64,000 nt of DNA from Fibrobacter sp. (GTDB lineage: Bacteria > Fibrobacterota > Fibrobacteria > Fibrobacterales > Fibrobacteraceae), in NCBI GenBank assembly GCA_024398875.1, contig JAKSIJ010000007.1, forward strand, positions 1 through 64,000, read 5' to 3'. Position numbers and translations under genes: made by a program. Every line of letters begins with the position of its first letter. Position 1 is the first letter of the stretch. Below are positions 1 through 64,000 of the stretch, one piece after another. The notes beneath the pieces are model-generated. The model worked only from the letters and a program-made list of their open reading frames with translations, made no database searches and had not been told where the DNA came from.

Positions 1-95
1 GCCTTTAGTGGCAAGGGCTTAGAAAGAATTTAGGTACCCAAATGTCATATAGGCCGCGTTTTGTTAAAGTGTTAAGAAAGCAAGCCAGAGCAGGA

Positions 96-139
96 ACAAC
101 TTCGTGTAGCGTAGTTTAAACCTACGTGAACGAAGTTGT
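96..139. terminator. long inverted repeat downstream of pilC
   Basis: A ten-base arm at 96-105 (ACAACTTCGT) pairs with its complement at 130-139, and an inner CGTAG/CTACG pair surrounds TTTAAA. It lies 23 nt past the pilC stop on the minus strand. There is no clear T-run on either side, so it may be an mRNA 3' stabilising hairpin or a Rho-assisted terminator. Nothing else is recognised in bases 1-161. Confidence 0.4.
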
Positions 140-161
140 GACGCACTATGGCGCCGCTTTA

Positions 162-1364
162 TTATCCCTTAATAGCGTCGCCCATGGAGAACATAGGCAT
201 ATACATTGCAATCAACAGGCCACCTACGGCACCACCGAGGAACACGATGATCAACGGTTCAATCATGCTCACCACGGCGTCCACAGCGGCATCCACTTCT
301 TCATCATAGAAGTCGGCTAACTTCAAAAGCATTCCGCCCAGGTTACCAGTCTTTTCACCCACGCCAGTCATCTGAATCACCATGGGAGGGAAGATGCCCA
401 CATCGGTCATAGGCTCGGCAATGGACTTACCACCGGCGATACCGATTGCAATCTTGTTGATGGCTTGTTCCACAACCATGTTACCAGCAGTAGAGGCCAC
501 CACCTTCAGTGCGTCCATCACAGACACACCTGCGTTAAGCAGTGTTCCCAGAGTTCTGGAGAAGCTTGCGGTGACGGATTTAATCTGCAAGTCGCCTAGT
601 TTAGGAACCTTCAACATGAATTGGTCAAAAGCGTAATGGAATGGCTTGACTTTTAACGCCATTTTAAAGCCCACAATAACAGTTACAGTTCCGATAATTA
701 GGAATGCGGCATTATCTCGTAGGAAGTCTGAAATGCTCATCACGAAGAGCGTAGGCGCCGGAAGTTCTGCATCCAAGGCGGCAAACTGTTCTGCGAAGGT
801 AGGCACCACGAAGGTCATAAGGGCGATCACCACGAAGATACCCACGATGATAACCATGACCGGGTAGGTAAGCGCTTTTTTCACCTTGCGTTTGAGGCGC
901 ATGGAGTTTTCCATGGTTTCCGCAAGACGGGCGAGAATTCCTTCAAGAATACCACCAGCTTCACCTGCGGCCACCATGTTGCAATAGAGGGAGTCAAAAA
1001 CCTTTGGGTGTTGGGCCAAAGCATCAGCTAGCGAAGAACCGCCGTTGATGGATTGAGTAACCTTGTGAATCACTTCTTTCAGGTTCACATTTTCGCACTG
1101 TTCTTCCAGAATGTTCAAGCACTGGAGCATGGGAAGACCGGCAGAACACATGGAGGAGAACATACGCGTGAAACGGGTCAGGTCTTCGTGCTTGATGCCG
1201 GAGCCAATCTTGATTTTGATTTCTGTTGGCTTCTTCTTCAAACTGGTAATGACCAACCGGCGGCGAAGGAGCAGGGCTTCCGCTTCCGCTTTGTCTTTTG
1301 CCTCCAAAGTTCCTTCGAAATTGGTCCCTTGGGTGTTTTGTGCTTTATAGAGGAATTCTGCCAT
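162..1364 (-). CDS. pilC: type II secretion/type IV pilus inner-membrane protein, PilC/GspF family
   Basis: This is the polytopic inner-membrane platform protein that couples the pilus motor ATPases to the assembling or retracting pilin fibre. The 400 residues match the usual family length. Two GspF repeats are visible (about 62-187 and 265-388), with membrane helices near 167-189, 216-236 and 369-390. The second repeat contains the typical GVGEKTGNL-type segment. It starts 3 nt after pilT on the same strand, so the two are probably co-transcribed and act together in pilus retraction. GspF of a type II secretion system is the alternative, but the pilT neighbour favours a type IV pilus. Confidence 0.9.
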   Translation of the reverse strand: MAEFLYKAQNTQGTNFEGTLEAKDKAEAEALLLRRRLVITSLKKKPTEIKIKIGSGIKHEDLTRFTRMFSSMCSAGLPMLQCLNILEEQCENVNLKEVIHKVTQSINGGSSLADALAQHPKVFDSLYCNMVAAGEAGGILEGILARLAETMENSMRLKRKVKKALTYPVMVIIVGIFVVIALMTFVVPTFAEQFAALDAELPAPTLFVMSISDFLRDNAAFLIIGTVTVIVGFKMALKVKPFHYAFDQFMLKVPKLGDLQIKSVTASFSRTLGTLLNAGVSVMDALKVVASTAGNMVVEQAINKIAIGIAGGKSIAEPMTDVGIFPPMVIQMTGVGEKTGNLGGMLLKLADFYDEEVDAAVDAVVSMIEPLIIVFLGGAVGGLLIAMYMPMFSMGDAIKG

Positions 1365-1367
1365 AAA

Positions 1368-2435
1368 TTACACACCTTCTTTCTGGAATAGTTGTTCCAG
1401 CTGGTCTGGACTGGGAGAACGGGAAAGAGCTTCGAACCGGTCCACCTTGCGCTGTTTGACTAGGTCGCAAAGACACATGTTCATGGTGTTCATGCCGAAC
1501 TTCTGACCGATTTCAATCATGGATTCAATCTGATGGACCTTGTCATCGCGAATGAGGGCGCGAATACCTGGAGTCACGTTCATGATTTCGTAGGCCATGA
1601 CGCGGCCTCCGCCAACCTTTGGTACCAGGGTTTGACATATGACGCCCTGAAGCACGAAGCTGAGCTGGGTACGCACCGTCTGCTGTTCGCCTTTGGGGAA
1701 GGCGTCGATGATACGGTTGATGGTCTGCACGCAGGAGTTGGTATGAAGCGTTGCAAAGGCCAAGTGACCGGTTTCTGCAATGGTCAGTGCGCATCGCATG
1801 GTCTCATTATCACGCATTTCGCCGATAAGCACCACGTCGGGGTCCTGACGGAGGGCCATTTTCAGGGCCATGGCAAAGCTTGTGGTATCGCTACCCACTT
1901 CGCGCTGGTTCACCATGCAGCCCTGATGCTTGTGCAAAAATTCAATGGGATCTTCAACTGTGAGGATGTGGTCGTGCCGTTCCTTGTTGATTTTATCAAT
2001 CATAGCGGCGAGGGTGGTGGACTTACCAGAACCGGTAGCACCAGTCACCAGCACGAGGCCAGAAGGACGCGTGGTGAAATCTGCAAGAATCTTCGGGAGG
2101 CCCAGGTCTTTAAAGGTCTTGATGTCCAGCGGAATGATACGGAGGGCGAGAGCCACGCAGCCGCGCTGGAGGTAGGCGTTGGCACGGAAACGGGCCAGGT
2201 TGGCGATACCGAAGGAGAAGTCGCATTCCTTGGTCTGTTCGAAGGTCTTTTTCTGAGCTTCGTTCATGAGGCTATAAGTCATGCGCATGGTCTCATCGGG
2301 CTTCATTTTTTCAGTGCCGATGGGGGTAAGTTTACCAGAAAGACGAAGGAGCGGAGGGGAACCGGCCGTAATGTGCAAGTCGGAACCGTTACGCTTAACC
2401 ATTTCACTAAGAAGTTCTTGAATGTTGTATCCCAT
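1368..2435 (-). CDS. pilT: twitching motility retraction ATPase PilT
   Basis: PilT is the hexameric cytoplasmic ATPase that powers type IV pilus retraction. The 355 residues show the N-terminal PAS-like half, Walker A GATGSGKS at 132-139, an acidic Asp box around TVEDPIE (159-165), Walker B ending in GEMRD (205-209) and the His box HLAFATLHT (224-232). The C-terminal part carries GIRALIRD, the PilT counterpart of the AIRNLIRE motif, which separates it from PilB. It is first in a two-gene operon with pilC. A TATATT box lies exactly 7 nt before the ATG with no Shine-Dalgarno sequence, suggesting a leaderless transcript. Confidence 0.94.
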   Translation of the reverse strand: MGYNIQELLSEMVKRNGSDLHITAGSPPLLRLSGKLTPIGTEKMKPDETMRMTYSLMNEAQKKTFEQTKECDFSFGIANLARFRANAYLQRGCVALALRIIPLDIKTFKDLGLPKILADFTTRPSGLVLVTGATGSGKSTTLAAMIDKINKERHDHILTVEDPIEFLHKHQGCMVNQREVGSDTTSFAMALKMALRQDPDVVLIGEMRDNETMRCALTIAETGHLAFATLHTNSCVQTINRIIDAFPKGEQQTVRTQLSFVLQGVICQTLVPKVGGGRVMAYEIMNVTPGIRALIRDDKVHQIESMIEIGQKFGMNTMNMCLCDLVKQRKVDRFEALSRSPSPDQLEQLFQKEGV

Positions 2436-2442
2436 GGTAGAG

Positions 2443-2448
2443 AATATA
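2443..2448 (-). promoter_or_regulatory. -10 box of pilT, leaderless-type
   Basis: Read on the minus strand this is TATATT. Seven bases separate it from the pilT ATG at 2435, so transcription would begin at or next to the start codon. No good -35 hexamer is visible. The same 7-nt spacing recurs before batA, the M16-like gene and argA. Confidence 0.5.
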
Positions 2449-2487
2449 ACTAAAAAGGGCTAAAAATTTCGTAAATTGTTGAAAGAT

Positions 2488-3006
2488 ATGCACTTTTCGC
2501 CCTTTAAAATTATCCTTCTGGTGGCTGTTTTACTGTTTGCCGTCTTTGTGCAGCGGCAGTGCAGTTCCTATGGGCAGGCTTTCCAAGAAATTCCCAAGTA
2601 TGTGCCTAGTTTTGAGGCCCAGAACATGTTGGGCGAGAAGGTGTTTTTTGGAGAGGTGAAGGGAGAGGTGACCCTGGTGGTTCTTACCGCCTCCTGGTGC
2701 CCTAGTTGCCGTGCAGAATTGCCAAGCCTGCGGAAAATCCATGAGGCTTATGAATCCCGTGGGTTGAAGGTGGTGATGATTGACGAGGACGAGGATTTTG
2801 CCTCCGCCCAAAAATACCAAGAGAAGGAAAAGTTCCCCTGGACGATGTTGTTCTGGAATTATGATGCGATGAATGCCTTTGGCAACCCGCGGGTGATTCC
2901 AGTCAATTTCCTTGTAAATGCAAAGGATAGCATCACCTATGTGGGAGTTGGCACATTTGATGAGCGAGAAATGCGCTCCGCTATTGAAGGATTACTGACA
3001 AAGTAA
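2488..3006 (+). CDS. TlpA-like thioredoxin-fold protein, membrane-anchored
   Basis: This is a small thiol-disulfide oxidoreductase facing the periplasm. The chosen ATG gives a short N-terminus and one hydrophobic segment (about residues 7-21), then a TlpA/AlkhydPeroxidase-type thioredoxin fold with the active site WCPSC (cysteines at 71 and 74) and a downstream VIPVNFLV segment holding the cis-proline. An in-frame TTG at 2476 would add four residues. It is divergent from pilT and converges with the glycosyltransferase gene, ending 2 nt from that stop. A likely role is reduction of cytochrome c or envelope proteins, perhaps with the DsbD at 61596-63506; that link is inference. Confidence 0.8.
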   Translation: MHFSPFKIILLVAVLLFAVFVQRQCSSYGQAFQEIPKYVPSFEAQNMLGEKVFFGEVKGEVTLVVLTASWCPSCRAELPSLRKIHEAYESRGLKVVMIDEDEDFASAQKYQEKEKFPWTMLFWNYDAMNAFGNPRVIPVNFLVNAKDSITYVGVGTFDEREMRSAIEGLLTK

Positions 3007-3008
3007 TT

Positions 3009-4634
3009 TTAGAGTTCCACTAGCAAGCCAATTTGCACGTAGGCGTAGCCCATGCCAAAGTGGTCTAGGAACTCATAGCCACCCATCAACATGATGGAGG
3101 TATGGTCGCCGTTTTTGATATCCAGGCCACCGCCAGTACGCCAGAACATTTGATGGTCGCTGCCGATGAGATAGCCGATATCGCCGGTGATAACGGGGAG
3201 TGTTTGCCCGCCAATGGGAAGCCTAATCCAGGCGCTGGCAGAAATGGGCACGAGGCTCACGTTGTCAATTTCTTGATAGCCGCTACCCACGCCCACGAAT
3301 ACCATCTGGTCAATAGGGAACCAGTAATGGGCGTAGATGTTCAGATTGAAATCCAGAATTTCGCTGACATGGTTCACCACGCCACCCTGAACATCCATAG
3401 TGAAGGCATTTGCCTTTGTAGGAGCTAAGGCAAGAAGACATGCAAAGAGAATGGGGAGAGTGCATTTGACGATGGAAGTAGCTTCTTCATCGCTGCGGGC
3501 TTCGCGAGCCCAGCCTCCACTTTTTTCCTTGGTAAAGGACAGGAAAAATCCCTTAAGCATTGCAAAGTTCATGGACAAAAAATAGTAAGCGCTGGGAATT
3601 TTTTTGGAAAGAGCCAGGAGCAAAACCAGAATCATGAGGGCAAATGAGACTTGGTAAAGGATGCCGCTTGTTAAAAGGAGGGCGTTTGCCGCAAAAAGAA
3701 GAATCAGGATGTGGGGAGAGAACCAGCGGAGAATCTTGTGGGAGAAGAAGAGATAGGCGAGGAGGGGACGGAAGGGATTCAAGAGAGGGAGGTAAGAAAG
3801 TAAGTAGTTGAAGTTGGCGCGGCCAATGCGGACTTTGCGGCGGAACTCGCCAGCGCTTTCTTTGGAGGTTTGCTCGGTGCCGATGGCGCTGGCGATGAAA
3901 GTGCAGTAGAACCCCTTCTGGAGGATTTTTGTAGTGATGTAGAAGTCGTCCATGACGCTCTTTTTGATGGGGAGCTCGGAGTAGAGGCTTTTCCGGATGG
4001 CGTAGAGGGCGCCGTTACCGCCAATGAGGCGGTCTAGAATGCCTTCGAACTTCTTGATTTCGGATTCCAAATCCCAATAGGAACTTTCCCCCTGCCCGAG
4101 AACGCTGCCGCTTTTGTCAGAGAGGATGAGGTGACCGCAGACGCAACCGATTTTCTTATCCTTGAAAGGGTCCACCAGTTTTCGGACTACGTTGGGGAAG
4201 AACATGGTGTTTGCGTCGCAGAAGACGAGAATCTCCCCGGTGGCGATTTTCTGCAGGCGATTCAGCATGGCGGCCTTGCCCGCATTTTGTGGAGCCTTCA
4301 CGAGGGTGATGCCTTGGTCTTTGTAGCGGGCGATAATTTCAGCCGTTTTATCAGCCGACCCATCATCACCAATGAGAACTTCCAGTTTGTCTTTCGGATA
4401 GTCAATTTCCAGAATGTTCTGGATTTTCCGTTCAATTACCGCTTCTTCATTGAAGGCGGAAATCAAAAGTGAAACAGTGGGCAGTTCAAAGTTTTCATCG
4501 ATGTCCCTGTGGCGCCTCTTGAAAAGTTCGCTCACGAAGGGGAGCGTGAGAGGGAAAAGTCCATAGCACAAGACCAGAAGGAACAGGAGAACCCAGAAGG
4601 CGATTTGCACATAGAAGAGGAATTCTGCACTCAT
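3009..4634 (-). CDS. family 2 glycosyltransferase fused to a C-terminal exported-type domain
   Basis: The first ~370 residues form a membrane GT2 enzyme: an N-terminal helix (8-30), the catalytic fold with GDDGS (89-93), DAN (140-142) and DDFY (229-232), an RRKVRIGR acceptor-side motif (265-272), then hydrophobic helices to about 365. Unusually the frame continues through a segment resembling a Sec signal peptide (about 388-410, ending KANA) into some 130 residues rich in short beta-like Gly/aromatic strands, like a small outer-membrane barrel. No start codon lies at the junction. The start overlaps the upstream thioredoxin stop as ATGA, so it is the last gene of the clpP-ftsY operon. The glycan product is unknown. 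Confidence 0.82.
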   Translation of the reverse strand: MSAEFLFYVQIAFWVLLFLLVLCYGLFPLTLPFVSELFKRRHRDIDENFELPTVSLLISAFNEEAVIERKIQNILEIDYPKDKLEVLIGDDGSADKTAEIIARYKDQGITLVKAPQNAGKAAMLNRLQKIATGEILVFCDANTMFFPNVVRKLVDPFKDKKIGCVCGHLILSDKSGSVLGQGESSYWDLESEIKKFEGILDRLIGGNGALYAIRKSLYSELPIKKSVMDDFYITTKILQKGFYCTFIASAIGTEQTSKESAGEFRRKVRIGRANFNYLLSYLPLLNPFRPLLAYLFFSHKILRWFSPHILILLFAANALLLTSGILYQVSFALMILVLLLALSKKIPSAYYFLSMNFAMLKGFFLSFTKEKSGGWAREARSDEEATSIVKCTLPILFACLLALAPTKANAFTMDVQGGVVNHVSEILDFNLNIYAHYWFPIDQMVFVGVGSGYQEIDNVSLVPISASAWIRLPIGGQTLPVITGDIGYLIGSDHQMFWRTGGGLDIKNGDHTSIMLMGGYEFLDHFGMGYAYVQIGLLVEL

Positions 4635-5110
4635 TGGTTAATCCAGTCCTTTTCTTTTTCTAAAAACTTACGGAGAAGTTCCAGCATTTCTTGCGGGCTC
4701 ATGGAATCTGTCACTGTGAGAATGGACATACCCTTGGGGGCCACTAGAACAAATGAAGGTAAAGCGGTCAATTCCCAGACTTGATGAAAACAATTTTGGA
4801 TGGTGTTTTTGACGCCATCGCACTTGATGGTATCCTGAGAATCCGCATCCAGTTTTACGGCATAGAACTTGGTATTGAGAATGGCGGAAACGGTGGGGTC
4901 GCCGTAGACGTTTTTATCCATAATGCGGCAGGGGACGCACCAGTCTGCATAAAGATCCACGAGGATGAGTTTGGGTTCTTTTTGCGCTTTGGCAAGGGCC
5001 TCGTTGTAGGTCATCCAGTGGACCATTGTGGCAGGGGCGCTATATGCAAGACCGCCGGCAAGAATCAGGAAGACGAACAATTTTGCAAAGAGTGAAGGGC
5101 GAAGGTTCAT
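4631..5110 (-). CDS. exported thioredoxin-fold protein
   Basis: This protein of 159 residues is of the thioredoxin_7/DsbD-gamma type. The start at 5110 was chosen because it gives a signal peptide (NLRPSLFAKLFVFLILAGG, then an Ala-rich cleavage zone) and an ATGA overlap with the upstream lipoprotein; a longer frame extends to 5269 but overlaps that gene. The active site is ADWCVPC with cysteines at 58 and 61, followed by a LDADSQD segment and a TALPSFVLV cis-proline loop. It is probably a periplasmic reductase or a thiol carrier. Two extra cysteines (IKCDG, NCFHQ) may form a structural disulfide. Confidence 0.82.
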   Translation of the reverse strand: MNLRPSLFAKLFVFLILAGGLAYSAPATMVHWMTYNEALAKAQKEPKLILVDLYADWCVPCRIMDKNVYGDPTVSAILNTKFYAVKLDADSQDTIKCDGVKNTIQNCFHQVWELTALPSFVLVAPKGMSILTVTDSMSPQEMLELLRKFLEKEKDWINQ

Positions 5111-5553
5111 TTGTCCGCTCCTTCTTTTTTGGATTTTCCAGGCTTGGGACTCTTGGACTTTTTTGTCTTCTCTTTGGCGGCTTTTTCTGCTTCTACGCGC
5201 TTGATGTAAGCTTCGGGGTCCAGAATGGAATCGATGCGGTCGGTGACCTGCTTTTGGAAGGGGATCCACATGTTATCGTTGGCGAGGATTTCGTTTGTTC
5301 TTTGAATGAAGGATTCCCGAGTGTAGCCGTACTTTTTGAGGATGTCTCTGCGGGCAAGGCCAGCGGAGGGAGATTCTATGCCGTAGGTGTGCTCGGCCAC
5401 ACGTATTTCTACAAAGGCTGCAATGAAGCTTTCTTCGATGGTGATGTTTTCGTCTTTACATCCTGCGAGGCACAGGAACGCTACCAGCAGAAAAAGAAGG
5501 AATGCCGTGCAGGAACGGGAGGCCTTGATTTTATGACTGCTGAAGAAATTCAT
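5107..5553 (-). CDS. small lipoprotein of unknown function
   Basis: The 148-residue product has a signal peptide ending in lipobox LAGC (Cys32), a charged helical middle and a very Lys-rich tail from about 120. The middle part (GYTRESFIQRTNEILANDN) resembles the helical lipoproteins annotated DUF4296 in Bacteroidetes-type genomes; that resemblance is from memory and uncertain. The gene sits 23 nt downstream of ftsY and overlaps the thioredoxin gene by four bases (ATGA), so it is translationally coupled. A periplasmic chaperone-like or envelope role is possible but cannot be read from the sequence. Confidence 0.78.
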   Translation of the reverse strand: MNFFSSHKIKASRSCTAFLLFLLVAFLCLAGCKDENITIEESFIAAFVEIRVAEHTYGIESPSAGLARRDILKKYGYTRESFIQRTNEILANDNMWIPFQKQVTDRIDSILDPEAYIKRVEAEKAAKEKTKKSKSPKPGKSKKEGADK

Positions 5554-5576
5554 TGGGACTACGGCTTCGGCCGACC

Positions 5577-6497
<921 letters not shown>

Positions 6498-6515
6498 TGT
6501 AATCCTATAGAGCCA

Positions 6516-7097
6516 TTATACCAGGCTCTCGACTTTATCCACCAAACCGTATGCTTTGGCTTCTTCGGCGCTCATGAAGTTGTCGCGTTCTGTATCGCGG
6601 TCAATTTCTTCCATGGAGTGTCCGGAAGTTTCCGCCAAAATCTTGCCGGTAATGCTTCTGATGCGGAGCATTTCTTCGGCCTGAATCTGGATGTCACTTG
6701 CCGGAGCCACGATTTCACCATGAATCAGCGGCTGATGAATCATAATGCGTGTGTTGGGCCATGCGACGCGCTTGCCTTTGGCGCCTGCAGTCAGGAGAAC
6801 GGCGCCCATGGAGGCTGCTTGCCCGCAACAGACGGTGACCACATCGCTCTTGATGGCGTTCATGCAGTCGTAGATGGCAAGGCCGCTGCTGATGACGCCG
6901 CCGGGGCTGTTGATGAAGAAGATGATGTCTTCATGGTTTAGGGAGTCCAGATACAGGAGCTGCTTCACAATGCGTTCAGCGCTTTCGTCATCGACGGCGC
7001 CCCAGAGGAAAATGCGGCGCTTGTTCCCGAGGAATTCCTCGGCCTTTTTCATCATTTCTGGAGTCTGGGCTTCTTTCTTTTCGTTACAATCTGCCAT
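6516..7097 (-). CDS. clpP: ATP-dependent Clp protease proteolytic subunit
   Basis: ClpP forms the tetradecameric serine-protease barrel fed by ClpX or ClpA. At 193 residues it has family-typical length. The catalytic triad is visible: Ser96 in GQAASMGA, His121 in RIMIHQP and Asp172 in TERDNFMSA. The substrate-groove segment FINSPGG is also intact. It is the first gene of the operon leading to ftsY, and no clpX or tig lies beside it here. The 218-base gap to pgi holds the divergent promoters. The N-terminus before the RRIFLWG strand is slightly long and may be processed. Confidence 0.95.
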   Translation of the reverse strand: MADCNEKKEAQTPEMMKKAEEFLGNKRRIFLWGAVDDESAERIVKQLLYLDSLNHEDIIFFINSPGGVISSGLAIYDCMNAIKSDVVTVCCGQAASMGAVLLTAGAKGKRVAWPNTRIMIHQPLIHGEIVAPASDIQIQAEEMLRIRSITGKILAETSGHSMEEIDRDTERDNFMSAEEAKAYGLVDKVESLV

Positions 7098-7244
7098 AAA
7101 GCATCCTTTTTTAATTCTCTCGCAATTTAGAAATTTACAAAACGGGAACTCGCGGCGAGTACGCTAAAATTATGGGTTTCCTACTATTTTATCGTAATGA
7201 ACGAAAGATATGTAAACAGATGGTGTAATTTTAGTGAAATCAGG

Positions 7245-7272
7245 TTGTGCCTTCCGCGACTTTTTCTACATT
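7245..7272 (+). promoter_or_regulatory. probable pgi promoter
   Basis: TTGTGC at 7245-7250 and TACATT at 7267-7272 are separated by 16 bases, about 44 nt before the pgi ATG. A GGAAAGGA ribosome-binding sequence precedes the start. The -10 form fits the TATATT/TACATT/TAAATT boxes seen elsewhere in the window. Confidence 0.5.
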
Positions 7273-7315
7273 TCTAGCGCAACAAAATACCCGCGCTTGC
7301 GGAAAGGATTAAGCT

Positions 7316-8980
7316 ATGTCAAAATTGACGGATTCTATGGAATGGAAGGCCCTTGAGGCCCATGCCGAAGTCGCAAAGACTTGGCACATGCGTGAAATGT
7401 TCGCTAAGGACCCGGCCCGTGCCGAAAAGTTCAGCGCAGAAGCCTGTGGCATCTTCCTGGACTATTCCAAGAACATCATCACGGAAGAGACCCTGGAGAA
7501 GCTCCAGGCTCTTTTGAAGTCTGCCAATTTTGAAGAAATCCGTGCCAAGTATTTTGGCGGCGAAAAGATCAACTCCACGGAAAAGCGCGCCGTGCTCCAC
7601 ACCGCTCTCCGTTATAAGGGAAATGACCCCATTTGCGTGGATGGCAAGGATGTGATGCCTGAAGTTCGCGCTGTGCTCAAGCACATGGAAGAATTTACCA
7701 AGCTGGTTCGTAGCGGCAAGTGGAAGGGCCATACGGGCAAGTCCATCAAGTATGTGGTGAACATTGGTATTGGTGGTTCTGACCTTGGTCCGGTGATGGT
7801 TACGGAAGCTTTGAAGCCCTATGCCGACAAGCCCATTGCTGGCGAAACTTCTCCGGAAGTCTACTTCGTCTCTAACATCGATGGCACCCACATGGCAGAA
7901 ACCTTGAAGAAGGTGAACATTGAAGAGACCCTCTTCATTGTGGCTTCCAAGACATTCACGACTCTCGAAACCATGACGAACGCCGAAACTGCCAAGAATG
8001 CCGTTCTCAAGGCTTTTGGTGGTGACAAGGCTTCCATTGCAAAGCACTTTGTTGCTCTTTCTACGAACACCGAAGCTGTCACGGAATTCGGTATCGATCC
8101 GGCCAACATGTTTGAATTCTGGAACTGGGTGGGTGGCCGCTATTCTCTGTGGTCTGCCATCGGTCTCAGCATTAGCCTCCGCATCGGTTTTGAAAACTAC
8201 ATGAAGCTCCACCAGGGCGCCTACGAAATGGATCAGCATTTCAAGACCGCTCCCGTGGAAAAGAACCTTCCTGTGCTCCTCGCCCTCATTGGTGTGTGGT
8301 ACAACAACTTCTTTGGCGCTGCTAGCTATGCCATGCTCCCGTACGACCAGTACCTGCACCGCCTGGCTGCCTACTTCCAGCAGGCTGACATGGAATCTAA
8401 CGGCAAGACTGTGGACCGCGATTCTAAGCGCGTGAACTATCAGACTGGCCCGATTCTCTGGGGCGAACCGGGTACCAACGGCCAGCATGCCTTCTACCAG
8501 CTGATTCACCAGGGCACGAAGATGATTCCTTGCGACTTCATCGCTCCGGCAAACAGCCACAACAAGGTGGGCGATCACCATCAGAAGCTGCTTAGCAACT
8601 TCTTTGCGCAGCCCGAAGCTTTGATGAACGGCAAGACTCTTGCTCAGGCCCAGGAAGAACTTCGTAAGGATGGCAAGAGCGAAGAGGAAATTGCATTCCT
8701 CGCTCCTCACAAGGTGTTCGAAGGCAACAAGCCGACGAACTCCATCATGATGGACTACGTCTCTCCGGAACGCCTTGGCGCCCTCATCGCCATGTATGAA
8801 CACAAGATCTTCACGCAGGGTGTTATCTGGAACATCAACAGCTACGACCAGTGGGGCGTGGAACTCGGCAAGCAGCTTGCGAAGAAGATTCTTCCGGAAC
8901 TCGCCAAGGCTGACGCTGAACTCAACCACGATGGCTCTACGAATCAACTCATCAAGTGGTTCAAGAGCCATCAGGCCTAA
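7316..8980 (+). CDS. pgi: glucose-6-phosphate isomerase
   Basis: This enzyme interconverts glucose 6-phosphate and fructose 6-phosphate in glycolysis and gluconeogenesis. The 554 residues match the long, E. coli-like class. Signatures present include GIGGSDLGP (phosphate loop), [38 protein letters not shown] (catalytic Glu and His) and QWGVELGK (catalytic Lys). It is monocistronic, divergent from clpP, and followed by a strong terminator. Codon choice looks adapted to high expression (many CTC, AAG and GAA codons). A minus-strand reading frame of similar length is only the mirror of this gene. Confidence 0.97.
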
Positions 8981-9018
8981 TTTAGGTTGCGGGTAAAACC
9001 GCTCCCACATAAAATTAA

Positions 9019-9050
9019 AACGGCGGTCTCAGGCGGGGCCGCTGTTTTTT
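9019..9050 (+). terminator. Rho-independent terminator of pgi
   Basis: The arms AACGGCGG (9019-9026) and CCGCTGTT (9039-9046) pair with one G-U, followed by a T-run. It lies about 40 nt past the pgi stop. Confidence 0.85.
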
Positions 9051-9130
9051 ACAAGGCTGATAAATCCAGTGGTATTTTTCCTGGAGAATTTGTCGACATT
9101 ACATCCCGCATGGGAATTTATCTAACAGCA

Positions 9131-10201
9131 CTATGTTCTCCTCATGGCTTCAAGTAATTCCATGAAGTAATACGCCTTATTTCTCTTTTTGTCGTTACTA
9201 CAAAGTATTTGTTTTTCTTCCAATGTTTCCAGATATCGCTTTGCTTGGCCAATAGTCACGCCCAGGCGATTAGCCAATTCCTTTGAATTGAGGATTGGCT
9301 GCTTAAAAAGTATTTCCATAATGGAATCAAACTTTGGACTATTGACAGAATCCTTTACAGCAATTCGCGTTTTTTCATATAATGCGTTCAACAAATCAAT
9401 ATAGCTAATGTGTTTTTTTGCTTGAACAATCACTTTTTTCAAAAAGAACGCGATCCATTCATCATAATTTCCTCTTCTTGAACTATCAAGCTTGTTATAG
9501 TAAACAATTTTATCCTGTGCAATCGCCTCACTTAGGTAGAAATACGGATGACGAATCAAACCTGCCTTATATAGACACAAACTAATGACCACTCGTCCAA
9601 CACGGCCATTCCCGTCCTCAAATGGATGGATTGATTCCATTTGAGAATGAACGAGTGCCGCCTTGATAAGGGGATTGATACCATCGTTTTTATTATTCAT
9701 GTATTGAATAAGTTCATCCATATATTTTCTAGTCTCTAAATAGGATGGCGGTTCAAAAACAATCTTACCAAACGAATTGACAATATGATTATTCTTCTCT
9801 TTATAACGGCCCACCACATTTTTTTCAGGATTGCAAATATCGTTCAACATTAATCCATGAATTTTTTGTATAAAGGAGTGCGAAAATATATCGGCTTTTA
9901 GGTATTCTTCTCCATAGTGAAGTGTATGAATATGATTACGGAACTCAACGATTGCCTTTGCCTGCGATGGTTTTGTAGCAATGTTATCTTCCAGAACGTC
10001 CGTAATCGTTGTTTGCGTGCCCTCAATGTACATTGATGCAATAGCCTCCTTGTTGTGAAGCATAGGCATCAAAACGCTATTGAATTTATAACTGCCTATT
10101 TTCGCCTCAAGTATACCAAGAAGCATAGAGGCTTCCACCAATTCGTTTATAAACGCATTGGCATTAAAATCGTTCAACCGATCTTTAAGAAATGGGAGCA
10201 T
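9131..10201 (-). CDS. Fic-domain protein adenylyltransferase with winged-helix tail
   Basis: Fic proteins transfer AMP (or another nucleotide part) to Ser/Thr/Tyr of target proteins. The 356 residues contain an N-terminal inhibitory helix motif SxxxEG (56-61, SMYIEG) typical of class II Fic proteins, the beta-flap around 140-152, and the full active motif HPFEDGNGRVGR at 192-203. The last ~90 residues resemble a winged helix (NSKELANRLGVTIGQAKRYLETLEE), found in many chromosomal Fic proteins. No separate antitoxin is adjacent, as expected when the inhibitor is internal. The gene is AT-richer than pgi and opens an accessory region. Confidence 0.9.
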   Translation of the reverse strand: MLPFLKDRLNDFNANAFINELVEASMLLGILEAKIGSYKFNSVLMPMLHNKEAIASMYIEGTQTTITDVLEDNIATKPSQAKAIVEFRNHIHTLHYGEEYLKADIFSHSFIQKIHGLMLNDICNPEKNVVGRYKEKNNHIVNSFGKIVFEPPSYLETRKYMDELIQYMNNKNDGINPLIKAALVHSQMESIHPFEDGNGRVGRVVISLCLYKAGLIRHPYFYLSEAIAQDKIVYYNKLDSSRRGNYDEWIAFFLKKVIVQAKKHISYIDLLNALYEKTRIAVKDSVNSPKFDSIMEILFKQPILNSKELANRLGVTIGQAKRYLETLEEKQILCSNDKKRNKAYYFMELLEAMRRT

Positions 10202-10226
10202 AGGTTACCAATAATTTTTTTAATCC

Positions 10227-10814
10227 TTACAAATTTCCGCCGGAACGAGGAGCAACGCCGCCTTCGATTTCAATTTTTTCTCGCTCTATTTCTTTTCCCG
10301 AGTATTTTGTTCTTTTAAATTGTATGGGCAGCTTAAATTTTGTTTTCCCGTTAGATTTTTTAAATATCCACTTGGAGGCTTTTTGTTTCAGCTTTTCGTC
10401 AAAGGCGTTGTTATTTGTCGTAGAAGTCTCTATGTAGATTGATTCAACGACACCACTGCTATCGATGGTAAAAACAAATGTGACATTGCCTGCAAAGTAA
10501 GAGGAATCCTGAGAATTTTTTCGCATTTCCTTTATATAATTTTCATACATCATGTCAAATTTTGAATAAGAGATTCCTTTCATAACGCCCGAAAAAATAT
10601 CAACATCAGAAAGAGACGCTTCAGAAGCGAGCTGGGCATTTCCCAGAACAACTTCAAAAGGGGCGTGAACCACATCGCAATATCCTGGAACAAGATTTGT
10701 GCACTTCAAATAAATGGTATTTGTAAAAACAGGAAATTTTTCTTTAGGTATTTCCTTAGCTTCTGTATTAAGGGCAAATGCCATTAATGCGATAACAATA
10801 AAAATTGATTTCAT
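10227..10814 (-). CDS. periplasmic protein with TonB/AgmX-like C-terminal domain
   Basis: The start at 10814 is chosen because it gives a clean signal peptide (MKSIFIVIALMAFALNTEAKE); a longer frame begins at 10865 but adds only an unlikely basic leader. The mature ~175 residues end in a segment, NVTFVFTIDSSGVVESIYIETS...FDEKLKQKASKWIFKK, with the pattern of the TonB C-terminal/AgmX-PglI domain, although no N-terminal membrane anchor or proline stretch is present. It may therefore be a soluble periplasmic domain protein rather than an energy transducer. It lies 25 nt from the fic start on the same strand. Confidence 0.65.
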   Translation of the reverse strand: MKSIFIVIALMAFALNTEAKEIPKEKFPVFTNTIYLKCTNLVPGYCDVVHAPFEVVLGNAQLASEASLSDVDIFSGVMKGISYSKFDMMYENYIKEMRKNSQDSSYFAGNVTFVFTIDSSGVVESIYIETSTTNNNAFDEKLKQKASKWIFKKSNGKTKFKLPIQFKRTKYSGKEIEREKIEIEGGVAPRSGGNL

Positions 10815-10881
10815 TTTGAAGTTATCCCTTGAAAACACGTTGCATTGAAGTTTTTTACAATGCAACGAGATTTCGTTCTTG

Positions 10882-11604
10882 TTAATTCATACCTTCTTTA
10901 ATGATTTGACAATATACATCTACAATAGCTTTTAGCAGAGGCCAAATGTCAGATTTTTTGTCAATCACAATTTTTTGAGTTCTTGCGTCTAGTCTTGCTT
11001 TGTCCATTTCATCAAGCAATGCGTCGTATTCATCAAACTTACGCATAAATGCATTATAGGTTTCATCGGACAACGAAATTTTAGCACTTCTTCGCCGGCG
11101 TTGATGATCTTTTTGCAGCATTTGACGAACAGACACTAAAGCTTGGTGAGACAACTCATGATTGAAAGCGTTCTTGACATATTCCGCAGCCCACTCTTGG
11201 GCGAGATATGTGGTTGAACCAGGCTTCTTGTATGGTTCAAACAAATTGCCATACCAATCATTTTGCTTTGTGCAACCAAAATAATCGTTATTGCGGTTCG
11301 ACTTGACGATTTCGCTGCATTTATCGCTAACCAGATTCAGGTCGCTTACAATTAGCTTGTCGTTTTGCGAACTGAACCGCACATTTCGCTCCCCCAATTT
11401 TTCTGCAATGGGTTTGAACATTTCGGTTGCTTGAGCGAGAGCCCAATCCCAATGCCGATTGAAGAATAATTCCCTATCTTCAATGTAATTTTCGAGGGGA
11501 TCGTTTTGCACACGCTGGGATTCTGCCGCACCGTATGCATTGTAGTTGTATCTTGTGGAGGGATTACTAGAGCAACCCCGTTCCAGGCTTTCAAAAGAAG
11601 ACAT
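10882..11604 (-). CDS. unknown protein, basic/acidic helical
   Basis: The product is not recognised. The start at 11604 is supported by AAAGAGG six nt upstream; the frame itself extends to 11664. The 240 residues are hydrophilic with no signal peptide, although residues up to SLERGCSSN include one cysteine. The middle has YLAQEWAAEYVKNAFNHELSHQALVSVRQML, where HELSH is only superficially like a zinc-protease HExxH (H-E-L-S-H fits HExxH). The tail is helical and charged. A metalloprotease role is possible, but no downstream glutamate pattern is convincing. It sits between the TonB-like gene and an HNH remnant in an AT-rich accessory stretch. Confidence 0.6.
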   Translation of the reverse strand: MSSFESLERGCSSNPSTRYNYNAYGAAESQRVQNDPLENYIEDRELFFNRHWDWALAQATEMFKPIAEKLGERNVRFSSQNDKLIVSDLNLVSDKCSEIVKSNRNNDYFGCTKQNDWYGNLFEPYKKPGSTTYLAQEWAAEYVKNAFNHELSHQALVSVRQMLQKDHQRRRRSAKISLSDETYNAFMRKFDEYDALLDEMDKARLDARTQKIVIDKKSDIWPLLKAIVDVYCQIIKEGMN

Positions 11605-11723
11605 AAGTACCTCTTTGTTAGCCATTTCAATGGGAATTATCGAAATAGCAGTTGAACTTACCACAGATAATGCTACCTTAAAGATATCAGGGTCTCTCGA
11701 GGTAGCAATACCTGGTGGACTTG

Positions 11724-11759
11724 AACCGGAGGTCTGCGCTAACAGACTTCCGGTTTTTT
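11724..11759 (+). terminator. orphan Rho-independent terminator
   Basis: Arms AACCGGAGGTCTG (11724-11736) and CAGACTTCCGGTT (11743-11755) pair over 13 positions with one G-U, with a six-base loop and a T6 run. No annotated plus-strand gene feeds into it. It could end a small RNA or be what is left of a deleted gene. Confidence 0.8.
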
Positions 11760-11798
11760 GTGAAAATGGTTTGCAATTCCCGCAAAACGCATTTTCAC
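11760..11798. repeat. imperfect inverted repeat next to the orphan terminator
   Basis: GTGAAAATG at 11760-11768 pairs with CATTTTCAC at 11790-11798, and inner TTTGC (11770-11774) pairs with GCAAA (11782-11786). The function is unknown. Confidence 0.55.
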
Positions 11799-11921
11799 GG
11801 AATAAACTACATTAATTTAACATTTTTGTCAAATATACGTGCATATTTTTAATAAAAATGCACGTATAACTTATATAAATTGTATAATGACTGCATTTTT
11901 TAGCAAATTTGCGATTAAATG

Positions 11922-12161
11922 CTACCTATTCCCTTTCGATTTGTTATGCGTTTTGCAAAGCATTTCGCAATTAGCGGGGTCGATGGCGCCGCCCTTGCTC
12001 CAGGCAGCCACGTGATCAGCGTCCATCTCGGCGAGTTTCCAGATTTTATTCTTATTCGGCTTCACTATAAACCGACGGGCAAACAACCACCCATGCGGCA
12101 TAAAGACCATGAGCATAATATAATTCTTTTTATGTGTCAGGAAATTGTCAATGAACAGCAA
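11922..12161 (-). pseudogene. C-terminal remnant of an HNH endonuclease
   Basis: The last ~45 residues read WKLAEMDADHVAAWSKGG...NCEMLCKTHNKSKGNR, the His-Asn-His zinc-finger-like signature found at the C-terminus of many HNH nucleases. The expected N-terminal domain is missing: upstream sequence is a low-quality leader with a TTG start and an in-frame stop shortly before it. It is therefore read as a decayed or truncated gene, possibly clipped when hipBA was inserted. A functional mini-HNH protein is less likely. Confidence 0.55.
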
Positions 12162-12191
12162 AAATGCGGTTTTATTTAAATCTCATGAATT

Positions 12192-12205
12192 TTCCCGCTC
12201 GGGAA
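12192..12205. promoter_or_regulatory. HipB-type operator O1
   Basis: TTCCCGCTCGGGAA is a 14-bp palindrome with a two-base centre, 126 bases upstream of hipB. It is one of three near-identical copies with exactly 49-bp periodicity. Confidence 0.75.
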
Positions 12206-12240
12206 TAATATGGCTGGAAAGCGTTATCGGTGTAAATATA

Positions 12241-12254
12241 TTCCCGTTCGGTAA
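12241..12254. promoter_or_regulatory. HipB-type operator O2 (one mismatch)
   Basis: TTCCCGTTCGGTAA is the middle copy and the weakest palindrome. Its start is 49 bases from O1 and 49 from O3. Confidence 0.7.
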
Positions 12255-12289
12255 TTTTTGCGGCTGTTCCTAAAAAATAGACTAGATTT

Positions 12290-12303
12290 TTCCCGTTCGG
12301 GAA
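12290..12303. promoter_or_regulatory. HipB-type operator O3
   Basis: TTCCCGTTCGGGAA lies 14 bases before the hipB ATG and probably overlaps the promoter/transcript start, since a TATATT-like box (12306-12312) is adjacent. This suggests autorepression by HipB-HipA. Confidence 0.75.
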
Positions 12304-12317
12304 TGTATATTTATAAT

Positions 12318-12521
12318 ATGGACATGAAAGAACTTTCAAAAATCGTTAAAAGTAGGCGAAAAGAACTCGGAATCACCCAGGCCGATGCTGCAGGTATGTG
12401 TGGTGTTGGCAACCGCTTCCTCTCTGAACTGGAAAACGGGAAAGAATCTCTCCACATAGGCAAAGTACTGCATGTGCTCGCTATGCTAGGTATTGACATT
12501 GCTCTAAATACAAGAGGTTAA
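12318..12521 (+). CDS. hipB: HipB-like XRE antitoxin
   Basis: The 67-residue helix-turn-helix DNA-binding protein is expected to neutralise HipA and repress the operon. The start at 12318 (MDMKELSKIVK) is preferred to an upstream TTG/ATG because the HTH begins at once and operator O3 lies just upstream. The HTH region is RRKELGITQADAAGMCGVGNRFLSELENGK. It ends one base before hipA, typical of hipBA translational coupling. Three palindromic operators precede it. Confidence 0.88.
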   Translation: MDMKELSKIVKSRRKELGITQADAAGMCGVGNRFLSELENGKESLHIGKVLHVLAMLGIDIALNTRG

Positions 12522-12522
12522 T

Positions 12523-13731
12523 GTGAAAGTCTTTCTCTTTGATAAGCTGGCGGGCCTTCTTGAGGGCACCTCGGAAAACGGGATCACGTTCACTTACGAT
12601 TCTGCATATATTGCCTCTGGTGGGCAACCTCTGTCCATATCGCTACCGTTGCAAAGCGGGTCTTTTTCGCAAAAGCAATGTCTCCCCTTTTTTGAGGGTC
12701 TGCTTCCAGAAGGCGATCTTCGCAAGGCTGTGGCTGACCATCTTCACATATCAGATAGGAGCGTTCTCAAACTTTTAGGCGTTCTGGGTAAGGAATGTGC
12801 GGGTACCGTGTCTATCGCTGTTGAAAGAGCACGCCACCAGATGCCAAAATACAAGGCCATCACAAACGCCGAAATTGCAGAGATGATTCGGAATCGGCCT
12901 TTTCGCCCATTTATTCACGGTAGTGACGAAGTCAGACTTTCGCTGGCCGGGGCACAAGATAAAATTGCGCTTGCATATATAAACGGGAAATGGCACCTTC
13001 CATTGAACGGAGCGCCATCTACGCACATACTTAAACCGTCTCGCGATGCGGATTTGTTTAAAACGATTGCCGCAAATGAATTTGTATGTATGAAGCTTGC
13101 GGCCGCATGTGGGCTCAATGTGCCTAGATGCGATCTTACAGATTTTGCCGGTTATCCTGTGTTTATCGCAGAACGCTACGATCGGCACATTGTAGGGAAG
13201 GTCGTTAAACGCCTCCATCAGGAAGACGTATGCCAAGCGTTGGGAATACACCCCGATAATAAATATGAATCGGATGGGGGCCCCTCTGTAACGACTATTG
13301 TGCAACTGCTTGAAAAATACAGCAGCCAACCTATCCTAGACATCCAACATTTGCTAAAAAGCGTGCTGTTCAATTTCGTTATCGGCAACTGTGATGCACA
13401 CGGCAAGAATTTTTCTTTACTAGAGAATGATGGCCAAATTCAGCTTTCGCCACTATATGATTTAGTCAGCACTTTGATGTACCCCGGACTCACACAGAAG
13501 TTCTCAATGAAAATTGGGAAACGCTACGACACTAGGAAAATCAATTGGAATGATTTTCTGGAAATGGGAACGCAATGCAAAATTACGGGTAAGGCACTGC
13601 AAAAATTCCGCGACACCATGACACCAATCATTCTGGACAAACTTGAAGAAATGGAGAGCGTTCCTGAATATGGAGAAGTGGCAGGTAAAATCAAGATTGT
13701 AGCAAAAACACAGTTAGCGAAGCTTAACTAG
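12523..13731 (+). CDS. hipA: HipA-like serine/threonine kinase toxin
   Basis: In known hipBA modules HipA phosphorylates glutamyl-tRNA synthetase and induces persistence. This 402-residue protein has the N-terminal couple-hipA domain (LPFFEGLLPEG, 55-64), the phosphate-binding loop RLSLAGAQDK (138-147), the ATP-contacting HILKP lysine (171), the helix motif HQEDVCQALG (232-241), catalytic Asp291 in GNCDAHGKN and metal-binding Asp313 in LSPLYDLVS. All catalytic residues are intact, so it is probably active. Start (GTG) is one base past the hipB stop. It is the end of the accessory stretch. Confidence 0.93.
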   Translation: MKVFLFDKLAGLLEGTSENGITFTYDSAYIASGGQPLSISLPLQSGSFSQKQCLPFFEGLLPEGDLRKAVADHLHISDRSVLKLLGVLGKECAGTVSIAVERARHQMPKYKAITNAEIAEMIRNRPFRPFIHGSDEVRLSLAGAQDKIALAYINGKWHLPLNGAPSTHILKPSRDADLFKTIAANEFVCMKLAAACGLNVPRCDLTDFAGYPVFIAERYDRHIVGKVVKRLHQEDVCQALGIHPDNKYESDGGPSVTTIVQLLEKYSSQPILDIQHLLKSVLFNFVIGNCDAHGKNFSLLENDGQIQLSPLYDLVSTLMYPGLTQKFSMKIGKRYDTRKINWNDFLEMGTQCKITGKALQKFRDTMTPIILDKLEEMESVPEYGEVAGKIKIVAKTQLAKLN

Positions 13732-13763
13732 TTGCTGCTCTTTTTCTAAATTTCCGCTTGCAA

Positions 13764-15020
13764 ATGGAACAGAGTGTTCAAAATAGTGCCCCTACTTCGG
13801 CGCCTGCGAAACCCGAAGGAGCGGCAAATGCAAGGCCTGCGGTTAAGGCTGCCTACTTCCCGGCTATAGACGGCCTCCGCCTTTTAGCGAGCATCAACAT
13901 CGTGATGCTTCATTTGGGCAGTTCCAACGCTCTCGTCTACATGAACGATTTCAAGTGGCTTACCCCCATCATCAATGCTCCTGCTTTTGCAGCGGGCATT
14001 TTCTATGTGCTGGCGGGATTCCTCTTTGCAAGCAAGTTCAGTGATCCGGACCGTCGCATTCCGGTGATTCCCTTCATGTTCAGCCGCATTGCGAAACTCT
14101 ACCGCCTCCATTTCTTCATGACGCTTCTCATGTTTGTGGTGCTGGTGTTCAAGTTCAGCGGCTACACTCACTTGCCGGGCGTTGGTGGTGGCGCCTTCTT
14201 CGCAGAACTTTCGGATTGCGCTTCTAAGGGCCTTGCCGCCATGACCCACCCCTGGCGAAGCCTTGTGATGCATTTGACGCTTACCTGGTCTTTGGCGCCT
14301 GATTTCGGGATGAAACTAAATGAACCTTCCTGGTCTCTAACCAGCTTCTTTGTATGCTATGCTATTACTCCCTGGTTCAGCCGTTGGCTTTTTAAACAAA
14401 ATAAAAAGACGCTTTGGATGCTGTTTGGTGGCGTGTTCATTCCCGGTATGGTTTGGGCGGCGATTTTTGGCGCCACGGAGAATTTGTGGTTCAACGATTT
14501 TGAATGCAAGTACCGCTTCTTCCACATGTTCGCCCCCGTCCGCATTTTTGAATACCTGTTTGGCATGGTGATTTATCGCCTGTATAAGGAAGGCTCTTTT
14601 GACTTTTTGAAGAAGGATTTTGCAAGCGGCATCATGCAGCTTTTGATGCTCCTTGCGCTGTATGGAAGCCTTTTCCTTATGGGCCCGAACAACAATCCCG
14701 GCGTAAACTACTTCTTGCATCATAGCCTCCCCATATTCATTTACGGCATGCTGGTGCTTTCTCTTTTAAGCGGTAAGGGGTTCCTTGCCCGATTCTTCTG
14801 CATCGGCATTGTGCGTAAGATTGGCCGCGCCAGTTTCTACCCGTACTTAATCCACCTTCCCATTATCACCATGGCTTGGGGATTCTGCAATTTGAATACG
14901 CCTGCCAACACGGTGAAAATGTTGATTTTCATTTATACCATCAGCACACTGTATATGGAATTCAAGATTTGGCGGAAGAAACGTAAAAAAGCGAAAATCG
15001 CTCGTTTGCGCGAGTCGTAA
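13764..15020 (+). CDS. membrane acyltransferase, family 3 (OafA/YrhL type)
   Basis: These integral membrane enzymes O-acylate sugars of surface glycans. The 418 residues begin with a Pro/Ala-rich cytosolic leader and the family hallmark FPAIDGLRLLASINIVMLH, which holds the conserved Arg and His, then about ten hydrophobic helices and a basic tail. The ATG at 13764 is chosen; a TTG lies six bases upstream. A TAAATT box lies 11 nt before the ATG and no Shine-Dalgarno is visible. The substrate cannot be deduced from the sequence. batA begins 17 nt after its stop. Confidence 0.85.
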   Translation: MEQSVQNSAPTSAPAKPEGAANARPAVKAAYFPAIDGLRLLASINIVMLHLGSSNALVYMNDFKWLTPIINAPAFAAGIFYVLAGFLFASKFSDPDRRIPVIPFMFSRIAKLYRLHFFMTLLMFVVLVFKFSGYTHLPGVGGGAFFAELSDCASKGLAAMTHPWRSLVMHLTLTWSLAPDFGMKLNEPSWSLTSFFVCYAITPWFSRWLFKQNKKTLWMLFGGVFIPGMVWAAIFGATENLWFNDFECKYRFFHMFAPVRIFEYLFGMVIYRLYKEGSFDFLKKDFASGIMQLLMLLALYGSLFLMGPNNNPGVNYFLHHSLPIFIYGMLVLSLLSGKGFLARFFCIGIVRKIGRASFYPYLIHLPIITMAWGFCNLNTPANTVKMLIFIYTISTLYMEFKIWRKKRKKAKIARLRES

Positions 15021-15024
15021 ATTG

Positions 15025-15030
15025 TATATT
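15025..15030 (+). promoter_or_regulatory. -10 box of batA, leaderless-type
   Basis: TATATT is separated from the batA ATG at 15038 by exactly seven bases, with no Shine-Dalgarno sequence between. Confidence 0.5.
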
Positions 15031-15037
15031 CTCGGTT

Positions 15038-16141
15038 ATGGATATTGGCAGTTTACATTTTCAGAATCCTGAAGCCTTCTGGCTGCTTATTTTTGTGCCC
15101 CTTTTGGTTGGCGTTTACGTCTATCGGGAACGGCGCCGCAAGAGTACCATAAAATTCCCTGCACTTTCTATTGCTAAAAAGACGGTTCCCAGCCGCCGTG
15201 TAAAGTTTCGCCACATTGTGCCAGCCCTTCGACTGGCGGCGCTTTGCTGTTTTGTCATCGCTCTTGCACGCCCTCAGAATGCCATGGAGGTGGAATACAC
15301 CAATACCGATGGCGTGGACATTATGCTTGCGCTGGACGTCTCGGGCTCCATGGGTACGCTGGACATGCTCACTCGCGTAGAGCAGGCAAAGCTTGGGGTC
15401 ATGAATGCGGAACGGATTTTGAAGTCTGGCGATTACTGGAAGTATAGTCGCATGGGCTATGCGCAAGAGGTGATAGCAGAATTTATCCAGAAGCGTCACA
15501 GCGACCGCATCGGGTTATCTGCTTTTGGCGCCCGTGCCGTGACGCAGTGCCCTTTGACTTTGGATTACGGCAGCCTTCTGGAGATTTTAAAAGCAACGGA
15601 CGAATTGGCTCGTGATTCGACGGTTGGGGGCCGTACGGCTATCGGTGATGGCTTGATGAATGCGCTTGCCCGCTTGGAAAAGTCCGATGCAAAGTCCAGA
15701 GTGGTGGTGCTTTTGACTGATGGCAAGGATAATGCTAGTGTGATTTCTCCGGTTCGAGCCGCCGAGGTGGCGCAGTCTTTGGGTGTAAAAGTCTATACCG
15801 TTGGCGTTGGAAAAAAGCGGGGAAAGATTCTCTCCTTCCAGCAGAATCCTTGGACGGGTGAAATCTCCTGGGGCGAACGGGAAATCACTCCCGAGGAAGG
15901 CATCGATGAAGCCACTCTGCAAGCGGTTGCGGCAAAGACTGGTGGAAAATTCTACCGTGCCGAAAACAAGGAGCAGTTGGAAGAAATCTACGCAGAAATT
16001 GACCAGCTGGAAAAGACGGAAATCGAGACTATCGCCTACGCACGCTATGCGGAAAAATTCTATCCGTGGCTGCTGTTGGGAGCGGCTTTAATCCTCTTGG
16101 AGCTCTTACTTTCCAACACCCGCTTTGTGCGGATTCCCTAA
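15038..16141 (+). CDS. batA: BatA-like von Willebrand factor A membrane protein
   Basis: Bat (Bacteroides aerotolerance) proteins are inner-membrane VWA proteins that usually work with a MoxR ATPase. The 367 residues have an N-terminal N1_BatA region with two helices (about 12-29 and 62-77), a VWA domain with an intact MIDAS (DVSGS at 100-104, GGRTAIGDG, TDGKDN) and a C-terminal helix near 345-360. An insertion of about 20 residues after the first MIDAS motif lengthens the domain relative to BatB. moxR and a DUF58 gene, the usual operon partners, are not in the window. Its stop overlaps the convergent GGDEF-gene stop. Confidence 0.85.
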   Translation: MDIGSLHFQNPEAFWLLIFVPLLVGVYVYRERRRKSTIKFPALSIAKKTVPSRRVKFRHIVPALRLAALCCFVIALARPQNAMEVEYTNTDGVDIMLALDVSGSMGTLDMLTRVEQAKLGVMNAERILKSGDYWKYSRMGYAQEVIAEFIQKRHSDRIGLSAFGARAVTQCPLTLDYGSLLEILKATDELARDSTVGGRTAIGDGLMNALARLEKSDAKSRVVVLLTDGKDNASVISPVRAAEVAQSLGVKVYTVGVGKKRGKILSFQQNPWTGEISWGEREITPEEGIDEATLQAVAAKTGGKFYRAENKEQLEEIYAEIDQLEKTEIETIAYARYAEKFYPWLLLGAALILLELLLSNTRFVRIP

Positions 16142-17256
16142 ACTTCTAGCTTGCTCGCTGGTTTGTAGCAGTTTCGGGCAAAATCCTTAAAGAACATCTC
16201 GATATTGGGCGTCTTTTCGGTGCCGTATTCACTCCAGTGAATGGAGAAGGTCAGCGTCCATTTTAGCCCATTCTGTAACTCGGGAGAGCTACCGCCCTGA
16301 GCTAGCAGACTGCAGAAGTTTTCCGTTTCTGTGAAGTCTTCCTTTTCGAAGACAATGATGAATTTCTTGTTTTCAAACCGAGCCAGGAAGGCGTTTTGGT
16401 TTGCACAAGTTTTTCTCAAAAAGCGGGCCATGTTGTCTATGCCGAGGAAGGCTTGGTCTTTTCCAAAAGTTTTTCGAATGTTGTGGTAGTTGTCGATTTC
16501 AATGCACAGTGCAAACAGGCGCTTGGAAGGATTGGCGTGGAGAGTGATATACTCCATGTAATTCCAAAGCTTGTTGTCGTTGTTTAGCCCGGTGAAGGGA
16601 TCGGTGGTGATTTGCCTTTGAAGGGTGTTCAAGTGCAAATGGAGAATCACGAGCGTCAGAATGGGGGCGAGAATGGCGATGCTTAGCGTTTGGGCTTGCA
16701 AAAATGTTGCGGCGATGGGGATGATCATGATGTAAGCCAAGTAGAGGAACTCCTTGTGTAAGAAAGGAGTTCTGCATTTTTTTGCACGCACCACAGAAAT
16801 GCAACTAGCAGTGAGGATGTAGAGGATGGTGGATGTGTTGAGAACAATCCATAGGAGAATGTTGTCTTCGACGGTACCGCGTTTAATGCTGATGAAAAAG
16901 TCGGCGACGGCGAGAGCATCTGTCGCTAACAGGGGAATGAGGAATAGAGGCAGCCATTTTCGCAAGTGGTAGGAGTCATGCCCCGTGGTGAAGAATATGT
17001 AAAGGAGCCAGCAGAAGGAGGCTAAGGTCCAGGAGAAGATTTTGAGGCAGCTGAAAATGAGTTTTGGTTCCAGGGAGTTCCATGTCAAAAGGAGGCCCAC
17101 ATCTGCAACCATGAAAACCGTGAGCCCCTGAAGCATGATTTTGAATGTCTTGGCTTGCAACCGAAGCGAACCAGTGGAATGGCTGGCTTTAAAAATCATC
17201 AGTAGGATAACGGCGCAGATGATGTCGATTTCGATGGAGATAAGGGACTGTTCCAT
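16138..17256 (-). CDS. membrane protein with degenerate GGDEF domain
   Basis: The N-terminal half has about six or seven hydrophobic helices (residues ~10-215), and the C-terminal ~150 residues are a GGDEF fold (TTDPFTGLNN at its start, CIEIDNYHNIRKTFG for the metal-binding strand). The catalytic GGDEF loop is replaced by FENKKF in RFENKKFIIVF, so diguanylate cyclase activity is unlikely; it may be a GTP or c-di-GMP sensor. The minus-strand gene interrupts the batA-batB pair, overlapping the batA stop. No inhibitory-site RxxD is convincing. Confidence 0.8.
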   Translation of the reverse strand: MEQSLISIEIDIICAVILLMIFKASHSTGSLRLQAKTFKIMLQGLTVFMVADVGLLLTWNSLEPKLIFSCLKIFSWTLASFCWLLYIFFTTGHDSYHLRKWLPLFLIPLLATDALAVADFFISIKRGTVEDNILLWIVLNTSTILYILTASCISVVRAKKCRTPFLHKEFLYLAYIMIIPIAATFLQAQTLSIAILAPILTLVILHLHLNTLQRQITTDPFTGLNNDNKLWNYMEYITLHANPSKRLFALCIEIDNYHNIRKTFGKDQAFLGIDNMARFLRKTCANQNAFLARFENKKFIIVFEKEDFTETENFCSLLAQGGSSPELQNGLKWTLTFSIHWSEYGTEKTPNIEMFFKDFARNCYKPASKLEV

Positions 17257-17410
17257 AAGTCGATTCTCAAGTAAGAAAAATATAATAAAATTTCAAAATT
17301 GCAAGTGCTTTCGGGAAAAGGCGGAATTTAGCGAAAATTCTTCAATTTTGGGCTAAAATGGGGTCAAAAATGTGGATTTTTTGTATATTCCCTTCAGATT
17401 TGGAGCTTGT

Positions 17411-18439
17411 ATGCGATTTGCCGAACCGACATTTTTGTGGGGACTTTTAAGTCTGCCCCTTTTCGCATTGCTGTTTTATTATGCCTACCGCCGCCGCAAG
17501 GCCTTGGCGGCCCGTTTTGTGTCTTTGTCCATGTTGCCCAAGCTCTCCACCTCGGTTTCTCCATGGAGGCGGCTTGCTAAAGTCCTGATTCTTTTGCTCG
17601 CCATTGCCTTCCTGTTTGTGGCGCTGGCTCGCCCGCAGTGGGGCCGGAAAATGGAGCATGTGGAACGCCGCGGCCTCGATTTGGTACTGTTACAGGATAT
17701 TTCCCTCTCCATGCTGGCAGAAGATGTGAAGCCCAACCGCCTCACCCGTAGCCGGCACGAGATTTCGGCATTCTTGGAATCCTTGACAGGGGATAGGGTC
17801 GGCCTGGTGGCTTTCAGCGGGGAGGCTCAGGTGATGGTGCCTTTGACGTTAGATTATGGCACTGTGCAGATGATGCTTCGAGAATTGAATCCTGGTTGGC
17901 TCATGCCGGGAACGAATTTGGAAAATGCCATCCGGAAGGGAATGAATTTGTTCAAAAATTCTGGAGGAGCAGGCCAGTATTCCGTCATGGTTTTGATGAG
18001 CGATGGTGAGGAATTGGAAGCGGAAGCTGTGAATGCCGCAAAAGAAGCTGCAGAAATGGGCATCAAGATATATACCATCGGAATAGGCTCTCGCGAAGGC
18101 GTTCCTATCCCTGTTCCAAACCGCAAGGGAGAAGTCTCTTACAAGAAAGACATGCAGGGGAATATCGTGACGACCCATTTGGAAGAGGCGACTTTGCAGG
18201 AGATTGCTAGCGTTACGGGAGGCCTGTATTTTTATGCCAGTCCCGGAGAATTCCAGCTGCAGAAAGTGCTGACGGAAATTGCTGCCATGGAAAAGAAGGA
18301 TCAGTCCAGCGACCGCATGGAGAACTATCAGGACCGCTATCAGATTTTCCTCGGGATGGCAGCACTCCTCTTTTTGCTGGAAGCCCTTGTTTCGGAACGA
18401 GGCCGCCGTCGCAAGCAACTGAACGGAAGATTTAGTTAA
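17411..18439 (+). CDS. batB: BatB-like von Willebrand factor A membrane protein
   Basis: This is a second VWA protein of 342 residues. The ATG at 17411 follows GGAG by five bases; a GTG at 17372 is also in frame but less likely. Order: N-terminal helix (~6-25), basic loop, helix (~52-70) ending LARPQWG as in Bat proteins, VWA domain with MIDAS DISLS, PGTNLENAI and SDGEELEAE, and a C-terminal helix. It resembles BatA over the core (LARPQ, VPLTLDYG). A TATATT box lies 21 nt upstream. It probably forms an envelope complex with BatA. Confidence 0.83.
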   Translation: MRFAEPTFLWGLLSLPLFALLFYYAYRRRKALAARFVSLSMLPKLSTSVSPWRRLAKVLILLLAIAFLFVALARPQWGRKMEHVERRGLDLVLLQDISLSMLAEDVKPNRLTRSRHEISAFLESLTGDRVGLVAFSGEAQVMVPLTLDYGTVQMMLRELNPGWLMPGTNLENAIRKGMNLFKNSGGAGQYSVMVLMSDGEELEAEAVNAAKEAAEMGIKIYTIGIGSREGVPIPVPNRKGEVSYKKDMQGNIVTTHLEEATLQEIASVTGGLYFYASPGEFQLQKVLTEIAAMEKKDQSSDRMENYQDRYQIFLGMAALLFLLEALVSERGRRRKQLNGRFS

Positions 18440-18507
18440 ATCTGAAAAACATCTGTGAAAAAGCACACCGCCGGAAATAGATATTCCGTCTTTTGCTTAT
18501 GGATTTA

Positions 18508-18513
18508 TATATT
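18508..18513 (+). promoter_or_regulatory. -10 box of the M16-like gene, leaderless-type
   Basis: TATATT lies exactly seven bases before the ATG at 18521. No strong Shine-Dalgarno is present. Confidence 0.45.
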
Positions 18514-18520
18514 TAGGCTG

Positions 18521-20086
18521 ATGCGAAAGGTATATCCATTAGTTTGTTCGGTGATGGCTCTCGGAGCCATTTTTGCGGCCTGCAGTAGCGCACCTACGCC
18601 TAAGGCGGAAACGTCGCTGGCTGTAGAGAGCGCGGATTCGTCGAACTTGGCGAATCCGCTTCAAACAGAAGCCGCGATGGCGGGCGGTTCTGCTGGCGTC
18701 GCGATGGAAACAGCGGCGTCGGATATCCCTGCCAGCTATAAGGATATCAAGTATCCCGAATTCAAGTATGTAGCGCCCTATCCGAAGGATTATCGAGTGG
18801 AAATTGCGCCGGGCATCTCCGGCTATATCGTCAGCGATAGAAGCCTTCCGCTGGTGAGTTTTACGGTCTACTTTGAGGAACCGCGGGTAGTTTCTGCCTT
18901 GAAGGATGAGGCCGCTTCTGAAATGGTGGGCTCCATGCTTCGTCGCGGCGGTGGCGGTAATATCACAGCCCACGCTCTGGATGATTCGTTAGAGTTTATC
19001 AGCGCAAGTCTCAGCACCTCGGCAGGGACCTTCACTTCCATGTTTGATATAGATTGCTTGACGAAGGATTTCCCGGCAATGATGGAACTTGCCCGTAGTG
19101 TGCTGACGCAGCCGAATTTTGATAAAGAACAGTTGGAAATCTTGAAGGCGAATTTCGTGACGGCTTACGAGCAGCGCTATGACACTCCGGCCAAGATTCT
19201 TTCGGCGCTCCGTTCCAAGGTGAATTATGAGGGAACGAACCCGAGGCTTTGGGATGCTAGTTTGGAAGAGTACAAGAAGGTCTCGCCTGAAGATGTGAAG
19301 CGTTTGGCTGAGGGTGTTTATAGCGGAAAGCGAATCGTATTCGCGCTTTCTGGCGATGTGGATAAGGATTCCGCCATCGTTACCTTGAAGAAATTCTTTG
19401 AGGGTTGGAAGGTGGTTCCTCCCAAGAGTGAACCCATCAAGCCAACCCCTCTCACCTTCCTTCGCAAACCTGGCACTTATGTAGTGGACAAGGACATTAC
19501 GCAGGCGAACATTTCCATGAATCAACCCTTCGTGCGTCGCCCTCATGAGGATTATTATCCAGCGGCGGTGGCGAGTTTCATTTTGGGCGGTGGCAGTTTC
19601 TCGTCGCGCCTGATGAACAGCGTGCGCACGGAAGCGGGCCTTGCCTACAGCATTTACAGCACCGTAGGGAATGATTATCGGGACACGGCCATGGTGACTA
19701 TTGCCCTTCAGACGAAGGTGGAGACTGTGGATTCCGCTATGAAAATCATCTACCGCGAAATTGATAAACTCGCGGCAGAAGGCCCGACGGAAGAGGAATT
19801 GGCGTTGGCAAAGAAATCCTTGATTGAAAGCCTGCCCAGTCTTTTTGATTCTCCGGCTTCTACGGCCCTGATTTTTGCGAAAGGTGAATTGCTGGGGAAA
19901 ACGGACGACCACTACCTGGATTATGTGAAGGAAATCAATGCGGTTACGGCGGAACAAGTGAAGGCCATGATTGCAAAGTATTTCGATAAGAGCAAGATGA
20001 CCATTTCCATCGTTGGGCCTGTCGCAAAATTTGAAAATCTCAAGCCCTTTACCGTAGTGCCTCTGGATAGTCTGGAGTTTAGATGA
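18521..20086 (+). CDS. M16 peptidase-like lipoprotein lacking the zinc motif
   Basis: The 521-residue lipoprotein has a signal peptide ending AACSS, an Ala/Ser-rich linker to about residue 65, and two M16 (insulinase/mitochondrial processing peptidase-like) halves. The N-terminal half lacks HxxEH: where active enzymes read GLAHFLEH, this one reads DEAASEMVGSML. The C-terminal half keeps the Arg/Tyr pair region RTEAGLAYSIYS. It therefore resembles the non-catalytic subunit of two-component M16 pairs; no active partner is seen in this window. The start at 18521 gives the signal peptide; an upstream frame to 18455 is not credible. It overlaps the next gene by ATGA. Confidence 0.83.
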   Translation: MRKVYPLVCSVMALGAIFAACSSAPTPKAETSLAVESADSSNLANPLQTEAAMAGGSAGVAMETAASDIPASYKDIKYPEFKYVAPYPKDYRVEIAPGISGYIVSDRSLPLVSFTVYFEEPRVVSALKDEAASEMVGSMLRRGGGGNITAHALDDSLEFISASLSTSAGTFTSMFDIDCLTKDFPAMMELARSVLTQPNFDKEQLEILKANFVTAYEQRYDTPAKILSALRSKVNYEGTNPRLWDASLEEYKKVSPEDVKRLAEGVYSGKRIVFALSGDVDKDSAIVTLKKFFEGWKVVPPKSEPIKPTPLTFLRKPGTYVVDKDITQANISMNQPFVRRPHEDYYPAAVASFILGGGSFSSRLMNSVRTEAGLAYSIYSTVGNDYRDTAMVTIALQTKVETVDSAMKIIYREIDKLAAEGPTEEELALAKKSLIESLPSLFDSPASTALIFAKGELLGKTDDHYLDYVKEINAVTAEQVKAMIAKYFDKSKMTISIVGPVAKFENLKPFTVVPLDSLEFR

Positions 20087-21084
20087 GGGCTTCCGCAGTA
20101 GCAGTGATTGTGATTCTTGTCTCCATTTTTTGCGGGGCATCTTTTGCTGCACCTGCGGATTCTGTTGTGCAAAATAGGGCCCACGCACGCCTGATGCATC
20201 AGGCCGGTGGCGCTGACGAGCTTCGTTCTCTTTGCTCTGGCGTGAAAAAATGCCTGAACATTGATTACGGAAGCTGCACGGAAGAAGATCAGCAGCCTTG
20301 GCCGAAAGTGAAGTATGACGAGGAGTTCTGCGCTCCCTATATCGAGATTACCAAGCGTGGGTTCCCAGCTGACCCGAAAGTCACCATGGCGACGGAAGTG
20401 TATACGCGGTTGGGCCGTCAGTACCGGGCCATCTACGTTAACGAGGGAAATCTCCCTCTAGGCGCAAACGTCATCAGCTATCTCTTCGACAACATGCCTT
20501 TCACCGCTCAACTCATTAATGCTTACCTCGGAACCGAGTATTCGCTGGAATACACGCATCCGAGTCGCCGCTTTTTTTCGGGTAGTAACGGCCGTAGCCT
20601 TTCGGGCGAATTCTACTGGGCCCTGCAGGATAGCGCTGGTCAAAAGCTTGGCATGCGGAATCTCTTTTTCGGGTATGGCCACGCCAAGGTGTTGAAGTGG
20701 GCACTGCATGGAACGGCTATCGCGTATTTGGACATGGAGCCTATTTCCAACAAGCAGCTTCATTACAAGTTGACGGCTATCGTATTCCCGGGCAATTCCG
20801 TCCTGAATTCCATCATGCAGATGAAGGTCTTCAAGAAGGTGGTGAACGATAAAATCGATCACATTGTGGATGACATCAAGAAGGCCTCCGGGAAGTATTT
20901 TGGCGGAGACAAGGAGCCCATGCTGAAGAGCGCTTCCTTGAAATCCATGGAAAATGTCCAGTATGTGCTGGATTTTGAGAATGTGGTGAATGGAGCCCCT
21001 TGGCAATTGGGAGATTTTGTAAAATTGCAGAAGGCTCGTGCCGAAGAACAGCAGAAAATGATTCCCTTGAAAATGGAAGAATAG
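20083..21084 (+). CDS. exported protein of unknown function, coupled to the M16-like gene
   Basis: The 333 residues start with a clear signal peptide (MRASAVAVIVILVSIFCGASFAAP). The mature part has four cysteines in its first 60 residues (SLCSGVKKC, GSC, EEFC), probably in disulfides, and a conserved-looking core FGYGHAKVLKWALHGTAIAYLDMEP. No family is recognised. Translation is coupled to the M16-like lipoprotein (ATGA overlap), suggesting a shared periplasmic or outer-membrane job. Confidence 0.78.
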   Translation: MRASAVAVIVILVSIFCGASFAAPADSVVQNRAHARLMHQAGGADELRSLCSGVKKCLNIDYGSCTEEDQQPWPKVKYDEEFCAPYIEITKRGFPADPKVTMATEVYTRLGRQYRAIYVNEGNLPLGANVISYLFDNMPFTAQLINAYLGTEYSLEYTHPSRRFFSGSNGRSLSGEFYWALQDSAGQKLGMRNLFFGYGHAKVLKWALHGTAIAYLDMEPISNKQLHYKLTAIVFPGNSVLNSIMQMKVFKKVVNDKIDHIVDDIKKASGKYFGGDKEPMLKSASLKSMENVQYVLDFENVVNGAPWQLGDFVKLQKARAEEQQKMIPLKMEE

Positions 21085-21090
21085 AGGTAT

Positions 21091-21747
21091 ATGATGGAAC
21101 AGGAAAGTTTGGAGTCTCTACTTGCTCGTGTGACAGATCGTCGCAAGGAACTTTTGACAGGCGTGGTGTCTCGCCGTACGCGCCATTTTTGCATGGTACT
21201 GGAAGATTTGTTTGACCCTCATAATATTTCCGCAGTGATTCGCACGGCGGAGGTTTTTGGCCTTCAGGATGTGCATATCATTGAAGAAGACAATGCTTAC
21301 AGTGTGAATAAATCCATCTTGAAAGGTTCTTACAAGTGGATGAGTCTTTATCTGTATAAAAAACGCATGCTGTGCATGGAAAAACTTCGCGCCAAGGGCT
21401 ACAAGATTGCTGTCGCAAGCACCAATACCACCAATTCCGTTCTGGATTTGGATTTGAGCCAGCCCACCGCTTTCTACTTGGGCAGTGAATTCCACGGCAA
21501 CCATCCGGATACGCTTGCCCACGCGGATTACGAGTTCAAGCTCCCGCAATATGGCATTACGGAATCCATGAATGTGTCTGTCGCAGGCGGCGTTTTGATG
21601 ACCTATCTGGATGTTTTCATGCAGAAGGAAGGCCGCGAAAAGTTTGCCTTGCCTGCTGCAGAAAGGGACGCTCTTTTGCGGGATTTGCTGGACCGGCACG
21701 TGAATGGCATTGAGAATAACAGCCCGATTACCCGTATTGAGGCCTAA
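21091..21747 (+). CDS. trmH: SpoU/TrmH-family tRNA/rRNA 2'-O-methyltransferase
   Basis: This SPOUT (trefoil-knot) enzyme transfers methyl from S-adenosylmethionine to a ribose 2'-OH, probably Gm18 of tRNA given its length and N-terminal helix. Motif 1 is NISAVIRTAEVFG, motif 2 LGSEFHG and motif 3 ITESMNVSVAGGVLM; all key residues (Asn, Arg, Glu, Ser-Asn) are present. The 218-residue length and C-terminal helical tail fit TrmH better than RlmB. It begins six bases after the preceding stop, next to a GAGG-like site; start may be either of two adjacent ATGs (21091 or 21094). Confidence 0.85.
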   Translation: MMEQESLESLLARVTDRRKELLTGVVSRRTRHFCMVLEDLFDPHNISAVIRTAEVFGLQDVHIIEEDNAYSVNKSILKGSYKWMSLYLYKKRMLCMEKLRAKGYKIAVASTNTTNSVLDLDLSQPTAFYLGSEFHGNHPDTLAHADYEFKLPQYGITESMNVSVAGGVLMTYLDVFMQKEGREKFALPAAERDALLRDLLDRHVNGIENNSPITRIEA

Positions 21748-21810
21748 AAAGCGAGAAATTCCGGTTTTTCCCAAGGTGAAAAATCTGGAATATGCTATCT
21801 TGATTTTAGA

Positions 21811-22719
21811 ATGAAAAAGAATTCTGCTCTATACTTCTCTGTCGGTCTTGTAGTCCTTCTGGCTATAGTGATTCTTATTTTTGGAATGTTCTTTTTGAAC
21901 GAGAAGGACCCTCGCGAGGCTTTCAATACCTTCTACCTCCGCTTCACCCAGGTCAGCACTTTGGTGCTGGATGACCCGGTGAAGGTGAATGGTGTGAAGC
22001 TTGGCAAGGTAGAGAATATTGAACTTGCTGGCCACCGCGTGGTGGTGCGTGTACGCCTCCGCACGGATGTGAAGATTCCAAAGGATTCCGAAATCCGGGT
22101 ACAGAACATCGGTATCATGGGCGAACGCCAGATTGGTATGATTTTGGGCGATTCTGAAGAGTATTTTACACCTGGGGATACCATTACGGGCCAGTTTGAT
22201 GCGGGTATTGCTGAAGCGCTCGGCCTTGCTGGCGAAGTTTGCGACAGCACCAAGGTTTTGCTGGAATCTGTGAAGAAGGCTTTGAATGGAACCATCGCCA
22301 ACCCGGATTTCCAGGATAGATTCAAGACCCTTCTGGTGAAGGCGGAAAGCCTGGAAGATCGCCTAATGAACATGGTGAATACTACCGACCCGCAACTGAA
22401 GAAGAGTCTGGATGGACTCAACCAGGTGACGGTGAAGGTGAACGATTTGGTGGATGGCGTCAAGCAGCCCATCGACAACCTGTTTGGCAGTGCCGACAAG
22501 GTCATGGGTGGGGCAAACAACCTGATTTCCGAATTGGAAGGCGTGACAAAGCATTTGGATGAGCTTATTGCCAAGGTGCAGTCTGAAGACAACACTGTGG
22601 GAGCTTTGCTGAACGACAGAACTTTGCATGACGATTTGGTGAAAACCGTGCATTCTGCAGACAGCCTTTTCCGCGTCATCTTGCATGATGGCCTGGATGT
22701 GAATGTGGATATTTTCTGA
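21811..22719 (+). CDS. mlaD: MlaD-family (MCE) phospholipid-transport substrate-binding protein
   Basis: MlaD-type proteins hang from the inner membrane and shuttle phospholipids between membranes with MlaE and MlaF. The 302 residues have one N-terminal helix (about 8-30), then the MCE domain (FYLRFTQVSTLVLDDPVKVNGVKLGKVENIEL...IGIMGERQIGMILG), then a long helical tail. The tail suggests a tunnel-forming, longer MCE protein rather than the 180-residue E. coli form. The partner permease and ATPase are encoded 20 kb away (42062-43768). TATCTT lies nine nt before the ATG. The stop is seven bases before ptsH. Confidence 0.87.
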   Translation: MKKNSALYFSVGLVVLLAIVILIFGMFFLNEKDPREAFNTFYLRFTQVSTLVLDDPVKVNGVKLGKVENIELAGHRVVVRVRLRTDVKIPKDSEIRVQNIGIMGERQIGMILGDSEEYFTPGDTITGQFDAGIAEALGLAGEVCDSTKVLLESVKKALNGTIANPDFQDRFKTLLVKAESLEDRLMNMVNTTDPQLKKSLDGLNQVTVKVNDLVDGVKQPIDNLFGSADKVMGGANNLISELEGVTKHLDELIAKVQSEDNTVGALLNDRTLHDDLVKTVHSADSLFRVILHDGLDVNVDIF

Positions 22720-22726
22720 GGAAGCG

Positions 22727-22999
22727 ATGATCGTCAAAGTTCTAAAAGTGACTAACAAGTTGGGCGTGCATGCAAGGCCTGCAGGGATGATTGTAGATAT
22801 TACGGGCCCTGCCAAGAGCGATGTAGTCATTGATTTTGAGGGCGCAAAAGCCAACGCGAAAAGTATCCTGAATGTGATGATGCTTGCCATTCCCATGGGC
22901 TCCGAAGTGAAGTTCGAAGTGGATGGGGAGGACGAAGAACTGGTCGTGCAAAAGTTGGAGCAACTCTTCCATGACAACTTCAACGAGGAAGCTGGCTGA
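22727..22999 (+). CDS. ptsH: phosphocarrier protein HPr
   Basis: HPr relays phosphate from enzyme I. The ATG at 22727 follows GAGGAAG by two to three bases; an upstream in-frame ATG at 22703 lies within mlaD and is not needed. The active-site segment is KLGVHARPAGM with phosphorylatable His15, and NAKSILNVMML holds the Ser46 regulatory site used by HPr kinase in some groups. At 90 residues it is of normal length. No sugar-specific enzyme II is nearby, so a regulatory rather than sugar-uptake role is possible. GAGGAAG inside its 3' end serves ptsI. Confidence 0.92.
   Translation: MIVKVLKVTNKLGVHARPAGMIVDITGPAKSDVVIDFEGAKANAKSILNVMMLAIPMGSEVKFEVDGEDEELVVQKLEQLFHDNFNEEAG
22985..22991 (+). promoter_or_regulatory. 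Shine-Dalgarno that fixes the ptsI start
   Basis: GAGGAAG lies inside the last codons of ptsH and nine bases before the TTG at 23001. It is the reason for choosing that TTG over the upstream ATG at 22971. Confidence 0.6.
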
Positions 23000-23000
23000 T

Positions 23001-24803
23001 TTGCCACAAGAAAACCGTAATCTGGAAGAGAAATCCCGCATAGTTCTGGTTGGGGTTCCTGCTTCTCCTGGCTTTGCCATGGGGAAGGTGTTCCCGGTTG
23101 TGAATCGTGAAGTGACGGTGGTGGAAGAAACCATTCCCGAAAGCCGCATTACCACGGAAGAGCAGCTTTTCTTGAAGGCGGTGAGTAGGACCGCTAAAGA
23201 AGTTGCCCAGATTAAGGAGATTTCTGAAAGCCGTACTGGCCTTCGGGACAGCCTCATTTTTGCGACACACTTGATGATTCTGCAGGACCCGGGTCTCGTG
23301 AACGGAGTTCTGGACAAAATCAAGCAGGAACGGAAGAACGCCCGCTGGGCCATGCATTTGGTCTTAAGCGAATACATCGGCAAGTTCGAAAAGATTGATT
23401 CTCCTGCCATGCGGGACAAGGCTGCCGACTTGCGGGACCTGTACAACCGCCTCATGGTGGCCATGGAGGATTCCGGACCGGCCTTGGAGGAAGTCTCTAG
23501 TTCCAACGGCGTTGTGCTGGTTGCTCATGAACTTGTGCCTAGCCTTTTGATGGCAGTGAAACCGGGCCAGGTGGCGGCCATCGCCATGGATACAGGCGGC
23601 CGAACCAGCCATGTGGCGATTCTTGCGCGTTCGCTCCAGATTCCGGCAGTTTCTGGCCTGAAAAATTTTGCGGGTTTAGTAAAGGCTGACGATACCATCA
23701 TCGTTGATGGTTCTGGCGGCATGGTGGTGGTGAATCCTAATGAAGAGGATATCCGAAAATTCCACGAGCGTCAGGAGATATTCGAACGCCAGCGTCGGGA
23801 ACTGTACACCATGCGTCGTCTGGAGCCCATGACCCGCGATGGCAAGTACATTACACTTCACGCAAACATTGAGTTGCCTTCTGAATCGGAGAAGGTGACG
23901 GATTTTGGTGCCACAGGCATTGGCCTCTATCGTTCAGAGTTCCTCTTTTTTAGGAAGGACGCTCCTACCGAAGAAGAGCAGCGGGATGCCTACAAGCAGA
24001 TTTTAGAAACCATGGCGCCTTGCCCGGTGACCATCCGCACTCTGGATGCCGGTGGCGATAAGCTGGTTTCCGGGATTTCAGCCAGCAATGAGGCGAACCC
24101 CTTCATGGGATGGCGCTCCATTCGCGTGTGCTTGGACCGGGAAGATATTTTCTGCACGCAGTTGAGGGCACTACTTCTTGCCAATACTCAAGGGAATTTG
24201 CGAATTCTCCTTCCTATGATTTCGGGGCTTGCAGAACTGCGCCGGGCAAAGGCTTGTATTGCCCGCTGTCGTGAAGAACTTGTGGCGGAAGGTCATGAAT
24301 GCGCCGAAGTGAAAGTGGGCGTGATGATTGAAGTTCCGGCGGCGGTGATGCTGGTGGATTTGCTCGCCAAGGAAGCGGACTTTTTCAGCATTGGCACGAA
24401 CGACTTGATTCAGTTTACCTTGGCGGTGGACCGCACCAACGAACTTATTACGGACATGTTCCAGCCTCATCATCCAGCCGTGCTCAACATGATTAACCAG
24501 ACGGTGATGGCCGCGCATAGGCAAGGAATTCCTGTGGCAGTTTGTGGTGAAATGAGTGCAGACCCCATGAGCGTTCTTTTGCTGGTGGGTCTCGGAATAG
24601 ATGAACTTTCCATGACGCCGTGGAGTGTGATGGCCACCAAGAAGATTATTCGCTCCATCAACTTTGAAGATGTGCGTGAAACTGTTTTGAACGTGCTTCA
24701 GATGGATGATGCGGAAAGCGTCAATAGTTATTTGCATAAGAAGTATGCCCAGACGATTCGGAATCTGGGAATCTCTAGTTTTGTGGGCCAGTTGGATAAA
24801 TAG
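23001..24803 (+). CDS. ptsI: phosphoenolpyruvate-protein phosphotransferase (enzyme I)
   Basis: Enzyme I autophosphorylates with PEP and passes the phosphate to HPr. With the TTG start at 23001 (one base past the ptsH stop) it has 601 residues, slightly longer than the usual 570-590 because of about 17 extra N-terminal residues. Motifs: the swivelling His in GGRTSHVAILARSL, phosphate-binding Arg segments (GIGLYRSEFLF, IRTLDAGGDK), EVPAAV, GTNDLIQFTLAVDR and the catalytic Cys of CGEMSAD. It forms an operon with mlaD and ptsH. Confidence 0.94.
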   Translation: MPQENRNLEEKSRIVLVGVPASPGFAMGKVFPVVNREVTVVEETIPESRITTEEQLFLKAVSRTAKEVAQIKEISESRTGLRDSLIFATHLMILQDPGLVNGVLDKIKQERKNARWAMHLVLSEYIGKFEKIDSPAMRDKAADLRDLYNRLMVAMEDSGPALEEVSSSNGVVLVAHELVPSLLMAVKPGQVAAIAMDTGGRTSHVAILARSLQIPAVSGLKNFAGLVKADDTIIVDGSGGMVVVNPNEEDIRKFHERQEIFERQRRELYTMRRLEPMTRDGKYITLHANIELPSESEKVTDFGATGIGLYRSEFLFFRKDAPTEEEQRDAYKQILETMAPCPVTIRTLDAGGDKLVSGISASNEANPFMGWRSIRVCLDREDIFCTQLRALLLANTQGNLRILLPMISGLAELRRAKACIARCREELVAEGHECAEVKVGVMIEVPAAVMLVDLLAKEADFFSIGTNDLIQFTLAVDRTNELITDMFQPHHPAVLNMINQTVMAAHRQGIPVAVCGEMSADPMSVLLLVGLGIDELSMTPWSVMATKKIIRSINFEDVRETVLNVLQMDDAESVNSYLHKKYAQTIRNLGISSFVGQLDK

Positions 24804-24820
24804 TTGTAGAATTGGAGAGT

Positions 24821-27184
24821 GTGTTGAAGTTGTTTTCACGATTGGTAGGCTTGTTCCTTTGTGCGTTTGTAGGTCATGTATTTGCAGATAGTACTGCAGT
24901 GGTTGTTCCCAAGGATTCTGCTTCCGTTCCCGTACCAGCAACCGCTACGAAAGAATTGATTGATTCCATGCCTACGGCCCTTCCCGATCCTTATGAGGAC
25001 CTGGAAAAAATACCGTCTGCGAATTTCCAGAATTTGGTGGTGCGCGCTTCTCGTGCAAAGGCCTTGAGTGAAAATCCTGCTTTGCCGCAGGACATTCGCG
25101 ATTTTGCGAAAGCAGCTTATTACTACGATACCAAGAACTGGGATAGCGCCTACTTGGCTTATGACGCCCTTCGCGGTAGAGATTCCGTGTTGGATGGAAG
25201 TGTCATTTTGCGGATGGCTCGCACCAAGTTTAATCTCAATGATTACGAAGGAATGCGTGCTGCGCTGAAACTCGGAAAGAAATATGAGAAGAACGCTTCT
25301 TTTGATAGAACGGCCTCTCGCCTGCGGATTGAAGCCGCAATGGCAGACACAACCCTTAGTGATAAGGCTCATTCTGATTCCCTGAAAGTTTTTCTGGACA
25401 AGTACCCGAAAAGCGAAGATGCTGCGGCACTCAAATATCGCTACGCAGTTTATCAAGAGCAGTTCAAGCAGCTGAAACAGGCAAAGCGGCTCTATATGCA
25501 GCTTCTCACTAGTAGCACCGTCTATAAGGATTCTGCATTTGCGGCAATCCGCAGGCTGCGTACTGTGCAGGGGGCGCCAGAGACTTTGCCCGAAAAGATT
25601 GCCTACGCCAAGATGGCATGCGCAAAAGACGATGCCGCCAATTGTCTTTCTCTTTTGGATTCCATTCATATCTTAGATTCTTTGCAACTGGCGAAGCATC
25701 CGGAAATGGCCGCCCCCGCTCCGGAAGATTCCCTGCAGAAGCTTCTTCCGGCAAGTACCTTGGATATGGACACCCGCATCATTCTCTGGGAGCGGCGCGC
25801 CGTTGCTCTCCGCGGCCTCGGGCGTGAGGTGGAATCCATTCAGCAGTTCCGCTACCTCATCGATTCCGTAGATGCGCGCCCCCTGTGGATGCAATCCATT
25901 TTGCGCTTGTACCGTAATGATGCCAAGAAGTACGATAAAGAAATCAAGTTCATGGATTCCTTATTGCAAGACGTGAGCCAGTACAGCAAAGAAAATGCCA
26001 ACAACCTCTGGGTCCGCGGTTTTGAATACGAACAGAAGCAGGAATACGATAGCGCTCTCACATGCTTCCGGAAACTTTCCAACAAGCGTTTCAAGAATAA
26101 TGTAAAGCGGCAGTGGGCTAAGTTCCGCATAGGCTTCATCTACTTCAAGCAAGAAAAGTGGAATGAGGCGGTGGAGGCTTTCATTGACGCTTCGAAGGAG
26201 CCTTTCCTGTGGAGCGGTAGTGGCGCTCGCATGTTCCTCGGCGATGCCTACATGAAGCTGGGGAAGGATTCTCTTGCGCGCGAAGCCTACCTGGATTGCA
26301 TTCAGGATTTCCCGCTGGCCTATTACGCCCACCGCAGTCGCATGAAGCTTGTGGAAAACAAACTGATGGATGCCGCCAAAGTTCCCTATGCTCATGGCGT
26401 CACCATGACTCCAGAAGAAACCTTAGCCTGGGTTCGCGCTTCTCAGAAAGTCGGGAAGCCCGACACTTCTTACAGCACGGAACGCTATAACCGCATTCGC
26501 CTGCTGTTCCAGTACGGCTTTAGCGACGAAGCTTTTGCCCTCTATGACGAGGCTCGCAAGAAAAACGCCAAGCGCCTGGATTTCTTGTATGAGTATGGAC
26601 AGCTCTTCTATGAAATGGGCGAGACTGCGGCAGGCTACCGTTTGGCAAGGCAGTTTCAGAACAACATCGATCGCCGTCGCTTGATGACGCCACCCATAGA
26701 TGTGCTCCACTACCTCTATCCTGTTCCCTTTAAGGAGCAAGTGCTGTTCCATTCGGGAGACCGCATCGATCCCTTCTTCGTCTATAGCGTCATGCGTCAG
26801 GAATCCATTTTCAATTTCGAGATAGCATCTCCAGTTGGCGCCTGCGGGCTGTTGCAGATTATGCCCGCTACAGGAAAAATGCTGGCAGTGAAAGAGGGGA
26901 TCTCCGATTGGTTTGATCCGAAGCTGCTTTATAATCCCTACATGAATATTCGTTTGGGTGTTCGCTATCTTGTGGATTTGAAAGCAGAATATGCAGACGA
27001 TTACATGTATGTTTTAGGAAACTACAATGCAGGCCCCAAGCCCACAAAACGTTGGCAGGCGGCTGGTGCGGGACTTCCTTGGGATGTTCGTGCTGAAGAA
27101 ATCAGCTATTGGGAAACTCGCGATTATGTAAAGCGCGTTATGGGCAATTACTGGATTTATCAAGAAATCTATGACAAATTTTAG
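24821..27184 (+). CDS. soluble lytic murein transglycosylase (Slt70-like) with TPR region
   Basis: This exported enzyme cleaves peptidoglycan glycan strands to 1,6-anhydro products. After a signal peptide (ending HVFADS) come about 560 residues of helical TPR-like repeats, the U/L superhelix of Slt70-type enzymes, then the C-terminal SLT domain: catalytic Glu in VMRQESIF, GLLQIMPATG, NPYMNIRLGVRYL, NYNAGP and the closing AEEISYWETRDYVKRVMGNYWIY. About 787 residues. The start is uncertain among TTG 24812, GTG 24821 and TTG 24824; GGAGAG at 24814-24819 favours the latter two. Confidence 0.9.
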   Translation: MLKLFSRLVGLFLCAFVGHVFADSTAVVVPKDSASVPVPATATKELIDSMPTALPDPYEDLEKIPSANFQNLVVRASRAKALSENPALPQDIRDFAKAAYYYDTKNWDSAYLAYDALRGRDSVLDGSVILRMARTKFNLNDYEGMRAALKLGKKYEKNASFDRTASRLRIEAAMADTTLSDKAHSDSLKVFLDKYPKSEDAAALKYRYAVYQEQFKQLKQAKRLYMQLLTSSTVYKDSAFAAIRRLRTVQGAPETLPEKIAYAKMACAKDDAANCLSLLDSIHILDSLQLAKHPEMAAPAPEDSLQKLLPASTLDMDTRIILWERRAVALRGLGREVESIQQFRYLIDSVDARPLWMQSILRLYRNDAKKYDKEIKFMDSLLQDVSQYSKENANNLWVRGFEYEQKQEYDSALTCFRKLSNKRFKNNVKRQWAKFRIGFIYFKQEKWNEAVEAFIDASKEPFLWSGSGARMFLGDAYMKLGKDSLAREAYLDCIQDFPLAYYAHRSRMKLVENKLMDAAKVPYAHGVTMTPEETLAWVRASQKVGKPDTSYSTERYNRIRLLFQYGFSDEAFALYDEARKKNAKRLDFLYEYGQLFYEMGETAAGYRLARQFQNNIDRRRLMTPPIDVLHYLYPVPFKEQVLFHSGDRIDPFFVYSVMRQESIFNFEIASPVGACGLLQIMPATGKMLAVKEGISDWFDPKLLYNPYMNIRLGVRYLVDLKAEYADDYMYVLGNYNAGPKPTKRWQAAGAGLPWDVRAEEISYWETRDYVKRVMGNYWIYQEIYDKF

Positions 27185-27197
27185 ATGATGTAGTTTT

Positions 27198-28049
27198 ATG
27201 CTGTTCCTCCTCCTCACCATAGGCCCTGCGTTTCTCTTTGCTTGCGGAAACATCCTGGAAAAATCCGGAGTTTCCAAAGTGGGCAAGGTTACAGGCGGCG
27301 TGTCCCGCCCCTGGGCTTTTTTCAAGGGAGTGGTGAGCAACAAATTCTGGTGGCTGGGGATTTTCTGTTCGGGTTTTGCGACAATCGGTTATTACATCGC
27401 CATGGCCCGTTATGATTTGAGCCAGGTGCAACCCATGATGGTTTTGAACCCTGTGCTTACGGCATTGATGGGTTTTTGGCTCTTGAAGGAAAAACTCACC
27501 AAACGCATCATTTTGGCAATCGTATTTGTGGTGGCGGGTCTTTTGTATTCCGTGGAAACGGCAGGGGAATCTACCAGCGTGCAAGATGTGTCCATGCTCT
27601 GGATTTATGCGGTCGTGGTTTGCGGAATCACCCTCATTATTCATCTCTTCGGCAAAGATCGTGAAATTGTGGATTCTTTGATTATGGGCGTCGGGTTTGG
27701 AATCTCCGCCGCTTTTTATAAAAGCGTCGCCATGGATTTTGATTTGGACAATGTGGGTTTGGGAACCATTGGGAACTTGCTTCTGGATTTGCGGGTTTGG
27801 GGCTACATTGTCACGTATGGGATTGCTTTCCTCTATTCCCAGATTTCATTCTCACGCGGCCGCGCCCTGTTCATCATTCCTTTTAGTGCCGCGGTGGGCG
27901 CGGCAGTCCCGACGCTTGCTGGGGCCCTCGTGTTTTCGGAGGCCTTCCCCATCGGGAAGATTATTTCTGTAGTCTTGGTTTTGACAGGTGCGGCACTTTT
28001 TGTAGTGCGTCGCCCTCGCCGTTCTCAATCCACGGCTCAAAAAGGTTAA
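27198..28049 (+). CDS. EamA/DMT-family transporter
   Basis: The 283-residue drug/metabolite transporter-like protein has about ten hydrophobic helices arranged as two EamA repeats; the second repeat ends in a basic RRPRRSQS tail. Features include ARYDLSQVQPMMVLNPVLTALMGFWLLKEKLT, where the Pro and the following Glu are typical of the family. The substrate cannot be deduced. It starts 13 bases after the lytic transglycosylase stop. Confidence 0.82.
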   Translation: MLFLLLTIGPAFLFACGNILEKSGVSKVGKVTGGVSRPWAFFKGVVSNKFWWLGIFCSGFATIGYYIAMARYDLSQVQPMMVLNPVLTALMGFWLLKEKLTKRIILAIVFVVAGLLYSVETAGESTSVQDVSMLWIYAVVVCGITLIIHLFGKDREIVDSLIMGVGFGISAAFYKSVAMDFDLDNVGLGTIGNLLLDLRVWGYIVTYGIAFLYSQISFSRGRALFIIPFSAAVGAAVPTLAGALVFSEAFPIGKIISVVLVLTGAALFVVRRPRRSQSTAQKG

Positions 28050-28059
28050 GGAACTTTCT

Positions 28060-30774
28060 ATGCGTAAATTTTGCGGGATTTTATTGTGCGTCTGGGCGGC
28101 AATTCTTGCTGCTTGTTCTGGAGACAATTCTGCGGAATCTGCAATTCAGGTTCTGGATTTTCCAGTACTCTTTTCGGAAGTGGACCCCATCAATACGGTG
28201 TATGAGGACCATGAGGGCGGTGATGCTGGCTGGGTGGAACTCTATAACAAGTCCGACATTTCTGTAGATTTGACAGGCTATTTTTTAACAGATGCTGCAG
28301 AGGAACCGCAGAAGTGGACTTTTGGAAATGTTGCCATTCCACCTAAGTCCTATATGCTGGTATTCTTGTCGGGCAAGGACTATCCCGATTTTGTGGCGCC
28401 TTCGGACACGGTCAATTTAATTGGCCCTGGTTGCTGGACCTGGACGGATGCCCAAAATGAGCCTATTGCAGGTTTTAGTACGGTAGAATTTCTTCCAGGA
28501 CAATCTCAGCCCTGCTTCAATGAAAATGGAAACCGCGTGTTTGGCGGAACAATGCAGTATGGCGAAAATGTTGAACTGGGCTGGCATTCTATTTCTTATT
28601 TTGTAGGTACCGGAAATTCTTCTTCTGCAGATGCAAAGGATATCAGCAAGATCAATGAAATTCTGATGACGGGTTTTGTGACACAAAATCGAATCCTTAA
28701 ACTAGGTTTAGCTCAGCCGGATTTGGATGATTGGAAAGGCTGGAGTACAACGGTTACAGGTACAGGAGATTCCAATACCACTTACACGATTCCTGTGCCA
28801 ACGGGTTCCACATTCCCAGATTTGTCTCATATCTATGGCACACGTTTTAGCCCCGATGAAAACGAGGTTCTGCCATTAACGTTTAAAATCACTTCTTACA
28901 TAGCGCGCAATCGCGGTCATGAACCCCATGCCAATTTCAAATCTAAAAAGAGCGGCGGCAGTCTCTATCTCTTAAATGAATCTCAGATTGTGGTGGATTC
29001 CGTCCACTATCCCGCAATGCCTACGGGAAAGACCTGGTCTCTGGATTTGGCGACTGGCACAAAGGTCTGGGGCTTTGCTGATCCTAGCCCTTATAACGCT
29101 CCCGCAACAGCCGTTGCAGCGTCTCAATCTGTTGCGCCTACAGAAAATCTTCCGGTTTCCGGTTTTTATTCGCAAGCCCTTGAAGTGAGTTTTCCGGAAC
29201 AAGAATTCGTCCGCTGTGAAGAGGGCGGCTACGAACCTTCTGAGGCTTCGCCTTTAGTCACCACAAAAATCATTGACAAAACTACAGTACTTCGCTGTGC
29301 CTCTTTTGTAGAAGGCAAATTACGTAGCAATATTGTCACGCGAACATACGTCTTTGAACCACGCCCACAGACGCCCGTTGTATTCTTGGCGGGGAACCCT
29401 CAATCCTTCTTTGACCCGGATACAGGAATCTATATGCCAGGCCCCTATGCACAATCTTCAGACCCTCATTATGGCGCCAATTATTGGGCTGATCGAGAAA
29501 TTCCCGTCTTTGTGGAATTGATGGAGCCGGGCGCCGCAACTCCAGCTTTCTCTGAAAATGCGGGTTACAAGATTTTTGGAAATTACAGTCGCGCCAATGC
29601 AAAGAAATCTGCGGCCATTGTATTCCGCGAAAAATATGGCAGCAAGCGATTGAAGTACGCACTTTTCCCGGATTTCCCGTCCTTGACGACATTCAAGGTA
29701 TTCTTATTGCGTAATAATGGCGGCAACTTTGGGGCGGATTATATTCGCGACCGCTTGTGCAGTTCCGTTTCTGAAGGCCTTGGCGTTGATTACCAGCGGG
29801 GTCGGGGAACGGTGGTGTATTACAATGGCGAATATTACGGTATTCACAACATTCGTGAACGCTCCACGGAGTATTACTTTGAAACCCATTACGGAATAAA
29901 TCCGGATGAAGTGGATTTGTTGAAGGCGGATAATTCTGCAACGGCAGGCTCATCTACGGAGTACACGGCACTGATGAATTGGCTGGAAACCAACCATTTA
30001 AATAATCAGGAAAACTTTGATTATGTGGCTTCTCAAATCGATGTGGACAACTTCTTGAATTACATGGAGACGGAAATCTTCATGAACAATCGTGATTGGC
30101 CTGCGAACAATTTGAAGAAGTGGCGCGGCACGAATCCCAAGACCAAGTGGAAATGGTTCATCTACGACATGGACTTCGGTTTTGGCAATGAGTATAGCGA
30201 ATACACGAATAATATTTTTGAATTTGCTACTTCCGCGAGCGGCCCAGATTGGCCTAATGGCCCTGCTTCCACGCTACTTTTGCGTCGGCTACTGGAGAAT
30301 GATGGTTTCAAGGCTGCGTTTATCAATCGTATGACCACTCTTCTTTCCATGAACTTTGAATCTGGGCGCTTGCTTGCCCGTATTAATGCGTTGATGTCAG
30401 AGGTGGAATCTGAAATTTCTAAGGATCAAAAACGCTGGAATTTAAACGCGAATTACATGAATGGACAATTGACGAAAATGCGGACTTTTGCCACAACGCG
30501 TCAGCAAGTGATTCTAAATGAAATGCAGGAATATTTTGGTCTGGGTAGCTTGGCATCCGTAACACTCTCCTCCAGTGGAAACGGAACGATCCTTGTCCAC
30601 AATCTTCCGCTAGATCAACCGTCTATGGCAATCAACTTCTTTAAGGGAATGCCCGTTACTTTGACGGCAAAGTCTAATGGGGGCGTTTTCACAGGCTGGA
30701 GTGATGGCGAAATGGCGGAGACACGGACCATTCTTCCGGAAAATGTGCAAAATCTGGTGGCAAATTTCAGATAA
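28060..30774 (+). CDS. lamin-tail/CotH-kinase surface lipoprotein
   Basis: The 904-residue lipoprotein has lipobox AACS and, in order: a lamin tail domain (about 35-125, GWVELYNKSDISVDLTGYFL), a second related stretch, a chitobiase-C-terminal-like beta domain (about 368-435), a CotH kinase-like domain (about 480-820, including YNGEYYGIHNIRER, NNRDWPANNLKKW and FIYDMDFGFG) and a bacterial-repeat domain (GMPVTLTAKSNGGVFTGWSDG) at the C-terminus. Eukaryote-like and spore CotH kinases phosphorylate proteins using atypical motifs; here the DMDFG Asp is the likely metal ligand. Such fusions are recurrent in Fibrobacteria and anaerobic fibre degraders. It starts 10 bases after the transporter. Confidence 0.85.
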   Translation: MRKFCGILLCVWAAILAACSGDNSAESAIQVLDFPVLFSEVDPINTVYEDHEGGDAGWVELYNKSDISVDLTGYFLTDAAEEPQKWTFGNVAIPPKSYMLVFLSGKDYPDFVAPSDTVNLIGPGCWTWTDAQNEPIAGFSTVEFLPGQSQPCFNENGNRVFGGTMQYGENVELGWHSISYFVGTGNSSSADAKDISKINEILMTGFVTQNRILKLGLAQPDLDDWKGWSTTVTGTGDSNTTYTIPVPTGSTFPDLSHIYGTRFSPDENEVLPLTFKITSYIARNRGHEPHANFKSKKSGGSLYLLNESQIVVDSVHYPAMPTGKTWSLDLATGTKVWGFADPSPYNAPATAVAASQSVAPTENLPVSGFYSQALEVSFPEQEFVRCEEGGYEPSEASPLVTTKIIDKTTVLRCASFVEGKLRSNIVTRTYVFEPRPQTPVVFLAGNPQSFFDPDTGIYMPGPYAQSSDPHYGANYWADREIPVFVELMEPGAATPAFSENAGYKIFGNYSRANAKKSAAIVFREKYGSKRLKYALFPDFPSLTTFKVFLLRNNGGNFGADYIRDRLCSSVSEGLGVDYQRGRGTVVYYNGEYYGIHNIRERSTEYYFETHYGINPDEVDLLKADNSATAGSSTEYTALMNWLETNHLNNQENFDYVASQIDVDNFLNYMETEIFMNNRDWPANNLKKWRGTNPKTKWKWFIYDMDFGFGNEYSEYTNNIFEFATSASGPDWPNGPASTLLLRRLLENDGFKAAFINRMTTLLSMNFESGRLLARINALMSEVESEISKDQKRWNLNANYMNGQLTKMRTFATTRQQVILNEMQEYFGLGSLASVTLSSSGNGTILVHNLPLDQPSMAINFFKGMPVTLTAKSNGGVFTGWSDGEMAETRTILPENVQNLVANFR

Positions 30775-30790
30775 ATGGCTTTTAGGACTA

Positions 30791-30819
30791 TTGAAGAACC
30801 CTAAAATTTTGTCTACATT
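30791..30819 (+). promoter_or_regulatory. promoter of the Ser-linker lipoprotein gene
   Basis: TTGAAG (30791-30796), a 17-base spacer and TACATT (30814-30819) precede the ATG at 30855. The Shine-Dalgarno GAAGGAG is at 30841-30847. Confidence 0.65.
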
Positions 30820-30854
30820 TGTTTACATTAGTAACAAAAAGAAGGAGTTTTCCT

Positions 30855-32030
30855 ATGAAAAAGTTTATTCTCACAAGTGTTGCGGCTATGGCAACATTGG
30901 CTTTCGTTGCCTGTAGCAGCGATAGTTCCTCCTCTTCCGGTTCTTCCACGTCCATGAAGGCGGATTTGCAAATCGATGAGGATGCACAGCTCTTCACCAT
31001 GACGTTTACCGAAGATGTGGAGAAGTGCATCAAGGATGGCGGTGATTTCGTGTGGAAGAATCTTGGAACTGTACAGGAAAGTGAAACCTACAAGTACAGT
31101 TTTGTGGGTGATACTCTGATTCTTCGTGAGAAGGAAGGCTCTTATATCGAATCCGATGGGATGGTGTTTGTTGGCGGCTCTCAGGGTTCCCTTAAAGGAA
31201 CTTGGAACTTGCTCTATAATTGCTGGTATTATGATGGTGAAATTGAATGTGAGAAAGACGCAAAGGAGCGTTTCTCCACCACATTCAAGATTTCTGGCAG
31301 TTCTATCACTATTGAATCTGAAAGTAAGGCAAAGCCCTTTGATGATTACATGAGTTCCGGATTCGTGTATTACCTGGTGAAGGACATTGCCAGAGGCTAT
31401 AACATTGATGTGGATGAAAGCGATCTTTTTGACGACTATACAGAAGATATGTTTGAGTATCTCCAAGATAACGAAAACGTCAAGGCTTCCTCTGTAACCA
31501 AGACTAGTGGCACATACACCATCGATGGCGTAGATTATTCCATCAAGGTGGAAAATGTGGAACAGGATGAGATGAACGAATCTTATTCTGCTGTGGTGAA
31601 GGTTTCTTCCAATGGAAACACATGCACCCTTAATTATGAAGAGGCCTATACGGTGACCAAGTCCATGTGCTCTGCAAAGAATGCAGAATACTTTGACCTT
31701 GACTCTTACGAAGATGAGAATGGCAACAAGTTCTATGAAGCAGACGAATTCTACAAGAGCAACTACGGTGAATTTTCGGATTGCGTGGAAGACATGATTG
31801 CTGCCAACGAAGGAAAGAAGAGCAAGGAAGATGAACCTGTTGGCCCGGCAATGGAAGAGGATGGAAAGTCTGACTTTATGGCCGCATGCTTGACGGCGAT
31901 GACTATGGAAGAATGCGAGGCTATGTGGGGCGACGAATCCTACCTCGCCAAGAAGGGCGCAACTAGGCACCAGTCTGTGAAGTCGATGACCAAGAAGTTC
32001 ACTAGAACTGTGAAAGCAATGAATAAGTAG
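30855..32030 (+). CDS. lipoprotein of unknown function with serine-rich linker
   Basis: The 391-residue product starts at 30855 after GAAGGAG. It has a signal peptide ending VACSS, a Ser run (SSDSSSSSGSSTS) typical of Fibrobacter lipoproteins, an acidic body and a basic C-terminus (KSMTKKFTRTVKAMNK). Two halves each carry paired cysteines (EKCIKDGG, NCWYYDGEIEC, then GNTCTLNY, SMCSAKN, FSDCVED, AACLTAMTMEECEAMWG). No family was recognised. It has its own promoter and terminator, so it is monocistronic. Confidence 0.8.
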   Translation: MKKFILTSVAAMATLAFVACSSDSSSSSGSSTSMKADLQIDEDAQLFTMTFTEDVEKCIKDGGDFVWKNLGTVQESETYKYSFVGDTLILREKEGSYIESDGMVFVGGSQGSLKGTWNLLYNCWYYDGEIECEKDAKERFSTTFKISGSSITIESESKAKPFDDYMSSGFVYYLVKDIARGYNIDVDESDLFDDYTEDMFEYLQDNENVKASSVTKTSGTYTIDGVDYSIKVENVEQDEMNESYSAVVKVSSNGNTCTLNYEEAYTVTKSMCSAKNAEYFDLDSYEDENGNKFYEADEFYKSNYGEFSDCVEDMIAANEGKKSKEDEPVGPAMEEDGKSDFMAACLTAMTMEECEAMWGDESYLAKKGATRHQSVKSMTKKFTRTVKAMNK

Positions 32031-32053
32031 TCCCAAAACTGGTAGACTTTATT

Positions 32054-32082
32054 AACCCGCAGGTTTTTCCTGCGGGTTTTTG
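32054..32082 (+). terminator. Rho-independent terminator
   Basis: AACCCGCAGG (32054-32063) and CCTGCGGGTT (32069-32078) form a perfect ten-base stem with a T5 loop, then a T-run. It ends the lipoprotein transcript before ugd. Confidence 0.9.
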
Positions 32083-32098
32083 TTAAATTAGAGGCATT

Positions 32099-33469
32099 AT
32101 GAGTTTCAATACTAATATCGTTTGCATTGGTGCGGGCTACGTCGGTGGCCCCACTATGACTGTTATTGCCGACAAGTGCCCGGATGTTAAAGTGACTGTG
32201 GTGGATATCAACCAGAGCCGCATTGATGCTTGGAACAGCGAGAACCTCCCGATTTTTGAACCGGGTCTGGATGATGTAGTGAAGCGTGCCCGTGGTCGCA
32301 ACCTCTTCTTCAGCACGGACATTCCCGCCGCCATTAAAGAAGCAGACATCATTTTCGTTTCTGTGAATACTCCCACAAAGACTTTTGGTCATGGAGCCGG
32401 CAAGGCTAGCGACCTCCAGTATTGGGAAAAGACGGCACGTCAGATTTTAAGCATTGCTGACGAAGGCAAGATTATCGTGGAAAAGTCTACACTGCCGGTC
32501 CGTACCGCTGCCGCAATGGAACGCATCTTGAATTCTAATGACAAGGGCCTCCACTTCGAGGTTCTCAGCAATCCGGAATTCCTCGCCGAAGGTACTGCCA
32601 TCAATGACCTGTTCGAACCGGACCGCGTGCTCATCGGTAGCCACCAGACGGAATCGGGCCTTGCCGCCTGCCAGAAGCTAGTGGACGTCTATGCACACTG
32701 GGTGCCCCGTGACCGCATTCTCACCACGAACCTCTGGAGTTCCGAGCTCACGAAACTTACCGCTAATGCATTCCTTGCACAGCGTATCAGTTCCATCAAT
32801 TCCATCAGTGCCCTCTGCGAACGTACCGGCGCCGACGTGGATGAGGTGGCATTTGTGATGGGGAAGGACAAGCGTATCGGTCCCAAGTTCCTCAAGGCTT
32901 CCATCGGTTTTGGCGGTTCCTGCTTCAAGAAGGACATCTTGAACCTCGCATACCTTTGCGGCTACTACGGCCTTCCCGAAGTTTCCGCCTACTGGGAAAG
33001 CGTTGTGAAGATTAATGAATGGCAGACCCACCGCGTGGTGGACCGTATGCTGGAAACCATGTTCAACACCATTGCCGGCAAGAAGATTGCGGTATTTGGA
33101 TTTGCCTTCAAGGCAAATACGGGTGATACCCGCGAAAGTCCCGCGAACTTGGTGGTGCGCGATTTGCTCAGCGAACATGCGCAGCCTGTGGTGACTGACC
33201 CGAAGGCCATTCCCGATGCCAAGCGCGACTTGAAGGACGTGCTGGACCAGGTGGTGTTCGAGGAAGACCCGTACAAGGCTGCCGAGGGCGCCCATGCTGT
33301 GGTCGTTTGCACAGAATGGAAGTGTTTTGCTGAACTGGATTGGAAACGCATCTACAATTCCATGGCAAAGCCCGCCTTCGTTTTTGATGGCCGTAATATC
33401 TTGGATGCAGACGCCCTTCGCAAGATTGGCTTTGAAGTGACCAGTATCGGTAAGGGCAAAGCCGAATAA
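32099..33469 (+). CDS. ugd: UDP-glucose 6-dehydrogenase
   Basis: This enzyme oxidises UDP-glucose to UDP-glucuronate with NAD+, supplying capsule or lipopolysaccharide synthesis. The 456 residues look more like the eukaryotic-type (~460-residue) branch than the short bacterial one. Motifs: NAD-binding [11 protein letters not shown], the SVNTPT loop, [18 protein letters not shown], and catalytic Cys in [11 protein letters not shown], then [14 protein letters not shown] in the UDP-binding domain. TAAATT lies nine bases before the ATG. A strong terminator follows. Confidence 0.94.
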
Positions 33470-33517
33470 AACGCGAAAATGGTGGCTCGAAAGCCTCAAT
33501 TTTGTTCCAAACTTATG

Positions 33518-33546
33518 GCAGTCCTGGCATTCAGGACTGCTTTTTT
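33518..33546 (+). terminator. terminator of ugd
   Basis: GCAGTCCTG (33518-33526) and CAGGACTGC (33532-33540) form a perfect nine-base stem followed by T6. TATATT, the likely rpsB -10 box, begins at 33548 directly after the T-run. Confidence 0.9.
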
Positions 33547-33678
33547 CTATATTTTGCCCCGCTTGGAGTAATCCAGGCAATTCAATCACTGGTTTGCAAG
33601 AGTCGCTTCGGTGGCACGAAAGTGCTTGGCGGCTTAATTGCGGACTGGGTAGTTTAACCGATAAAAAAGGATAACAAC
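33547..33678 (+). promoter_or_regulatory. rpsB promoter and leader
   Basis: TATATT at 33548-33553 is the likely -10 box; a -35 match is weak. About 120 bases of leader follow, GC-rich in the middle with short complementary stretches, ending in AAAAAAGGATAACAAC before the ATG. Leaders of rpsB-tsf operons are commonly autoregulated by protein S2; whether this one folds that way was not tested. Confidence 0.45.
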
Positions 33679-34425
33679 ATGGCTAATTTGCCTTCCGTTG
33701 AAGACCTGCTTGCTGCAGGCTCCCACTTTGGTCACCAGACTCAGCGCTGGAACCCGAAAATGAAACCCTACATCCTGGCTGAAAAGAACGGCATCTACGT
33801 TCTCAATCTGTCCAAGACTCGCGACCTCCTTGAAGAAGCTGCCAAGGCTGCCAAGAAGATTTCCGAATCTGGCAAGACTGTGCTCTTTGTAGGAACCAAG
33901 CCCACTGCTCGTCAGTGCGTTTTGGATGCTGCTGCAGCATGCAATCAGTTCTCCGTCACCAACCGCTGGTTGGGCGGTATGCTGACCAACTTCCAGACCG
34001 TTCGCAAGTCCATCAAGAAGATCGATAAGATCGACGCTATGGAACAGGACGGCACTTTCCAGGCTCTTTCTAAGAAGGAAGTTCTGGACAAGAACCGTGA
34101 ACGCGCCAAGCTTCTCGACGTGTTCGGCGGTATCCGTGAAATGGTGAACCTTCCTGGCCTCCTGGTCGTGACCGATCTCGCTCACGAAAAGATTGCCGTT
34201 GCTGAAGCTCGCCGTCTCCACATTCCTATCATCGGCATCTGCGACACGAACGTGGATCCGACTCTCGTTGATTTCCCGGTTCCGGCCAACGACGACGCTG
34301 TGAAGTCCATCAAGCTCATTGTGGACTACATTGCTGCTAATGTCAAGGCTCGCACCGCTAACGACAAGAAGGAAGAAAAGAAAGAAGAAGTGAAGAAGTT
34401 CGACAACGAAGAGGATGACAAGTAA
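33679..34425 (+). CDS. rpsB: 30S ribosomal protein S2
   Basis: The 248 residues contain the S2 hallmarks LLAAGSHFGHQTQRWNPKMKPYI near the start, FVGTKPTARQCV, NRWLGGMLTNFQT, and VTDLAHEKIAVAEARRLHIPIIGICDTNVDP. The C-terminus has a charged Lys/Glu-rich tail. It is first in the usual rpsB-tsf operon, ending one base before the tsf start. Confidence 0.97.
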   Translation: MANLPSVEDLLAAGSHFGHQTQRWNPKMKPYILAEKNGIYVLNLSKTRDLLEEAAKAAKKISESGKTVLFVGTKPTARQCVLDAAAACNQFSVTNRWLGGMLTNFQTVRKSIKKIDKIDAMEQDGTFQALSKKEVLDKNRERAKLLDVFGGIREMVNLPGLLVVTDLAHEKIAVAEARRLHIPIIGICDTNVDPTLVDFPVPANDDAVKSIKLIVDYIAANVKARTANDKKEEKKEEVKKFDNEEDDK

Positions 34426-34426
34426 T

Positions 34427-35320
34427 ATGCAGATTACCGCTTCCCTCGTAAACGAACTCCGCCAGAAGACTGGCGTGGGCATGATGCAGTGCAAGAAGGC
34501 CCTCGTCGAGACTGATGGTGACATGGATAAGGCCATCGAGCTCCTCCGTAAGCAGGGTGCCGCCGTTGCTGCAAAGCGCGCCGACAAGGCTGCCAAGGAA
34601 GGCCGCATCTACTTGGTCGAAACTGCTGACAAGGCTGCTGCCTTCGAACTCTCCTGCGAAACCGAACCTGTTTCCAACAACGATGACTTCATTGCTCTCG
34701 CTGCCATGGCCCAGAAGGCTGTGGAAACTCAGGCTATCGCTTCTGTGGATGATTTGAAGAATGCTGTTGTGGACGGCGTTAAGGTGGGCGACCGCCTTCA
34801 GGATGTGCTGGTGAAGATTCAGGAGAACATTGACTTCCGCAAGTTTGCTGAAATCAAGAAGACTCCTAACACAGTCTTCGGCCTGTACAGCCACATGAAG
34901 GGCAAGATTGGTGTCATCACCGAACTTGCATTCGAAGGCTCTGCCGACGAAGCCGCTCTCAAGCAGGCTGCCAAGGACATCGCCATGCAGGCCGCTGCAT
35001 TTGCTCCGGTTGCTTTGAACGATGCCGCTGTGCCGCAGGAAACCATCGACAAGGAACGTGAAATTGCTCGCGCTCAGATCGAAAACGCTGCCAAGGAATC
35101 TGGTAAGGTTACCAAGCCGGAATTCGTGGAACGCCAGCTGGACGGTCGTGTGGCCAAGGTCCTCAAGGAAATTGTCCTCGAAGACCAGGAATTCTTCATG
35201 TCCGAAAAGAACCCGAAGAAGCTCAGTGTCAAGGCTTACCTCCAGGAAGTCGTGGCAAAGCAACTCGGTCTTTCTTCCTTGAAGGTCGTTAACTTCATCC
35301 GCTTCGAACGCGGTAACTAA
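34427..35320 (+). CDS. tsf: translation elongation factor Ts
   Basis: EF-Ts recycles EF-Tu by nucleotide exchange. The start at 34427 (MQITASLVNELRQKTGVGMMQCKKAL) fits the family N-terminus; another ATG 12 bases upstream lies within rpsB. The UBA-like N-terminal region is followed by the core with SCETEPVSNNDDFIALA, the Asp-Phe contact to EF-Tu. At 297 residues the length is normal. A terminator with a UUCG loop follows. Confidence 0.96.
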   Translation: MQITASLVNELRQKTGVGMMQCKKALVETDGDMDKAIELLRKQGAAVAAKRADKAAKEGRIYLVETADKAAAFELSCETEPVSNNDDFIALAAMAQKAVETQAIASVDDLKNAVVDGVKVGDRLQDVLVKIQENIDFRKFAEIKKTPNTVFGLYSHMKGKIGVITELAFEGSADEAALKQAAKDIAMQAAAFAPVALNDAAVPQETIDKEREIARAQIENAAKESGKVTKPEFVERQLDGRVAKVLKEIVLEDQEFFMSEKNPKKLSVKAYLQEVVAKQLGLSSLKVVNFIRFERGN

Positions 35321-35341
35321 GTTAGACGAAAGACTAAAAGG

Positions 35342-35366
35342 TGGCGGGCTTCGGCTCGCCATTTTT
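35342..35366 (+). terminator. terminator of rpsB-tsf
   Basis: GGCGGGC and GCTCGCC (35343-35349 and 35354-35360) pair around a TTCG tetraloop with one G-U, followed by a T5 run. Confidence 0.88.
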
Positions 35367-35443
35367 GTTTTGTAAAGTCTTTGGTCTTACATCTCCAATA
35401 CACTATTTACTACATTGTTTCCTGATAGAAATTGGAGCTTATT

Positions 35444-36151
35444 ATGGCAAAGTTTAAACGTGTGCTTTTGAAACTCAGTGGCGAGGCTCTTGCTGGCGCC
35501 AAGGGTCATGGCATTGATAACGACATCCTTTCCGACATGGCTGGTGAGATTGCCGCTATTGCCCGTCAAGGAGTTCAGGTTGCCCTTGTGATTGGCGGTG
35601 GCAATCTGGTACGTGGAATTTCTGCTTCCGCTGGTGGCATGAATCGTGCTCAGGGCGATGCCATGGGAATGCTTGGAACGGTGATGAACGGCCTTGCCAT
35701 GCAAGACGCCCTGGATAAGCAGGGTATGGACAGCGTGGTTATGAGTGCCATCCGCATGGAACCGGTCTGCGAGTTCTTTGACCGCCGCAAAGCCATCAAG
35801 CTTTTGAATGCGGGCTCCGTGGTGATTTTCTCTGCCGGTACGGGCAACCCCTTCTTTACAACAGACAGCTGCGCCGCTCTTCGCGCTATCGAAAGCGAAT
35901 GCGATGTGATTATGAAGGCGACCAAGGTGGACGGCATCTACACTGCCGACCCTGTGAAGGATCCCTCTGCCACCCGTTTCGATGACATTACCTACCAGGA
36001 AGTCATCGCTCGTGGACTTAAGGTGATGGACACGGCTGCTGTAGCGTTGTGTATGGAAAACAATATGCCCATTTTCGTGTTCAAAATGGTCAAGGGCAAC
36101 TTGACGCAGGCGGTAATTGAAGGTAATTTAGGAACACTGGTGCACTGCTAA
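35444..36151 (+). CDS. pyrH: UMP kinase
   Basis: This amino-acid-kinase-fold hexamer phosphorylates UMP to UDP. The ATG at 35444 follows GGAG by six bases; a TTG at 35432 is an unlikely alternative. Motifs: [49 protein letters not shown] and [13 protein letters not shown]. Length 235 is typical. It begins the pyrH-frr-uppS-cdsA run, a gene order widespread in bacteria. Confidence 0.96.
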
Positions 36152-36173
36152 TTTTTGCACAAAGGAATATTTT

Positions 36174-36710
36174 ATGGCTGCTGATTACGAACAGAAAATG
36201 GAAAAGGCAATTGATGCTACCGAACGCGAATTCTCCAAGGTTCGCGCCGGTCAGGCTTCTCCTGCTATTTTGAACGATGTCCGCATCGACTACTACGGCA
36301 CACCTACCCCTATTTCTCAGGTGGCCAAGATTTCCGTTCCGGAACCCCGCATGCTTTTGGTCTCTCCTTGGGAAAAGACCTTGGTGGACCAGATTGACAA
36401 GGCAATCCTCGCTGCAAACATTGGCGTCACTCCCATGAAGGATGGCAACTGCATTCGCGTGAGCCTCCCGATTCTCACCACGGAACGTCGTCAGGAATTG
36501 GCCAAGATTGTTCGCAAGCACGCTGAGGAAGGCCGTGTGGCTATCCGTAACATCCGTCGCGATGCTAACGACGCCCTCAAGAAGAACAAGGATCTTCCGG
36601 AAGACGAAGTGAAGAAGCAGCAGGACGAAATCCAGAAGGTGACGGACAAGTTCATTGCCCGCATTGATGCTCTCTTGGCAGAAAAAGAAGCTGACATTCT
36701 TAAGGTTTAA
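36174..36710 (+). CDS. frr: ribosome recycling factor
   Basis: RRF with EF-G splits the post-termination ribosome. The 178 residues show the three-helix bundle and the conserved VRAGQASPAILNDVRIDYYGTPTPISQVA and VRISLP-like and RRDANDALKK segments. It lies 22 nt after pyrH and 9 nt before uppS. Confidence 0.96.
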   Translation: MAADYEQKMEKAIDATEREFSKVRAGQASPAILNDVRIDYYGTPTPISQVAKISVPEPRMLLVSPWEKTLVDQIDKAILAANIGVTPMKDGNCIRVSLPILTTERRQELAKIVRKHAEEGRVAIRNIRRDANDALKKNKDLPEDEVKKQQDEIQKVTDKFIARIDALLAEKEADILKV

Positions 36711-36719
36711 TTCCGCAGA

Positions 36720-37427
36720 ATGGCGAATGAGCTGAGACATGTAGCCATCATCATGGATGGGAATGGGCGCTGGGCCAAAAGTCGTGGCCTGGAGCGTTTC
36801 TTGGGCCACCGCAAGGGGACCCAGGCTACTATCGATGCTGTGGAAGTGGGCGTGAACCTGAACTTGGAGCACATGACGCTCTATGTGTTTAGTTCCGAGA
36901 ATTGGGGCCGCCCCAGTAAGGAAGTGGATTATCTGATGAACCTCCTCATCGAGATGGTTATCAAGGAAATCCCGGACCTGATGGAAAAGAATGTGAAGCT
37001 CACGGTCATTGGCGAAATGAGTCGCCTGCCAGAAAAGCCGCGGGCAAAGCTCCAGGAAGCCATTGATGTGACGGCGAATAATACCGGCATGCAGTTGCAC
37101 CTCGCCATCTCTTACGGAGCCCGTCAGGAAATTGTGGGCGCTGTAAAATCCATTGCCGCACAAGTTGCCGCAGGCACCATTAAGGTGGAAGACATCGACG
37201 ATACTTTGTTCGCAAAGAACCTCTACCTGAAGGGCGCTCCGGACCCGGATCTCATCATCCGTACGGGTGGCGAATTCCGCCTGTCCAATTACCTCTTGTG
37301 GCAGGCCGCTTACAGCGAATTTTATGTGACGGACACCTTGTGGCCGGACTTTACCAAGGATGAATTTTTGAAGGCGGTGGAGTTCTTCAAGACTCGCGAA
37401 CGCCGTTTTGGGAAGGTGCTTTCATGA
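36720..37427 (+). CDS. uppS: undecaprenyl diphosphate synthase
   Basis: This cis-prenyltransferase makes the C55 lipid carrier for peptidoglycan and glycan synthesis. The 235 residues include HVAIIMDGNGRWAKSRGLERFLGHRKG (catalytic Asp and substrate Arg), LTLYVFSSENW-like LYVFSSENWGRP, and DLIIRTGGEFRLSNYLLWQAAYSEFYVTDTLWPDF. It overlaps cdsA by four bases (ATGA). Confidence 0.96.
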   Translation: MANELRHVAIIMDGNGRWAKSRGLERFLGHRKGTQATIDAVEVGVNLNLEHMTLYVFSSENWGRPSKEVDYLMNLLIEMVIKEIPDLMEKNVKLTVIGEMSRLPEKPRAKLQEAIDVTANNTGMQLHLAISYGARQEIVGAVKSIAAQVAAGTIKVEDIDDTLFAKNLYLKGAPDPDLIIRTGGEFRLSNYLLWQAAYSEFYVTDTLWPDFTKDEFLKAVEFFKTRERRFGKVLS

Positions 37428-38305
37428 GTAATTTGGCGCAGCGTTTAATCACGGCTTTCATTGCCATTCCGGTGGTATTTTTCCTCCTGTGGTTCTGCGA
37501 TTACAGCCGCATTGGTCTCATGTGTTTTTTGGCTGGCGTTGGCGCCTGGGAATGGGCTGGCATGGTCCGCAAAATGTACCAGGGCCCCGACATGCGCTAC
37601 CTTTCCTTTGCCGCAAGTTTCGCGCTGACTCTTGCATGGGCGCTCTCCAAGGGCGGTTTCTTTGGCCTCCCGGCAGTGCCTTATTTGGTGGGCATGACCG
37701 CCATGATTATTTTTGGCATCTACATCGCTGTCGCTTACGCCCGAGTGAAGATTGAAGTTTTGTTCCCCTGGCTTGTAATGCACATGGGCGCTCCGCTCTA
37801 TGTAGGTTTATGGGGAGGCATGAATGTGCTCATGATGGGGAATGGCAAGGGCTTGGATCAGTGCTATCCTTTCATTCTTGTAATGACATCCATGTGGGGT
37901 TGCGATACGGCTGCTTACTTCTTCGGGAAGTTTGCCGCGGGCAAGGGACCTTTTGGCCGTCACCTCTTTGCGCCTACCATTAGCCCCAAGAAGACTTGGG
38001 AAGGTTCTGTGGTTGGTACTTTGTTCACAATGGGCTGGACTGCCTATTGGGTCACCTACAGTTCTGCCCTCGCCGGTTTCGGTGTGCAGTTTGATATTGT
38101 GAAGGGCCTGATTCTCGGGTTCCTGTTTGCAGTTGCTGGCCAGGCGGGCGACCTCTTGATGAGCGCCCTCAAACGCTGGAGTGGCACCAAGGATTCCGGA
38201 AATCTCTTCGTGGGCCATGGCGGCGTTTTGGACCGCTGCGATTCCTTCTACCTTGCGGCCCCCATGCTCTGGCTCCTGCTGGATTTCTTCCAGAAAGTCG
38301 CTTAA
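37424..38305 (+). CDS. cdsA: phosphatidate cytidylyltransferase
   Basis: CdsA makes CDP-diacylglycerol for phospholipid synthesis in the inner membrane. The 293 residues have about eight helices and the C-terminal signature region SALKRWSGTKDSGNLFVGHGGVLDRCDSFYLAAPM (the CTP-transferase pattern). MWGCDTAAYFFGKFAAGKGPFGRHLFAPTISPKKTWEGSVVG is the conserved catalytic loop. It is the last gene of the pyrH operon and is followed by a terminator. Confidence 0.94.
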   Translation: MSNLAQRLITAFIAIPVVFFLLWFCDYSRIGLMCFLAGVGAWEWAGMVRKMYQGPDMRYLSFAASFALTLAWALSKGGFFGLPAVPYLVGMTAMIIFGIYIAVAYARVKIEVLFPWLVMHMGAPLYVGLWGGMNVLMMGNGKGLDQCYPFILVMTSMWGCDTAAYFFGKFAAGKGPFGRHLFAPTISPKKTWEGSVVGTLFTMGWTAYWVTYSSALAGFGVQFDIVKGLILGFLFAVAGQAGDLLMSALKRWSGTKDSGNLFVGHGGVLDRCDSFYLAAPMLWLLLDFFQKVA

Positions 38306-38333
38306 TTTATGTCAACGATTATTTAAGAGAAAG

Positions 38334-38363
38334 AAGCCTCGTTTTTGAAAGAGAGGCTTTTTT
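38334..38363 (+). terminator. terminator of pyrH-cdsA operon
   Basis: AAGCCTC (38334-38340) pairs with GAGGCTT (38353-38359), followed by T-rich sequence. Confidence 0.75.
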
Positions 38364-38458
38364 GATATAGCGTCGCCAGGGCCTCCTCCCCGCGAGCAGT
38401 TATTTACTGAAATAAAATGTCTTTTTTCAAATAAAAAACATTCGATTTTCTATCTTTT

Positions 38459-38478
38459 CTCGCGTAAAAAACGCGAGG
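38459..38478 (+). promoter_or_regulatory. hairpin covering the hisE Shine-Dalgarno
   Basis: CTCGCG (38459-38464) pairs perfectly with CGCGAG (38472-38477) around seven A/T-rich bases, burying three of the four bases of the GAGG Shine-Dalgarno (38475-38478), which sits six nt before the hisE ATG. TATCTT at 38451-38456 may be the -10 box, so the hairpin would begin almost at the 5' end of the transcript. Confidence 0.5.
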
Positions 38479-38484
38479 TCTATC

Positions 38485-38745
38485 ATGACGTTTGAAGAAA
38501 TGTTTGCGCTTGCATGCCAGCGCAAAAAAGAGATGCCGGAAGGCAAGGGAACCACGGAACTTTTCAAGAAGGGTCCCCACGCCATTGGCAAGAAGCTGGT
38601 GGAAGAAGCTGCCGAATCTTGGCAGGCCGCCAACTACGAATCCCGTGACGCCCAGTGCCTGGAACTTTCTCAGGTGCTCTACTATGTGGCCGTCATGATG
38701 GCAGAAAAAGGTCTCACCCTCGAAGAAGTGTACGCAAAACTATGA
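38485..38745 (+). CDS. hisE: phosphoribosyl-ATP pyrophosphatase
   Basis: HisE hydrolyses PR-ATP to PR-AMP, the second step of histidine synthesis. The 86-residue MazG-like protein shows the family core GPHAIGKKLVEEAAESWQAAN with the metal-binding Glu residues, then QCLELSQVLYYVAVMMAEKG. It is a stand-alone HisE, not fused to HisI. The stop overlaps the hisG start (ATGA), an unusual two-gene arrangement that places steps 1 and 2 together. Confidence 0.9.
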   Translation: MTFEEMFALACQRKKEMPEGKGTTELFKKGPHAIGKKLVEEAAESWQAANYESRDAQCLELSQVLYYVAVMMAEKGLTLEEVYAKL

Positions 38746-39581
38746 TTAAGGTAGCTCTCCCGAATAAGGGCATGCTTTTCGAGCCCACTCAGGAACTTTT
38801 GAAGGCCTGCGGTTACAAGGCTTCCAAGCCTTACAAGACTTTGACCCAGATTGATACCAAGAATGGTATCGAGTTCTTCTTCCTGCGCCCAAGCGACATT
38901 CCCATGTATGTGGGTCGCGGCATTATTGACGCAGGCATTACAGGCATTGACTTTAATGCCGAGGCCAAGAGCCCTGCGGTTAAGGTTCTGGATTTGCCTT
39001 TTGGCGCTTCCAAGATGTGCGCCGCCGTGCCGAACGAAAGCCCCATTCAGGGTCTGGATGAACTGAAGGACAAAACCATCGCCACCAGCTTCCCTAACAT
39101 TGTGGAAGGCTACTACAAGAAGTCCATGGACTTTGTGGTGCTGGAAGGCGCTGTTGAAATTTCTGTGAGCCTCGGTGTGGCCGATGCCATCGTGGATGTG
39201 GTGGAAACAGGCACGACTCTCAAGCAGGCGGGTCTTCGCATTATTGGCGATCCCCTGTTCAGGAGCAATGCAGCTTTGTTCTGCAACCCTCAGAAGACGG
39301 AGCTGGAAGAGGTCAACACACTCATCCGCCGCATTGAAGGTAAGCTTGTCGCGCAGTCCTACATGATGATTGAGTATGACTGCCCGGCTGAACTTTTGGC
39401 AAAGGCCTGTGAACTCACTCCGGGTCTCGACGCTCCCACGGTGACAAAGCTCCACGGTCGCGAATGGTATTCTGTGAAGGCCATGGTCCCTCGTGAAGAA
39501 GCCAACGCCATCATGGACAAGCTTTGGGACGCCGGCGCTAGAAGCATCCTTCTCTTTGGTATCGAGAGCGCCCGCATCTAG
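38742..39581 (+). CDS. hisG: ATP phosphoribosyltransferase, long form
   Basis: HisG catalyses the first step of histidine synthesis. The start at 38742 overlaps the hisE stop; longer in-frame extension to 38655 is within hisE. The 279 residues have the two-lobe catalytic part (KVALPNKGMLFEPT, VGRGIIDAGITGID, DAIVDVVETGTTLKQAGLR) and a C-terminal ~75-residue ACT-like regulatory domain (MVPREEANAIMDKLWDAGARSILLFGIE), so it should be feedback-inhibited by histidine and need no HisZ. Remaining his genes are outside the window. Confidence 0.94.
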   Translation: MIKVALPNKGMLFEPTQELLKACGYKASKPYKTLTQIDTKNGIEFFFLRPSDIPMYVGRGIIDAGITGIDFNAEAKSPAVKVLDLPFGASKMCAAVPNESPIQGLDELKDKTIATSFPNIVEGYYKKSMDFVVLEGAVEISVSLGVADAIVDVVETGTTLKQAGLRIIGDPLFRSNAALFCNPQKTELEEVNTLIRRIEGKLVAQSYMMIEYDCPAELLAKACELTPGLDAPTVTKLHGREWYSVKAMVPREEANAIMDKLWDAGARSILLFGIESARI

Positions 39582-39606
39582 TGCGCCATAGTCATTTGGT
39601 CCGCGG

Positions 39607-40842
39607 ATGGAATCTTTAGCCTACTTAGCACGCCAACCCATTCTCGATGGCAATAGAAGAATCTTTGCCTACGAACTCTTGTTCCGTGATTCGCCTACCA
39701 GCGACTCGGCGGTTATTGCAAGCGATGTGTTAGCGACAGCCCAGGTTCTTGAGAATGTGTTGAACAACATCGGTCTCCCCAAACTTATCGGGAACCATAA
39801 GGCCTTTGTGAACTGCAGCCGGGAAATGCTTTTGGGCGATATGTTCGGGCTGTTGAACCCGAAGTGCTTTGTGCTTGAGATTCTGGAAGATGTGAAGGTG
39901 GATGCCACTTTGGTGAAGGCCGTGAAGCGCTATAAGGCCCGCGGTTTTGAACTGGCATTGGATGATTTCATCTTCAACAAGGAATTCATTTCCCGCTTTG
40001 AACCGCTGTTCCCCTACGTCTCCTACGTGAAGATGGATGTGGTGGATAATTCCGAAGCGAATCTTGCGAAGGCTGCGAAGTTCTTCAAGGAAAAAGACAT
40101 CAAGCTTTTGGCAGAGAAGGTGGAAGACGCCAAATGCTTCAAGAAGCGCATCGCGGAAGGTTATGAACTTTTCCAGGGTTTCTTCTTTGCCAAGCCCGAA
40201 ATCGTCACCGGGAAAAAGATTGACTCTACTTCTGCCGCCATCCTGAAGATGCTTTTGCTATTGCGGAAGCACCCGACGCTTGCGCAACTTTGCAAGAGTC
40301 TGAAGGATAGTCCCGAGCTTTCGGAAAATCTCCTCCGGTTCGTAAATTCCGATGCCCAGTACAAGCAGCAGAACATCTCTGAAGTGAAAGACGCCATTGC
40401 CTGGATTGGCATGCGGAATATTCAGGAATGGCTCATGCTCATGCTTTACGCCCGGCCGGAAATGGGCGTGGCACCTCAGAGCTCTCCCTTGTTCCAGAAC
40501 GCTAGCCATCGGGCGAAGTTCCTGGAACTTTTGGCTCGCGTGGTTTATGGCCCGGATGAAGACATGCCGGCCCGCGCCTTCACGGTGGGGCTCATCAGCC
40601 GCATGGACGCTCTCGTGGGCGCACCGCTGGATTCTATTTTGAAGGACTCTTCTGCCGATGACGAAATGTGCGAAGCCTTGCTTGCAGGCTCTGGTCGTCT
40701 CGGCCTCTTACTCCGTCTTGCTGATGCTGTGGAACAGGATAGGCAGTCCGTCATCCGCGACTTGCTTCAAAAGTTGAATTTGAATGTAAACCTTTTGAAC
40801 CGTTGCGTCAATGACGCTTATTCCTGGGCCCATGAACGTTGA
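39607..40842 (+). CDS. EAL-HDOD (YuxH-type) signalling protein
   Basis: The 411 residues are an EAL domain (about 5-200) followed by an HDOD domain (about 205-400). The EAL signature reads ELLFR, keeping the Glu-Leu-Arg pattern, with DDFIFN in place of DDFGxG and AEKVE near the C-terminal catalytic Glu. Several canonical metal ligands look changed, so c-di-GMP hydrolysis is doubtful, as in other YuxH/CdgJ-type proteins that act in motility. HDOD domains are usually regulatory partners. It overlaps the recR start. Confidence 0.87.
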   Translation: MESLAYLARQPILDGNRRIFAYELLFRDSPTSDSAVIASDVLATAQVLENVLNNIGLPKLIGNHKAFVNCSREMLLGDMFGLLNPKCFVLEILEDVKVDATLVKAVKRYKARGFELALDDFIFNKEFISRFEPLFPYVSYVKMDVVDNSEANLAKAAKFFKEKDIKLLAEKVEDAKCFKKRIAEGYELFQGFFFAKPEIVTGKKIDSTSAAILKMLLLLRKHPTLAQLCKSLKDSPELSENLLRFVNSDAQYKQQNISEVKDAIAWIGMRNIQEWLMLMLYARPEMGVAPQSSPLFQNASHRAKFLELLARVVYGPDEDMPARAFTVGLISRMDALVGAPLDSILKDSSADDEMCEALLAGSGRLGLLLRLADAVEQDRQSVIRDLLQKLNLNVNLLNRCVNDAYSWAHER

Positions 40843-41428
40843 ACCTCAAAGTCTTGAAGCGCTGATTGCGGAATTTGCGGGACTTCCTGGAATAGGGCAG
40901 AAAACCGCCCGCCGCTTGGCGTATCACATGCTCACCCGCAGCAAGGCTGATGTGGAGCGCTTCTCCAACAACATGCTGAACGCGGCCGAGAAGGTGCACC
41001 CGTGCCCCAAATGTCATGGATTTACAGATCAGGAAGTTTGCCCCATTTGCGCCTCCCGCGTGGGCGCCAAATCGATTTGCGTTGTAGAGAAAAGTTCTGA
41101 TATCGTTCCTTTTGAACGTTCCGGAATCTATAAAGGGCTTTACTTTGTTCTAGGTGGCGTGATTTCTCCACTGGATGGGATTGGCCCGGAACATCTCCAC
41201 TTGCCGGAGCTGGTGGAACGCATCAAGACGGAAGGCATTGAAGAACTGGTTCTGGCGCTCGGCAGCAGTCCTGAGGCCGACAGCACCGCCCTCATGATAG
41301 ACCGCATGCTTGCAGGCGTGAATGTGAAGCGCACGCGCCTTGCCCGCGGCATCCCCATGGGGAGCGACCTTGAATTTGTGGATGAAGTCACCATGCTTCG
41401 GGCCTTCGAAGGGAGAGTGTCGCTATGA
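40832..41428 (+). CDS. recR: recombination protein RecR
   Basis: RecR with RecO and RecF loads RecA at gaps. The start at 40832 (MNVEPQSLEALIAEFAGLPGIGQKTARRLAY) matches the family N-terminus; an ATG 21 bases earlier is in frame and cannot be excluded. Helix-hairpin-helix, the zinc finger CPKCHGFTDQEVCPIC, and the Toprim domain (ICVVEKSSDI, YFVLGGVISPLDGIGPEHL, ALGSSPEADSTA) are all present. It overlaps the EAL gene and the engB start (ATGA). Confidence 0.94.
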   Translation: MNVEPQSLEALIAEFAGLPGIGQKTARRLAYHMLTRSKADVERFSNNMLNAAEKVHPCPKCHGFTDQEVCPICASRVGAKSICVVEKSSDIVPFERSGIYKGLYFVLGGVISPLDGIGPEHLHLPELVERIKTEGIEELVLALGSSPEADSTALMIDRMLAGVNVKRTRLARGIPMGSDLEFVDEVTMLRAFEGRVSL

Positions 41429-42078
41429 GTTTTGACCCGCAGAATAAATCCCGTCAAGCGCCTGTAAAGTTTGGCGATTTTACAGTCACTTCTTCCGCAT
41501 TTGCAAAAAGCGCAATTTCTTTGAAGGGCGTTCCTAGTGATGGCGTGCCCCAGGTGGCGTTCCTTGGCCGTTCCAATGTGGGCAAATCTTCCCTCTTGAA
41601 TGCGCTCATGGGTCAGAAAAAGCTGGTGAAAGTCAGTTCCACGCCGGGAAAAACGCGGGAACTCAATTTTTTCAAAGTCAATGACGCTTTTTTTCTTGTA
41701 GATTTACCAGGAGTGGGTTTCGCCCAGGTCAGTGTCGCCAAGCGGGACGAAATGGCGAAATTCATTCGGGAGTATGTAGAGAAGTGTAAGGACTTGTGCG
41801 GCCTCGTCTATCTGGTGGACATCCGTCATGGCGGAACTCCTATCGACATCGAGACGGTGGAAAGCATTCGCGCAACAGGCTGCCCCGTGTTGGTGGTGGC
41901 GAGCAAGCGCGATAAAGTGAACCAGACGGAACTGGCCAAGAACCTGAAGCTGATTCAGGAACGACTTTCTCTCCCTACGCCCCCTTTGTGTGTGAGTGTT
42001 TTGAAGAAGTTTGGTTTGGAAGCTCTTTGGCAAGAAATTCTAGGTGCGATTAACGGAACCAATGACACAGAACGATAA
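41425..42078 (+). CDS. engB: ribosome biogenesis GTPase EngB/YsxC
   Basis: This small essential GTPase assists 50S assembly. The 217 residues hold G1 LGRSNVGKSSLL, the G2 threonine in STPGKTRELNFF, G3 DLPGVGFA, G4 SKRDK and G5 SVLKKFG. It shares ATGA with recR upstream and overlaps mlaE downstream, so recR-engB-mlaE-mlaF form one run. Confidence 0.93.
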   Translation: MSFDPQNKSRQAPVKFGDFTVTSSAFAKSAISLKGVPSDGVPQVAFLGRSNVGKSSLLNALMGQKKLVKVSSTPGKTRELNFFKVNDAFFLVDLPGVGFAQVSVAKRDEMAKFIREYVEKCKDLCGLVYLVDIRHGGTPIDIETVESIRATGCPVLVVASKRDKVNQTELAKNLKLIQERLSLPTPPLCVSVLKKFGLEALWQEILGAINGTNDTER

Positions 42079-42940
42079 CAGAGAAATGGCGCGATTCACC
42101 CTGATGGGGACGCTTTTCCACAAGTTGGGATTGTTCCTCATGCATCGCACGGCAGGCCAGCAGGTGGTCTTGTTTTTCCGTGCCCTGGGTTCTCTGTTTT
42201 CCAAAAGCCGCAGTTTCAAGACTGACTCCAAGAACATCATCATGCAGACCTTCTTCACGGGGGTGGAAATTTTCCCCATTCTCTTTGTGGTGGCTACTTT
42301 GTTCGGAACGGTGGTGATTGTAGAAATCATGACCTTGATGGGGAAGGTTGGCTTTTCCGATGTGGTGGGGAGCCTCATGGTGGTGGTGATTATCCGCGAA
42401 CTGGGGCCCATTCTTACGGCGTTTTTGATTGCAGGTCGAAGTGGTTCTTCCCTTACCACCTACGTGGGCAGCATGGTGATTAGTTCCGAGGTGGATGCGC
42501 TTGCTTCCATGGGGGTGGACCCTATACGTTATCTCGTGATGCCAGGCCTCATTGGCGGTTCCATCGCCACCTTCATCATGACCATCTTCTTTAGCACCAG
42601 CGCCATTGTGTCTGGGTTTATCGTAACGAAGTTTGTGATTTTTATTAGCGGAAATGCGCTGAATTTGCAGTTGACATGGGATTATCTCTCCACAGAAATT
42701 TTGAAGGCCATGTCCATGATGGATTTTGTGCTGATTGTGGTGAAGCCCCTGATTTTTGGTTGCATTATTACGACTAACGCTTGCTATCAGGCGCTAAACA
42801 TTCCCCGCGATATTCGCCAGGTGCCAAAGGCAACTTCCCGCTCCGTGATCAAATCTTTCCTCTACATTGTTTGCGCCGACGTGTTCCTTTCCCTGTTCTA
42901 TTTCTTTGACTACTTTAACGAGATATCGAAGATTATTTAG
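42062..42940 (+). CDS. mlaE: MlaE-family phospholipid transporter permease
   Basis: MlaE is the inner-membrane permease of the Mla lipid-transport ABC system. The 292 residues contain about five helices and the conserved IIRELGPILTAFLIAGRSGSSLTTYVGSMVISSEVDALASMGVDPIRYLVMPG block. The start is uncertain: 42062 (used) and 42086 are both reasonable; the reading frame overlaps the engB 3' end. It works with the MlaF ATPase 9 bases downstream and probably with the MlaD at 21811-22719. Confidence 0.93.
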   Translation: MTQNDNREMARFTLMGTLFHKLGLFLMHRTAGQQVVLFFRALGSLFSKSRSFKTDSKNIIMQTFFTGVEIFPILFVVATLFGTVVIVEIMTLMGKVGFSDVVGSLMVVVIIRELGPILTAFLIAGRSGSSLTTYVGSMVISSEVDALASMGVDPIRYLVMPGLIGGSIATFIMTIFFSTSAIVSGFIVTKFVIFISGNALNLQLTWDYLSTEILKAMSMMDFVLIVVKPLIFGCIITTNACYQALNIPRDIRQVPKATSRSVIKSFLYIVCADVFLSLFYFFDYFNEISKII

Positions 42941-42949
42941 AGGCCCCGA

Positions 42950-43768
42950 ATGCAAGACGAAGCTTTACGCGTAGAAGATTTGCACTTGACTTACGGGAAC
43001 TTGGCGGGGACCACGGTTTCTAAGCCGAGGGCGCTTGGCTTCTTTGAAATGGGAAAGACAGCCCCCAATGACAAGGAACTCATTTCTGGCGCGAATCTTT
43101 TGGTGAAGCGCGGTGAGACGCTTTGCATCGGCGGCCCTTCTGGCCAGGGAAAGAGTGCCTTTTTGCGCGTGATTGCAGGGCTTTCTCGCCCCAATCAAGG
43201 GCGCATCTACTACTTCGGGGAATATATTCCGCCAGAACGTTTGACGGCTTTGGAAGTGGCAAAGCGCCAGGTGGGAATGGTGTTCCAGAATGGGGCCCTC
43301 ATCTCAAACATTCGCGTGAAGGATAACATCGGGCTTCCGCTGCGCTACCACAAAAAAGGAAGTGCCGCCGAGATTGAAGAAAAAATACGCATGGCTATGG
43401 ATTTGATGCGCGTGCGCGATAGTGCGGACTTGTTCCCCCACCAGTTGAGCGTGGGCATGCAGAAGCGTGTTGCCATTGCTCGCGCCTGGGCCATGGACCC
43501 GCAGCTTCTTTTGATGGACGAGCCTACGGCAGGGCTTGACAACTACAACCGCCGCAATCTCCTTCCGCTGATTGACAACATGCGTACTTTGTTCAAAACC
43601 TCCATTGTCATCGTGACTCACGACTTGATGATGGCGAAGGAATTGGATTGCAACATCTGCTTTTTGCACCAGAAAACTTTGACAGAGCCGAAATCTTTTG
43701 ATTACTGGGTGGATTCCGATACGGATATTTCACGCGAACTATTCCGTGACGTACGCACCAGCGGGTAA
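42950..43768 (+). CDS. mlaF: MlaF-family ABC transporter ATP-binding protein
   Basis: This is the energising subunit of the Mla system, 272 residues. Walker A is GGPSGQGKSAF, Q-loop MVFQNG, signature LSVGMQKRVAIARA, Walker B LLLMDEP and the switch His in IVTHDL. Between the A-loop (LTYGN) and the first core strand there is an insert of about 25 residues (TTVSKPRALGFFEMGKT...) not found in short MlaF forms. It ends the recR-engB-mlaE-mlaF run. Confidence 0.93.
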   Translation: MQDEALRVEDLHLTYGNLAGTTVSKPRALGFFEMGKTAPNDKELISGANLLVKRGETLCIGGPSGQGKSAFLRVIAGLSRPNQGRIYYFGEYIPPERLTALEVAKRQVGMVFQNGALISNIRVKDNIGLPLRYHKKGSAAEIEEKIRMAMDLMRVRDSADLFPHQLSVGMQKRVAIARAWAMDPQLLLMDEPTAGLDNYNRRNLLPLIDNMRTLFKTSIVIVTHDLMMAKELDCNICFLHQKTLTEPKSFDYWVDSDTDISRELFRDVRTSG

Positions 43769-43770
43769 AT

Positions 43771-43958
43771 CAATTTAAAATTCACAATTCATAATTCACA
43801 ATTGATGAATTTTTGCTGCGGCTAATTTTTAATTTTGAATTATTAATGTAGAAATGCAATTCACAATTGATGGATCTAGAGAAGTTTTGTTGTGAAATGA
43901 TGAAATTTTTCTGCAACCAATTTTTAATTTTGAATTATTAATTTATAATTGTATTACT
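43771..43958. repeat. AT-rich non-coding repeat with tandem half-units
   Basis: This gap holds two copies of a two-part unit. Part A (AATTCACAATTGATG) lies at 43793-43807 and 43858-43872; part B, a 24-base AT-only-like block, lies at 43824-43847 and 43919-43942. The regions just before A (from 43781) and within B are partly complementary, so a long imperfect hairpin can form. No gene was found. It looks like a dispersed intergenic repeat. Confidence 0.65.
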
Positions 43959-44960
43959 ATGTTTCTTCCCTTACCAGATGATTTTCATGCACACCTTCGT
44001 CAGGGCGATTTGATGCCGGGCTATGTCCGGGATTTGGTTTCCCAGTTTGGTCGTGCCATCATTATGCCGAACACCGTGCCTGCCATGACCAGTGTCGCAG
44101 CCATTGCGCAGTACAAGAAAGAGATTCTCGCTGCTGCCGCCGATGTGCGCCCGGATTTTGAACCCCTCATGACTTTCAAGCTGAATCCGAATTATACGGA
44201 ACAGGATTTGAAGGACATGATGGCGGTGGGCGTTGTGGCTGGCAAGTATTACCCCGCAGGCGTTACCACCAACAGTCAGGATGGCATCAGCGACTTTGAG
44301 GGAATCTTCCCTGTGGTTGCCATGATGGAAAAGCTTGGCCTGGTGCTTTGCGTTCATGGTGAGGAACCGGGCGAATTCTGCCTGGATCGTGAACCCGCCT
44401 TCATCAAGCGTGTCGAAACTCTCGCGGAAAAGTTCCCGAAACTCCGCATCGTATTTGAACATCTTTCCAGCGCAAAATCTGTGGAAGCGGTGAAGCGGCT
44501 CCCTGCCAATGTGGCGGCTACCTTCACGGTGCATCATTTGATGATGACGTTAGATGATGTGGTGGGTGATGCTCTCCGGCCCCATCACTTCTGCAAGCCC
44601 CTGCCCAAGCGTCCCGAAGATCGGGCGGCTATTCGTGAGGCAGCCTTCAGCGGATCTCCCAAGTTCTTCCTCGGGACAGACTCGGCGCCTCATCAGCAGG
44701 GCAAAAAAGAATGCCCCTGCGGTGCCGCCGGCGTCTACAGCGCTCCCGTGGCCATCCCGCTTCTGGTTCAGGAGTTCGAGAAGGCAGGCCACTTGGACAA
44801 GCTCCCGGACTTCATCGCAGGATTCGGCGCCGACTTCTACGGCCTCCCGCGCACCACGAAAAAGATTGAAGTCGTGCAGGAAAAATGGACTGTTCCAGAA
44901 ATCGTGAACGGCGTCGTCCCCCTCGCAGCAGGGAAGACTCTGGAGTGGAAGATTAAATAA
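43959..44960 (+). CDS. pyrC: dihydroorotase, class II
   Basis: PyrC closes carbamoyl-aspartate to dihydroorotate in pyrimidine synthesis. The 333 residues have the metal site HAHLRQG near the N-terminus (D-x-H-x-H), the carboxylated Lys in AGKYYPAG, further ligands in LCVHGE and FEHLSS, TFTVHHL and catalytic Asp in FLGTDSAPH. Length and N-terminus match the E. coli-type class II enzymes. It has its own AT-rich upstream region and a terminator shared with the opposite TA operon. Confidence 0.95.
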   Translation: MFLPLPDDFHAHLRQGDLMPGYVRDLVSQFGRAIIMPNTVPAMTSVAAIAQYKKEILAAAADVRPDFEPLMTFKLNPNYTEQDLKDMMAVGVVAGKYYPAGVTTNSQDGISDFEGIFPVVAMMEKLGLVLCVHGEEPGEFCLDREPAFIKRVETLAEKFPKLRIVFEHLSSAKSVEAVKRLPANVAATFTVHHLMMTLDDVVGDALRPHHFCKPLPKRPEDRAAIREAAFSGSPKFFLGTDSAPHQQGKKECPCGAAGVYSAPVAIPLLVQEFEKAGHLDKLPDFIAGFGADFYGLPRTTKKIEVVQEKWTVPEIVNGVVPLAAGKTLEWKIK

Positions 44961-44981
44961 GCTAGTTAGATTTAGCAATGA

Positions 44982-45016
44982 AAACGCCAGGCATCTAAAA
45001 CCTGGCGTTTGTTTTG
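44982..45016. terminator. bidirectional terminator between pyrC and the antitoxin gene
   Basis: AAACGCCAGG (44982-44991) pairs perfectly with CCTGGCGTTT (45001-45010), followed by TGTTTTG on the plus strand. The minus-strand antitoxin gene stops at 45019, so the stem probably serves both directions. Confidence 0.88.
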
Positions 45017-45018
45017 CT

Positions 45019-45315
45019 TTACACGGGATCGGGAATAATTATTTGCCCAGTGACATAGCGATGGACAAGCGAGTTCAAAAGCGTCTGGTAGGGAATCCCA
45101 GCGGCATAAGCTTTCTCCTTGAACTTCCTCATATCCTCTTCATTGGACCTGAAGGAAACCATCTTGGTGTTTGGAGTGCCCTCCTTATAAGCCGCCTTGA
45201 AATCCCGCCAGATTTGTTCTTGTTTTTCTTTTGGAAAAGGTTTGGCATCACTATTTTCCACGGCCTCCATCAAGGCGCGTTCTTCTTCATCGAAAGGTTC
45301 GTCAATAAATTCCAT
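45019..45315 (-). CDS. BrnA/CopG-like antitoxin
   Basis: The 98-residue acidic protein has a C-terminal ribbon-helix-helix-like region (KMVSFRSNEEDMRKFKEKAYAAGIPYQTLLNSLVHRYVTGQI), matching the CopG-fold antitoxins whose members read IPYQTLIxSLLHKY. The N-terminal ~50 residues are likely the toxin-binding part. It begins one base after the toxin stop, so the order is toxin then antitoxin, as in brnTA. No toxin-like motif is seen within it. Confidence 0.82.
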   Translation of the reverse strand: MEFIDEPFDEEERALMEAVENSDAKPFPKEKQEQIWRDFKAAYKEGTPNTKMVSFRSNEEDMRKFKEKAYAAGIPYQTLLNSLVHRYVTGQIIIPDPV

Positions 45316-45316
45316 G

Positions 45317-45580
45317 TTAGACTCCTTTTCCTTTGTTGTACTTACGGCTCCTAAAAGCCGTTTTCAAAAATGTGTCTCCATTTGACTCTTTTACGTAAGG
45401 AACACAGACTGCGTAACCTTCGTAATCAAGTACAAACATCTCCTGACCTGGATGATCCTTTTGATTTTCCACAGGGTAGGCAAGAGCTTTGCCCCGTTCA
45501 ATAATCTCGGCGACCTTCGCAAGATCAATACCACGTACCAACAGCAATTGTCGGTACTTATCGTCATTCCATTTTACCAT
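45317..45580 (-). CDS. BrnT-like toxin
   Basis: The 87-residue protein (KWNDDKYRQLLLVRGIDLAKVAEIIERG at the start, TFLKTAFRSRKYNKGKGV at the end) resembles the BrnT/DUF4258-type RelE-like ribonuclease toxins, which cleave RNA. The start overlaps a 17-bp inverted repeat and a promoter whose -10 box ends at the base before the ATG. The antitoxin follows one base later. BrnT assignment is from pattern memory; it might be another small RelE-superfamily toxin. Confidence 0.72.
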   Translation of the reverse strand: MVKWNDDKYRQLLLVRGIDLAKVAEIIERGKALAYPVENQKDHPGQEMFVLDYEGYAVCVPYVKESNGDTFLKTAFRSRKYNKGKGV

Positions 45581-45594
45581 AATATACCATTATG
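45578..45594. promoter_or_regulatory. palindromic operator over the toxin start
   Basis: CATAATATACCATTATG: arms CATAAT (45578-45583) and ATTATG (45589-45594) with a five-base centre. It covers the start codon and -10 box, consistent with autorepression by the toxin-antitoxin complex. Confidence 0.6.
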
Positions 45595-45609
45595 TTTTTA
45601 CAATGTCAA
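45581..45609 (-). promoter_or_regulatory. consensus promoter abutting the toxin start codon
   Basis: On the minus strand TTGACA (45609-45604), a 17-base spacer and TATATT (45586-45581) form a near-perfect sigma-70 promoter. The -10 box ends at the base before the toxin ATG (45580), so transcription should begin about seven bases inside the toxin gene. Confidence 0.65.
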
Positions 45610-46003
45610 TACAAAAGCAAACCAAATTGCGCAAAAAACGCAATTTCAATGCCGAAACACGTCGCAATACGCGACAACTCTTCTTTTAGGGATTTTTTAG
45701 CAGCTTCCGACTGCCATGATGCTTCCATTTCGCAGGCGGAGGCACACTCCTCTGACCAGCCGCGCTACTCGCTGATCCTCATCCTGCTGGGCACCTGAAG
45801 TGCCTGCAACATCGACCTCGCAAGATTTTCTTGCTCAGTCTAGTCGCTTACTTATCCGCTAACGGAAGCAATGTTTATGTGCCGCCCCGGGACCTATAGA
45901 ACAATGCAATAAAGCAATCGTTCCTCACCACACATCAGACGGTGTATTTGCTACACAGCAAATATAATCTATTTGCAGGGAAGTGGCAAAAAAGTTATCT
46001 GAC
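45610..46003. other. non-coding stretch rich in small hairpins
   Basis: No gene is seen here. The middle, GC-rich part carries several perfect small stems: GGCACCTGAAGTGCC (45790-45804), GCAAGATTTTCTTGC (45820-45834), GAGG/CCTC (45739-45752) and CCG-CTAA-CGG near 45857. On the minus strand a reading frame without start runs 45770-45569 but has no recognised motif. It may be a structured RNA or the decayed end of an element. Confidence 0.4.
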
Positions 46004-46413
46004 TTAGTTTTTATTGATTCTCTTTTGCACGGATTGAACATGGTTGGATTGCGTCCAGCAGTTTTCCTTTACTTTTTCCGCCAGGGCATATTGCGCGATT
46101 TCGTTCCGGCGATAATTGCGCATGACGGATTTGACATCCAGTTGAACGCCAACGATTTTGTGGTAGGGTTTAGAGCCGTCCAGCCAGTCGCCGGAAGCGG
46201 TCCCGAGAAAACGCATCATGTACGGGCCGGTTTGGGCTTTTGTCGCAGGTTCTACAAAGCGAAGGATGGCATGGTCATCGCCGGCATCATGGCAATACGG
46301 TAAAAGGAACACATTGTAGATTGCCTCGCCACTTGCGAATCCCTTCTGTTCCGCGAATTCGGCGTACACCATCTGTTTGCTGATGGAACTTGACGTAGGA
46401 AGATTGCCGTTGG
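46004..46413 (-). pseudogene. C-terminal fragment of a LlaJI-like restriction endonuclease
   Basis: The minus-strand frame reads PTSSSISKQMVYAEFAE...IYNVFLLPYCHD...FLGTASGDWLDGSKPYHKIVGVQLDVKSVMRNY, a pattern recalled from the C-terminus of LlaJI/McrC-like nucleases (KQ-Y, FLLPY, and the late GDW...YxxIxGxxxDxxxxM segment). The frame is open only back to a stop at about 46414, just before the end of the Z1 gene, and an internal ATG at 46372 is the only usual start. The N-terminal part is missing, so it was probably truncated when the downstream cassette arrived. Confidence 0.5.
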
Positions 46414-46420
46414 TATAGAA

Positions 46421-48301
46421 TTACATTTTAAAAAACGTGTATCCATCAGGTAATGTAATTGCTGGCATCCATAGAGGGGTCCCGTTCCAGCCTAGATTTC
46501 TTGCTCCAGTCAATCGATACATCACAAATACAATCTTATCTAGATGTTTTTGAATTATTAATCTATCATTCGCAGAAAGCATTGTCCCCGTTCCCGAACT
46601 TATTGCACGATTCCTTTTTACCAATAATAATGCTTTTTTATTTTCAAATTCATCCATCTTCGCAAGAGAATCTAATGCATTAACAAAGTTTTTCGATTGC
46701 CAATCTTCCTGACAAGCACTATCAATCAAGTTCAAAATTTGTTTAAGCAATGAGATGTCAACTTGATACATTTTTTCAGAATCGGGAAAACCAGACATTA
46801 TTTGATCTAGCAACATTAAATCTTTGTTTTGCGGATATGATGCAAAATAATTCACACCTCCAACAAGTAATTGTAATTTTTGAGCATCAATTACGTTCTT
46901 TCTAGTTGGACGAATTCCATTCATATAAAGTAAATGAGTATCATCTAAGCCATTATTTCTAATTTGTCTTACCAATGCATTCTGTGAAGAATTTAACTCT
47001 TGGAAAAGTTTATGAACAAATGGAGGCATATACAATCTAATACTACTTCGATCTCTATCGTAACCAAACATACGGCAATGTTGCCAAAATGTATCTGCCT
47101 GCGGGACCCTCGCCGTTCTTGAATAGTAAACTGTTTGTAGGTGTGGGAATGTTACGCCACGTCCCAAAGTATTTCCTCCAATCACAATATTGAATCCTTT
47201 TGTGATTGTCTGCGATGCATCAGATTCTGAGTTTAATGTGATAACGTTAACCCTCATATCAAACAATAAATCTCTAACACTAGAATAAATCTTGTTGAAT
47301 GACGGGAAATCGGGTTTTGAAGAACGAATGTCACGCCAAACATCTTCAAATGCCTTTTGCTGGATGTCATCATCTATATTCAATAAAATATCATTAAGAT
47401 GAGCCCTGATTTTCAACGCAATCAAATTGTGCTCTTTAATTCGGACACTTGGGTGTACAAGAGCCGAACACGTATCTTTTCCAAGAAGACTCGTTTCTGA
47501 GGCAACAAGAAGAAAATGTCTTACCGCGGTTGCCAAGCCTTCCGTAATTTCTGCATTTTCTTCTTTATTGTCGTCAATTTCTGATTCATCAATTTCGCGA
47601 ATACAAAAAGAGTCTGGTTTGGCAAAGAAAAAGTTTCCTCCAACATAAGCTTCGCCAGGTTCAAAATACGTCACAGCGTCGGGCCTAAAGTCTGATTCCA
47701 AACTTTGTAACATTACTGCTTGAGGTGTTGCCGTGACTTGCATATAAATACAAGAGTTTGCATCATCACGAATAGCTCTTAAATTCATATTAATTGCACT
47801 ATATTCATCCTTATTGACCTTAGTATTAAGACTTCCTGCATCCGCTTCGTCATCAATTATGAAAATAGGGGAATCTTTCAATCGTTGAGAATCAAGAAAT
47901 TCATTTCTCCATTTTTTTAAAATTTTAGAGTTTTTCTTCAAAATCACTAAAGACGGCAAAGTCATATTTTTTTTAAAACGAAGGGTGTCATTTTCGCCAC
48001 AAACAGACACTCCTTCTTGAAAACTTTCCAAAGCTCTTGTAAAAGTTTGATTTTGAAGTTTAGTGTTGTCACTCGTCACAAGCAAAAAGTGATAAAAACC
48101 CGCATCTATAGCGGCAGCCATTACTCCAAACATATGACTTGTCTTTCCACTTTGCACTTCACCTAAAAGAAGCTCGTTGAAAAACTTTTTCTTAAATCCT
48201 GCAAGAAGGTCTTTTTTTAGAATTTTGTTAGCAGTATCTTGAATACTTTTTTTAGTGTCCTCAAAAGGCACAGACGACAAATATTTTTCCAAATAACTCA
48301 T
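46421..48301 (-). CDS. Z1-domain ATPase/helicase-like protein
   Basis: The 626-residue protein belongs to the Z1-domain family, a superfamily-II-like ATPase found next to restriction enzymes. Walker A is GEVQSGKT (47-54), Walker B-like IIDDEAD near 150, a VTATPQ motif near 188, and GNTLGRGVTFPHLQTVYYSRTARVPQADTFWQHCRMFGYDRDRS (helicase motif V/VI equivalent). It starts three bases after the nuclease stop, so it is the third gene of the methyltransferase-nuclease-Z1 operon. It probably drives translocation or remodelling during restriction. A-T-rich codon use contrasts with core genes. Confidence 0.82.
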   Translation of the reverse strand: MSYLEKYLSSVPFEDTKKSIQDTANKILKKDLLAGFKKKFFNELLLGEVQSGKTSHMFGVMAAAIDAGFYHFLLVTSDNTKLQNQTFTRALESFQEGVSVCGENDTLRFKKNMTLPSLVILKKNSKILKKWRNEFLDSQRLKDSPIFIIDDEADAGSLNTKVNKDEYSAINMNLRAIRDDANSCIYMQVTATPQAVMLQSLESDFRPDAVTYFEPGEAYVGGNFFFAKPDSFCIREIDESEIDDNKEENAEITEGLATAVRHFLLVASETSLLGKDTCSALVHPSVRIKEHNLIALKIRAHLNDILLNIDDDIQQKAFEDVWRDIRSSKPDFPSFNKIYSSVRDLLFDMRVNVITLNSESDASQTITKGFNIVIGGNTLGRGVTFPHLQTVYYSRTARVPQADTFWQHCRMFGYDRDRSSIRLYMPPFVHKLFQELNSSQNALVRQIRNNGLDDTHLLYMNGIRPTRKNVIDAQKLQLLVGGVNYFASYPQNKDLMLLDQIMSGFPDSEKMYQVDISLLKQILNLIDSACQEDWQSKNFVNALDSLAKMDEFENKKALLLVKRNRAISSGTGTMLSANDRLIIQKHLDKIVFVMYRLTGARNLGWNGTPLWMPAITLPDGYTFFKM

Positions 48302-48304
48302 TGG

Positions 48305-49348
48305 CTACACTCCAAAATCCAAGAACCACTCATTTTCATTGAGACGAATCATCTTCATTGTATTTCGTCCATACGAACTCAAGACACTCTCCGTAACCGG
48401 TTTTCCAGAAATTAAAGAGCCAGCATTTTCAAGACGGCCTTTCAACCATTTTCCTAGAATTCTCAAATCTTTAGCAGATCTAAGGTTCTTTGAATAGTCG
48501 CCACTTGTTTTACATTGAAATGTAAAACCATCGTCCGTATAAACAGTGAATTCTCTTTTTTGTGGATAGCTAGTTTCACCAGTTATAGATTTGGGGACAA
48601 TTAATTCAACCTCGTACCAATCTCTCGGTAACGTAATACCGTTAGCAGTATTTTCGCGACCTTTTCCAAAAAAAACGTTCAGATTACTCTTTTCTTCTGT
48701 TTTCAAAGGTATTTCAAATACTTTCTTCGACTTTTCCGCAAGAACTTTTAGCGAGGCCAGTTTTTCATCGCTAATCTTTTTAACATCAAGATAATTCTCA
48801 AATAACTTTCGGTCATTCTGGATTTTCACATCTTCATTACGAACATCTTGTAATGAAATGCAGTTTTTATCTCTAAGTTCGGAAAAGAAAGTTTTTAGTG
48901 GTTTTGTGATTCCTATTTCATCAGTAAAAACGTCATTATCAAAAACACGTTCCATGATGTTTAATTTGGATATATTACTTGATCCAACTATTGATTTGTA
49001 TTTGTTTTGAAAATATTTGACGAGATATATTTTGCCATGATATTTCGTTCTATTAGCGAGATAGACGCAGCCTCGTTCACCTTTTTGCAAAATTTCGTTC
49101 AAATATTTCAAGCCATCGTATTGAGCTTGTGTAAATCCTTCAAAATAGTGCATTCCAATTATGAGTTCTAGATGGGCAGAATATTCTTTTTCATATAGAC
49201 CTACTAGTTTTGCAATAGATTCTTCGGAGCAATATCCTGTAGCGATAGAAATTTCTTGAGCTCCATCTAACATGGAATCAAATGTGTCGATAAAAGTTTT
49301 CCCTCTCCACTCTACTGGGAAATAGCTTGCTCCCAATAGCTCTATCAT
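48305..49348 (-). CDS. NgoFVII-like restriction endonuclease with phospholipase D fold
   Basis: The 347-residue protein starts with a phospholipase-D-type nuclease domain. His104 and Lys106 in YHGKIYLVKY, then GSSN at 122-125, form one HxK...GSxN catalytic set; such enzymes (BfiI, NgoFVII) work as dimers with a single HKD motif each and need no metal. The C-terminal ~130 residues (VELIVPKSITGETSYPQKREFTVYTDDG) would be the B3-like DNA-recognition domain. It overlaps the methyltransferase stop by ATGA and is followed by Z1. Its sequence specificity cannot be told. Confidence 0.8.
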   Translation of the reverse strand: MIELLGASYFPVEWRGKTFIDTFDSMLDGAQEISIATGYCSEESIAKLVGLYEKEYSAHLELIIGMHYFEGFTQAQYDGLKYLNEILQKGERGCVYLANRTKYHGKIYLVKYFQNKYKSIVGSSNISKLNIMERVFDNDVFTDEIGITKPLKTFFSELRDKNCISLQDVRNEDVKIQNDRKLFENYLDVKKISDEKLASLKVLAEKSKKVFEIPLKTEEKSNLNVFFGKGRENTANGITLPRDWYEVELIVPKSITGETSYPQKREFTVYTDDGFTFQCKTSGDYSKNLRSAKDLRILGKWLKGRLENAGSLISGKPVTESVLSSYGRNTMKMIRLNENEWFLDFGV

Positions 49349-50463
49349 TTCAAGCCTCTTTGCTGATAATCATACATCAAGCGATCTTTTATAGAAAGCT
49401 TTTGCAGTTCTTTGTTGATTTTTTTAATATCAACTCGTTGATAATTGTTTGAAAAAAGAGGTTTCAAAGTTTTTGCAATAAGCTTAACACCTGTAGGAGG
49501 TACCGCGTTCCCAATTTGTCTACGAACTTCAGCAATTGATCCCTCAAAAACAAAATTGTCTGGGAAGGTTTGAATTCTGGCGCGTTCTCGATTTGTTAAC
49601 GGCCTAGGTTCAGGATAATGATAGCCCCATGTTCCTCCGCCTCCAGCAGCGATAATTGTTGTAGAAGGTTCGCTTCTGTGAATTCGACGATACACATGGC
49701 TAATCATTCCCTTTACATACAAGGGGTCATCTGGAGAAATATCTGTAAAATTACCACCCTCAGAAATTTTTTCAAGGCGTTTTCTTACCTTTTCTGTAAT
49801 GTTGATGATTTCGTTGTTTGCAGAGACTTTTTCAACATTTTTGAATGCGTCACCAACAGTGACGTAAGGTTGTGAGCCTCTTGGCCCATGAGTCGGTGCT
49901 GGGTGAATGAAATTAAATCCCAAATCTAATCGTATTCCAACGAGAAGCACCCTTTCTCTAAATTGAGGAACCCCATATTCCGCAAAATTGTAAAGTTGCA
50001 TTTTCACCATGTAACCTGGTCCAATTTTGCTAAAATCTTCGATAATTTGTTTTATAGCTCGGCCATCATTTGCGGTAAGAAGACCCTTCACATTTTCAGC
50101 CACAAACGCTTTAGGTTTCTTAGCCGCAATAAAGCGCAAGAAATTTTTGTAGAGGCTGCCTCTATTTCCTTCTAGCCCAGGCTGTTTCCAAATGATAGAG
50201 AAATCTTGACAAGGGAAACCTCCAATAATTAGGTCGCAGTCTGGAATGCTTTTATCTATATCAGGCTCAATGTTCTCAATATTCTCGGAAGTTATAACAT
50301 CGCCAAAATGGTTTCGAAATGTTTTAACAGCCCATTCATTGATGTCGTTTGCCCAAACGGTTTTGTAACCACCAACTTGTTCAAAGCCCAAATCAAGTCC
50401 ACCACACCCAGAAAATAAAGAAAGGACTTTTATTTCCTTTTGTTTGGTCTTTTTTCCCGCCAT
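49345..50463 (-). CDS. DNA (cytosine-5) methyltransferase
   Basis: This is a C5-cytosine methyltransferase of 372 residues with start ATG at 50463; a TTG-initiated frame to 50520 is less likely. Conserved motifs: I (LSLFSGCGGLDLGFEQVG), IV with catalytic Cys (GGFPCQDFS), VI (VAENVKGLL), VIII (QFRERVLLVG), IX (RRIHRSEPSTTI) and X (VRRQIGNAVPP). It is the first gene of an operon with a PLD nuclease and a Z1 ATPase and presumably protects the host's recognition sites. The target-recognition region (about 240-300) is short. Confidence 0.93.
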   Translation of the reverse strand: MAGKKTKQKEIKVLSLFSGCGGLDLGFEQVGGYKTVWANDINEWAVKTFRNHFGDVITSENIENIEPDIDKSIPDCDLIIGGFPCQDFSIIWKQPGLEGNRGSLYKNFLRFIAAKKPKAFVAENVKGLLTANDGRAIKQIIEDFSKIGPGYMVKMQLYNFAEYGVPQFRERVLLVGIRLDLGFNFIHPAPTHGPRGSQPYVTVGDAFKNVEKVSANNEIINITEKVRKRLEKISEGGNFTDISPDDPLYVKGMISHVYRRIHRSEPSTTIIAAGGGGTWGYHYPEPRPLTNRERARIQTFPDNFVFEGSIAEVRRQIGNAVPPTGVKLIAKTLKPLFSNNYQRVDIKKINKELQKLSIKDRLMYDYQQRGLK

Positions 50464-50587
50464 GTATGTCTCTCGCTCCTCGCGTTGAAAGTGAACGAGT
50501 TCACCCTCATTCGGGAGCAAGAAACCGCGATGTCAGAACAAATAAAGAAAACGCTCGCACGCGCGTGAGTACGCGTAAACAGCACGG

Positions 50588-50602
50588 CCTATCAATCATA
50601 GG
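50588..50602. promoter_or_regulatory. palindrome upstream of the methyltransferase gene
   Basis: CCTATCAATCATAGG has five-base arms and a five-base centre, 125 bases from the methyltransferase ATG. It might be an operator or part of a leader; nothing proves it. Confidence 0.3.
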
Positions 50603-50626
50603 TCGCCGAACGTTTGTCTTATTTCG

Positions 50627-50654
50627 TGTTCAGAAATTGTCGAAGTTTCAGGTG
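50627..50654. repeat. 28-bp direct repeat, copy 1
   Basis: Identical over 28 bases to 50901-50928, with extended imperfect similarity on both sides (shared GTCGCC upstream and AAGAGCAAA downstream). Spacing between copies is 274 bases. Confidence 0.8.
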
Positions 50655-50900
50655 CGAATAAGAGCAAACCCAACAAGAGCCGCTCCTGTCGCGAAACTTC
50701 CACACGATACAAATGAAAAAGGCGTGAGGCTGAATGCGCTTACCCACCTTAGGCCTTCGACTGCCATGAACAAATAAACGCAAACAACCCACGCCCCAAA
50801 AGGTCGCACTACACAAGGGCAAACCGATATACAGAATACCAATGTGGTAGAACGATGCGGTAGAGTAAACCACCGCAGACGTGAGCGTCGCCTTATTCCC

Positions 50901-50928
50901 TGTTCAGAAATTGTCGAAGTTTCAGGTG
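50901..50928. repeat. 28-bp direct repeat, copy 2
   Basis: Second perfect copy of the 28-base repeat, starting TGTTCAGAAATTGTC. The pair frames a GC-richer core of about 246 bases. Confidence 0.8.
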
Positions 50929-51050
50929 AGGAACAAGAGCAAAACTCTTTATGTACGATAAAAATATAACTAATCCGCATGTCAGTAGATGTCAAAACGC
51001 ATGAATTTTGAGCGATGGAAAATTGCATCGCCCACAGCGGCCTTTGTAAC

Positions 51051-51092
51051 CGCATCTTGGGCGGTGCCGATTTTTTCAAGAAAATTGCGCGG
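51051..51092. repeat. 42-bp direct repeat, upstream copy
   Basis: Begins CGCATCTTGGGCGG and ends AAAATTGCGCGG; 41 of 42 bases equal 51501-51542. It lies about 95 bases before the dinJ gene start. Confidence 0.88.
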
Positions 51093-51140
51093 CTGAACCG
51101 ACTCAGGATGATTGGTGTTTAATTTTTTAATTACAAACAA

Positions 51141-51169
51141 TTGACAAACAAATACATTTATCATATATT
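51141..51169 (+). promoter_or_regulatory. dinJ promoter (consensus sigma-70)
   Basis: TTGACA (51141-51146), a 17-base spacer and TATATT (51164-51169). A Shine-Dalgarno GAGG follows at 51177-51180, six bases before the ATG at 51187. Confidence 0.75.
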
Positions 51170-51186
51170 TTACAATGAGGTTAAAT

Positions 51187-51498
51187 ATGGCGACATCATT
51201 ACTACAAATTCGAATGGATGAAGATTTGAAAAACCAAGCGGCCGAGTTGTTCGAAAGTCTCGGCATGGACATCCCTACCGCAATTCGGGTGTTTTTCAAG
51301 CGAGCCCTTGTCGAAAAAGGTTTGCCCTTTGATGTCAAGGCCACGTCGTCAAATGAAGTTGATGACCCGATGGGACTTTTGTCTTCGCTTCAAGCCCTGA
51401 ATGCCAATGCTCAAAAAAATGGAACCGCCGGCATGAGCGAAGAGGAGATCGAAGCCGAAATCAAGCTGATGCACGAGGAGCGGAGGAAGAAAAAATAG
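51187..51498 (+). CDS. RelB/DinJ-family antitoxin, no adjacent toxin
   Basis: The 103-residue ribbon-helix-helix protein matches the DinJ/RelB family: SLLQIRMDEDLKNQAAELFESLGMDIPTAIRVFFKRALVEKGLPFDV. DinJ normally pairs with YafQ just downstream; here the gene is followed in 3 bases by a 42-base direct repeat, then a KilA-N gene. Start at 51187 is chosen because GAGG lies six bases before it; the ATG at 51175 lacks such spacing. It may be an orphan antitoxin or have lost its toxin. Confidence 0.87.
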   Translation: MATSLLQIRMDEDLKNQAAELFESLGMDIPTAIRVFFKRALVEKGLPFDVKATSSNEVDDPMGLLSSLQALNANAQKNGTAGMSEEEIEAEIKLMHEERRKKK

Positions 51499-51500
51499 TC

Positions 51501-51542
51501 CGCATCTTGGGCGGCGCCGATTTTTTCAAGAAAATTGCGCGG
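51501..51542. repeat. 42-bp direct repeat, downstream copy
   Basis: One mismatch (C for T) against 51051-51092. It starts three bases after the dinJ stop, so the antitoxin gene with its promoter sits between the two copies. Confidence 0.88.
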
Positions 51543-51585
51543 TCTGTTGCTTTTTCGCTTAATTTTAGTTATATTTTGTTCACTA

Positions 51586-51630
51586 GCACATTTGTGCATT
51601 TGTTTTGTGTTTTTCAGCTTGTAACACAAA
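51586..51630 (+). promoter_or_regulatory. KilA-N leader element, copy 1
   Basis: GCACATTTGTGC (51586-51597), then TTTGTGT (51604-51610) complementary to ACACAAA (51624-51630). The second hairpin arm directly precedes and partly covers the AAAGGAG Shine-Dalgarno. A matching element precedes the second KilA-N gene. Confidence 0.6.
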
Positions 51631-51639
51631 GGAGTGAAT

Positions 51640-52449
51640 ATGAGCAAGATCGAAGTCATGAATACAGGCATATCCCTTAGAAAAAATAATGACGGGGATT
51701 ATATAAGTTTAACGGATATGGCGAAATACAAGAATTCCGAGGCTACAGGTCTTGTCATTTCTCATTGGCTCAGTACACGTTTTGCAATCGATTTTTTAGG
51801 AATTTGGGAAACTATAAACAATCCCAATTTTAATGTTACTGAATTCAGTAACATTAAAATGAATGCTGGTGCAAACGGAAATGTTCTTTCCGCAAAGCAA
51901 TGGATTGAAAAAACAAACGCTATTGGCATCGTTTCTTCTGCAGGTCGATATGGAGGGACCTACGCACATTCCGACATAGCTTTTGAATTCGGTTCTTGGC
52001 TCAGTCCGGAGTTCAAATACTATCTAATTAGAGAGTACCAGCGTCTCAAGGCGGCCGAACAGGCAGAGCTCGGCTGGTCCGTCAAGCGGGAACTCTCAAA
52101 AATTAATTATCGAATTCACACGGACGCCATTAAGCAGAACTTGATTCCTGCGACGCTTACTTCACGCGAGACGTCCATTGTGTATGCAAGCGAGGCCGAC
52201 GTTTTGAACATGGCCCTGTTCGGCTTTACTGCGGCGGAGTGGCGCGAGTCAAATCCTACGTTGCCTGGGAATGTTCGGGATTATGCGACAGTCAACCAGC
52301 TGATTTGCCTCAGCAACATGGAATCGCTGAACTCCGTATTGATTAACGAAGGTGTGGCGCAAAGTGAACGTCTTGTCAAGCTGAACCAAATTGCCATCTC
52401 GCAGATGACGGTTCTTGAAAACATCGAGGGACGAAAAATTTTGAAGTAG
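51640..52449 (+). CDS. KilA-N domain protein, first of a tandem pair
   Basis: KilA-N is a DNA-binding domain of phage and mobile-element proteins. This 269-residue protein has it at about 20-135 (DYISLTDMAKYKNSEATGLVISHWLS, then NAIGIVSSAGRYGGTYAHSDIAFEFGSWLSPEFKYYLIREYQRL). The C-terminal 135 residues are helical and nearly identical to the next gene's, whereas N-terminal halves differ. ATG at 51640 follows AAAGGAG by five bases. Antirepressor or transcription-regulator roles are typical of the family. Confidence 0.85.
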   Translation: MSKIEVMNTGISLRKNNDGDYISLTDMAKYKNSEATGLVISHWLSTRFAIDFLGIWETINNPNFNVTEFSNIKMNAGANGNVLSAKQWIEKTNAIGIVSSAGRYGGTYAHSDIAFEFGSWLSPEFKYYLIREYQRLKAAEQAELGWSVKRELSKINYRIHTDAIKQNLIPATLTSRETSIVYASEADVLNMALFGFTAAEWRESNPTLPGNVRDYATVNQLICLSNMESLNSVLINEGVAQSERLVKLNQIAISQMTVLENIEGRKILK

Positions 52450-52471
52450 CCTTGACCGTTTTGAAAATTTC

Positions 52472-52519
52472 GCACATTTGTGCATTTGTTTTGTGTTTTT
52501 TTTCAGCTTGTAACACAAA
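52472..52519 (+). promoter_or_regulatory. KilA-N leader element, copy 2
   Basis: GCACATTTGTGC (52472-52483), then TTTGTGT (52490-52496) and ACACAAA (52513-52519), three extra T in the loop compared with copy 1. The Shine-Dalgarno AAAGGAG overlaps the 3' arm. Confidence 0.6.
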
Positions 52520-52528
52520 GGAGTAAAG

Positions 52529-53335
52529 ATGAGCAAGATTGAAGTCATGAATACCGAAATTTCCGTTCAAAACGTGAATGGCGAAGATTACATCTCGTTG
52601 ACGGATATGGCCAAAAGCCAACTACAAGAGCATATTATTTTTAAATGGCTCAGTACAAAGAATACTATTGAATACATTGGGGAGTGGGAATCTATTTATA
52701 ATGCAAATTTTAATTATACCGAATTCGGTACAATTAAAAATGCAGCAGGCTCCAATAACTTCGTTTTATCAACTAAACAGTGGATTCTCCAGACTAATGC
52801 GATTGGCATTATTGCAAAAACTGGCAGATACGGAGGAACGTACGTCCATCGAGACATCGCTTATCATTTTGGAATGTGGATAAGCCCTAGATTCCAGTTA
52901 CTTATGGTAAAAGAGTACCAGCGTCTCAAGGCGGCCGAACAGGCAGAACTTGGCTGGTCCGTCAAGCGGGAACTCTCAAAAATTAATTATCGAATTCACA
53001 CGGACGCCATTAAGCAGAACTTGATTCCTGCGACGCTTACTTCACGCGAGACGTCCATTGTGTATGCAAGCGAGGCCGACGTTTTGAACATGGCCCTGTT
53101 CGGCTTTACTGCGGCGGATTGGCGCGAGTCAAACCCAACGTTGCTAGGGAATGTTCGGGATTACGCGACTGTCAACCAGCTGATTTGCCTCAGCAACATG
53201 GAGTCGCTGAACTCCGTATTGATTAACGAAGGCCTTCCTCAAAGCGAACGCCTTGTCAAGCTGAACCAGATTGCCATCTCGCAGATGACGGTTCTTGAAA
53301 ACATCGAGGGACGAAAAATTTTGAAAGATTTATGA
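52529..53335 (+). CDS. KilA-N domain protein, second of a tandem pair
   Basis: The 268-residue paralogue of the preceding protein keeps the first nine residues (MSKIEVMNT), a diverged KilA-N domain (20-130, with SQLQEHIIFKWLS and GRYGGTYVHRDIAYHFGMWIS) and a C-terminal half almost identical in DNA and protein to copy 1 (52914-53328 against 52034-52448, offset 880). Start follows AAAGGAG. The final residues DL replace a stop in copy 1. It probably binds different DNA or operator sequence from copy 1. Confidence 0.85.
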   Translation: MSKIEVMNTEISVQNVNGEDYISLTDMAKSQLQEHIIFKWLSTKNTIEYIGEWESIYNANFNYTEFGTIKNAAGSNNFVLSTKQWILQTNAIGIIAKTGRYGGTYVHRDIAYHFGMWISPRFQLLMVKEYQRLKAAEQAELGWSVKRELSKINYRIHTDAIKQNLIPATLTSRETSIVYASEADVLNMALFGFTAADWRESNPTLLGNVRDYATVNQLICLSNMESLNSVLINEGLPQSERLVKLNQIAISQMTVLENIEGRKILKDL

Positions 53336-53387
53336 CAAATTAATCAACATTTTTTATATTCTACATAGACTTTAAAAGGAGAAAAAT

Positions 53388-54554
53388 ATGAACTTCAGAA
53401 TTTTCGGCATTCTCGGCCTTTCCATCACAGCCTTCAGCCTGGTTGCCTGTGGCGACGATTCCAGTTCCGGTGCTAATGACAATGAAACTTCCGAGGCTCT
53501 TGGCCCCATGGAAATGCTCACTACTCCCGAGCAGGAAGCCACCGCCAAGACGTTGAAGGATATCGCCAAGGGCAAGCTCTATTCCATCGAATACAATTCC
53601 GATTATCTTCTGGACGACGCCATAGAGACTGGGGCATCCCATTCCTCCCTGGAACTCGTCAAGTTTGTGTATTCCCGCCTTCTCAAATTGCCGACCTCCC
53701 AGGCTACAAAGGCGAAGATTGACGCCGGTTGCAGCGCCTTCTGCGTCAAGACCCCCGATGGGGATGTAATCTGCGGCCGCAATTTCGACTACAGGTTCGT
53801 GTCTTCGGCCAATGTGCTTGTTCAGAACACTCCAATAAGCAAGGGTGAGTTCAAGTCCCTTTCCATCGCGGCAATGCCCTTCCTGGATGCGGAGAAGTTC
53901 GTGGCGGGCTCCCTGAGCGACGGCAAGATGGACATCTCTCCCGTCATTGCCGTACCCTACCTTGGCATGGACGGCATGAACGACAAGGGCGTGTTCATCT
54001 CTGTGCTTTCCCTGGATGGTGGAAAAGGCGGTGCTGCCCAGTATGAAGAGGGCAAGAAGCCCATCACGCCTTCTGTCGGCATCCGGTTTGTGCTTGACCG
54101 TGCCGAATCTGTGGAAGATGCCCTCGATATTTTCAAGAGCCACAACTTCTTTGCCGACGGTGACAGTAGCGCCAAGAGCTACCACTTCATCATCGGTGAT
54201 GCTACCGGCCATACGGTGCTGCTGGAATATATCCAGCCCGACGGTAAGAAGGAATGGGTGATGAACGTCATGGATGGCCAGAACTTCGCCACCAATATGT
54301 ACATGAGTGAAGGCTGGGAGACGTTTGGCGTAGGTGCCGACCGCTTGGAAAAGATTCGCGAGAAACTTGCCGAAAAGAAAAACGTGCTGACGGAAGAGGA
54401 AGCTATGGATTTGCTTCAGGCAGTGAGCCAGGAACTTGACCCGAAGGAAGTCACCAGCAACACCCAGTGGTCTGCGGTTTACAATTTGACGAAGAAGACC
54501 GTGACTATTTGCGTGGACAAGGACTTTACCCAAAAGTACGATTTCGCACTGTAA
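53388..54554 (+). CDS. Ntn-hydrolase (choloylglycine hydrolase/C45-like) lipoprotein
   Basis: The 388-residue lipoprotein (VACGDD lipobox, short acidic linker) carries an N-terminal-nucleophile amidohydrolase-like domain: the nucleophile Cys in AGCSAFCVKTPDGDVICGRNFDY, the GRNFDY loop, GMNDKGVFISVL and TNMYMSEGWETFG. In classical enzymes the Cys becomes the N-terminus after processing; here it is internal at about residue 114, preceded by ~100 residues that might be a pro-region. Substrate (acyl amide, bile-salt-like or antibiotic amide) is unknown. It has AAAAGGAG before the ATG. Confidence 0.8.
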   Translation: MNFRIFGILGLSITAFSLVACGDDSSSGANDNETSEALGPMEMLTTPEQEATAKTLKDIAKGKLYSIEYNSDYLLDDAIETGASHSSLELVKFVYSRLLKLPTSQATKAKIDAGCSAFCVKTPDGDVICGRNFDYRFVSSANVLVQNTPISKGEFKSLSIAAMPFLDAEKFVAGSLSDGKMDISPVIAVPYLGMDGMNDKGVFISVLSLDGGKGGAAQYEEGKKPITPSVGIRFVLDRAESVEDALDIFKSHNFFADGDSSAKSYHFIIGDATGHTVLLEYIQPDGKKEWVMNVMDGQNFATNMYMSEGWETFGVGADRLEKIREKLAEKKNVLTEEEAMDLLQAVSQELDPKEVTSNTQWSAVYNLTKKTVTICVDKDFTQKYDFAL

Positions 54555-54566
54555 AAAGAAACAATT

Positions 54567-54588
54567 GGACCTTAAATTTCAAAGGTCC
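54567..54588 (+). terminator. weak hairpin after the Ntn-hydrolase gene
   Basis: GGACCTT (54567-54573) pairs with AAGGTCC (54582-54588), but no T-run follows, so it is a poor intrinsic terminator. Confidence 0.35.
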
Positions 54589-54642
54589 TATACATAATTC
54601 AATGACAATCAACGAGTTGCAAAAATTCCTTTGATTTTTGCG

Positions 54643-54671
54643 TTGACAAATTTTAATTTATAATGTATATT
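54643..54671 (+). promoter_or_regulatory. pflB: pflB promoter (consensus sigma-70)
   Basis: TTGACA (54643-54648), a 17-base spacer and TATATT (54666-54671). It lies 136 bases before the pflB ATG. Confidence 0.75.
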
Positions 54672-54686
54672 TGTAATGATTACAAA
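54670..54686. promoter_or_regulatory. perfect palindromic operator over the pflB start site
   Basis: TTTGTAATGATTACAAA: two perfect eight-base arms with a central G. It overlaps the end of the -10 box and the expected transcription start, the usual position of a repressor operator. Confidence 0.7.
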
Positions 54687-54777
54687 TAATTGGGAAAGGT
54701 CGTGGGCGGCGATTTACTAGGTGTCGCGGTCCGGTTCTTTTCATAAATTTGTGAATGGAAAACAAGAAAAAGATGGT

Positions 54778-54792
54778 GCGGACATTGTCCGC
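54778..54792. repeat. palindrome in the pflB leader
   Basis: GCGGACATTGTCCGC is a perfect 15-base palindrome (single central T) ending 14 bases before the pflB ATG and just before the Shine-Dalgarno AAAGAGG. It may be a protein-binding site or a translation-control hairpin. Confidence 0.45.
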
Positions 54793-54806
54793 GAAAAAGA
54801 GGAATT

Positions 54807-57068
54807 ATGGTTGTTAAAGAAGAATGGAATGGCTTTGTAGGCCAGCGTTGGAAAGAAGAAGTCAACGTTCGTGTGTTCATCCAAAAGAATTACGTCCCTT
54901 ATGATGGGGACAAGTCCTTCCTTGCCGGTCCAACGGCTGCAACAAAGAAGCTGTGGGACGAGGTTCAGGATCTGCAGAAGCAGGAAATCGCCAAGGGCGG
55001 CGTGCTGGACATGGACACAGATGTGGTGTCCACCCTTACCAGTCATCCGGCAGGTTTCATTGCCGAAGGTACCAAGGATTTGGAAAAGGTCGTCGGCCTC
55101 CAGACCGACAAGCCTCTGAAGCGCGCCTTCATGCCTTTTGGCGGCATCAAGATGGCGGAAGAGAGCTGCAAGAACTATGGCTATACGCCTAGTGAAGAAC
55201 TGCACCACATCTTCACGGACATTCACAAAACGCACAACCAGGCTGTGTTCGATGCCTATACGCCGGACATGCGCGCTGCTCGTAAGGCCCACATCATCAC
55301 GGGTCTTCCGGACACTTATGGCCGTGGTCGTATCGTGGGCGATTACCGCCGCGTTGCCCTCTATGGCGTGGACTACCTTATCGAGAAGAAGCAGAAGGAC
55401 AAGGCTCTTAGCGACAAGGCGGATATGAATGAGGAAACGGTTCGCCTTCGTGAAGAACTGGCGGAGCAGATTCGCGCTTTGGAAGGCCTGAAGGCCATGG
55501 CCAAGATTTACGGCTATGACATTTCTAAGCCTGCGAAGAATGCCCGCGAAGCTATCCAGTGGCTCTACTTCGGCTATCTCGGCGCCATCAAGACGCAGAA
55601 CGGTGCCGCCATGAGCGTGGGACGCGTGTCTACCTTCTTGGATATCTACTTCAACCGCGATATCAAGGCCGGCATTCTTACGGAAGAGGAAGCTCAGGAA
55701 CTGGTGGACCACTTTGTGATGAAGCTTCGCATGGTGAAGTTCGCCCGTATCACTAGCTATAACGAACTGTTCAGTGGCGACCCGGTGTGGGCTACGCTGG
55801 AAGTTGGCGGTATCGGCACAGATGGCCGCCACATGGTGACCAAGACGGACTACCGCTTCCTTCATACTCTCATCAACATGGGCCCCTCTCCGGAGCCCAA
55901 CCTGACGGTGCTTTACAGCCCCCGCCTGCCGGAAAACTTCAAGAAGTTCGCTGCGGAAATTTCTGTGAAGACCAGCGCCATCCAGTACGAGAACGATGAA
56001 ACCATGCGTCCCATCTGGGGCGACGATTACAGCATCTGCTGCTGCGTGTCTGCAACCCAGACCGGTAAGGAGATGCAGTTCTTCGGTGCCCGTGCCAACT
56101 TGGCAAAGACTCTCCTCTATGCCATCAATGGTGGCCGCGACGAGGCCATTTGCAAGGGTGTGCAGGTAGGCCCGGAATATCCGCCCATTACCAGCGAATA
56201 CCTGGATTACGACGAGGTGATGCACAAGTTTGATTTGTACATGGACTGGCTTGCTCGTTTGTATGTGAACACGCTAAACCTCATCCACTACATGCATGAC
56301 AAGTATTATTACGAAGCTGCAGAAATGGCTTTGATTGATACAAATGTGCGTCGTACTTTCGCGACGGGTATCGCAGGCTTCAGCCATGTGGTGGATAGCC
56401 TTTGCGCCATCAAGTACGCCAAGGTGAAGGTGATTCGCGATCCGGCTACGGGCCTTGCCGAAAACTTCGAAATCGAGGGCGACTTCCCCCGTTATGGAAA
56501 TGACGACGACCGCGCCGATGACATTGCCGTGTGGCTTTTGAAGACCTTCATCCAGAAGATTCGTCATACGCCTACATACCGCAATTCTGAACCGACCACC
56601 AGTATCCTCACCATCACAAGTAACGTTGTCTATGGTAAGGCTACGGGTACGCTTCCCGATGGCCGTAAGGCTGGCGAGCCCCTTTCTCCGGGTGCTAACC
56701 CCAGCTATGGCGCCGAGAAGAACGGTCTTCTCGCTTCCCTCAACTCTGTGGCCAAGCTGCCTTACGATTATGCTCTGGATGGCATCAGCAATACCCAGAC
56801 CATCAATCCCAGCGCCCTCGGTCATGACGATGAGGAACGGACCATGAAGCTCATGCAGGTGTTGGACGGCTACTTCGGAAAGGGCAGCCACCACCTGAAC
56901 GTGAACGTCTTTGGTGTGGAGAAGCTGAAGGACGCCATGGAACATCCGGAGAAGGAAGAATATCAGAACTTCACGATTCGTGTTTCTGGTTACGCCGTTC
57001 GCTTCATCAAGCTCACGCGCGAACAGCAGTTGGATGTGATTGCCCGCCAGGCTCACGGCGTGCTGTGA
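54807..57068 (+). CDS. pflB: pyruvate formate-lyase
   Basis: PflB splits pyruvate with CoA to acetyl-CoA and formate under anaerobiosis. The 753 residues carry the Cys-Cys active site ([36 protein letters not shown]), [13 protein letters not shown] and the C-terminal glycyl radical loop [15 protein letters not shown] and [11 protein letters not shown] are typical. The activase PflA is not in the window. Upstream is a consensus promoter with a perfect palindrome, and Shine-Dalgarno AAAGAGG. A terminator follows. Confidence 0.95.
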
Positions 57069-57136
57069 TCGTTACGGCGCTTGCGCAGTTTCTGCCACGA
57101 TATAGTCGCGCAGCAACTGCCGCATCCTCAAATTTA

Positions 57137-57164
57137 AAAGGCTCGGAATTATTTCCGGGCCTTT
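57137..57164 (+). terminator. terminator of pflB
   Basis: AAAGGCTCGGAA (57137-57148) and TTCCGGGCCTTT (57153-57164) pair with a single G-U around TTAT, ending in a short T stretch. It could also stop the convergent beta-glucanase transcript. Confidence 0.8.
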
Positions 57165-57219
57165 ATCGTATGCTTTGCGTGTTTATTGAGACTCGCGCAG
57201 TAATGGTTGTTGGTGATCT

Positions 57220-58134
57220 TTAATCCAGGACTAGCACGGCCTTTCCGTCTTCCACATAGAGGTTCTGCTTGCGGTAGGTGACCCCTTCCATATCCCAGCT
57301 ATTCTGGTTTTGCCAGTATTCGGAATTCAGAGAAGTTCCGTCGAAGTCATCTTGCCAATCAAGTGTAAACGTCTTGGCGGTAGAGTCGTAGGAATAGACG
57401 CGCACATAATCGATGTACTGCTTTTCCGGGAGATTTTCGCCGGTAAATGCGCCTGTCCACTTGGGGTCTTTGGAAACCCAGAGGTTGAAGCGGAGTGACT
57501 GCGTGTCGCCTTCGCTCAGGTGCTGAATTTGTCCCTTGGTATCGCCGAGTTCAACGCGGCGAACCTCAACGCTATCAATTTCCCAAGATACGTATTCCGG
57601 AGTCCAAATCATGCCATAGAGGTGGTAGTCTTCGCGAACGTCAAATTCCAGGGAGTGTTTGCCTTCTTCCGTAATTCTCTTTTCGGCTGTTCCTGTGATA
57701 ATATTGGACTGGAAACCCTTGGAGTTGTTGCCTAGAACTTCGATGTCAATTTCGTTCCACTTTTCGCCACCACCTTTGTAGGAGTTGTCGTAATAGAGGA
57801 ACATGGAACTGACGGAACCAGAAATGGCAGCCATCTTCATGCGGGCTTCGAAGCGGCCATACTTGAACTGCTTTATCCCAGTGAGCTCGGCGCCATAGTA
57901 TTTGGTGGGTGCGGCAGAAGAACTGCTGGCTACGGTGGCGGAGGACTCAACCGCGCCGCCTTCGGAACTTGTGGCGTCTGCGCTGGAGTTAGTATCGGAA
58001 GACTCTGGAGCCGCTTCTTCGCTAGAAGTTGGGGTGATGTCTGTGGAAGAAATAGAGTTGTCGTTATCGCCGGAGCAGGCAGGGAACAGCATGGCGGCGG
58101 CAGCAATAAAAGGCAATAGAATTTGTTTTTTCAT
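57220..58134 (-). CDS. GH16 beta-glucanase lipoprotein, circularly permuted
   Basis: The 304-residue lipoprotein (FPACS lipobox, Ser/Ala/Glu-rich linker to about residue 75) contains a family-16 glycoside hydrolase cleaving beta-1,3/1,4 or beta-1,3 glucans. The catalytic box is WNEIDIEVLG (two Glu and Asp as ExDxE), with FEARMKMAA and SVSSMFLYY upstream of it. The last ~50 residues (FTLDWQDDFDGTSLNSEYWQNQNSWD...) correspond to the block that opens normal GH16 enzymes. This order is the natural circular permutation known from F. succinogenes glucanase. SD AAGGAAG precedes the ATG. Confidence 0.92.
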   Translation of the reverse strand: MKKQILLPFIAAAAMLFPACSGDNDNSISSTDITPTSSEEAAPESSDTNSSADATSSEGGAVESSATVASSSSAAPTKYYGAELTGIKQFKYGRFEARMKMAAISGSVSSMFLYYDNSYKGGGEKWNEIDIEVLGNNSKGFQSNIITGTAEKRITEEGKHSLEFDVREDYHLYGMIWTPEYVSWEIDSVEVRRVELGDTKGQIQHLSEGDTQSLRFNLWVSKDPKWTGAFTGENLPEKQYIDYVRVYSYDSTAKTFTLDWQDDFDGTSLNSEYWQNQNSWDMEGVTYRKQNLYVEDGKAVLVLD

Positions 58135-58228
58135 AAAACTTCCTTGATTTTACCCTCCAAAAATACAACAAAATTGCAGAGAGACGCAAAACGCCAACGC
58201 TATTTTCTCGTCGTCGTGGCCACTATTC

Positions 58229-58234
58229 TATATT
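58229..58234 (+). promoter_or_regulatory. -10 box of argA, leaderless-type
   Basis: TATATT with exactly seven bases before the ATG at 58242. No Shine-Dalgarno sequence is visible. Confidence 0.5.
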
Positions 58235-58241
58235 TTTGCCC

Positions 58242-59600
58242 ATGAACAACAATGCATCTGATTTCAATTCCCAGCACTTCGAAGTTGCCGGTTTCATCCG
58301 GGAAGTGTTTGGCTATGTGGATCGGTTCAAGGGCCAGCTCTTCATTTTGAAGATTGACGACGGCCTGATGGACCATCCGTTGTTCCCCGTCCTCATGCGG
58401 GATATTGCCCTCCTTCACAAGGCAGGCATCCGCATCATCATCGTTCCTGGGACGCGAAACAGCATCGATGCACAGTTGAAAGCTTGGGAGATTGAATCCA
58501 AGTTCCACAACGGTGTCCGGCTTACCAGCGAAGAAGCCCTGCCCCTCATTGAGCAGGCATCTCTTGGCGTTGCCCAGCGGATTATGAGCCACCTTACCGC
58601 AAGCGGCTTGCGGGGCATTCAGGGTAACTGGATTCTGGCCCGGAGTCTCGGCGTCATTGGTGGCGTGGACTTTATGCGGACTGGCAAGATTGAGCGGGTC
58701 CAGCGGGATATTCTGGAACAACTCCTGGATGAAAAATTCGTGCCCATCATTCCTCCCATTGGTTGGAATAAACTGGGCCACGCCTACAACATCAGCAGTA
58801 CGGAACTGGCAACGGAACTCTGCAAGTACCTTCAGGTGGGTAAACTGTTCTTCATCGGTAACGAGAACGGTATCAAGCTGAAAGGCCTTGTGACGGGCAA
58901 AAACACCAAGTATCTAGAGCCCACCGACAGCGGCGTGATTTCCGCTATGGATGTGGATCAGGCCAAGGAACTTTTGGAACTCAATTCCGACGTGTTGAAT
59001 TTTGCCCAGATGGATTACCTTCTGAATGCAATTCACGCTTGTGAGGCTGGCGCCAACCGCGTCCATTTGCTGAGCGGTGAATTCCAGGGCAGCGTGCTGC
59101 AAGAAGTCTTCAGCGCTCGGGGCGATGGCACCATGGTGTACGCAAACCAGTACTCCAGTATCCGGCCCGCCAACATCGAAGACATCCCGGATATTCTTCG
59201 GGTCATGCAGGATTACATCGCCAAGGGCTACCTGGTGCCGAGAACCCAGGAAAGCATTTCCGAAAAGCTCAAGGACTATGTGGTGTACGCCATCGACAAC
59301 AGCATTCATGGCTGTGGCGCTCTTCATGAATTCGAAGACGGCATGGCCGAAGTGGCTGGCATTGCCGTGGGCGCCAACTATCGCAAGTCGGGCATTGGCG
59401 ACGCCATCGTGCGGCACCTCATTTCTGTTGGTCGGATGAAGGGCTACCAGAAGTTGTTCCTGCTTACCACCCAGGCTGTGGATTGGTTCTACCACTTCGG
59501 TTTTGAAGATGGCTCCATCGAGGATTTGCCGAAGAGCAAGCGGGACCACTACAACACCAAGCGGAATTCCAGAATTCTCGTGATGTCCCTGGACAAGTAA
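58242..59600 (+). CDS. argA: amino-acid N-acetyltransferase (N-acetylglutamate synthase)
   Basis: ArgA acetylates glutamate at the first step of arginine synthesis. The 452 residues have an amino-acid-kinase domain (about 20-290, with VPGTRNSIDAQL and FIGNENGIKLKG) and a C-terminal GNAT domain (about 300-452, with IRPANIEDIPDILRVM and GVGANYRKSGIGDAIVRHLI-like AVGANYRKSGIG). The AAK part lacks true kinase catalysis and probably binds arginine for feedback inhibition. It is monocistronic before folE; the leaderless promoter is noted. Start 58242 is favoured over TTG at 58236. Confidence 0.9.
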   Translation: MNNNASDFNSQHFEVAGFIREVFGYVDRFKGQLFILKIDDGLMDHPLFPVLMRDIALLHKAGIRIIIVPGTRNSIDAQLKAWEIESKFHNGVRLTSEEALPLIEQASLGVAQRIMSHLTASGLRGIQGNWILARSLGVIGGVDFMRTGKIERVQRDILEQLLDEKFVPIIPPIGWNKLGHAYNISSTELATELCKYLQVGKLFFIGNENGIKLKGLVTGKNTKYLEPTDSGVISAMDVDQAKELLELNSDVLNFAQMDYLLNAIHACEAGANRVHLLSGEFQGSVLQEVFSARGDGTMVYANQYSSIRPANIEDIPDILRVMQDYIAKGYLVPRTQESISEKLKDYVVYAIDNSIHGCGALHEFEDGMAEVAGIAVGANYRKSGIGDAIVRHLISVGRMKGYQKLFLLTTQAVDWFYHFGFEDGSIEDLPKSKRDHYNTKRNSRILVMSLDK

Positions 59601-59609
59601 CGGCGCCTC

Positions 59610-60182
59610 ATGAAGATGGATTTTAAAAAGATGGAAGATGGCTTCAAGATGATTCTTGAAGGCATGGGCGAAGACGTCAATCGTGAGGGCCTTCTCAAGA
59701 CTCCGGAACGTGTGGCGAAGATGTACGCTGAACTCATGACGGGTCTTTCTGGCGAAATCAGGCCGGAAGATATTTTGAAGACCCGCTTCCACGAGAAGTA
59801 CGATGAAATGATTATCGTGCCGGACATTGAATTTGCCAGCATGTGCGAGCATCATTTTCTGCCTTTCACAGGGAAGGCCCACGTGGCCTACATTCCCGGC
59901 GATTGCGTCGTGGGGCTTTCCAAGATTCCTCGCGTGGTGGAATACTACGCCCGCTTCCCGCAGATACAGGAACGCATGACCCGCCAGATTGCGGAACTCA
60001 TCCAGAAGGAACTGAACCCGAAGGGAGTTGCCGTGGTGCTGGAAGCAAGCCACATGTGCATGACTATGCGTGGTGTGAAGAAACCTGGCGCTACTATGGT
60101 GACTACACAGCTTTTGGGCCGTTTCAAGACCGACGAAAAGACCCGTGCCGAATTTATGGCACGGATTTATGCGCCGCGGTAA
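59610..60182 (+). CDS. folE: GTP cyclohydrolase I
   Basis: FolE makes 7,8-dihydroneopterin triphosphate from GTP for folate or pterin. The 190 residues carry the zinc ligands Cys in [10 protein letters not shown] and the later [22 protein letters not shown], with typical HVAYIPGD and [24 protein letters not shown]. Start could be 59610 or 59616. Nine bases after argA. Confidence 0.95.
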
Positions 60183-60272
60183 TATCTGCGCGCCCCTTGC
60201 TAACCTATTATTTTATAAAAACAAAGGCTTGGATAGTCTTTTTTATAAAAGTATATCTATTTTAAGGGTACT

Positions 60273-61505
60273 ATGAACGCTGCTATCCTTACGAACGAAT
60301 TTCCGCCAGAAATCTATGGCGGTGCTGGTATCCATGTCAAGTTCCTCACCCAGGAACTCTCTAAGCTTTGCCACATCGAAGCCCGCTGCTTTGGCCCTCA
60401 AGATGAGGACGAGAACAACATCCGCGCTGTCGGCTTCAATCGCAAACTAGGCCTCTCTCCGAAGGACGACCGCTTTCAGAAGATTTTCAAACCGTTGGAC
60501 ATCAACCTCCAGTGGGCGGCAACGCTTAATGACATCGATGTGATTCATTGTCACACCTGGTACAGCCATTTCGGTGGTGTGCTGGCCAGCCGCCTTTTGG
60601 AATGCCCGCTTATTCTCACCACTCATTCTCTGGAACCCCACCGCCCGTGGAAGGCGGAGCAGTTGGGCGATGGCGGCTACGCCATGAGTTGCTGGATTGA
60701 GAAAACCGCCTACGAAGCAGCAGACGGCATCATCGCCGTGAGCCAGGGCATGAAGTGTGACGTGATGAAACTTTACGGCGTGCCCGAAGACCGCGTGAAG
60801 GTCATCTACAACGGCATCGACCCGGATTTTTACAAGCCCACATTCAGCGATACCATTTTGAAAAAATGGGGTGTGGACCCAGGACGTCCCTTCGTATTGT
60901 TCGTGGGGCGCATTACCCGGCAGAAAGGCATTAGCCAGTTAATCCAGGCCATTCCTCAGATTGACAAGAAGGCCCAGGTGGTGCTCTGCGCTGGCGCTCC
61001 CGATACACAGGAGTTGGCGGATGAATGCAAACACCTCATCGAAGAAGTGCAGAAGACGCGTGATGGAGTCATCTGGATTCAGGATGTGGTTCCTCACGAA
61101 GAACTGCGCGTGCTTTACAGTCACGCTACCGTTTTTGCGACACCTTCTCTGTATGAACCTTTCGGCATCATCAATCTGGAAGCTATGAGCTGTGGCACGC
61201 CTGTGGTAGGGAGCGCCGTAGGTGGCATTCCCGAAATCATCGTTGATGGCGAAACAGGCTATCTGGTGCCGCTGAAGGCCGTTTCAGAAACTAACTTCGA
61301 ACCTGCAGAACCCAAGGCGTTCCAGACGGACTTTGCAAACAAGCTTAACAAGATTTTGGGTGACGAACTGTTGGCAAAACAGATGGGCGAAGTGAGCCGC
61401 AAGCGCGCTGTGGATGTGTTCAGCTGGAAGGCTATCGCTCAGCAGACTTTCGACTTCTATCAAGAATGCATTGAACGCTACAAGCGTGAAGGCAAGCGGA
61501 AATAA
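60273..61505 (+). CDS. GT4-family glycosyltransferase, glycogen-synthase-like
   Basis: The 410-residue enzyme starts with the GT-B N-terminal loop TNEFPPEIYGGAGIHVKFL, like the GlgA/GlgM type of glycogen (maltose-1-phosphate) synthases, and has HCHTWYSHFGG, THSLEPHRPWKAEQL, FVGRITRQKGI and the catalytic-region FATPSLYEPFGIINLEAMSCGTPVVGSAVGGIPEI. Glycogen is a storage polymer in Fibrobacter, so a glycogen role fits, but another glucosyltransferase is possible. SD AAGGG lies five bases before the ATG. Confidence 0.85.
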   Translation: MNAAILTNEFPPEIYGGAGIHVKFLTQELSKLCHIEARCFGPQDEDENNIRAVGFNRKLGLSPKDDRFQKIFKPLDINLQWAATLNDIDVIHCHTWYSHFGGVLASRLLECPLILTTHSLEPHRPWKAEQLGDGGYAMSCWIEKTAYEAADGIIAVSQGMKCDVMKLYGVPEDRVKVIYNGIDPDFYKPTFSDTILKKWGVDPGRPFVLFVGRITRQKGISQLIQAIPQIDKKAQVVLCAGAPDTQELADECKHLIEEVQKTRDGVIWIQDVVPHEELRVLYSHATVFATPSLYEPFGIINLEAMSCGTPVVGSAVGGIPEIIVDGETGYLVPLKAVSETNFEPAEPKAFQTDFANKLNKILGDELLAKQMGEVSRKRAVDVFSWKAIAQQTFDFYQECIERYKREGKRK

Positions 61506-61595
61506 TGCAGAATGCAGAATTTTGCCGAGCCGAAGTCAAAATGAGTGCGAAGCACTAATGCAGAATTAATTTCTGGCGAAATCGTCGCGGGCGGT
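61503..61595. repeat. short repeats in the glycosyltransferase-dsbD gap
   Basis: AATGCAGAAT occurs at 61504-61513 and 61511-61520 and, extended by a T, at 61557-61567; a hairpin AGTGC-GAA-GCACT is at 61544-61556. No gene is present. Such short tandem blocks look like non-coding intergenic repeats. Confidence 0.5.
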
Positions 61596-63506
61596 TTACT
61601 GTGCCGCGGTAATTTTCTCAACGATTCCGTCAGTCGTCAAAAGTTCTGGCAATGTAATCAGGCGTGAGGCATCCCCTTTCGGGTAAATGCCGTAGGCCGG
61701 CACTCCGGACTTTCCAAGTTCCCGTAGCAAGCTGTTTACCTCCGGCGTCTCCCGCGTCCAATCTGCTTTAACGAGGGCCACGTTCAGGCTGTCCATGGCC
61801 TGCCGGAACTCGTTGCTGTGAAGTACGGCGGCCTCATTCGCTTTGCAGGTGAGGCACCAGTCTGCAGAAACATCCACAAATACGGTCTTGCCTGCTTTTG
61901 CAAACTGTGCCATCAGTTCGGGGCTGTAGTTGTACCAGCCATCTTCCGCCATCTGCTCGTGAATTTTCGCATTGAATTTTTCATTCACGATGGACTCATA
62001 TTTCGGTGCGATGGCGAAGAACCAGATCCCTGCAATGAGGATGGCGCCAGCTGCAAAACCCGCAACCTCCCGATAGAAGGCAACTCCTGGCGGAGCGAAT
62101 TTTCCGAGGGCAAAACTTGCGACGATGCTTGCGATGGCGACGATTGCAAAGAGGCCAACGCCCGACATGCCCGCTTGTTCATTTACAATCCACAGGAGCC
62201 AAACTACCGTTCCGAGGAGCAGAACGCCCATGACCTTCTGCAGGTAAACCATCCAGATTCCAGGCTTGGGGAAAACGTTCAAAACTTTTGGGAAAATGCT
62301 TACCAACAGGTAAGGCATAGCAAGCCCGATGCCAGCTGCCGTAAAGAAGAGGAACAGCACGGGAATGCTTGCTGTAAATGCGAATCCCATAGCGGTTCCC
62401 AGAAGTGGTGCAGAACATGGAGTGCTGAGTAAAACCAATAGTGCGCCTGTGAAGAAGGCACCGGCAAGTCCCTGCTTTCTTCCGGCTTCATCCATTTTCG
62501 TGGTGGTGCTGCCTGGGAGCCAGACTTCAAACACGCCGAAGAAACTCATGGCGAAGGCGCTGAGAATCACCACCATGAAGGCGATGAATCCGGCACTCTG
62601 GAACTGCATTCCCCAGCCGGCATTTCCACCGCCGACTTTGATGATGGAGATGATGGCGGCTAACACCCAAAAACTCACGAGAATGCCTGCGGTGGTGCTC
62701 ATTCCCAAGGCGAGAAGGCGGCTTTTGCGCTCTCCGGCTTCGCTAATCAAGCTGAAAAGTTTTAAGGAAAGGACCGGCAAAACGCAGGGCATCAAGTTGA
62801 GAATGATTCCGCCAAGAAATGCGAAAAAGAGGAGCATCAAGGTGCCTGCGCGGTTACCATCCGCGCTGTTTTGGCTCGCAGCAGCCTCGCCGGCGCTGTT
62901 TTCCCCAGCGGCTAAAGTCCCTTCATCGTTTTTTTTTAATTCTGCCGAACCACCCAGAGCCGAGGATTTACTGCCCGAAATAGCGCTGGACAATTCTCCC
63001 AACTCAACAGTCACTTGCGCTGGCGCAAGGCAGATGGAGTTGTCGCAGGCCTGATAATGGAAAATTGCTTTTGTAGAAAGTGAATCGTAGTCGGCTGCCA
63101 CACTATTTACGGGAATGGTAATCTGGAATTCGCCCTTGAAGACGAGAATTTCCAGTTCCAAGGCTTCATTGTATTCCTTGATGGCTTTTGGCCAGACAGG
63201 TTTTTCGAAAGTTATTCCTTCTGCGGAAATTTCCAGTGATGAGGGCTTCAGAAATTCATCTGTGACGGAGTCCGCATTCACATGCCAGTGTTCCGGGATA
63301 ACCACATCTACCATAACTGTGGAGCCTTTCTGGAGTGCTCCTTCGCTAAACTGCATTGCCGTTTCTGGGGGCGGCATGCTGTTCATGTTGAATTCTTCGG
63401 CTCCAACAGCCACTGCAATTGTGAACAAGATAAAACAACATTTTGCAAAAAGACTACAGGTGTTTGCAAAATTTCGATTTTCTTGTTTTTCTCTTTTAAA
63501 TATCAT
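61596..63506 (-). CDS. dsbD: thiol:disulfide interchange protein DsbD
   Basis: DsbD carries reducing power across the inner membrane to periplasmic thiols. The 636 residues have a signal peptide, N-terminal DsbD-alpha domain (FHYQACDNSICLAPAQV with its two Cys), about eight transmembrane helices with the paired Cys of LNLMPCVLPVLS and LSTPCSAPLLG, and the C-terminal thioredoxin domain with DVSADWCLTCKAN. An acidic Ser/Ala linker of about 45 residues separates alpha and membrane domains. The TlpA-like and thioredoxin-like proteins at 2488-3006 and 4631-5110 are plausible clients. Divergent from the sigma factor gene. Confidence 0.94.
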   Translation of the reverse strand: MIFKREKQENRNFANTCSLFAKCCFILFTIAVAVGAEEFNMNSMPPPETAMQFSEGALQKGSTVMVDVVIPEHWHVNADSVTDEFLKPSSLEISAEGITFEKPVWPKAIKEYNEALELEILVFKGEFQITIPVNSVAADYDSLSTKAIFHYQACDNSICLAPAQVTVELGELSSAISGSKSSALGGSAELKKNDEGTLAAGENSAGEAAASQNSADGNRAGTLMLLFFAFLGGIILNLMPCVLPVLSLKLFSLISEAGERKSRLLALGMSTTAGILVSFWVLAAIISIIKVGGGNAGWGMQFQSAGFIAFMVVILSAFAMSFFGVFEVWLPGSTTTKMDEAGRKQGLAGAFFTGALLVLLSTPCSAPLLGTAMGFAFTASIPVLFLFFTAAGIGLAMPYLLVSIFPKVLNVFPKPGIWMVYLQKVMGVLLLGTVVWLLWIVNEQAGMSGVGLFAIVAIASIVASFALGKFAPPGVAFYREVAGFAAGAILIAGIWFFAIAPKYESIVNEKFNAKIHEQMAEDGWYNYSPELMAQFAKAGKTVFVDVSADWCLTCKANEAAVLHSNEFRQAMDSLNVALVKADWTRETPEVNSLLRELGKSGVPAYGIYPKGDASRLITLPELLTTDGIVEKITAAQ

Positions 63507-63550
63507 AATTTTGGCACACTAATTTTTGAAAGAAGGCAAAGGTTACGTTA

Positions 63551-64000
63551 ATGGACAGTCTAGAGGAAAGGGATTCTCAAACTCCGGATTGGTTGGAAAC
63601 AACATGGAACAAGTACGCTCCTAAAATTTACAAATTGTGTTGTAAAAAATGTAAAAATGTGGAGGATGCCAAAGAACTTTTTCAGACCGTGGCTCTTAAA
63701 TTCTGTCAAAACGCCAATAAAATTGAATTTCATGAAAATATGGGGCCTTGGTTGATGTGCGTATTGACGAATGCTCGCTATGATCAACTACGGTCCAAGC
63801 AACGCTTTATGCAACCGTTGTCTTTGACGGACGCTACAGTGGAGTATTCTGCTTTGCCTCCCGAAATAACGGCGTTTTTTACTCCAGGAGCAGAAATTCG
63901 CTTGCAGGTGGAACGTGTCTTGAAAACACTTACGGAATTAGAACAAAGTCTGCTGAATCTCTCATTTATGGGCGGCCTGTCACTTGCAGAATTGAGTGCG
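63551..64000 (+). CDS. ECF-type RNA polymerase sigma factor, truncated by window end
   Basis: The first 150 residues are visible; the frame runs off the window without a stop. Region 2 reads YAPKIYKLCCKKCKNVEDAKELFQTVALKF...GPWLMCVLTNARYDQLRSKQRF and region 4 begins LKTLTELEQSLLNLSFMGGLSLAEL. The HTH start is the usual ECF arrangement. Regions 2 and 4 are separated by about 40 residues. A gene for an anti-sigma factor may follow outside. Start at 63551 is chosen over others because it is the first ATG in frame, with AAAGAAGG 13-20 bases upstream. Confidence 0.85.
   Translation, partial: MDSLEERDSQTPDWLETTWNKYAPKIYKLCCKKCKNVEDAKELFQTVALKFCQNANKIEFHENMGPWLMCVLTNARYDQLRSKQRFMQPLSLTDATVEYSALPPEITAFFTPGAEIRLQVERVLKTLTELEQSLLNLSFMGGLSLAELSA

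Follow-up and report, generated by a model that had tools for sequence, protein, structure and literature searches.

Gene Content of the Locus

The locus lies in a 64-kb stretch of Fibrobacter DNA (the window, meaning the whole stretch that was analysed) and ORF analysis revealed a three-gene operon, encoded on the minus strand in the order M-R-H and preceded by a structured leader (Table 1). M and R share 4 nt (ATGA), R and H are separated by a gap of 3 nt, and the GC content of the operon is 35-40% compared with approximately 50% in most of the window. The first-pass annotation had described a tightly linked, AT-rich set of a C5 methyltransferase, a PLD-fold nuclease with a single HxK...GSSN set and a Z1 ATPase, and this description is confirmed by the ORFs, the Pfam matches and the base composition, with overlap and gap given exactly. 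A TTG codon 57 nt upstream of the ATG of M falls within the predicted hairpin of the leader at the ribosome-binding site (RBS); the ATG itself is preceded by GGAG, as is also found in other leader copies.

Table 1. Coordinates of the genes, the exchanged segment and the leader elements in the window.
Feature	Position	Strand	Description	Evidence
M	49345-50463	-	C5-cytosine DNA methyltransferase that opens the operon, from ATG, 372 aa	PF00145 1e-79
R	48305-49348	-	Endonuclease, N-terminal PLD nuclease and C-terminal B3-like DNA-binding domain, 347 aa	PF09565, PF20731
H	46421-48301	-	DEAD-Z1 helicase-like ATPase with CglI-type C-terminal domain, 626 aa	Z1 5e-25
Exchanged segment	46169-50455	-	Different MTase/SNF2/GHKL/HNH cassette in its place	Sister genome G044
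Leader	50464-50973	-	Folded 5' RNA leader, extent and 5' end approximate	CM R1, fold, covariation, multicopy family
Promoter-like block	50957-50973	-	AT-rich conserved block TTAGTTATATT, 5' edge of the conserved leader, putative promoter	Alignment, 25 copies
Hairpin 1	50892-50939	-	DR1 (50913-50930) in the loop	99.2% of cells paired, 4 pairs changed on both sides
Antiterminator helix, 5' arm	50878-50891	-	Pairs with the region of the terminator 5' arm, from 50797 downwards	97.6% of cells paired
Intrinsic terminator	50716-50797	-	5' arm 50785-50797, 3' arm and U-run 50716-50732	96.6% of cells paired
Anti-repeat	50738-50761	-	Between the terminator arms, complementary to DR1 and DR2	Copy-specific complementarity, covariation
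Hairpin 2	50618-50664	-	DR2 (50639-50656) in the loop, 37-nt direct repeat of hairpin 1	93.6% of cells paired
Predicted RBS hairpin	50475-50518	-	GCUCC pairs with the SD (GGAGC), around GUGAACUCGUUCAC	Palindrome in 63/87 leader copies, folds

The Pfam matches of all three proteins are to curated domains, cover these at full length and are far beyond chance. R combines the RE_NgoFVII N-terminal PLD domain (8e-26) with the RE_NgoFVII_C B3-like domain (2e-34), matches the solved structure of R.NgoVII (4rct, 3.7e-71) and carries only one catalytic set, composed of H104-x-K106 and GSSN (S123-N125). H shows a weak ResIII/SF2 match in addition to Z1, matches the C-domain of CglIIR (6f1s, 3.5e-14) and contains the Walker A motif GEVQSGKT (GKT at 52), DDEAD (DEAD at 151) and TAT (190). 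The homologous locus of Neisseria gonorrhoeae shares gene order, domains and active-site residues, with identities of 65% for M, 41% for R and 40% for H; the index of H104 in R is identical in both species and the DEAD of H is at 151 here and at 150 there. M is 65.5% identical to the NgoAVII-type M of N. gonorrhoeae and its TRD region reaches 68% identity in this sequence comparison.

A CglI/NgoAVII-Class Restriction-Modification Operon

Judged by its sequence, the trio is a Fibrobacter member of the CglI/NgoAVII class of ATP-driven restriction-modification (R-M) systems, a class that is already described and that was characterised biochemically in 2014-2017 (PMC4267653, PMC5737866). The genes for M, R and the ATPase (N/H) are linked in the order of the class, and the ATPase contains the DEAD, Z1 and CglI-type C-terminal domains and the Mg-binding DE. 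For CglI from Corynebacterium glutamicum and NgoAVII from N. gonorrhoeae, which share with the present locus the M-R-H order, the C5 MTase, the PLD and B3 endonuclease, the DEAD-Z1 ATPase and aligned catalytic residues, it was shown biochemically that a PLD nuclease and a Z1-domain motor perform ATP-assisted restriction (PMC4267653, PMC5737866). The Fibrobacter locus differs from these by its host, by the roughly 40% identity of R and H to the N. gonorrhoeae locus and by the structured leader, which is carried by the Fibrobacter copies and is absent from the non-Fibrobacter CglI-type loci examined. BceSIV from Bacillus cereus belongs to the same class and, as described in PMC4267653 rather than by sequence comparison, likewise has a PLD nuclease and an ATPase acting jointly. 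The MZA system shares the Z1 domain and has a different gene content; membership in MZA was rejected, as the MzaC model scores 52.3 bits against a cut-off of 1500.

By analogy with the characterised homologues, M would methylate the recognition site, which is probably GCSGC-like. BceSIV recognises GCWGC (PMC4267653) and, because this enzyme of the same class reads a different site, the specificity of the present copy cannot be assumed. An R dimer, forming one PLD active site, would bind the unmethylated asymmetric site by its B3 domains and would assemble with H into an R2H2 complex, as shown for CglI, in which H is expected to hydrolyse ATP and to translocate. Collision with a site-bound complex would then trigger cleavage of both strands a few nucleotides downstream.

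It is improbable that the operon has decayed into an inactive remnant. Activity at this locus is predicted from the genes, and some related loci have a shortened R or yielded no H (L012, L017); here, all three reading frames are full length with intact catalytic motifs, and two further complete copies of the trio with the same leader exist (L008, L009). It is very unlikely that R acts alone in the manner of BfiI, with H being accessory or serving another function. The Type IIS endonuclease BfiI has a similar architecture of PLD and B3-like domains and needs neither ATP nor a helicase partner for cutting, and loci with M and R in which no H was found nearby exist (L017, L019-L021); however, H adjoins R here and in most aligned homologous loci, and neither R.CglI nor R.NgoAVII showed cleavage of DNA when the ATPase partner was absent. 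The statement of the first-pass annotation that NgoFVII/BfiI-type enzymes normally cut alone with a methyltransferase is thus incomplete, as the RE_NgoFVII Pfam family includes R.NgoAVII. Its proposal of an ATP-assisted restriction system mixing Type II and ATP-dependent features agrees with the biochemistry of CglI and NgoAVII, while the suggested novelty fails because the trio is a well-described defence type, an outcome that the annotation had itself named as refuting. The idea of a novel link between Type II systems and ATP-dependent ones can practically be dismissed: a PLD nuclease, a Z1 ATPase and a Type II-like MTase do occur together here, but the characterised CglI and NgoAVII have the identical three genes in identical order and PADLOC includes models for each of the proteins.

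A Structured Leader With Attenuator Anatomy

The more unusual part of this locus is the leader upstream of M, on which the first-pass annotation was silent. CM R1 scores 154 bits at 50714-50894 and the leader fold has a z of -6.5. Terminator and antiterminator have one arm in common and are mutually exclusive; both helices are supported by covariation, with a shuffle control that leaves the relatedness of the sequences in place, and the switching between them, in which the two helices would compete for the shared arm, is predicted. The anti-repeat could pair with either the upstream or the downstream repeat, at pairing energies of -21.6 kcal/mol with its own DR1 and -20.0 kcal/mol with its own DR2 compared with about -11 kcal/mol with other copies, and the repeat/anti-repeat pairing is also supported by an alignment-free test. 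The predicted hairpin downstream would hide the RBS. From this anatomy, and from covariation for the pairing, we infer that the leader acts as a transcription attenuator that would hold down and set the expression of any R-M operon located downstream of it. Taken together with the genes, the locus is very probably a CglI/NgoAVII-class R-M operon behind a structured Fibrobacter leader with attenuator anatomy that would keep R-M expression low or at a set level.

The leader belongs to an RNA family found in 79/80 Fibrobacter genomes and in three sister genera, in which it is multicopy and dispersed. In a census of 15 genomes, all 20 of 20 strong leader copies are located directly upstream of R-M genes of unrelated kinds. 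The genes behind the leader comprise at least C5, EcoRI-type, D12, N6/N4-type, Eco57I-type and HsdM methyltransferases and a Tsp45I-type REase; MmeI-type genes come after weaker leader copies. Copies of about 85-97 bits are single-module and mostly precede unrelated genes, and for one 126-bit copy from a sister genus (L198) the first long downstream ORF encodes an alpha/beta hydrolase. Because the weaker members precede non-R-M genes, the family as a whole is not R-M specific, and exclusivity to R-M was rejected at this level. The leader is also not a requirement for R-M genes, as it is present at 12/42 C5 MTase genes of the 15 genomes.

Comparison of the leader with Rfam 15 gave matches at chance level only, located off the leader (mir-451, E 0.22), and eight leader-bearing loci had no Rfam match at E up to 0.1. 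No match was found on phages or plasmids in INPHARED, PLSDB or, by exact-pattern scan, IMG/VR. Among the papers searched, to which a survey from 2017 with 224 candidate RNAs does not belong, the family is apparently undescribed; an earlier description is possible.

Cassette Exchange and the Proposed Role of the Leader

The R-M operons behind the leader are exchanged, as is seen between two sister genomes. G044 has the same leader followed by the different cassette listed in Table 1, and identity between the two genomes resumes at 50456 on one side and at 46079-46168 on the other; the swap breakpoint coincides with the start codon and is outside the core of the element. We consider it rather probable that Fibrobacter and its near relatives use undescribed switchable leader RNAs, built of a covarying repeat/anti-repeat and a terminator/antiterminator, of which the subclass with tandem repeats and RBS hairpin is a standard control module before interchangeable, unrelated R-M operons including those of the CglI type.

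Two other roles of the leader have to be weighed. The short terminated leader RNA might act in trans, its anti-repeat binding other leaders and setting R-M expression in an antisense-like manner. The complementarity of one anti-repeat is copy-specific and extends both to DR1 and to DR2 in the mRNA leader downstream; however, pairing in cis explains the covariation equally well, and selection of the copy-specific repeats for orthogonality within one genome is unsupported (permutation p = 0.38, only 72 within-genome pairs), which makes action in trans unlikely. Somewhat less likely still is a role of the leader as an attC-like DNA recombination site or as the end of a mobile element that moves R-M cassettes, its fold mattering in DNA instead of in a regulatory RNA. 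The change of operons behind the same leader and the dispersal of the copies would suit such an element, and the helices could form in single-stranded DNA as well. Against this, every copy read has the leader in sense orientation relative to the gene, the leader carries a terminator with U-run, a competing antiterminator and a predicted SD-masking hairpin, ordinary genes lie behind the weaker copies, and the breakpoint position given above is not that of the element core.

Most described controls of R-M systems rely on controller proteins or on antisense RNAs that belong to single systems. RNA influences R-M expression also in EcoRI and Eco29kI (reviewed in PMC3874152); in contrast, those RNAs are antisense transcripts from reverse promoters, while the Fibrobacter element is a sense 5' leader common to unrelated R-M types. 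Neither "attenuation" nor "riboswitch" occurs in the main text of this review on R-M control (PMC3874152). The trio by itself does no more than add Fibrobacter to the hosts of CglI-class restriction. If its role is true, the leader would answer, in a general and RNA-based way, the old question of how R-M genes are kept safe on entry or swap, and as one RNA module precedes many kinds of R-M genes, control of R-M by a portable leader is directly testable. For Fibrobacter, which are gut fibre degraders, the locus also provides a practical clue, as restriction barriers would hinder transformation.

The operon belongs to the CglI/NgoAVII class

The trio consists of three minus-strand open reading frames, as the first-pass annotation had placed them, with M and R overlapping by 4 nt (ATGA) and R and H separated by 3 nt, and the AT-richness noted there was borne out (GC 35-40% in the trio region, mostly near 50% in the window). 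Domain searches identified M as C5 methyltransferase (PF00145), R as carrying an RE_NgoFVII PLD domain and an RE_NgoFVII_C B3-like domain, and H as Z1 protein. PADLOC Type II restriction-modification (R-M) models match all three near full length (MTase_II 8e-116, REase_II 6e-85, Helicase_II 2e-195), and among solved structures R matches R.NgoVII (4rct, 3.7e-71) and H, through its C-terminal domain, matches the CglIIR C-domain (6f1s, 3.5e-14). A Neisseria gonorrhoeae locus has the same gene set and order (identity M 65.5%, R 41%, H 39.6%); the catalytic H104 keeps its number in the gonococcal R, and the DEAD motif begins at residue 151 of the window H and residue 150 of the gonococcal H, positions corresponding to the residues mutated in NgoAVII (H104; D150 and E151).

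CglI and NgoAVII are three-gene systems, in which R binds GCCGC via its B3 domain and was not seen to cleave DNA alone, the ATPase is active solely with R on unmethylated DNA and the cut lies 6-7 nt downstream; an R2N2 assembly was demonstrated for CglI (PMC4267653). CglI complexes communicate along DNA, with translocation as the most likely means, and the collision of two complexes leads to the cut (PMC5737866). The earlier proposal of ATP-assisted restriction by a PLD nuclease and a Z1 motor is thus broadly correct, and the mechanism was already known from these homologs (PMC4267653; PMC5737866). By analogy, the trio would be active in restriction; it is a further example of a described class and little new by itself. 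Identity to the NgoAVII-type locus is 56% in the B3 domain and 68% in the methyltransferase TRD region versus 31% in the PLD domain. A GCSGC-like target is compatible with this conservation but not proven by it, since the site of BceSIV, another member of the class, is GCWGC (PMC4267653).

The B3 domain family occurs in 6 of 111 genomes of the taxonomic family. Complete M-R-H sets were found in the window, L009 (genome G071), L022 (G004) and L008, a contig labelled as Bacilli MAG (JAKSHZ010000043.1) that is likely misbinned Fibrobacter DNA, because its trio is 82-90% identical and the Fibrobacter leader is present. Three loci of Fibrobacteraceae genus g4 (L019, L020, L021) encode M and R with no H match within the fetched stretches, and a Providencia plasmid (L017) encodes M and an NgoFVII-like R with no adjacent H; these four are possible ATP-independent relatives. 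A Lactiplantibacillus conjugative plasmid (L018) carries R and H relatives, a dissimilar, divergently oriented methyltransferase and a DUF262 protein alongside.

A leader retained while the operon is exchanged

In the sister genome (G044) the flanks are 93-97% identical to the window and another cassette occupies the place of the trio; its 279-aa uncharacterised protein had no Pfam or PADLOC match. Identity ends within the opening codons of M (either methyltransferase starts with MAG), and the upstream leader (~640 bp) is 97% identical. The leader is retained and the operon exchanged.

Features of the window and of the sister-genome cassette
Feature	Position	Strand	Description
M	49345-50463	minus	C5 methyltransferase
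R	48305-49348	minus	PLD and B3 endonuclease
H	46421-48301	minus	DEAD-Z1 ATPase
Leader	~50464-50973	minus	5' of M; 5' end approximate
Covariance model match	50714-50894	minus	154 bits
End of identity to G044	50456
Genes beside leader	51175-53335		RelB/DinJ-type antitoxin, two KilA-N genes
Small gene pair beside cassette	45019-45580	minus	CopG/BrnA-like, DUF4258/BrnT-like
Second low-GC stretch	9001-12000		GC 36-41%
G044 cassette (L045)	9393-15701		different C5 methyltransferase, 279-aa protein, SNF2 helicase, GHKL/MzaB-like ATPase, HNH protein

Two alternative structures were counted on an alignment of 49 non-redundant copies. For the antiterminator with anti-repeat:DR2, pairing extends to 95.7% of cells (90.3 in shuffles), with both-side changes in 143 cells (48 in shuffles), and none of 500 shuffles was as good; for the terminator with DR1:anti-repeat, 95.2% pair (89.1) with 145 both-side changes (45). 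Sliding the partners by 1-3 columns lowers pairing to 37-48%. As the shuffle control ignores the relatedness of copies, an alignment-free test was added: the pairing energy of the anti-repeat averages -21.6 kcal/mol with the DR1 of the same copy and -11.5 with that of other copies, and in 78% of cases the own DR1 ranks first among 77. Two sets that played no part in defining the test give the same outcome: 24 weaker copies (-26.7 vs -16.2) and 15 additional ones from other genera (-27.5 vs -17.3). The arm GGCGUGAG is common to antiterminator and terminator, the anti-repeat sits between the terminator arms, and directly 5' of the start codon most strong copies have a predicted fold in which GCUCC pairs with the ribosome-binding sequence GGAGC around GUGAACUCGUUCAC.

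That the leader is a structured RNA is well supported by this pairing, and its R-M association is striking; its function is putative. Sequence family, pairing, position and cassette exchange are direct results; beyond these, the leader would be transcribed, terminate, switch and limit R-M expression, and the repeats may decide the switch. Selection for orthogonal repeats within genomes was not supported.

Occurrence of the leader family

BLAST found leader-like DNA in 74 of 80 genus genomes; the covariance model, built from 44 copies, matches 79 of the 80 and, across the phylum, 89 of 168 genomes in only 4 of 41 genera. The leader is absent from the CglI-type loci examined outside Fibrobacter, had no match in Rfam or in phage, plasmid and IMG/VR searches, and is not described in the papers found by a literature search that left some RNA surveys outside. 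In a review of how R-M systems are regulated, antisense RNAs are covered and attenuation and riboswitches are not (PMC3874152).

The first downstream gene was readable in 83 of 87 fetched copies and fell into 24 clusters. Pfam matches of 20 cluster representatives comprise C5, EcoRI-type, N6/N4 and D12 methyltransferases, HsdM, MmeI, Tsp45I endonuclease and a GmrSD/HNH protein; the sole cluster without match is followed by an Eco57I-type methyltransferase, to which it is fused in one locus (L199). In 15 well-assembled genomes an R-M gene follows all 20 leader matches of at least 100 bits; the converse fails, as by our count 12 of 42 C5 methyltransferase genes in these genomes have a leader. 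Copies of ~85-97 bits retain DR1:anti-repeat and the terminator but have neither DR2 nor the ribosome-binding-site hairpin, and stand before mostly unrelated genes. Behind such single-module copies (L168-L186, L204-L207) are mostly non-R-M genes (DUF6884, CBS, zinc-ribbon/TM2, secreted or unknown proteins). In our reading, the single-module copies show what the family generally looks like, and the R-M copies form an elaborated subclass; the single-module copies would mark a broader regulon worth mapping.

Neighbouring genes

Beside the leader, the antitoxin gene lacks an obvious toxin and is followed by the two KilA-N genes, which form ~79% identical repeats in both their coding and their upstream parts. 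At leader loci including L071, L075, L080 and L085, upstream genes are, as in the window, often divergent and RhuM-, ORF6N- or KilA-N-like (translations inspected by eye). The small gene pair beside the cassette is a possible toxin-antitoxin system, judged from sub-threshold similarities, and the second low-GC stretch is possibly another acquired segment.
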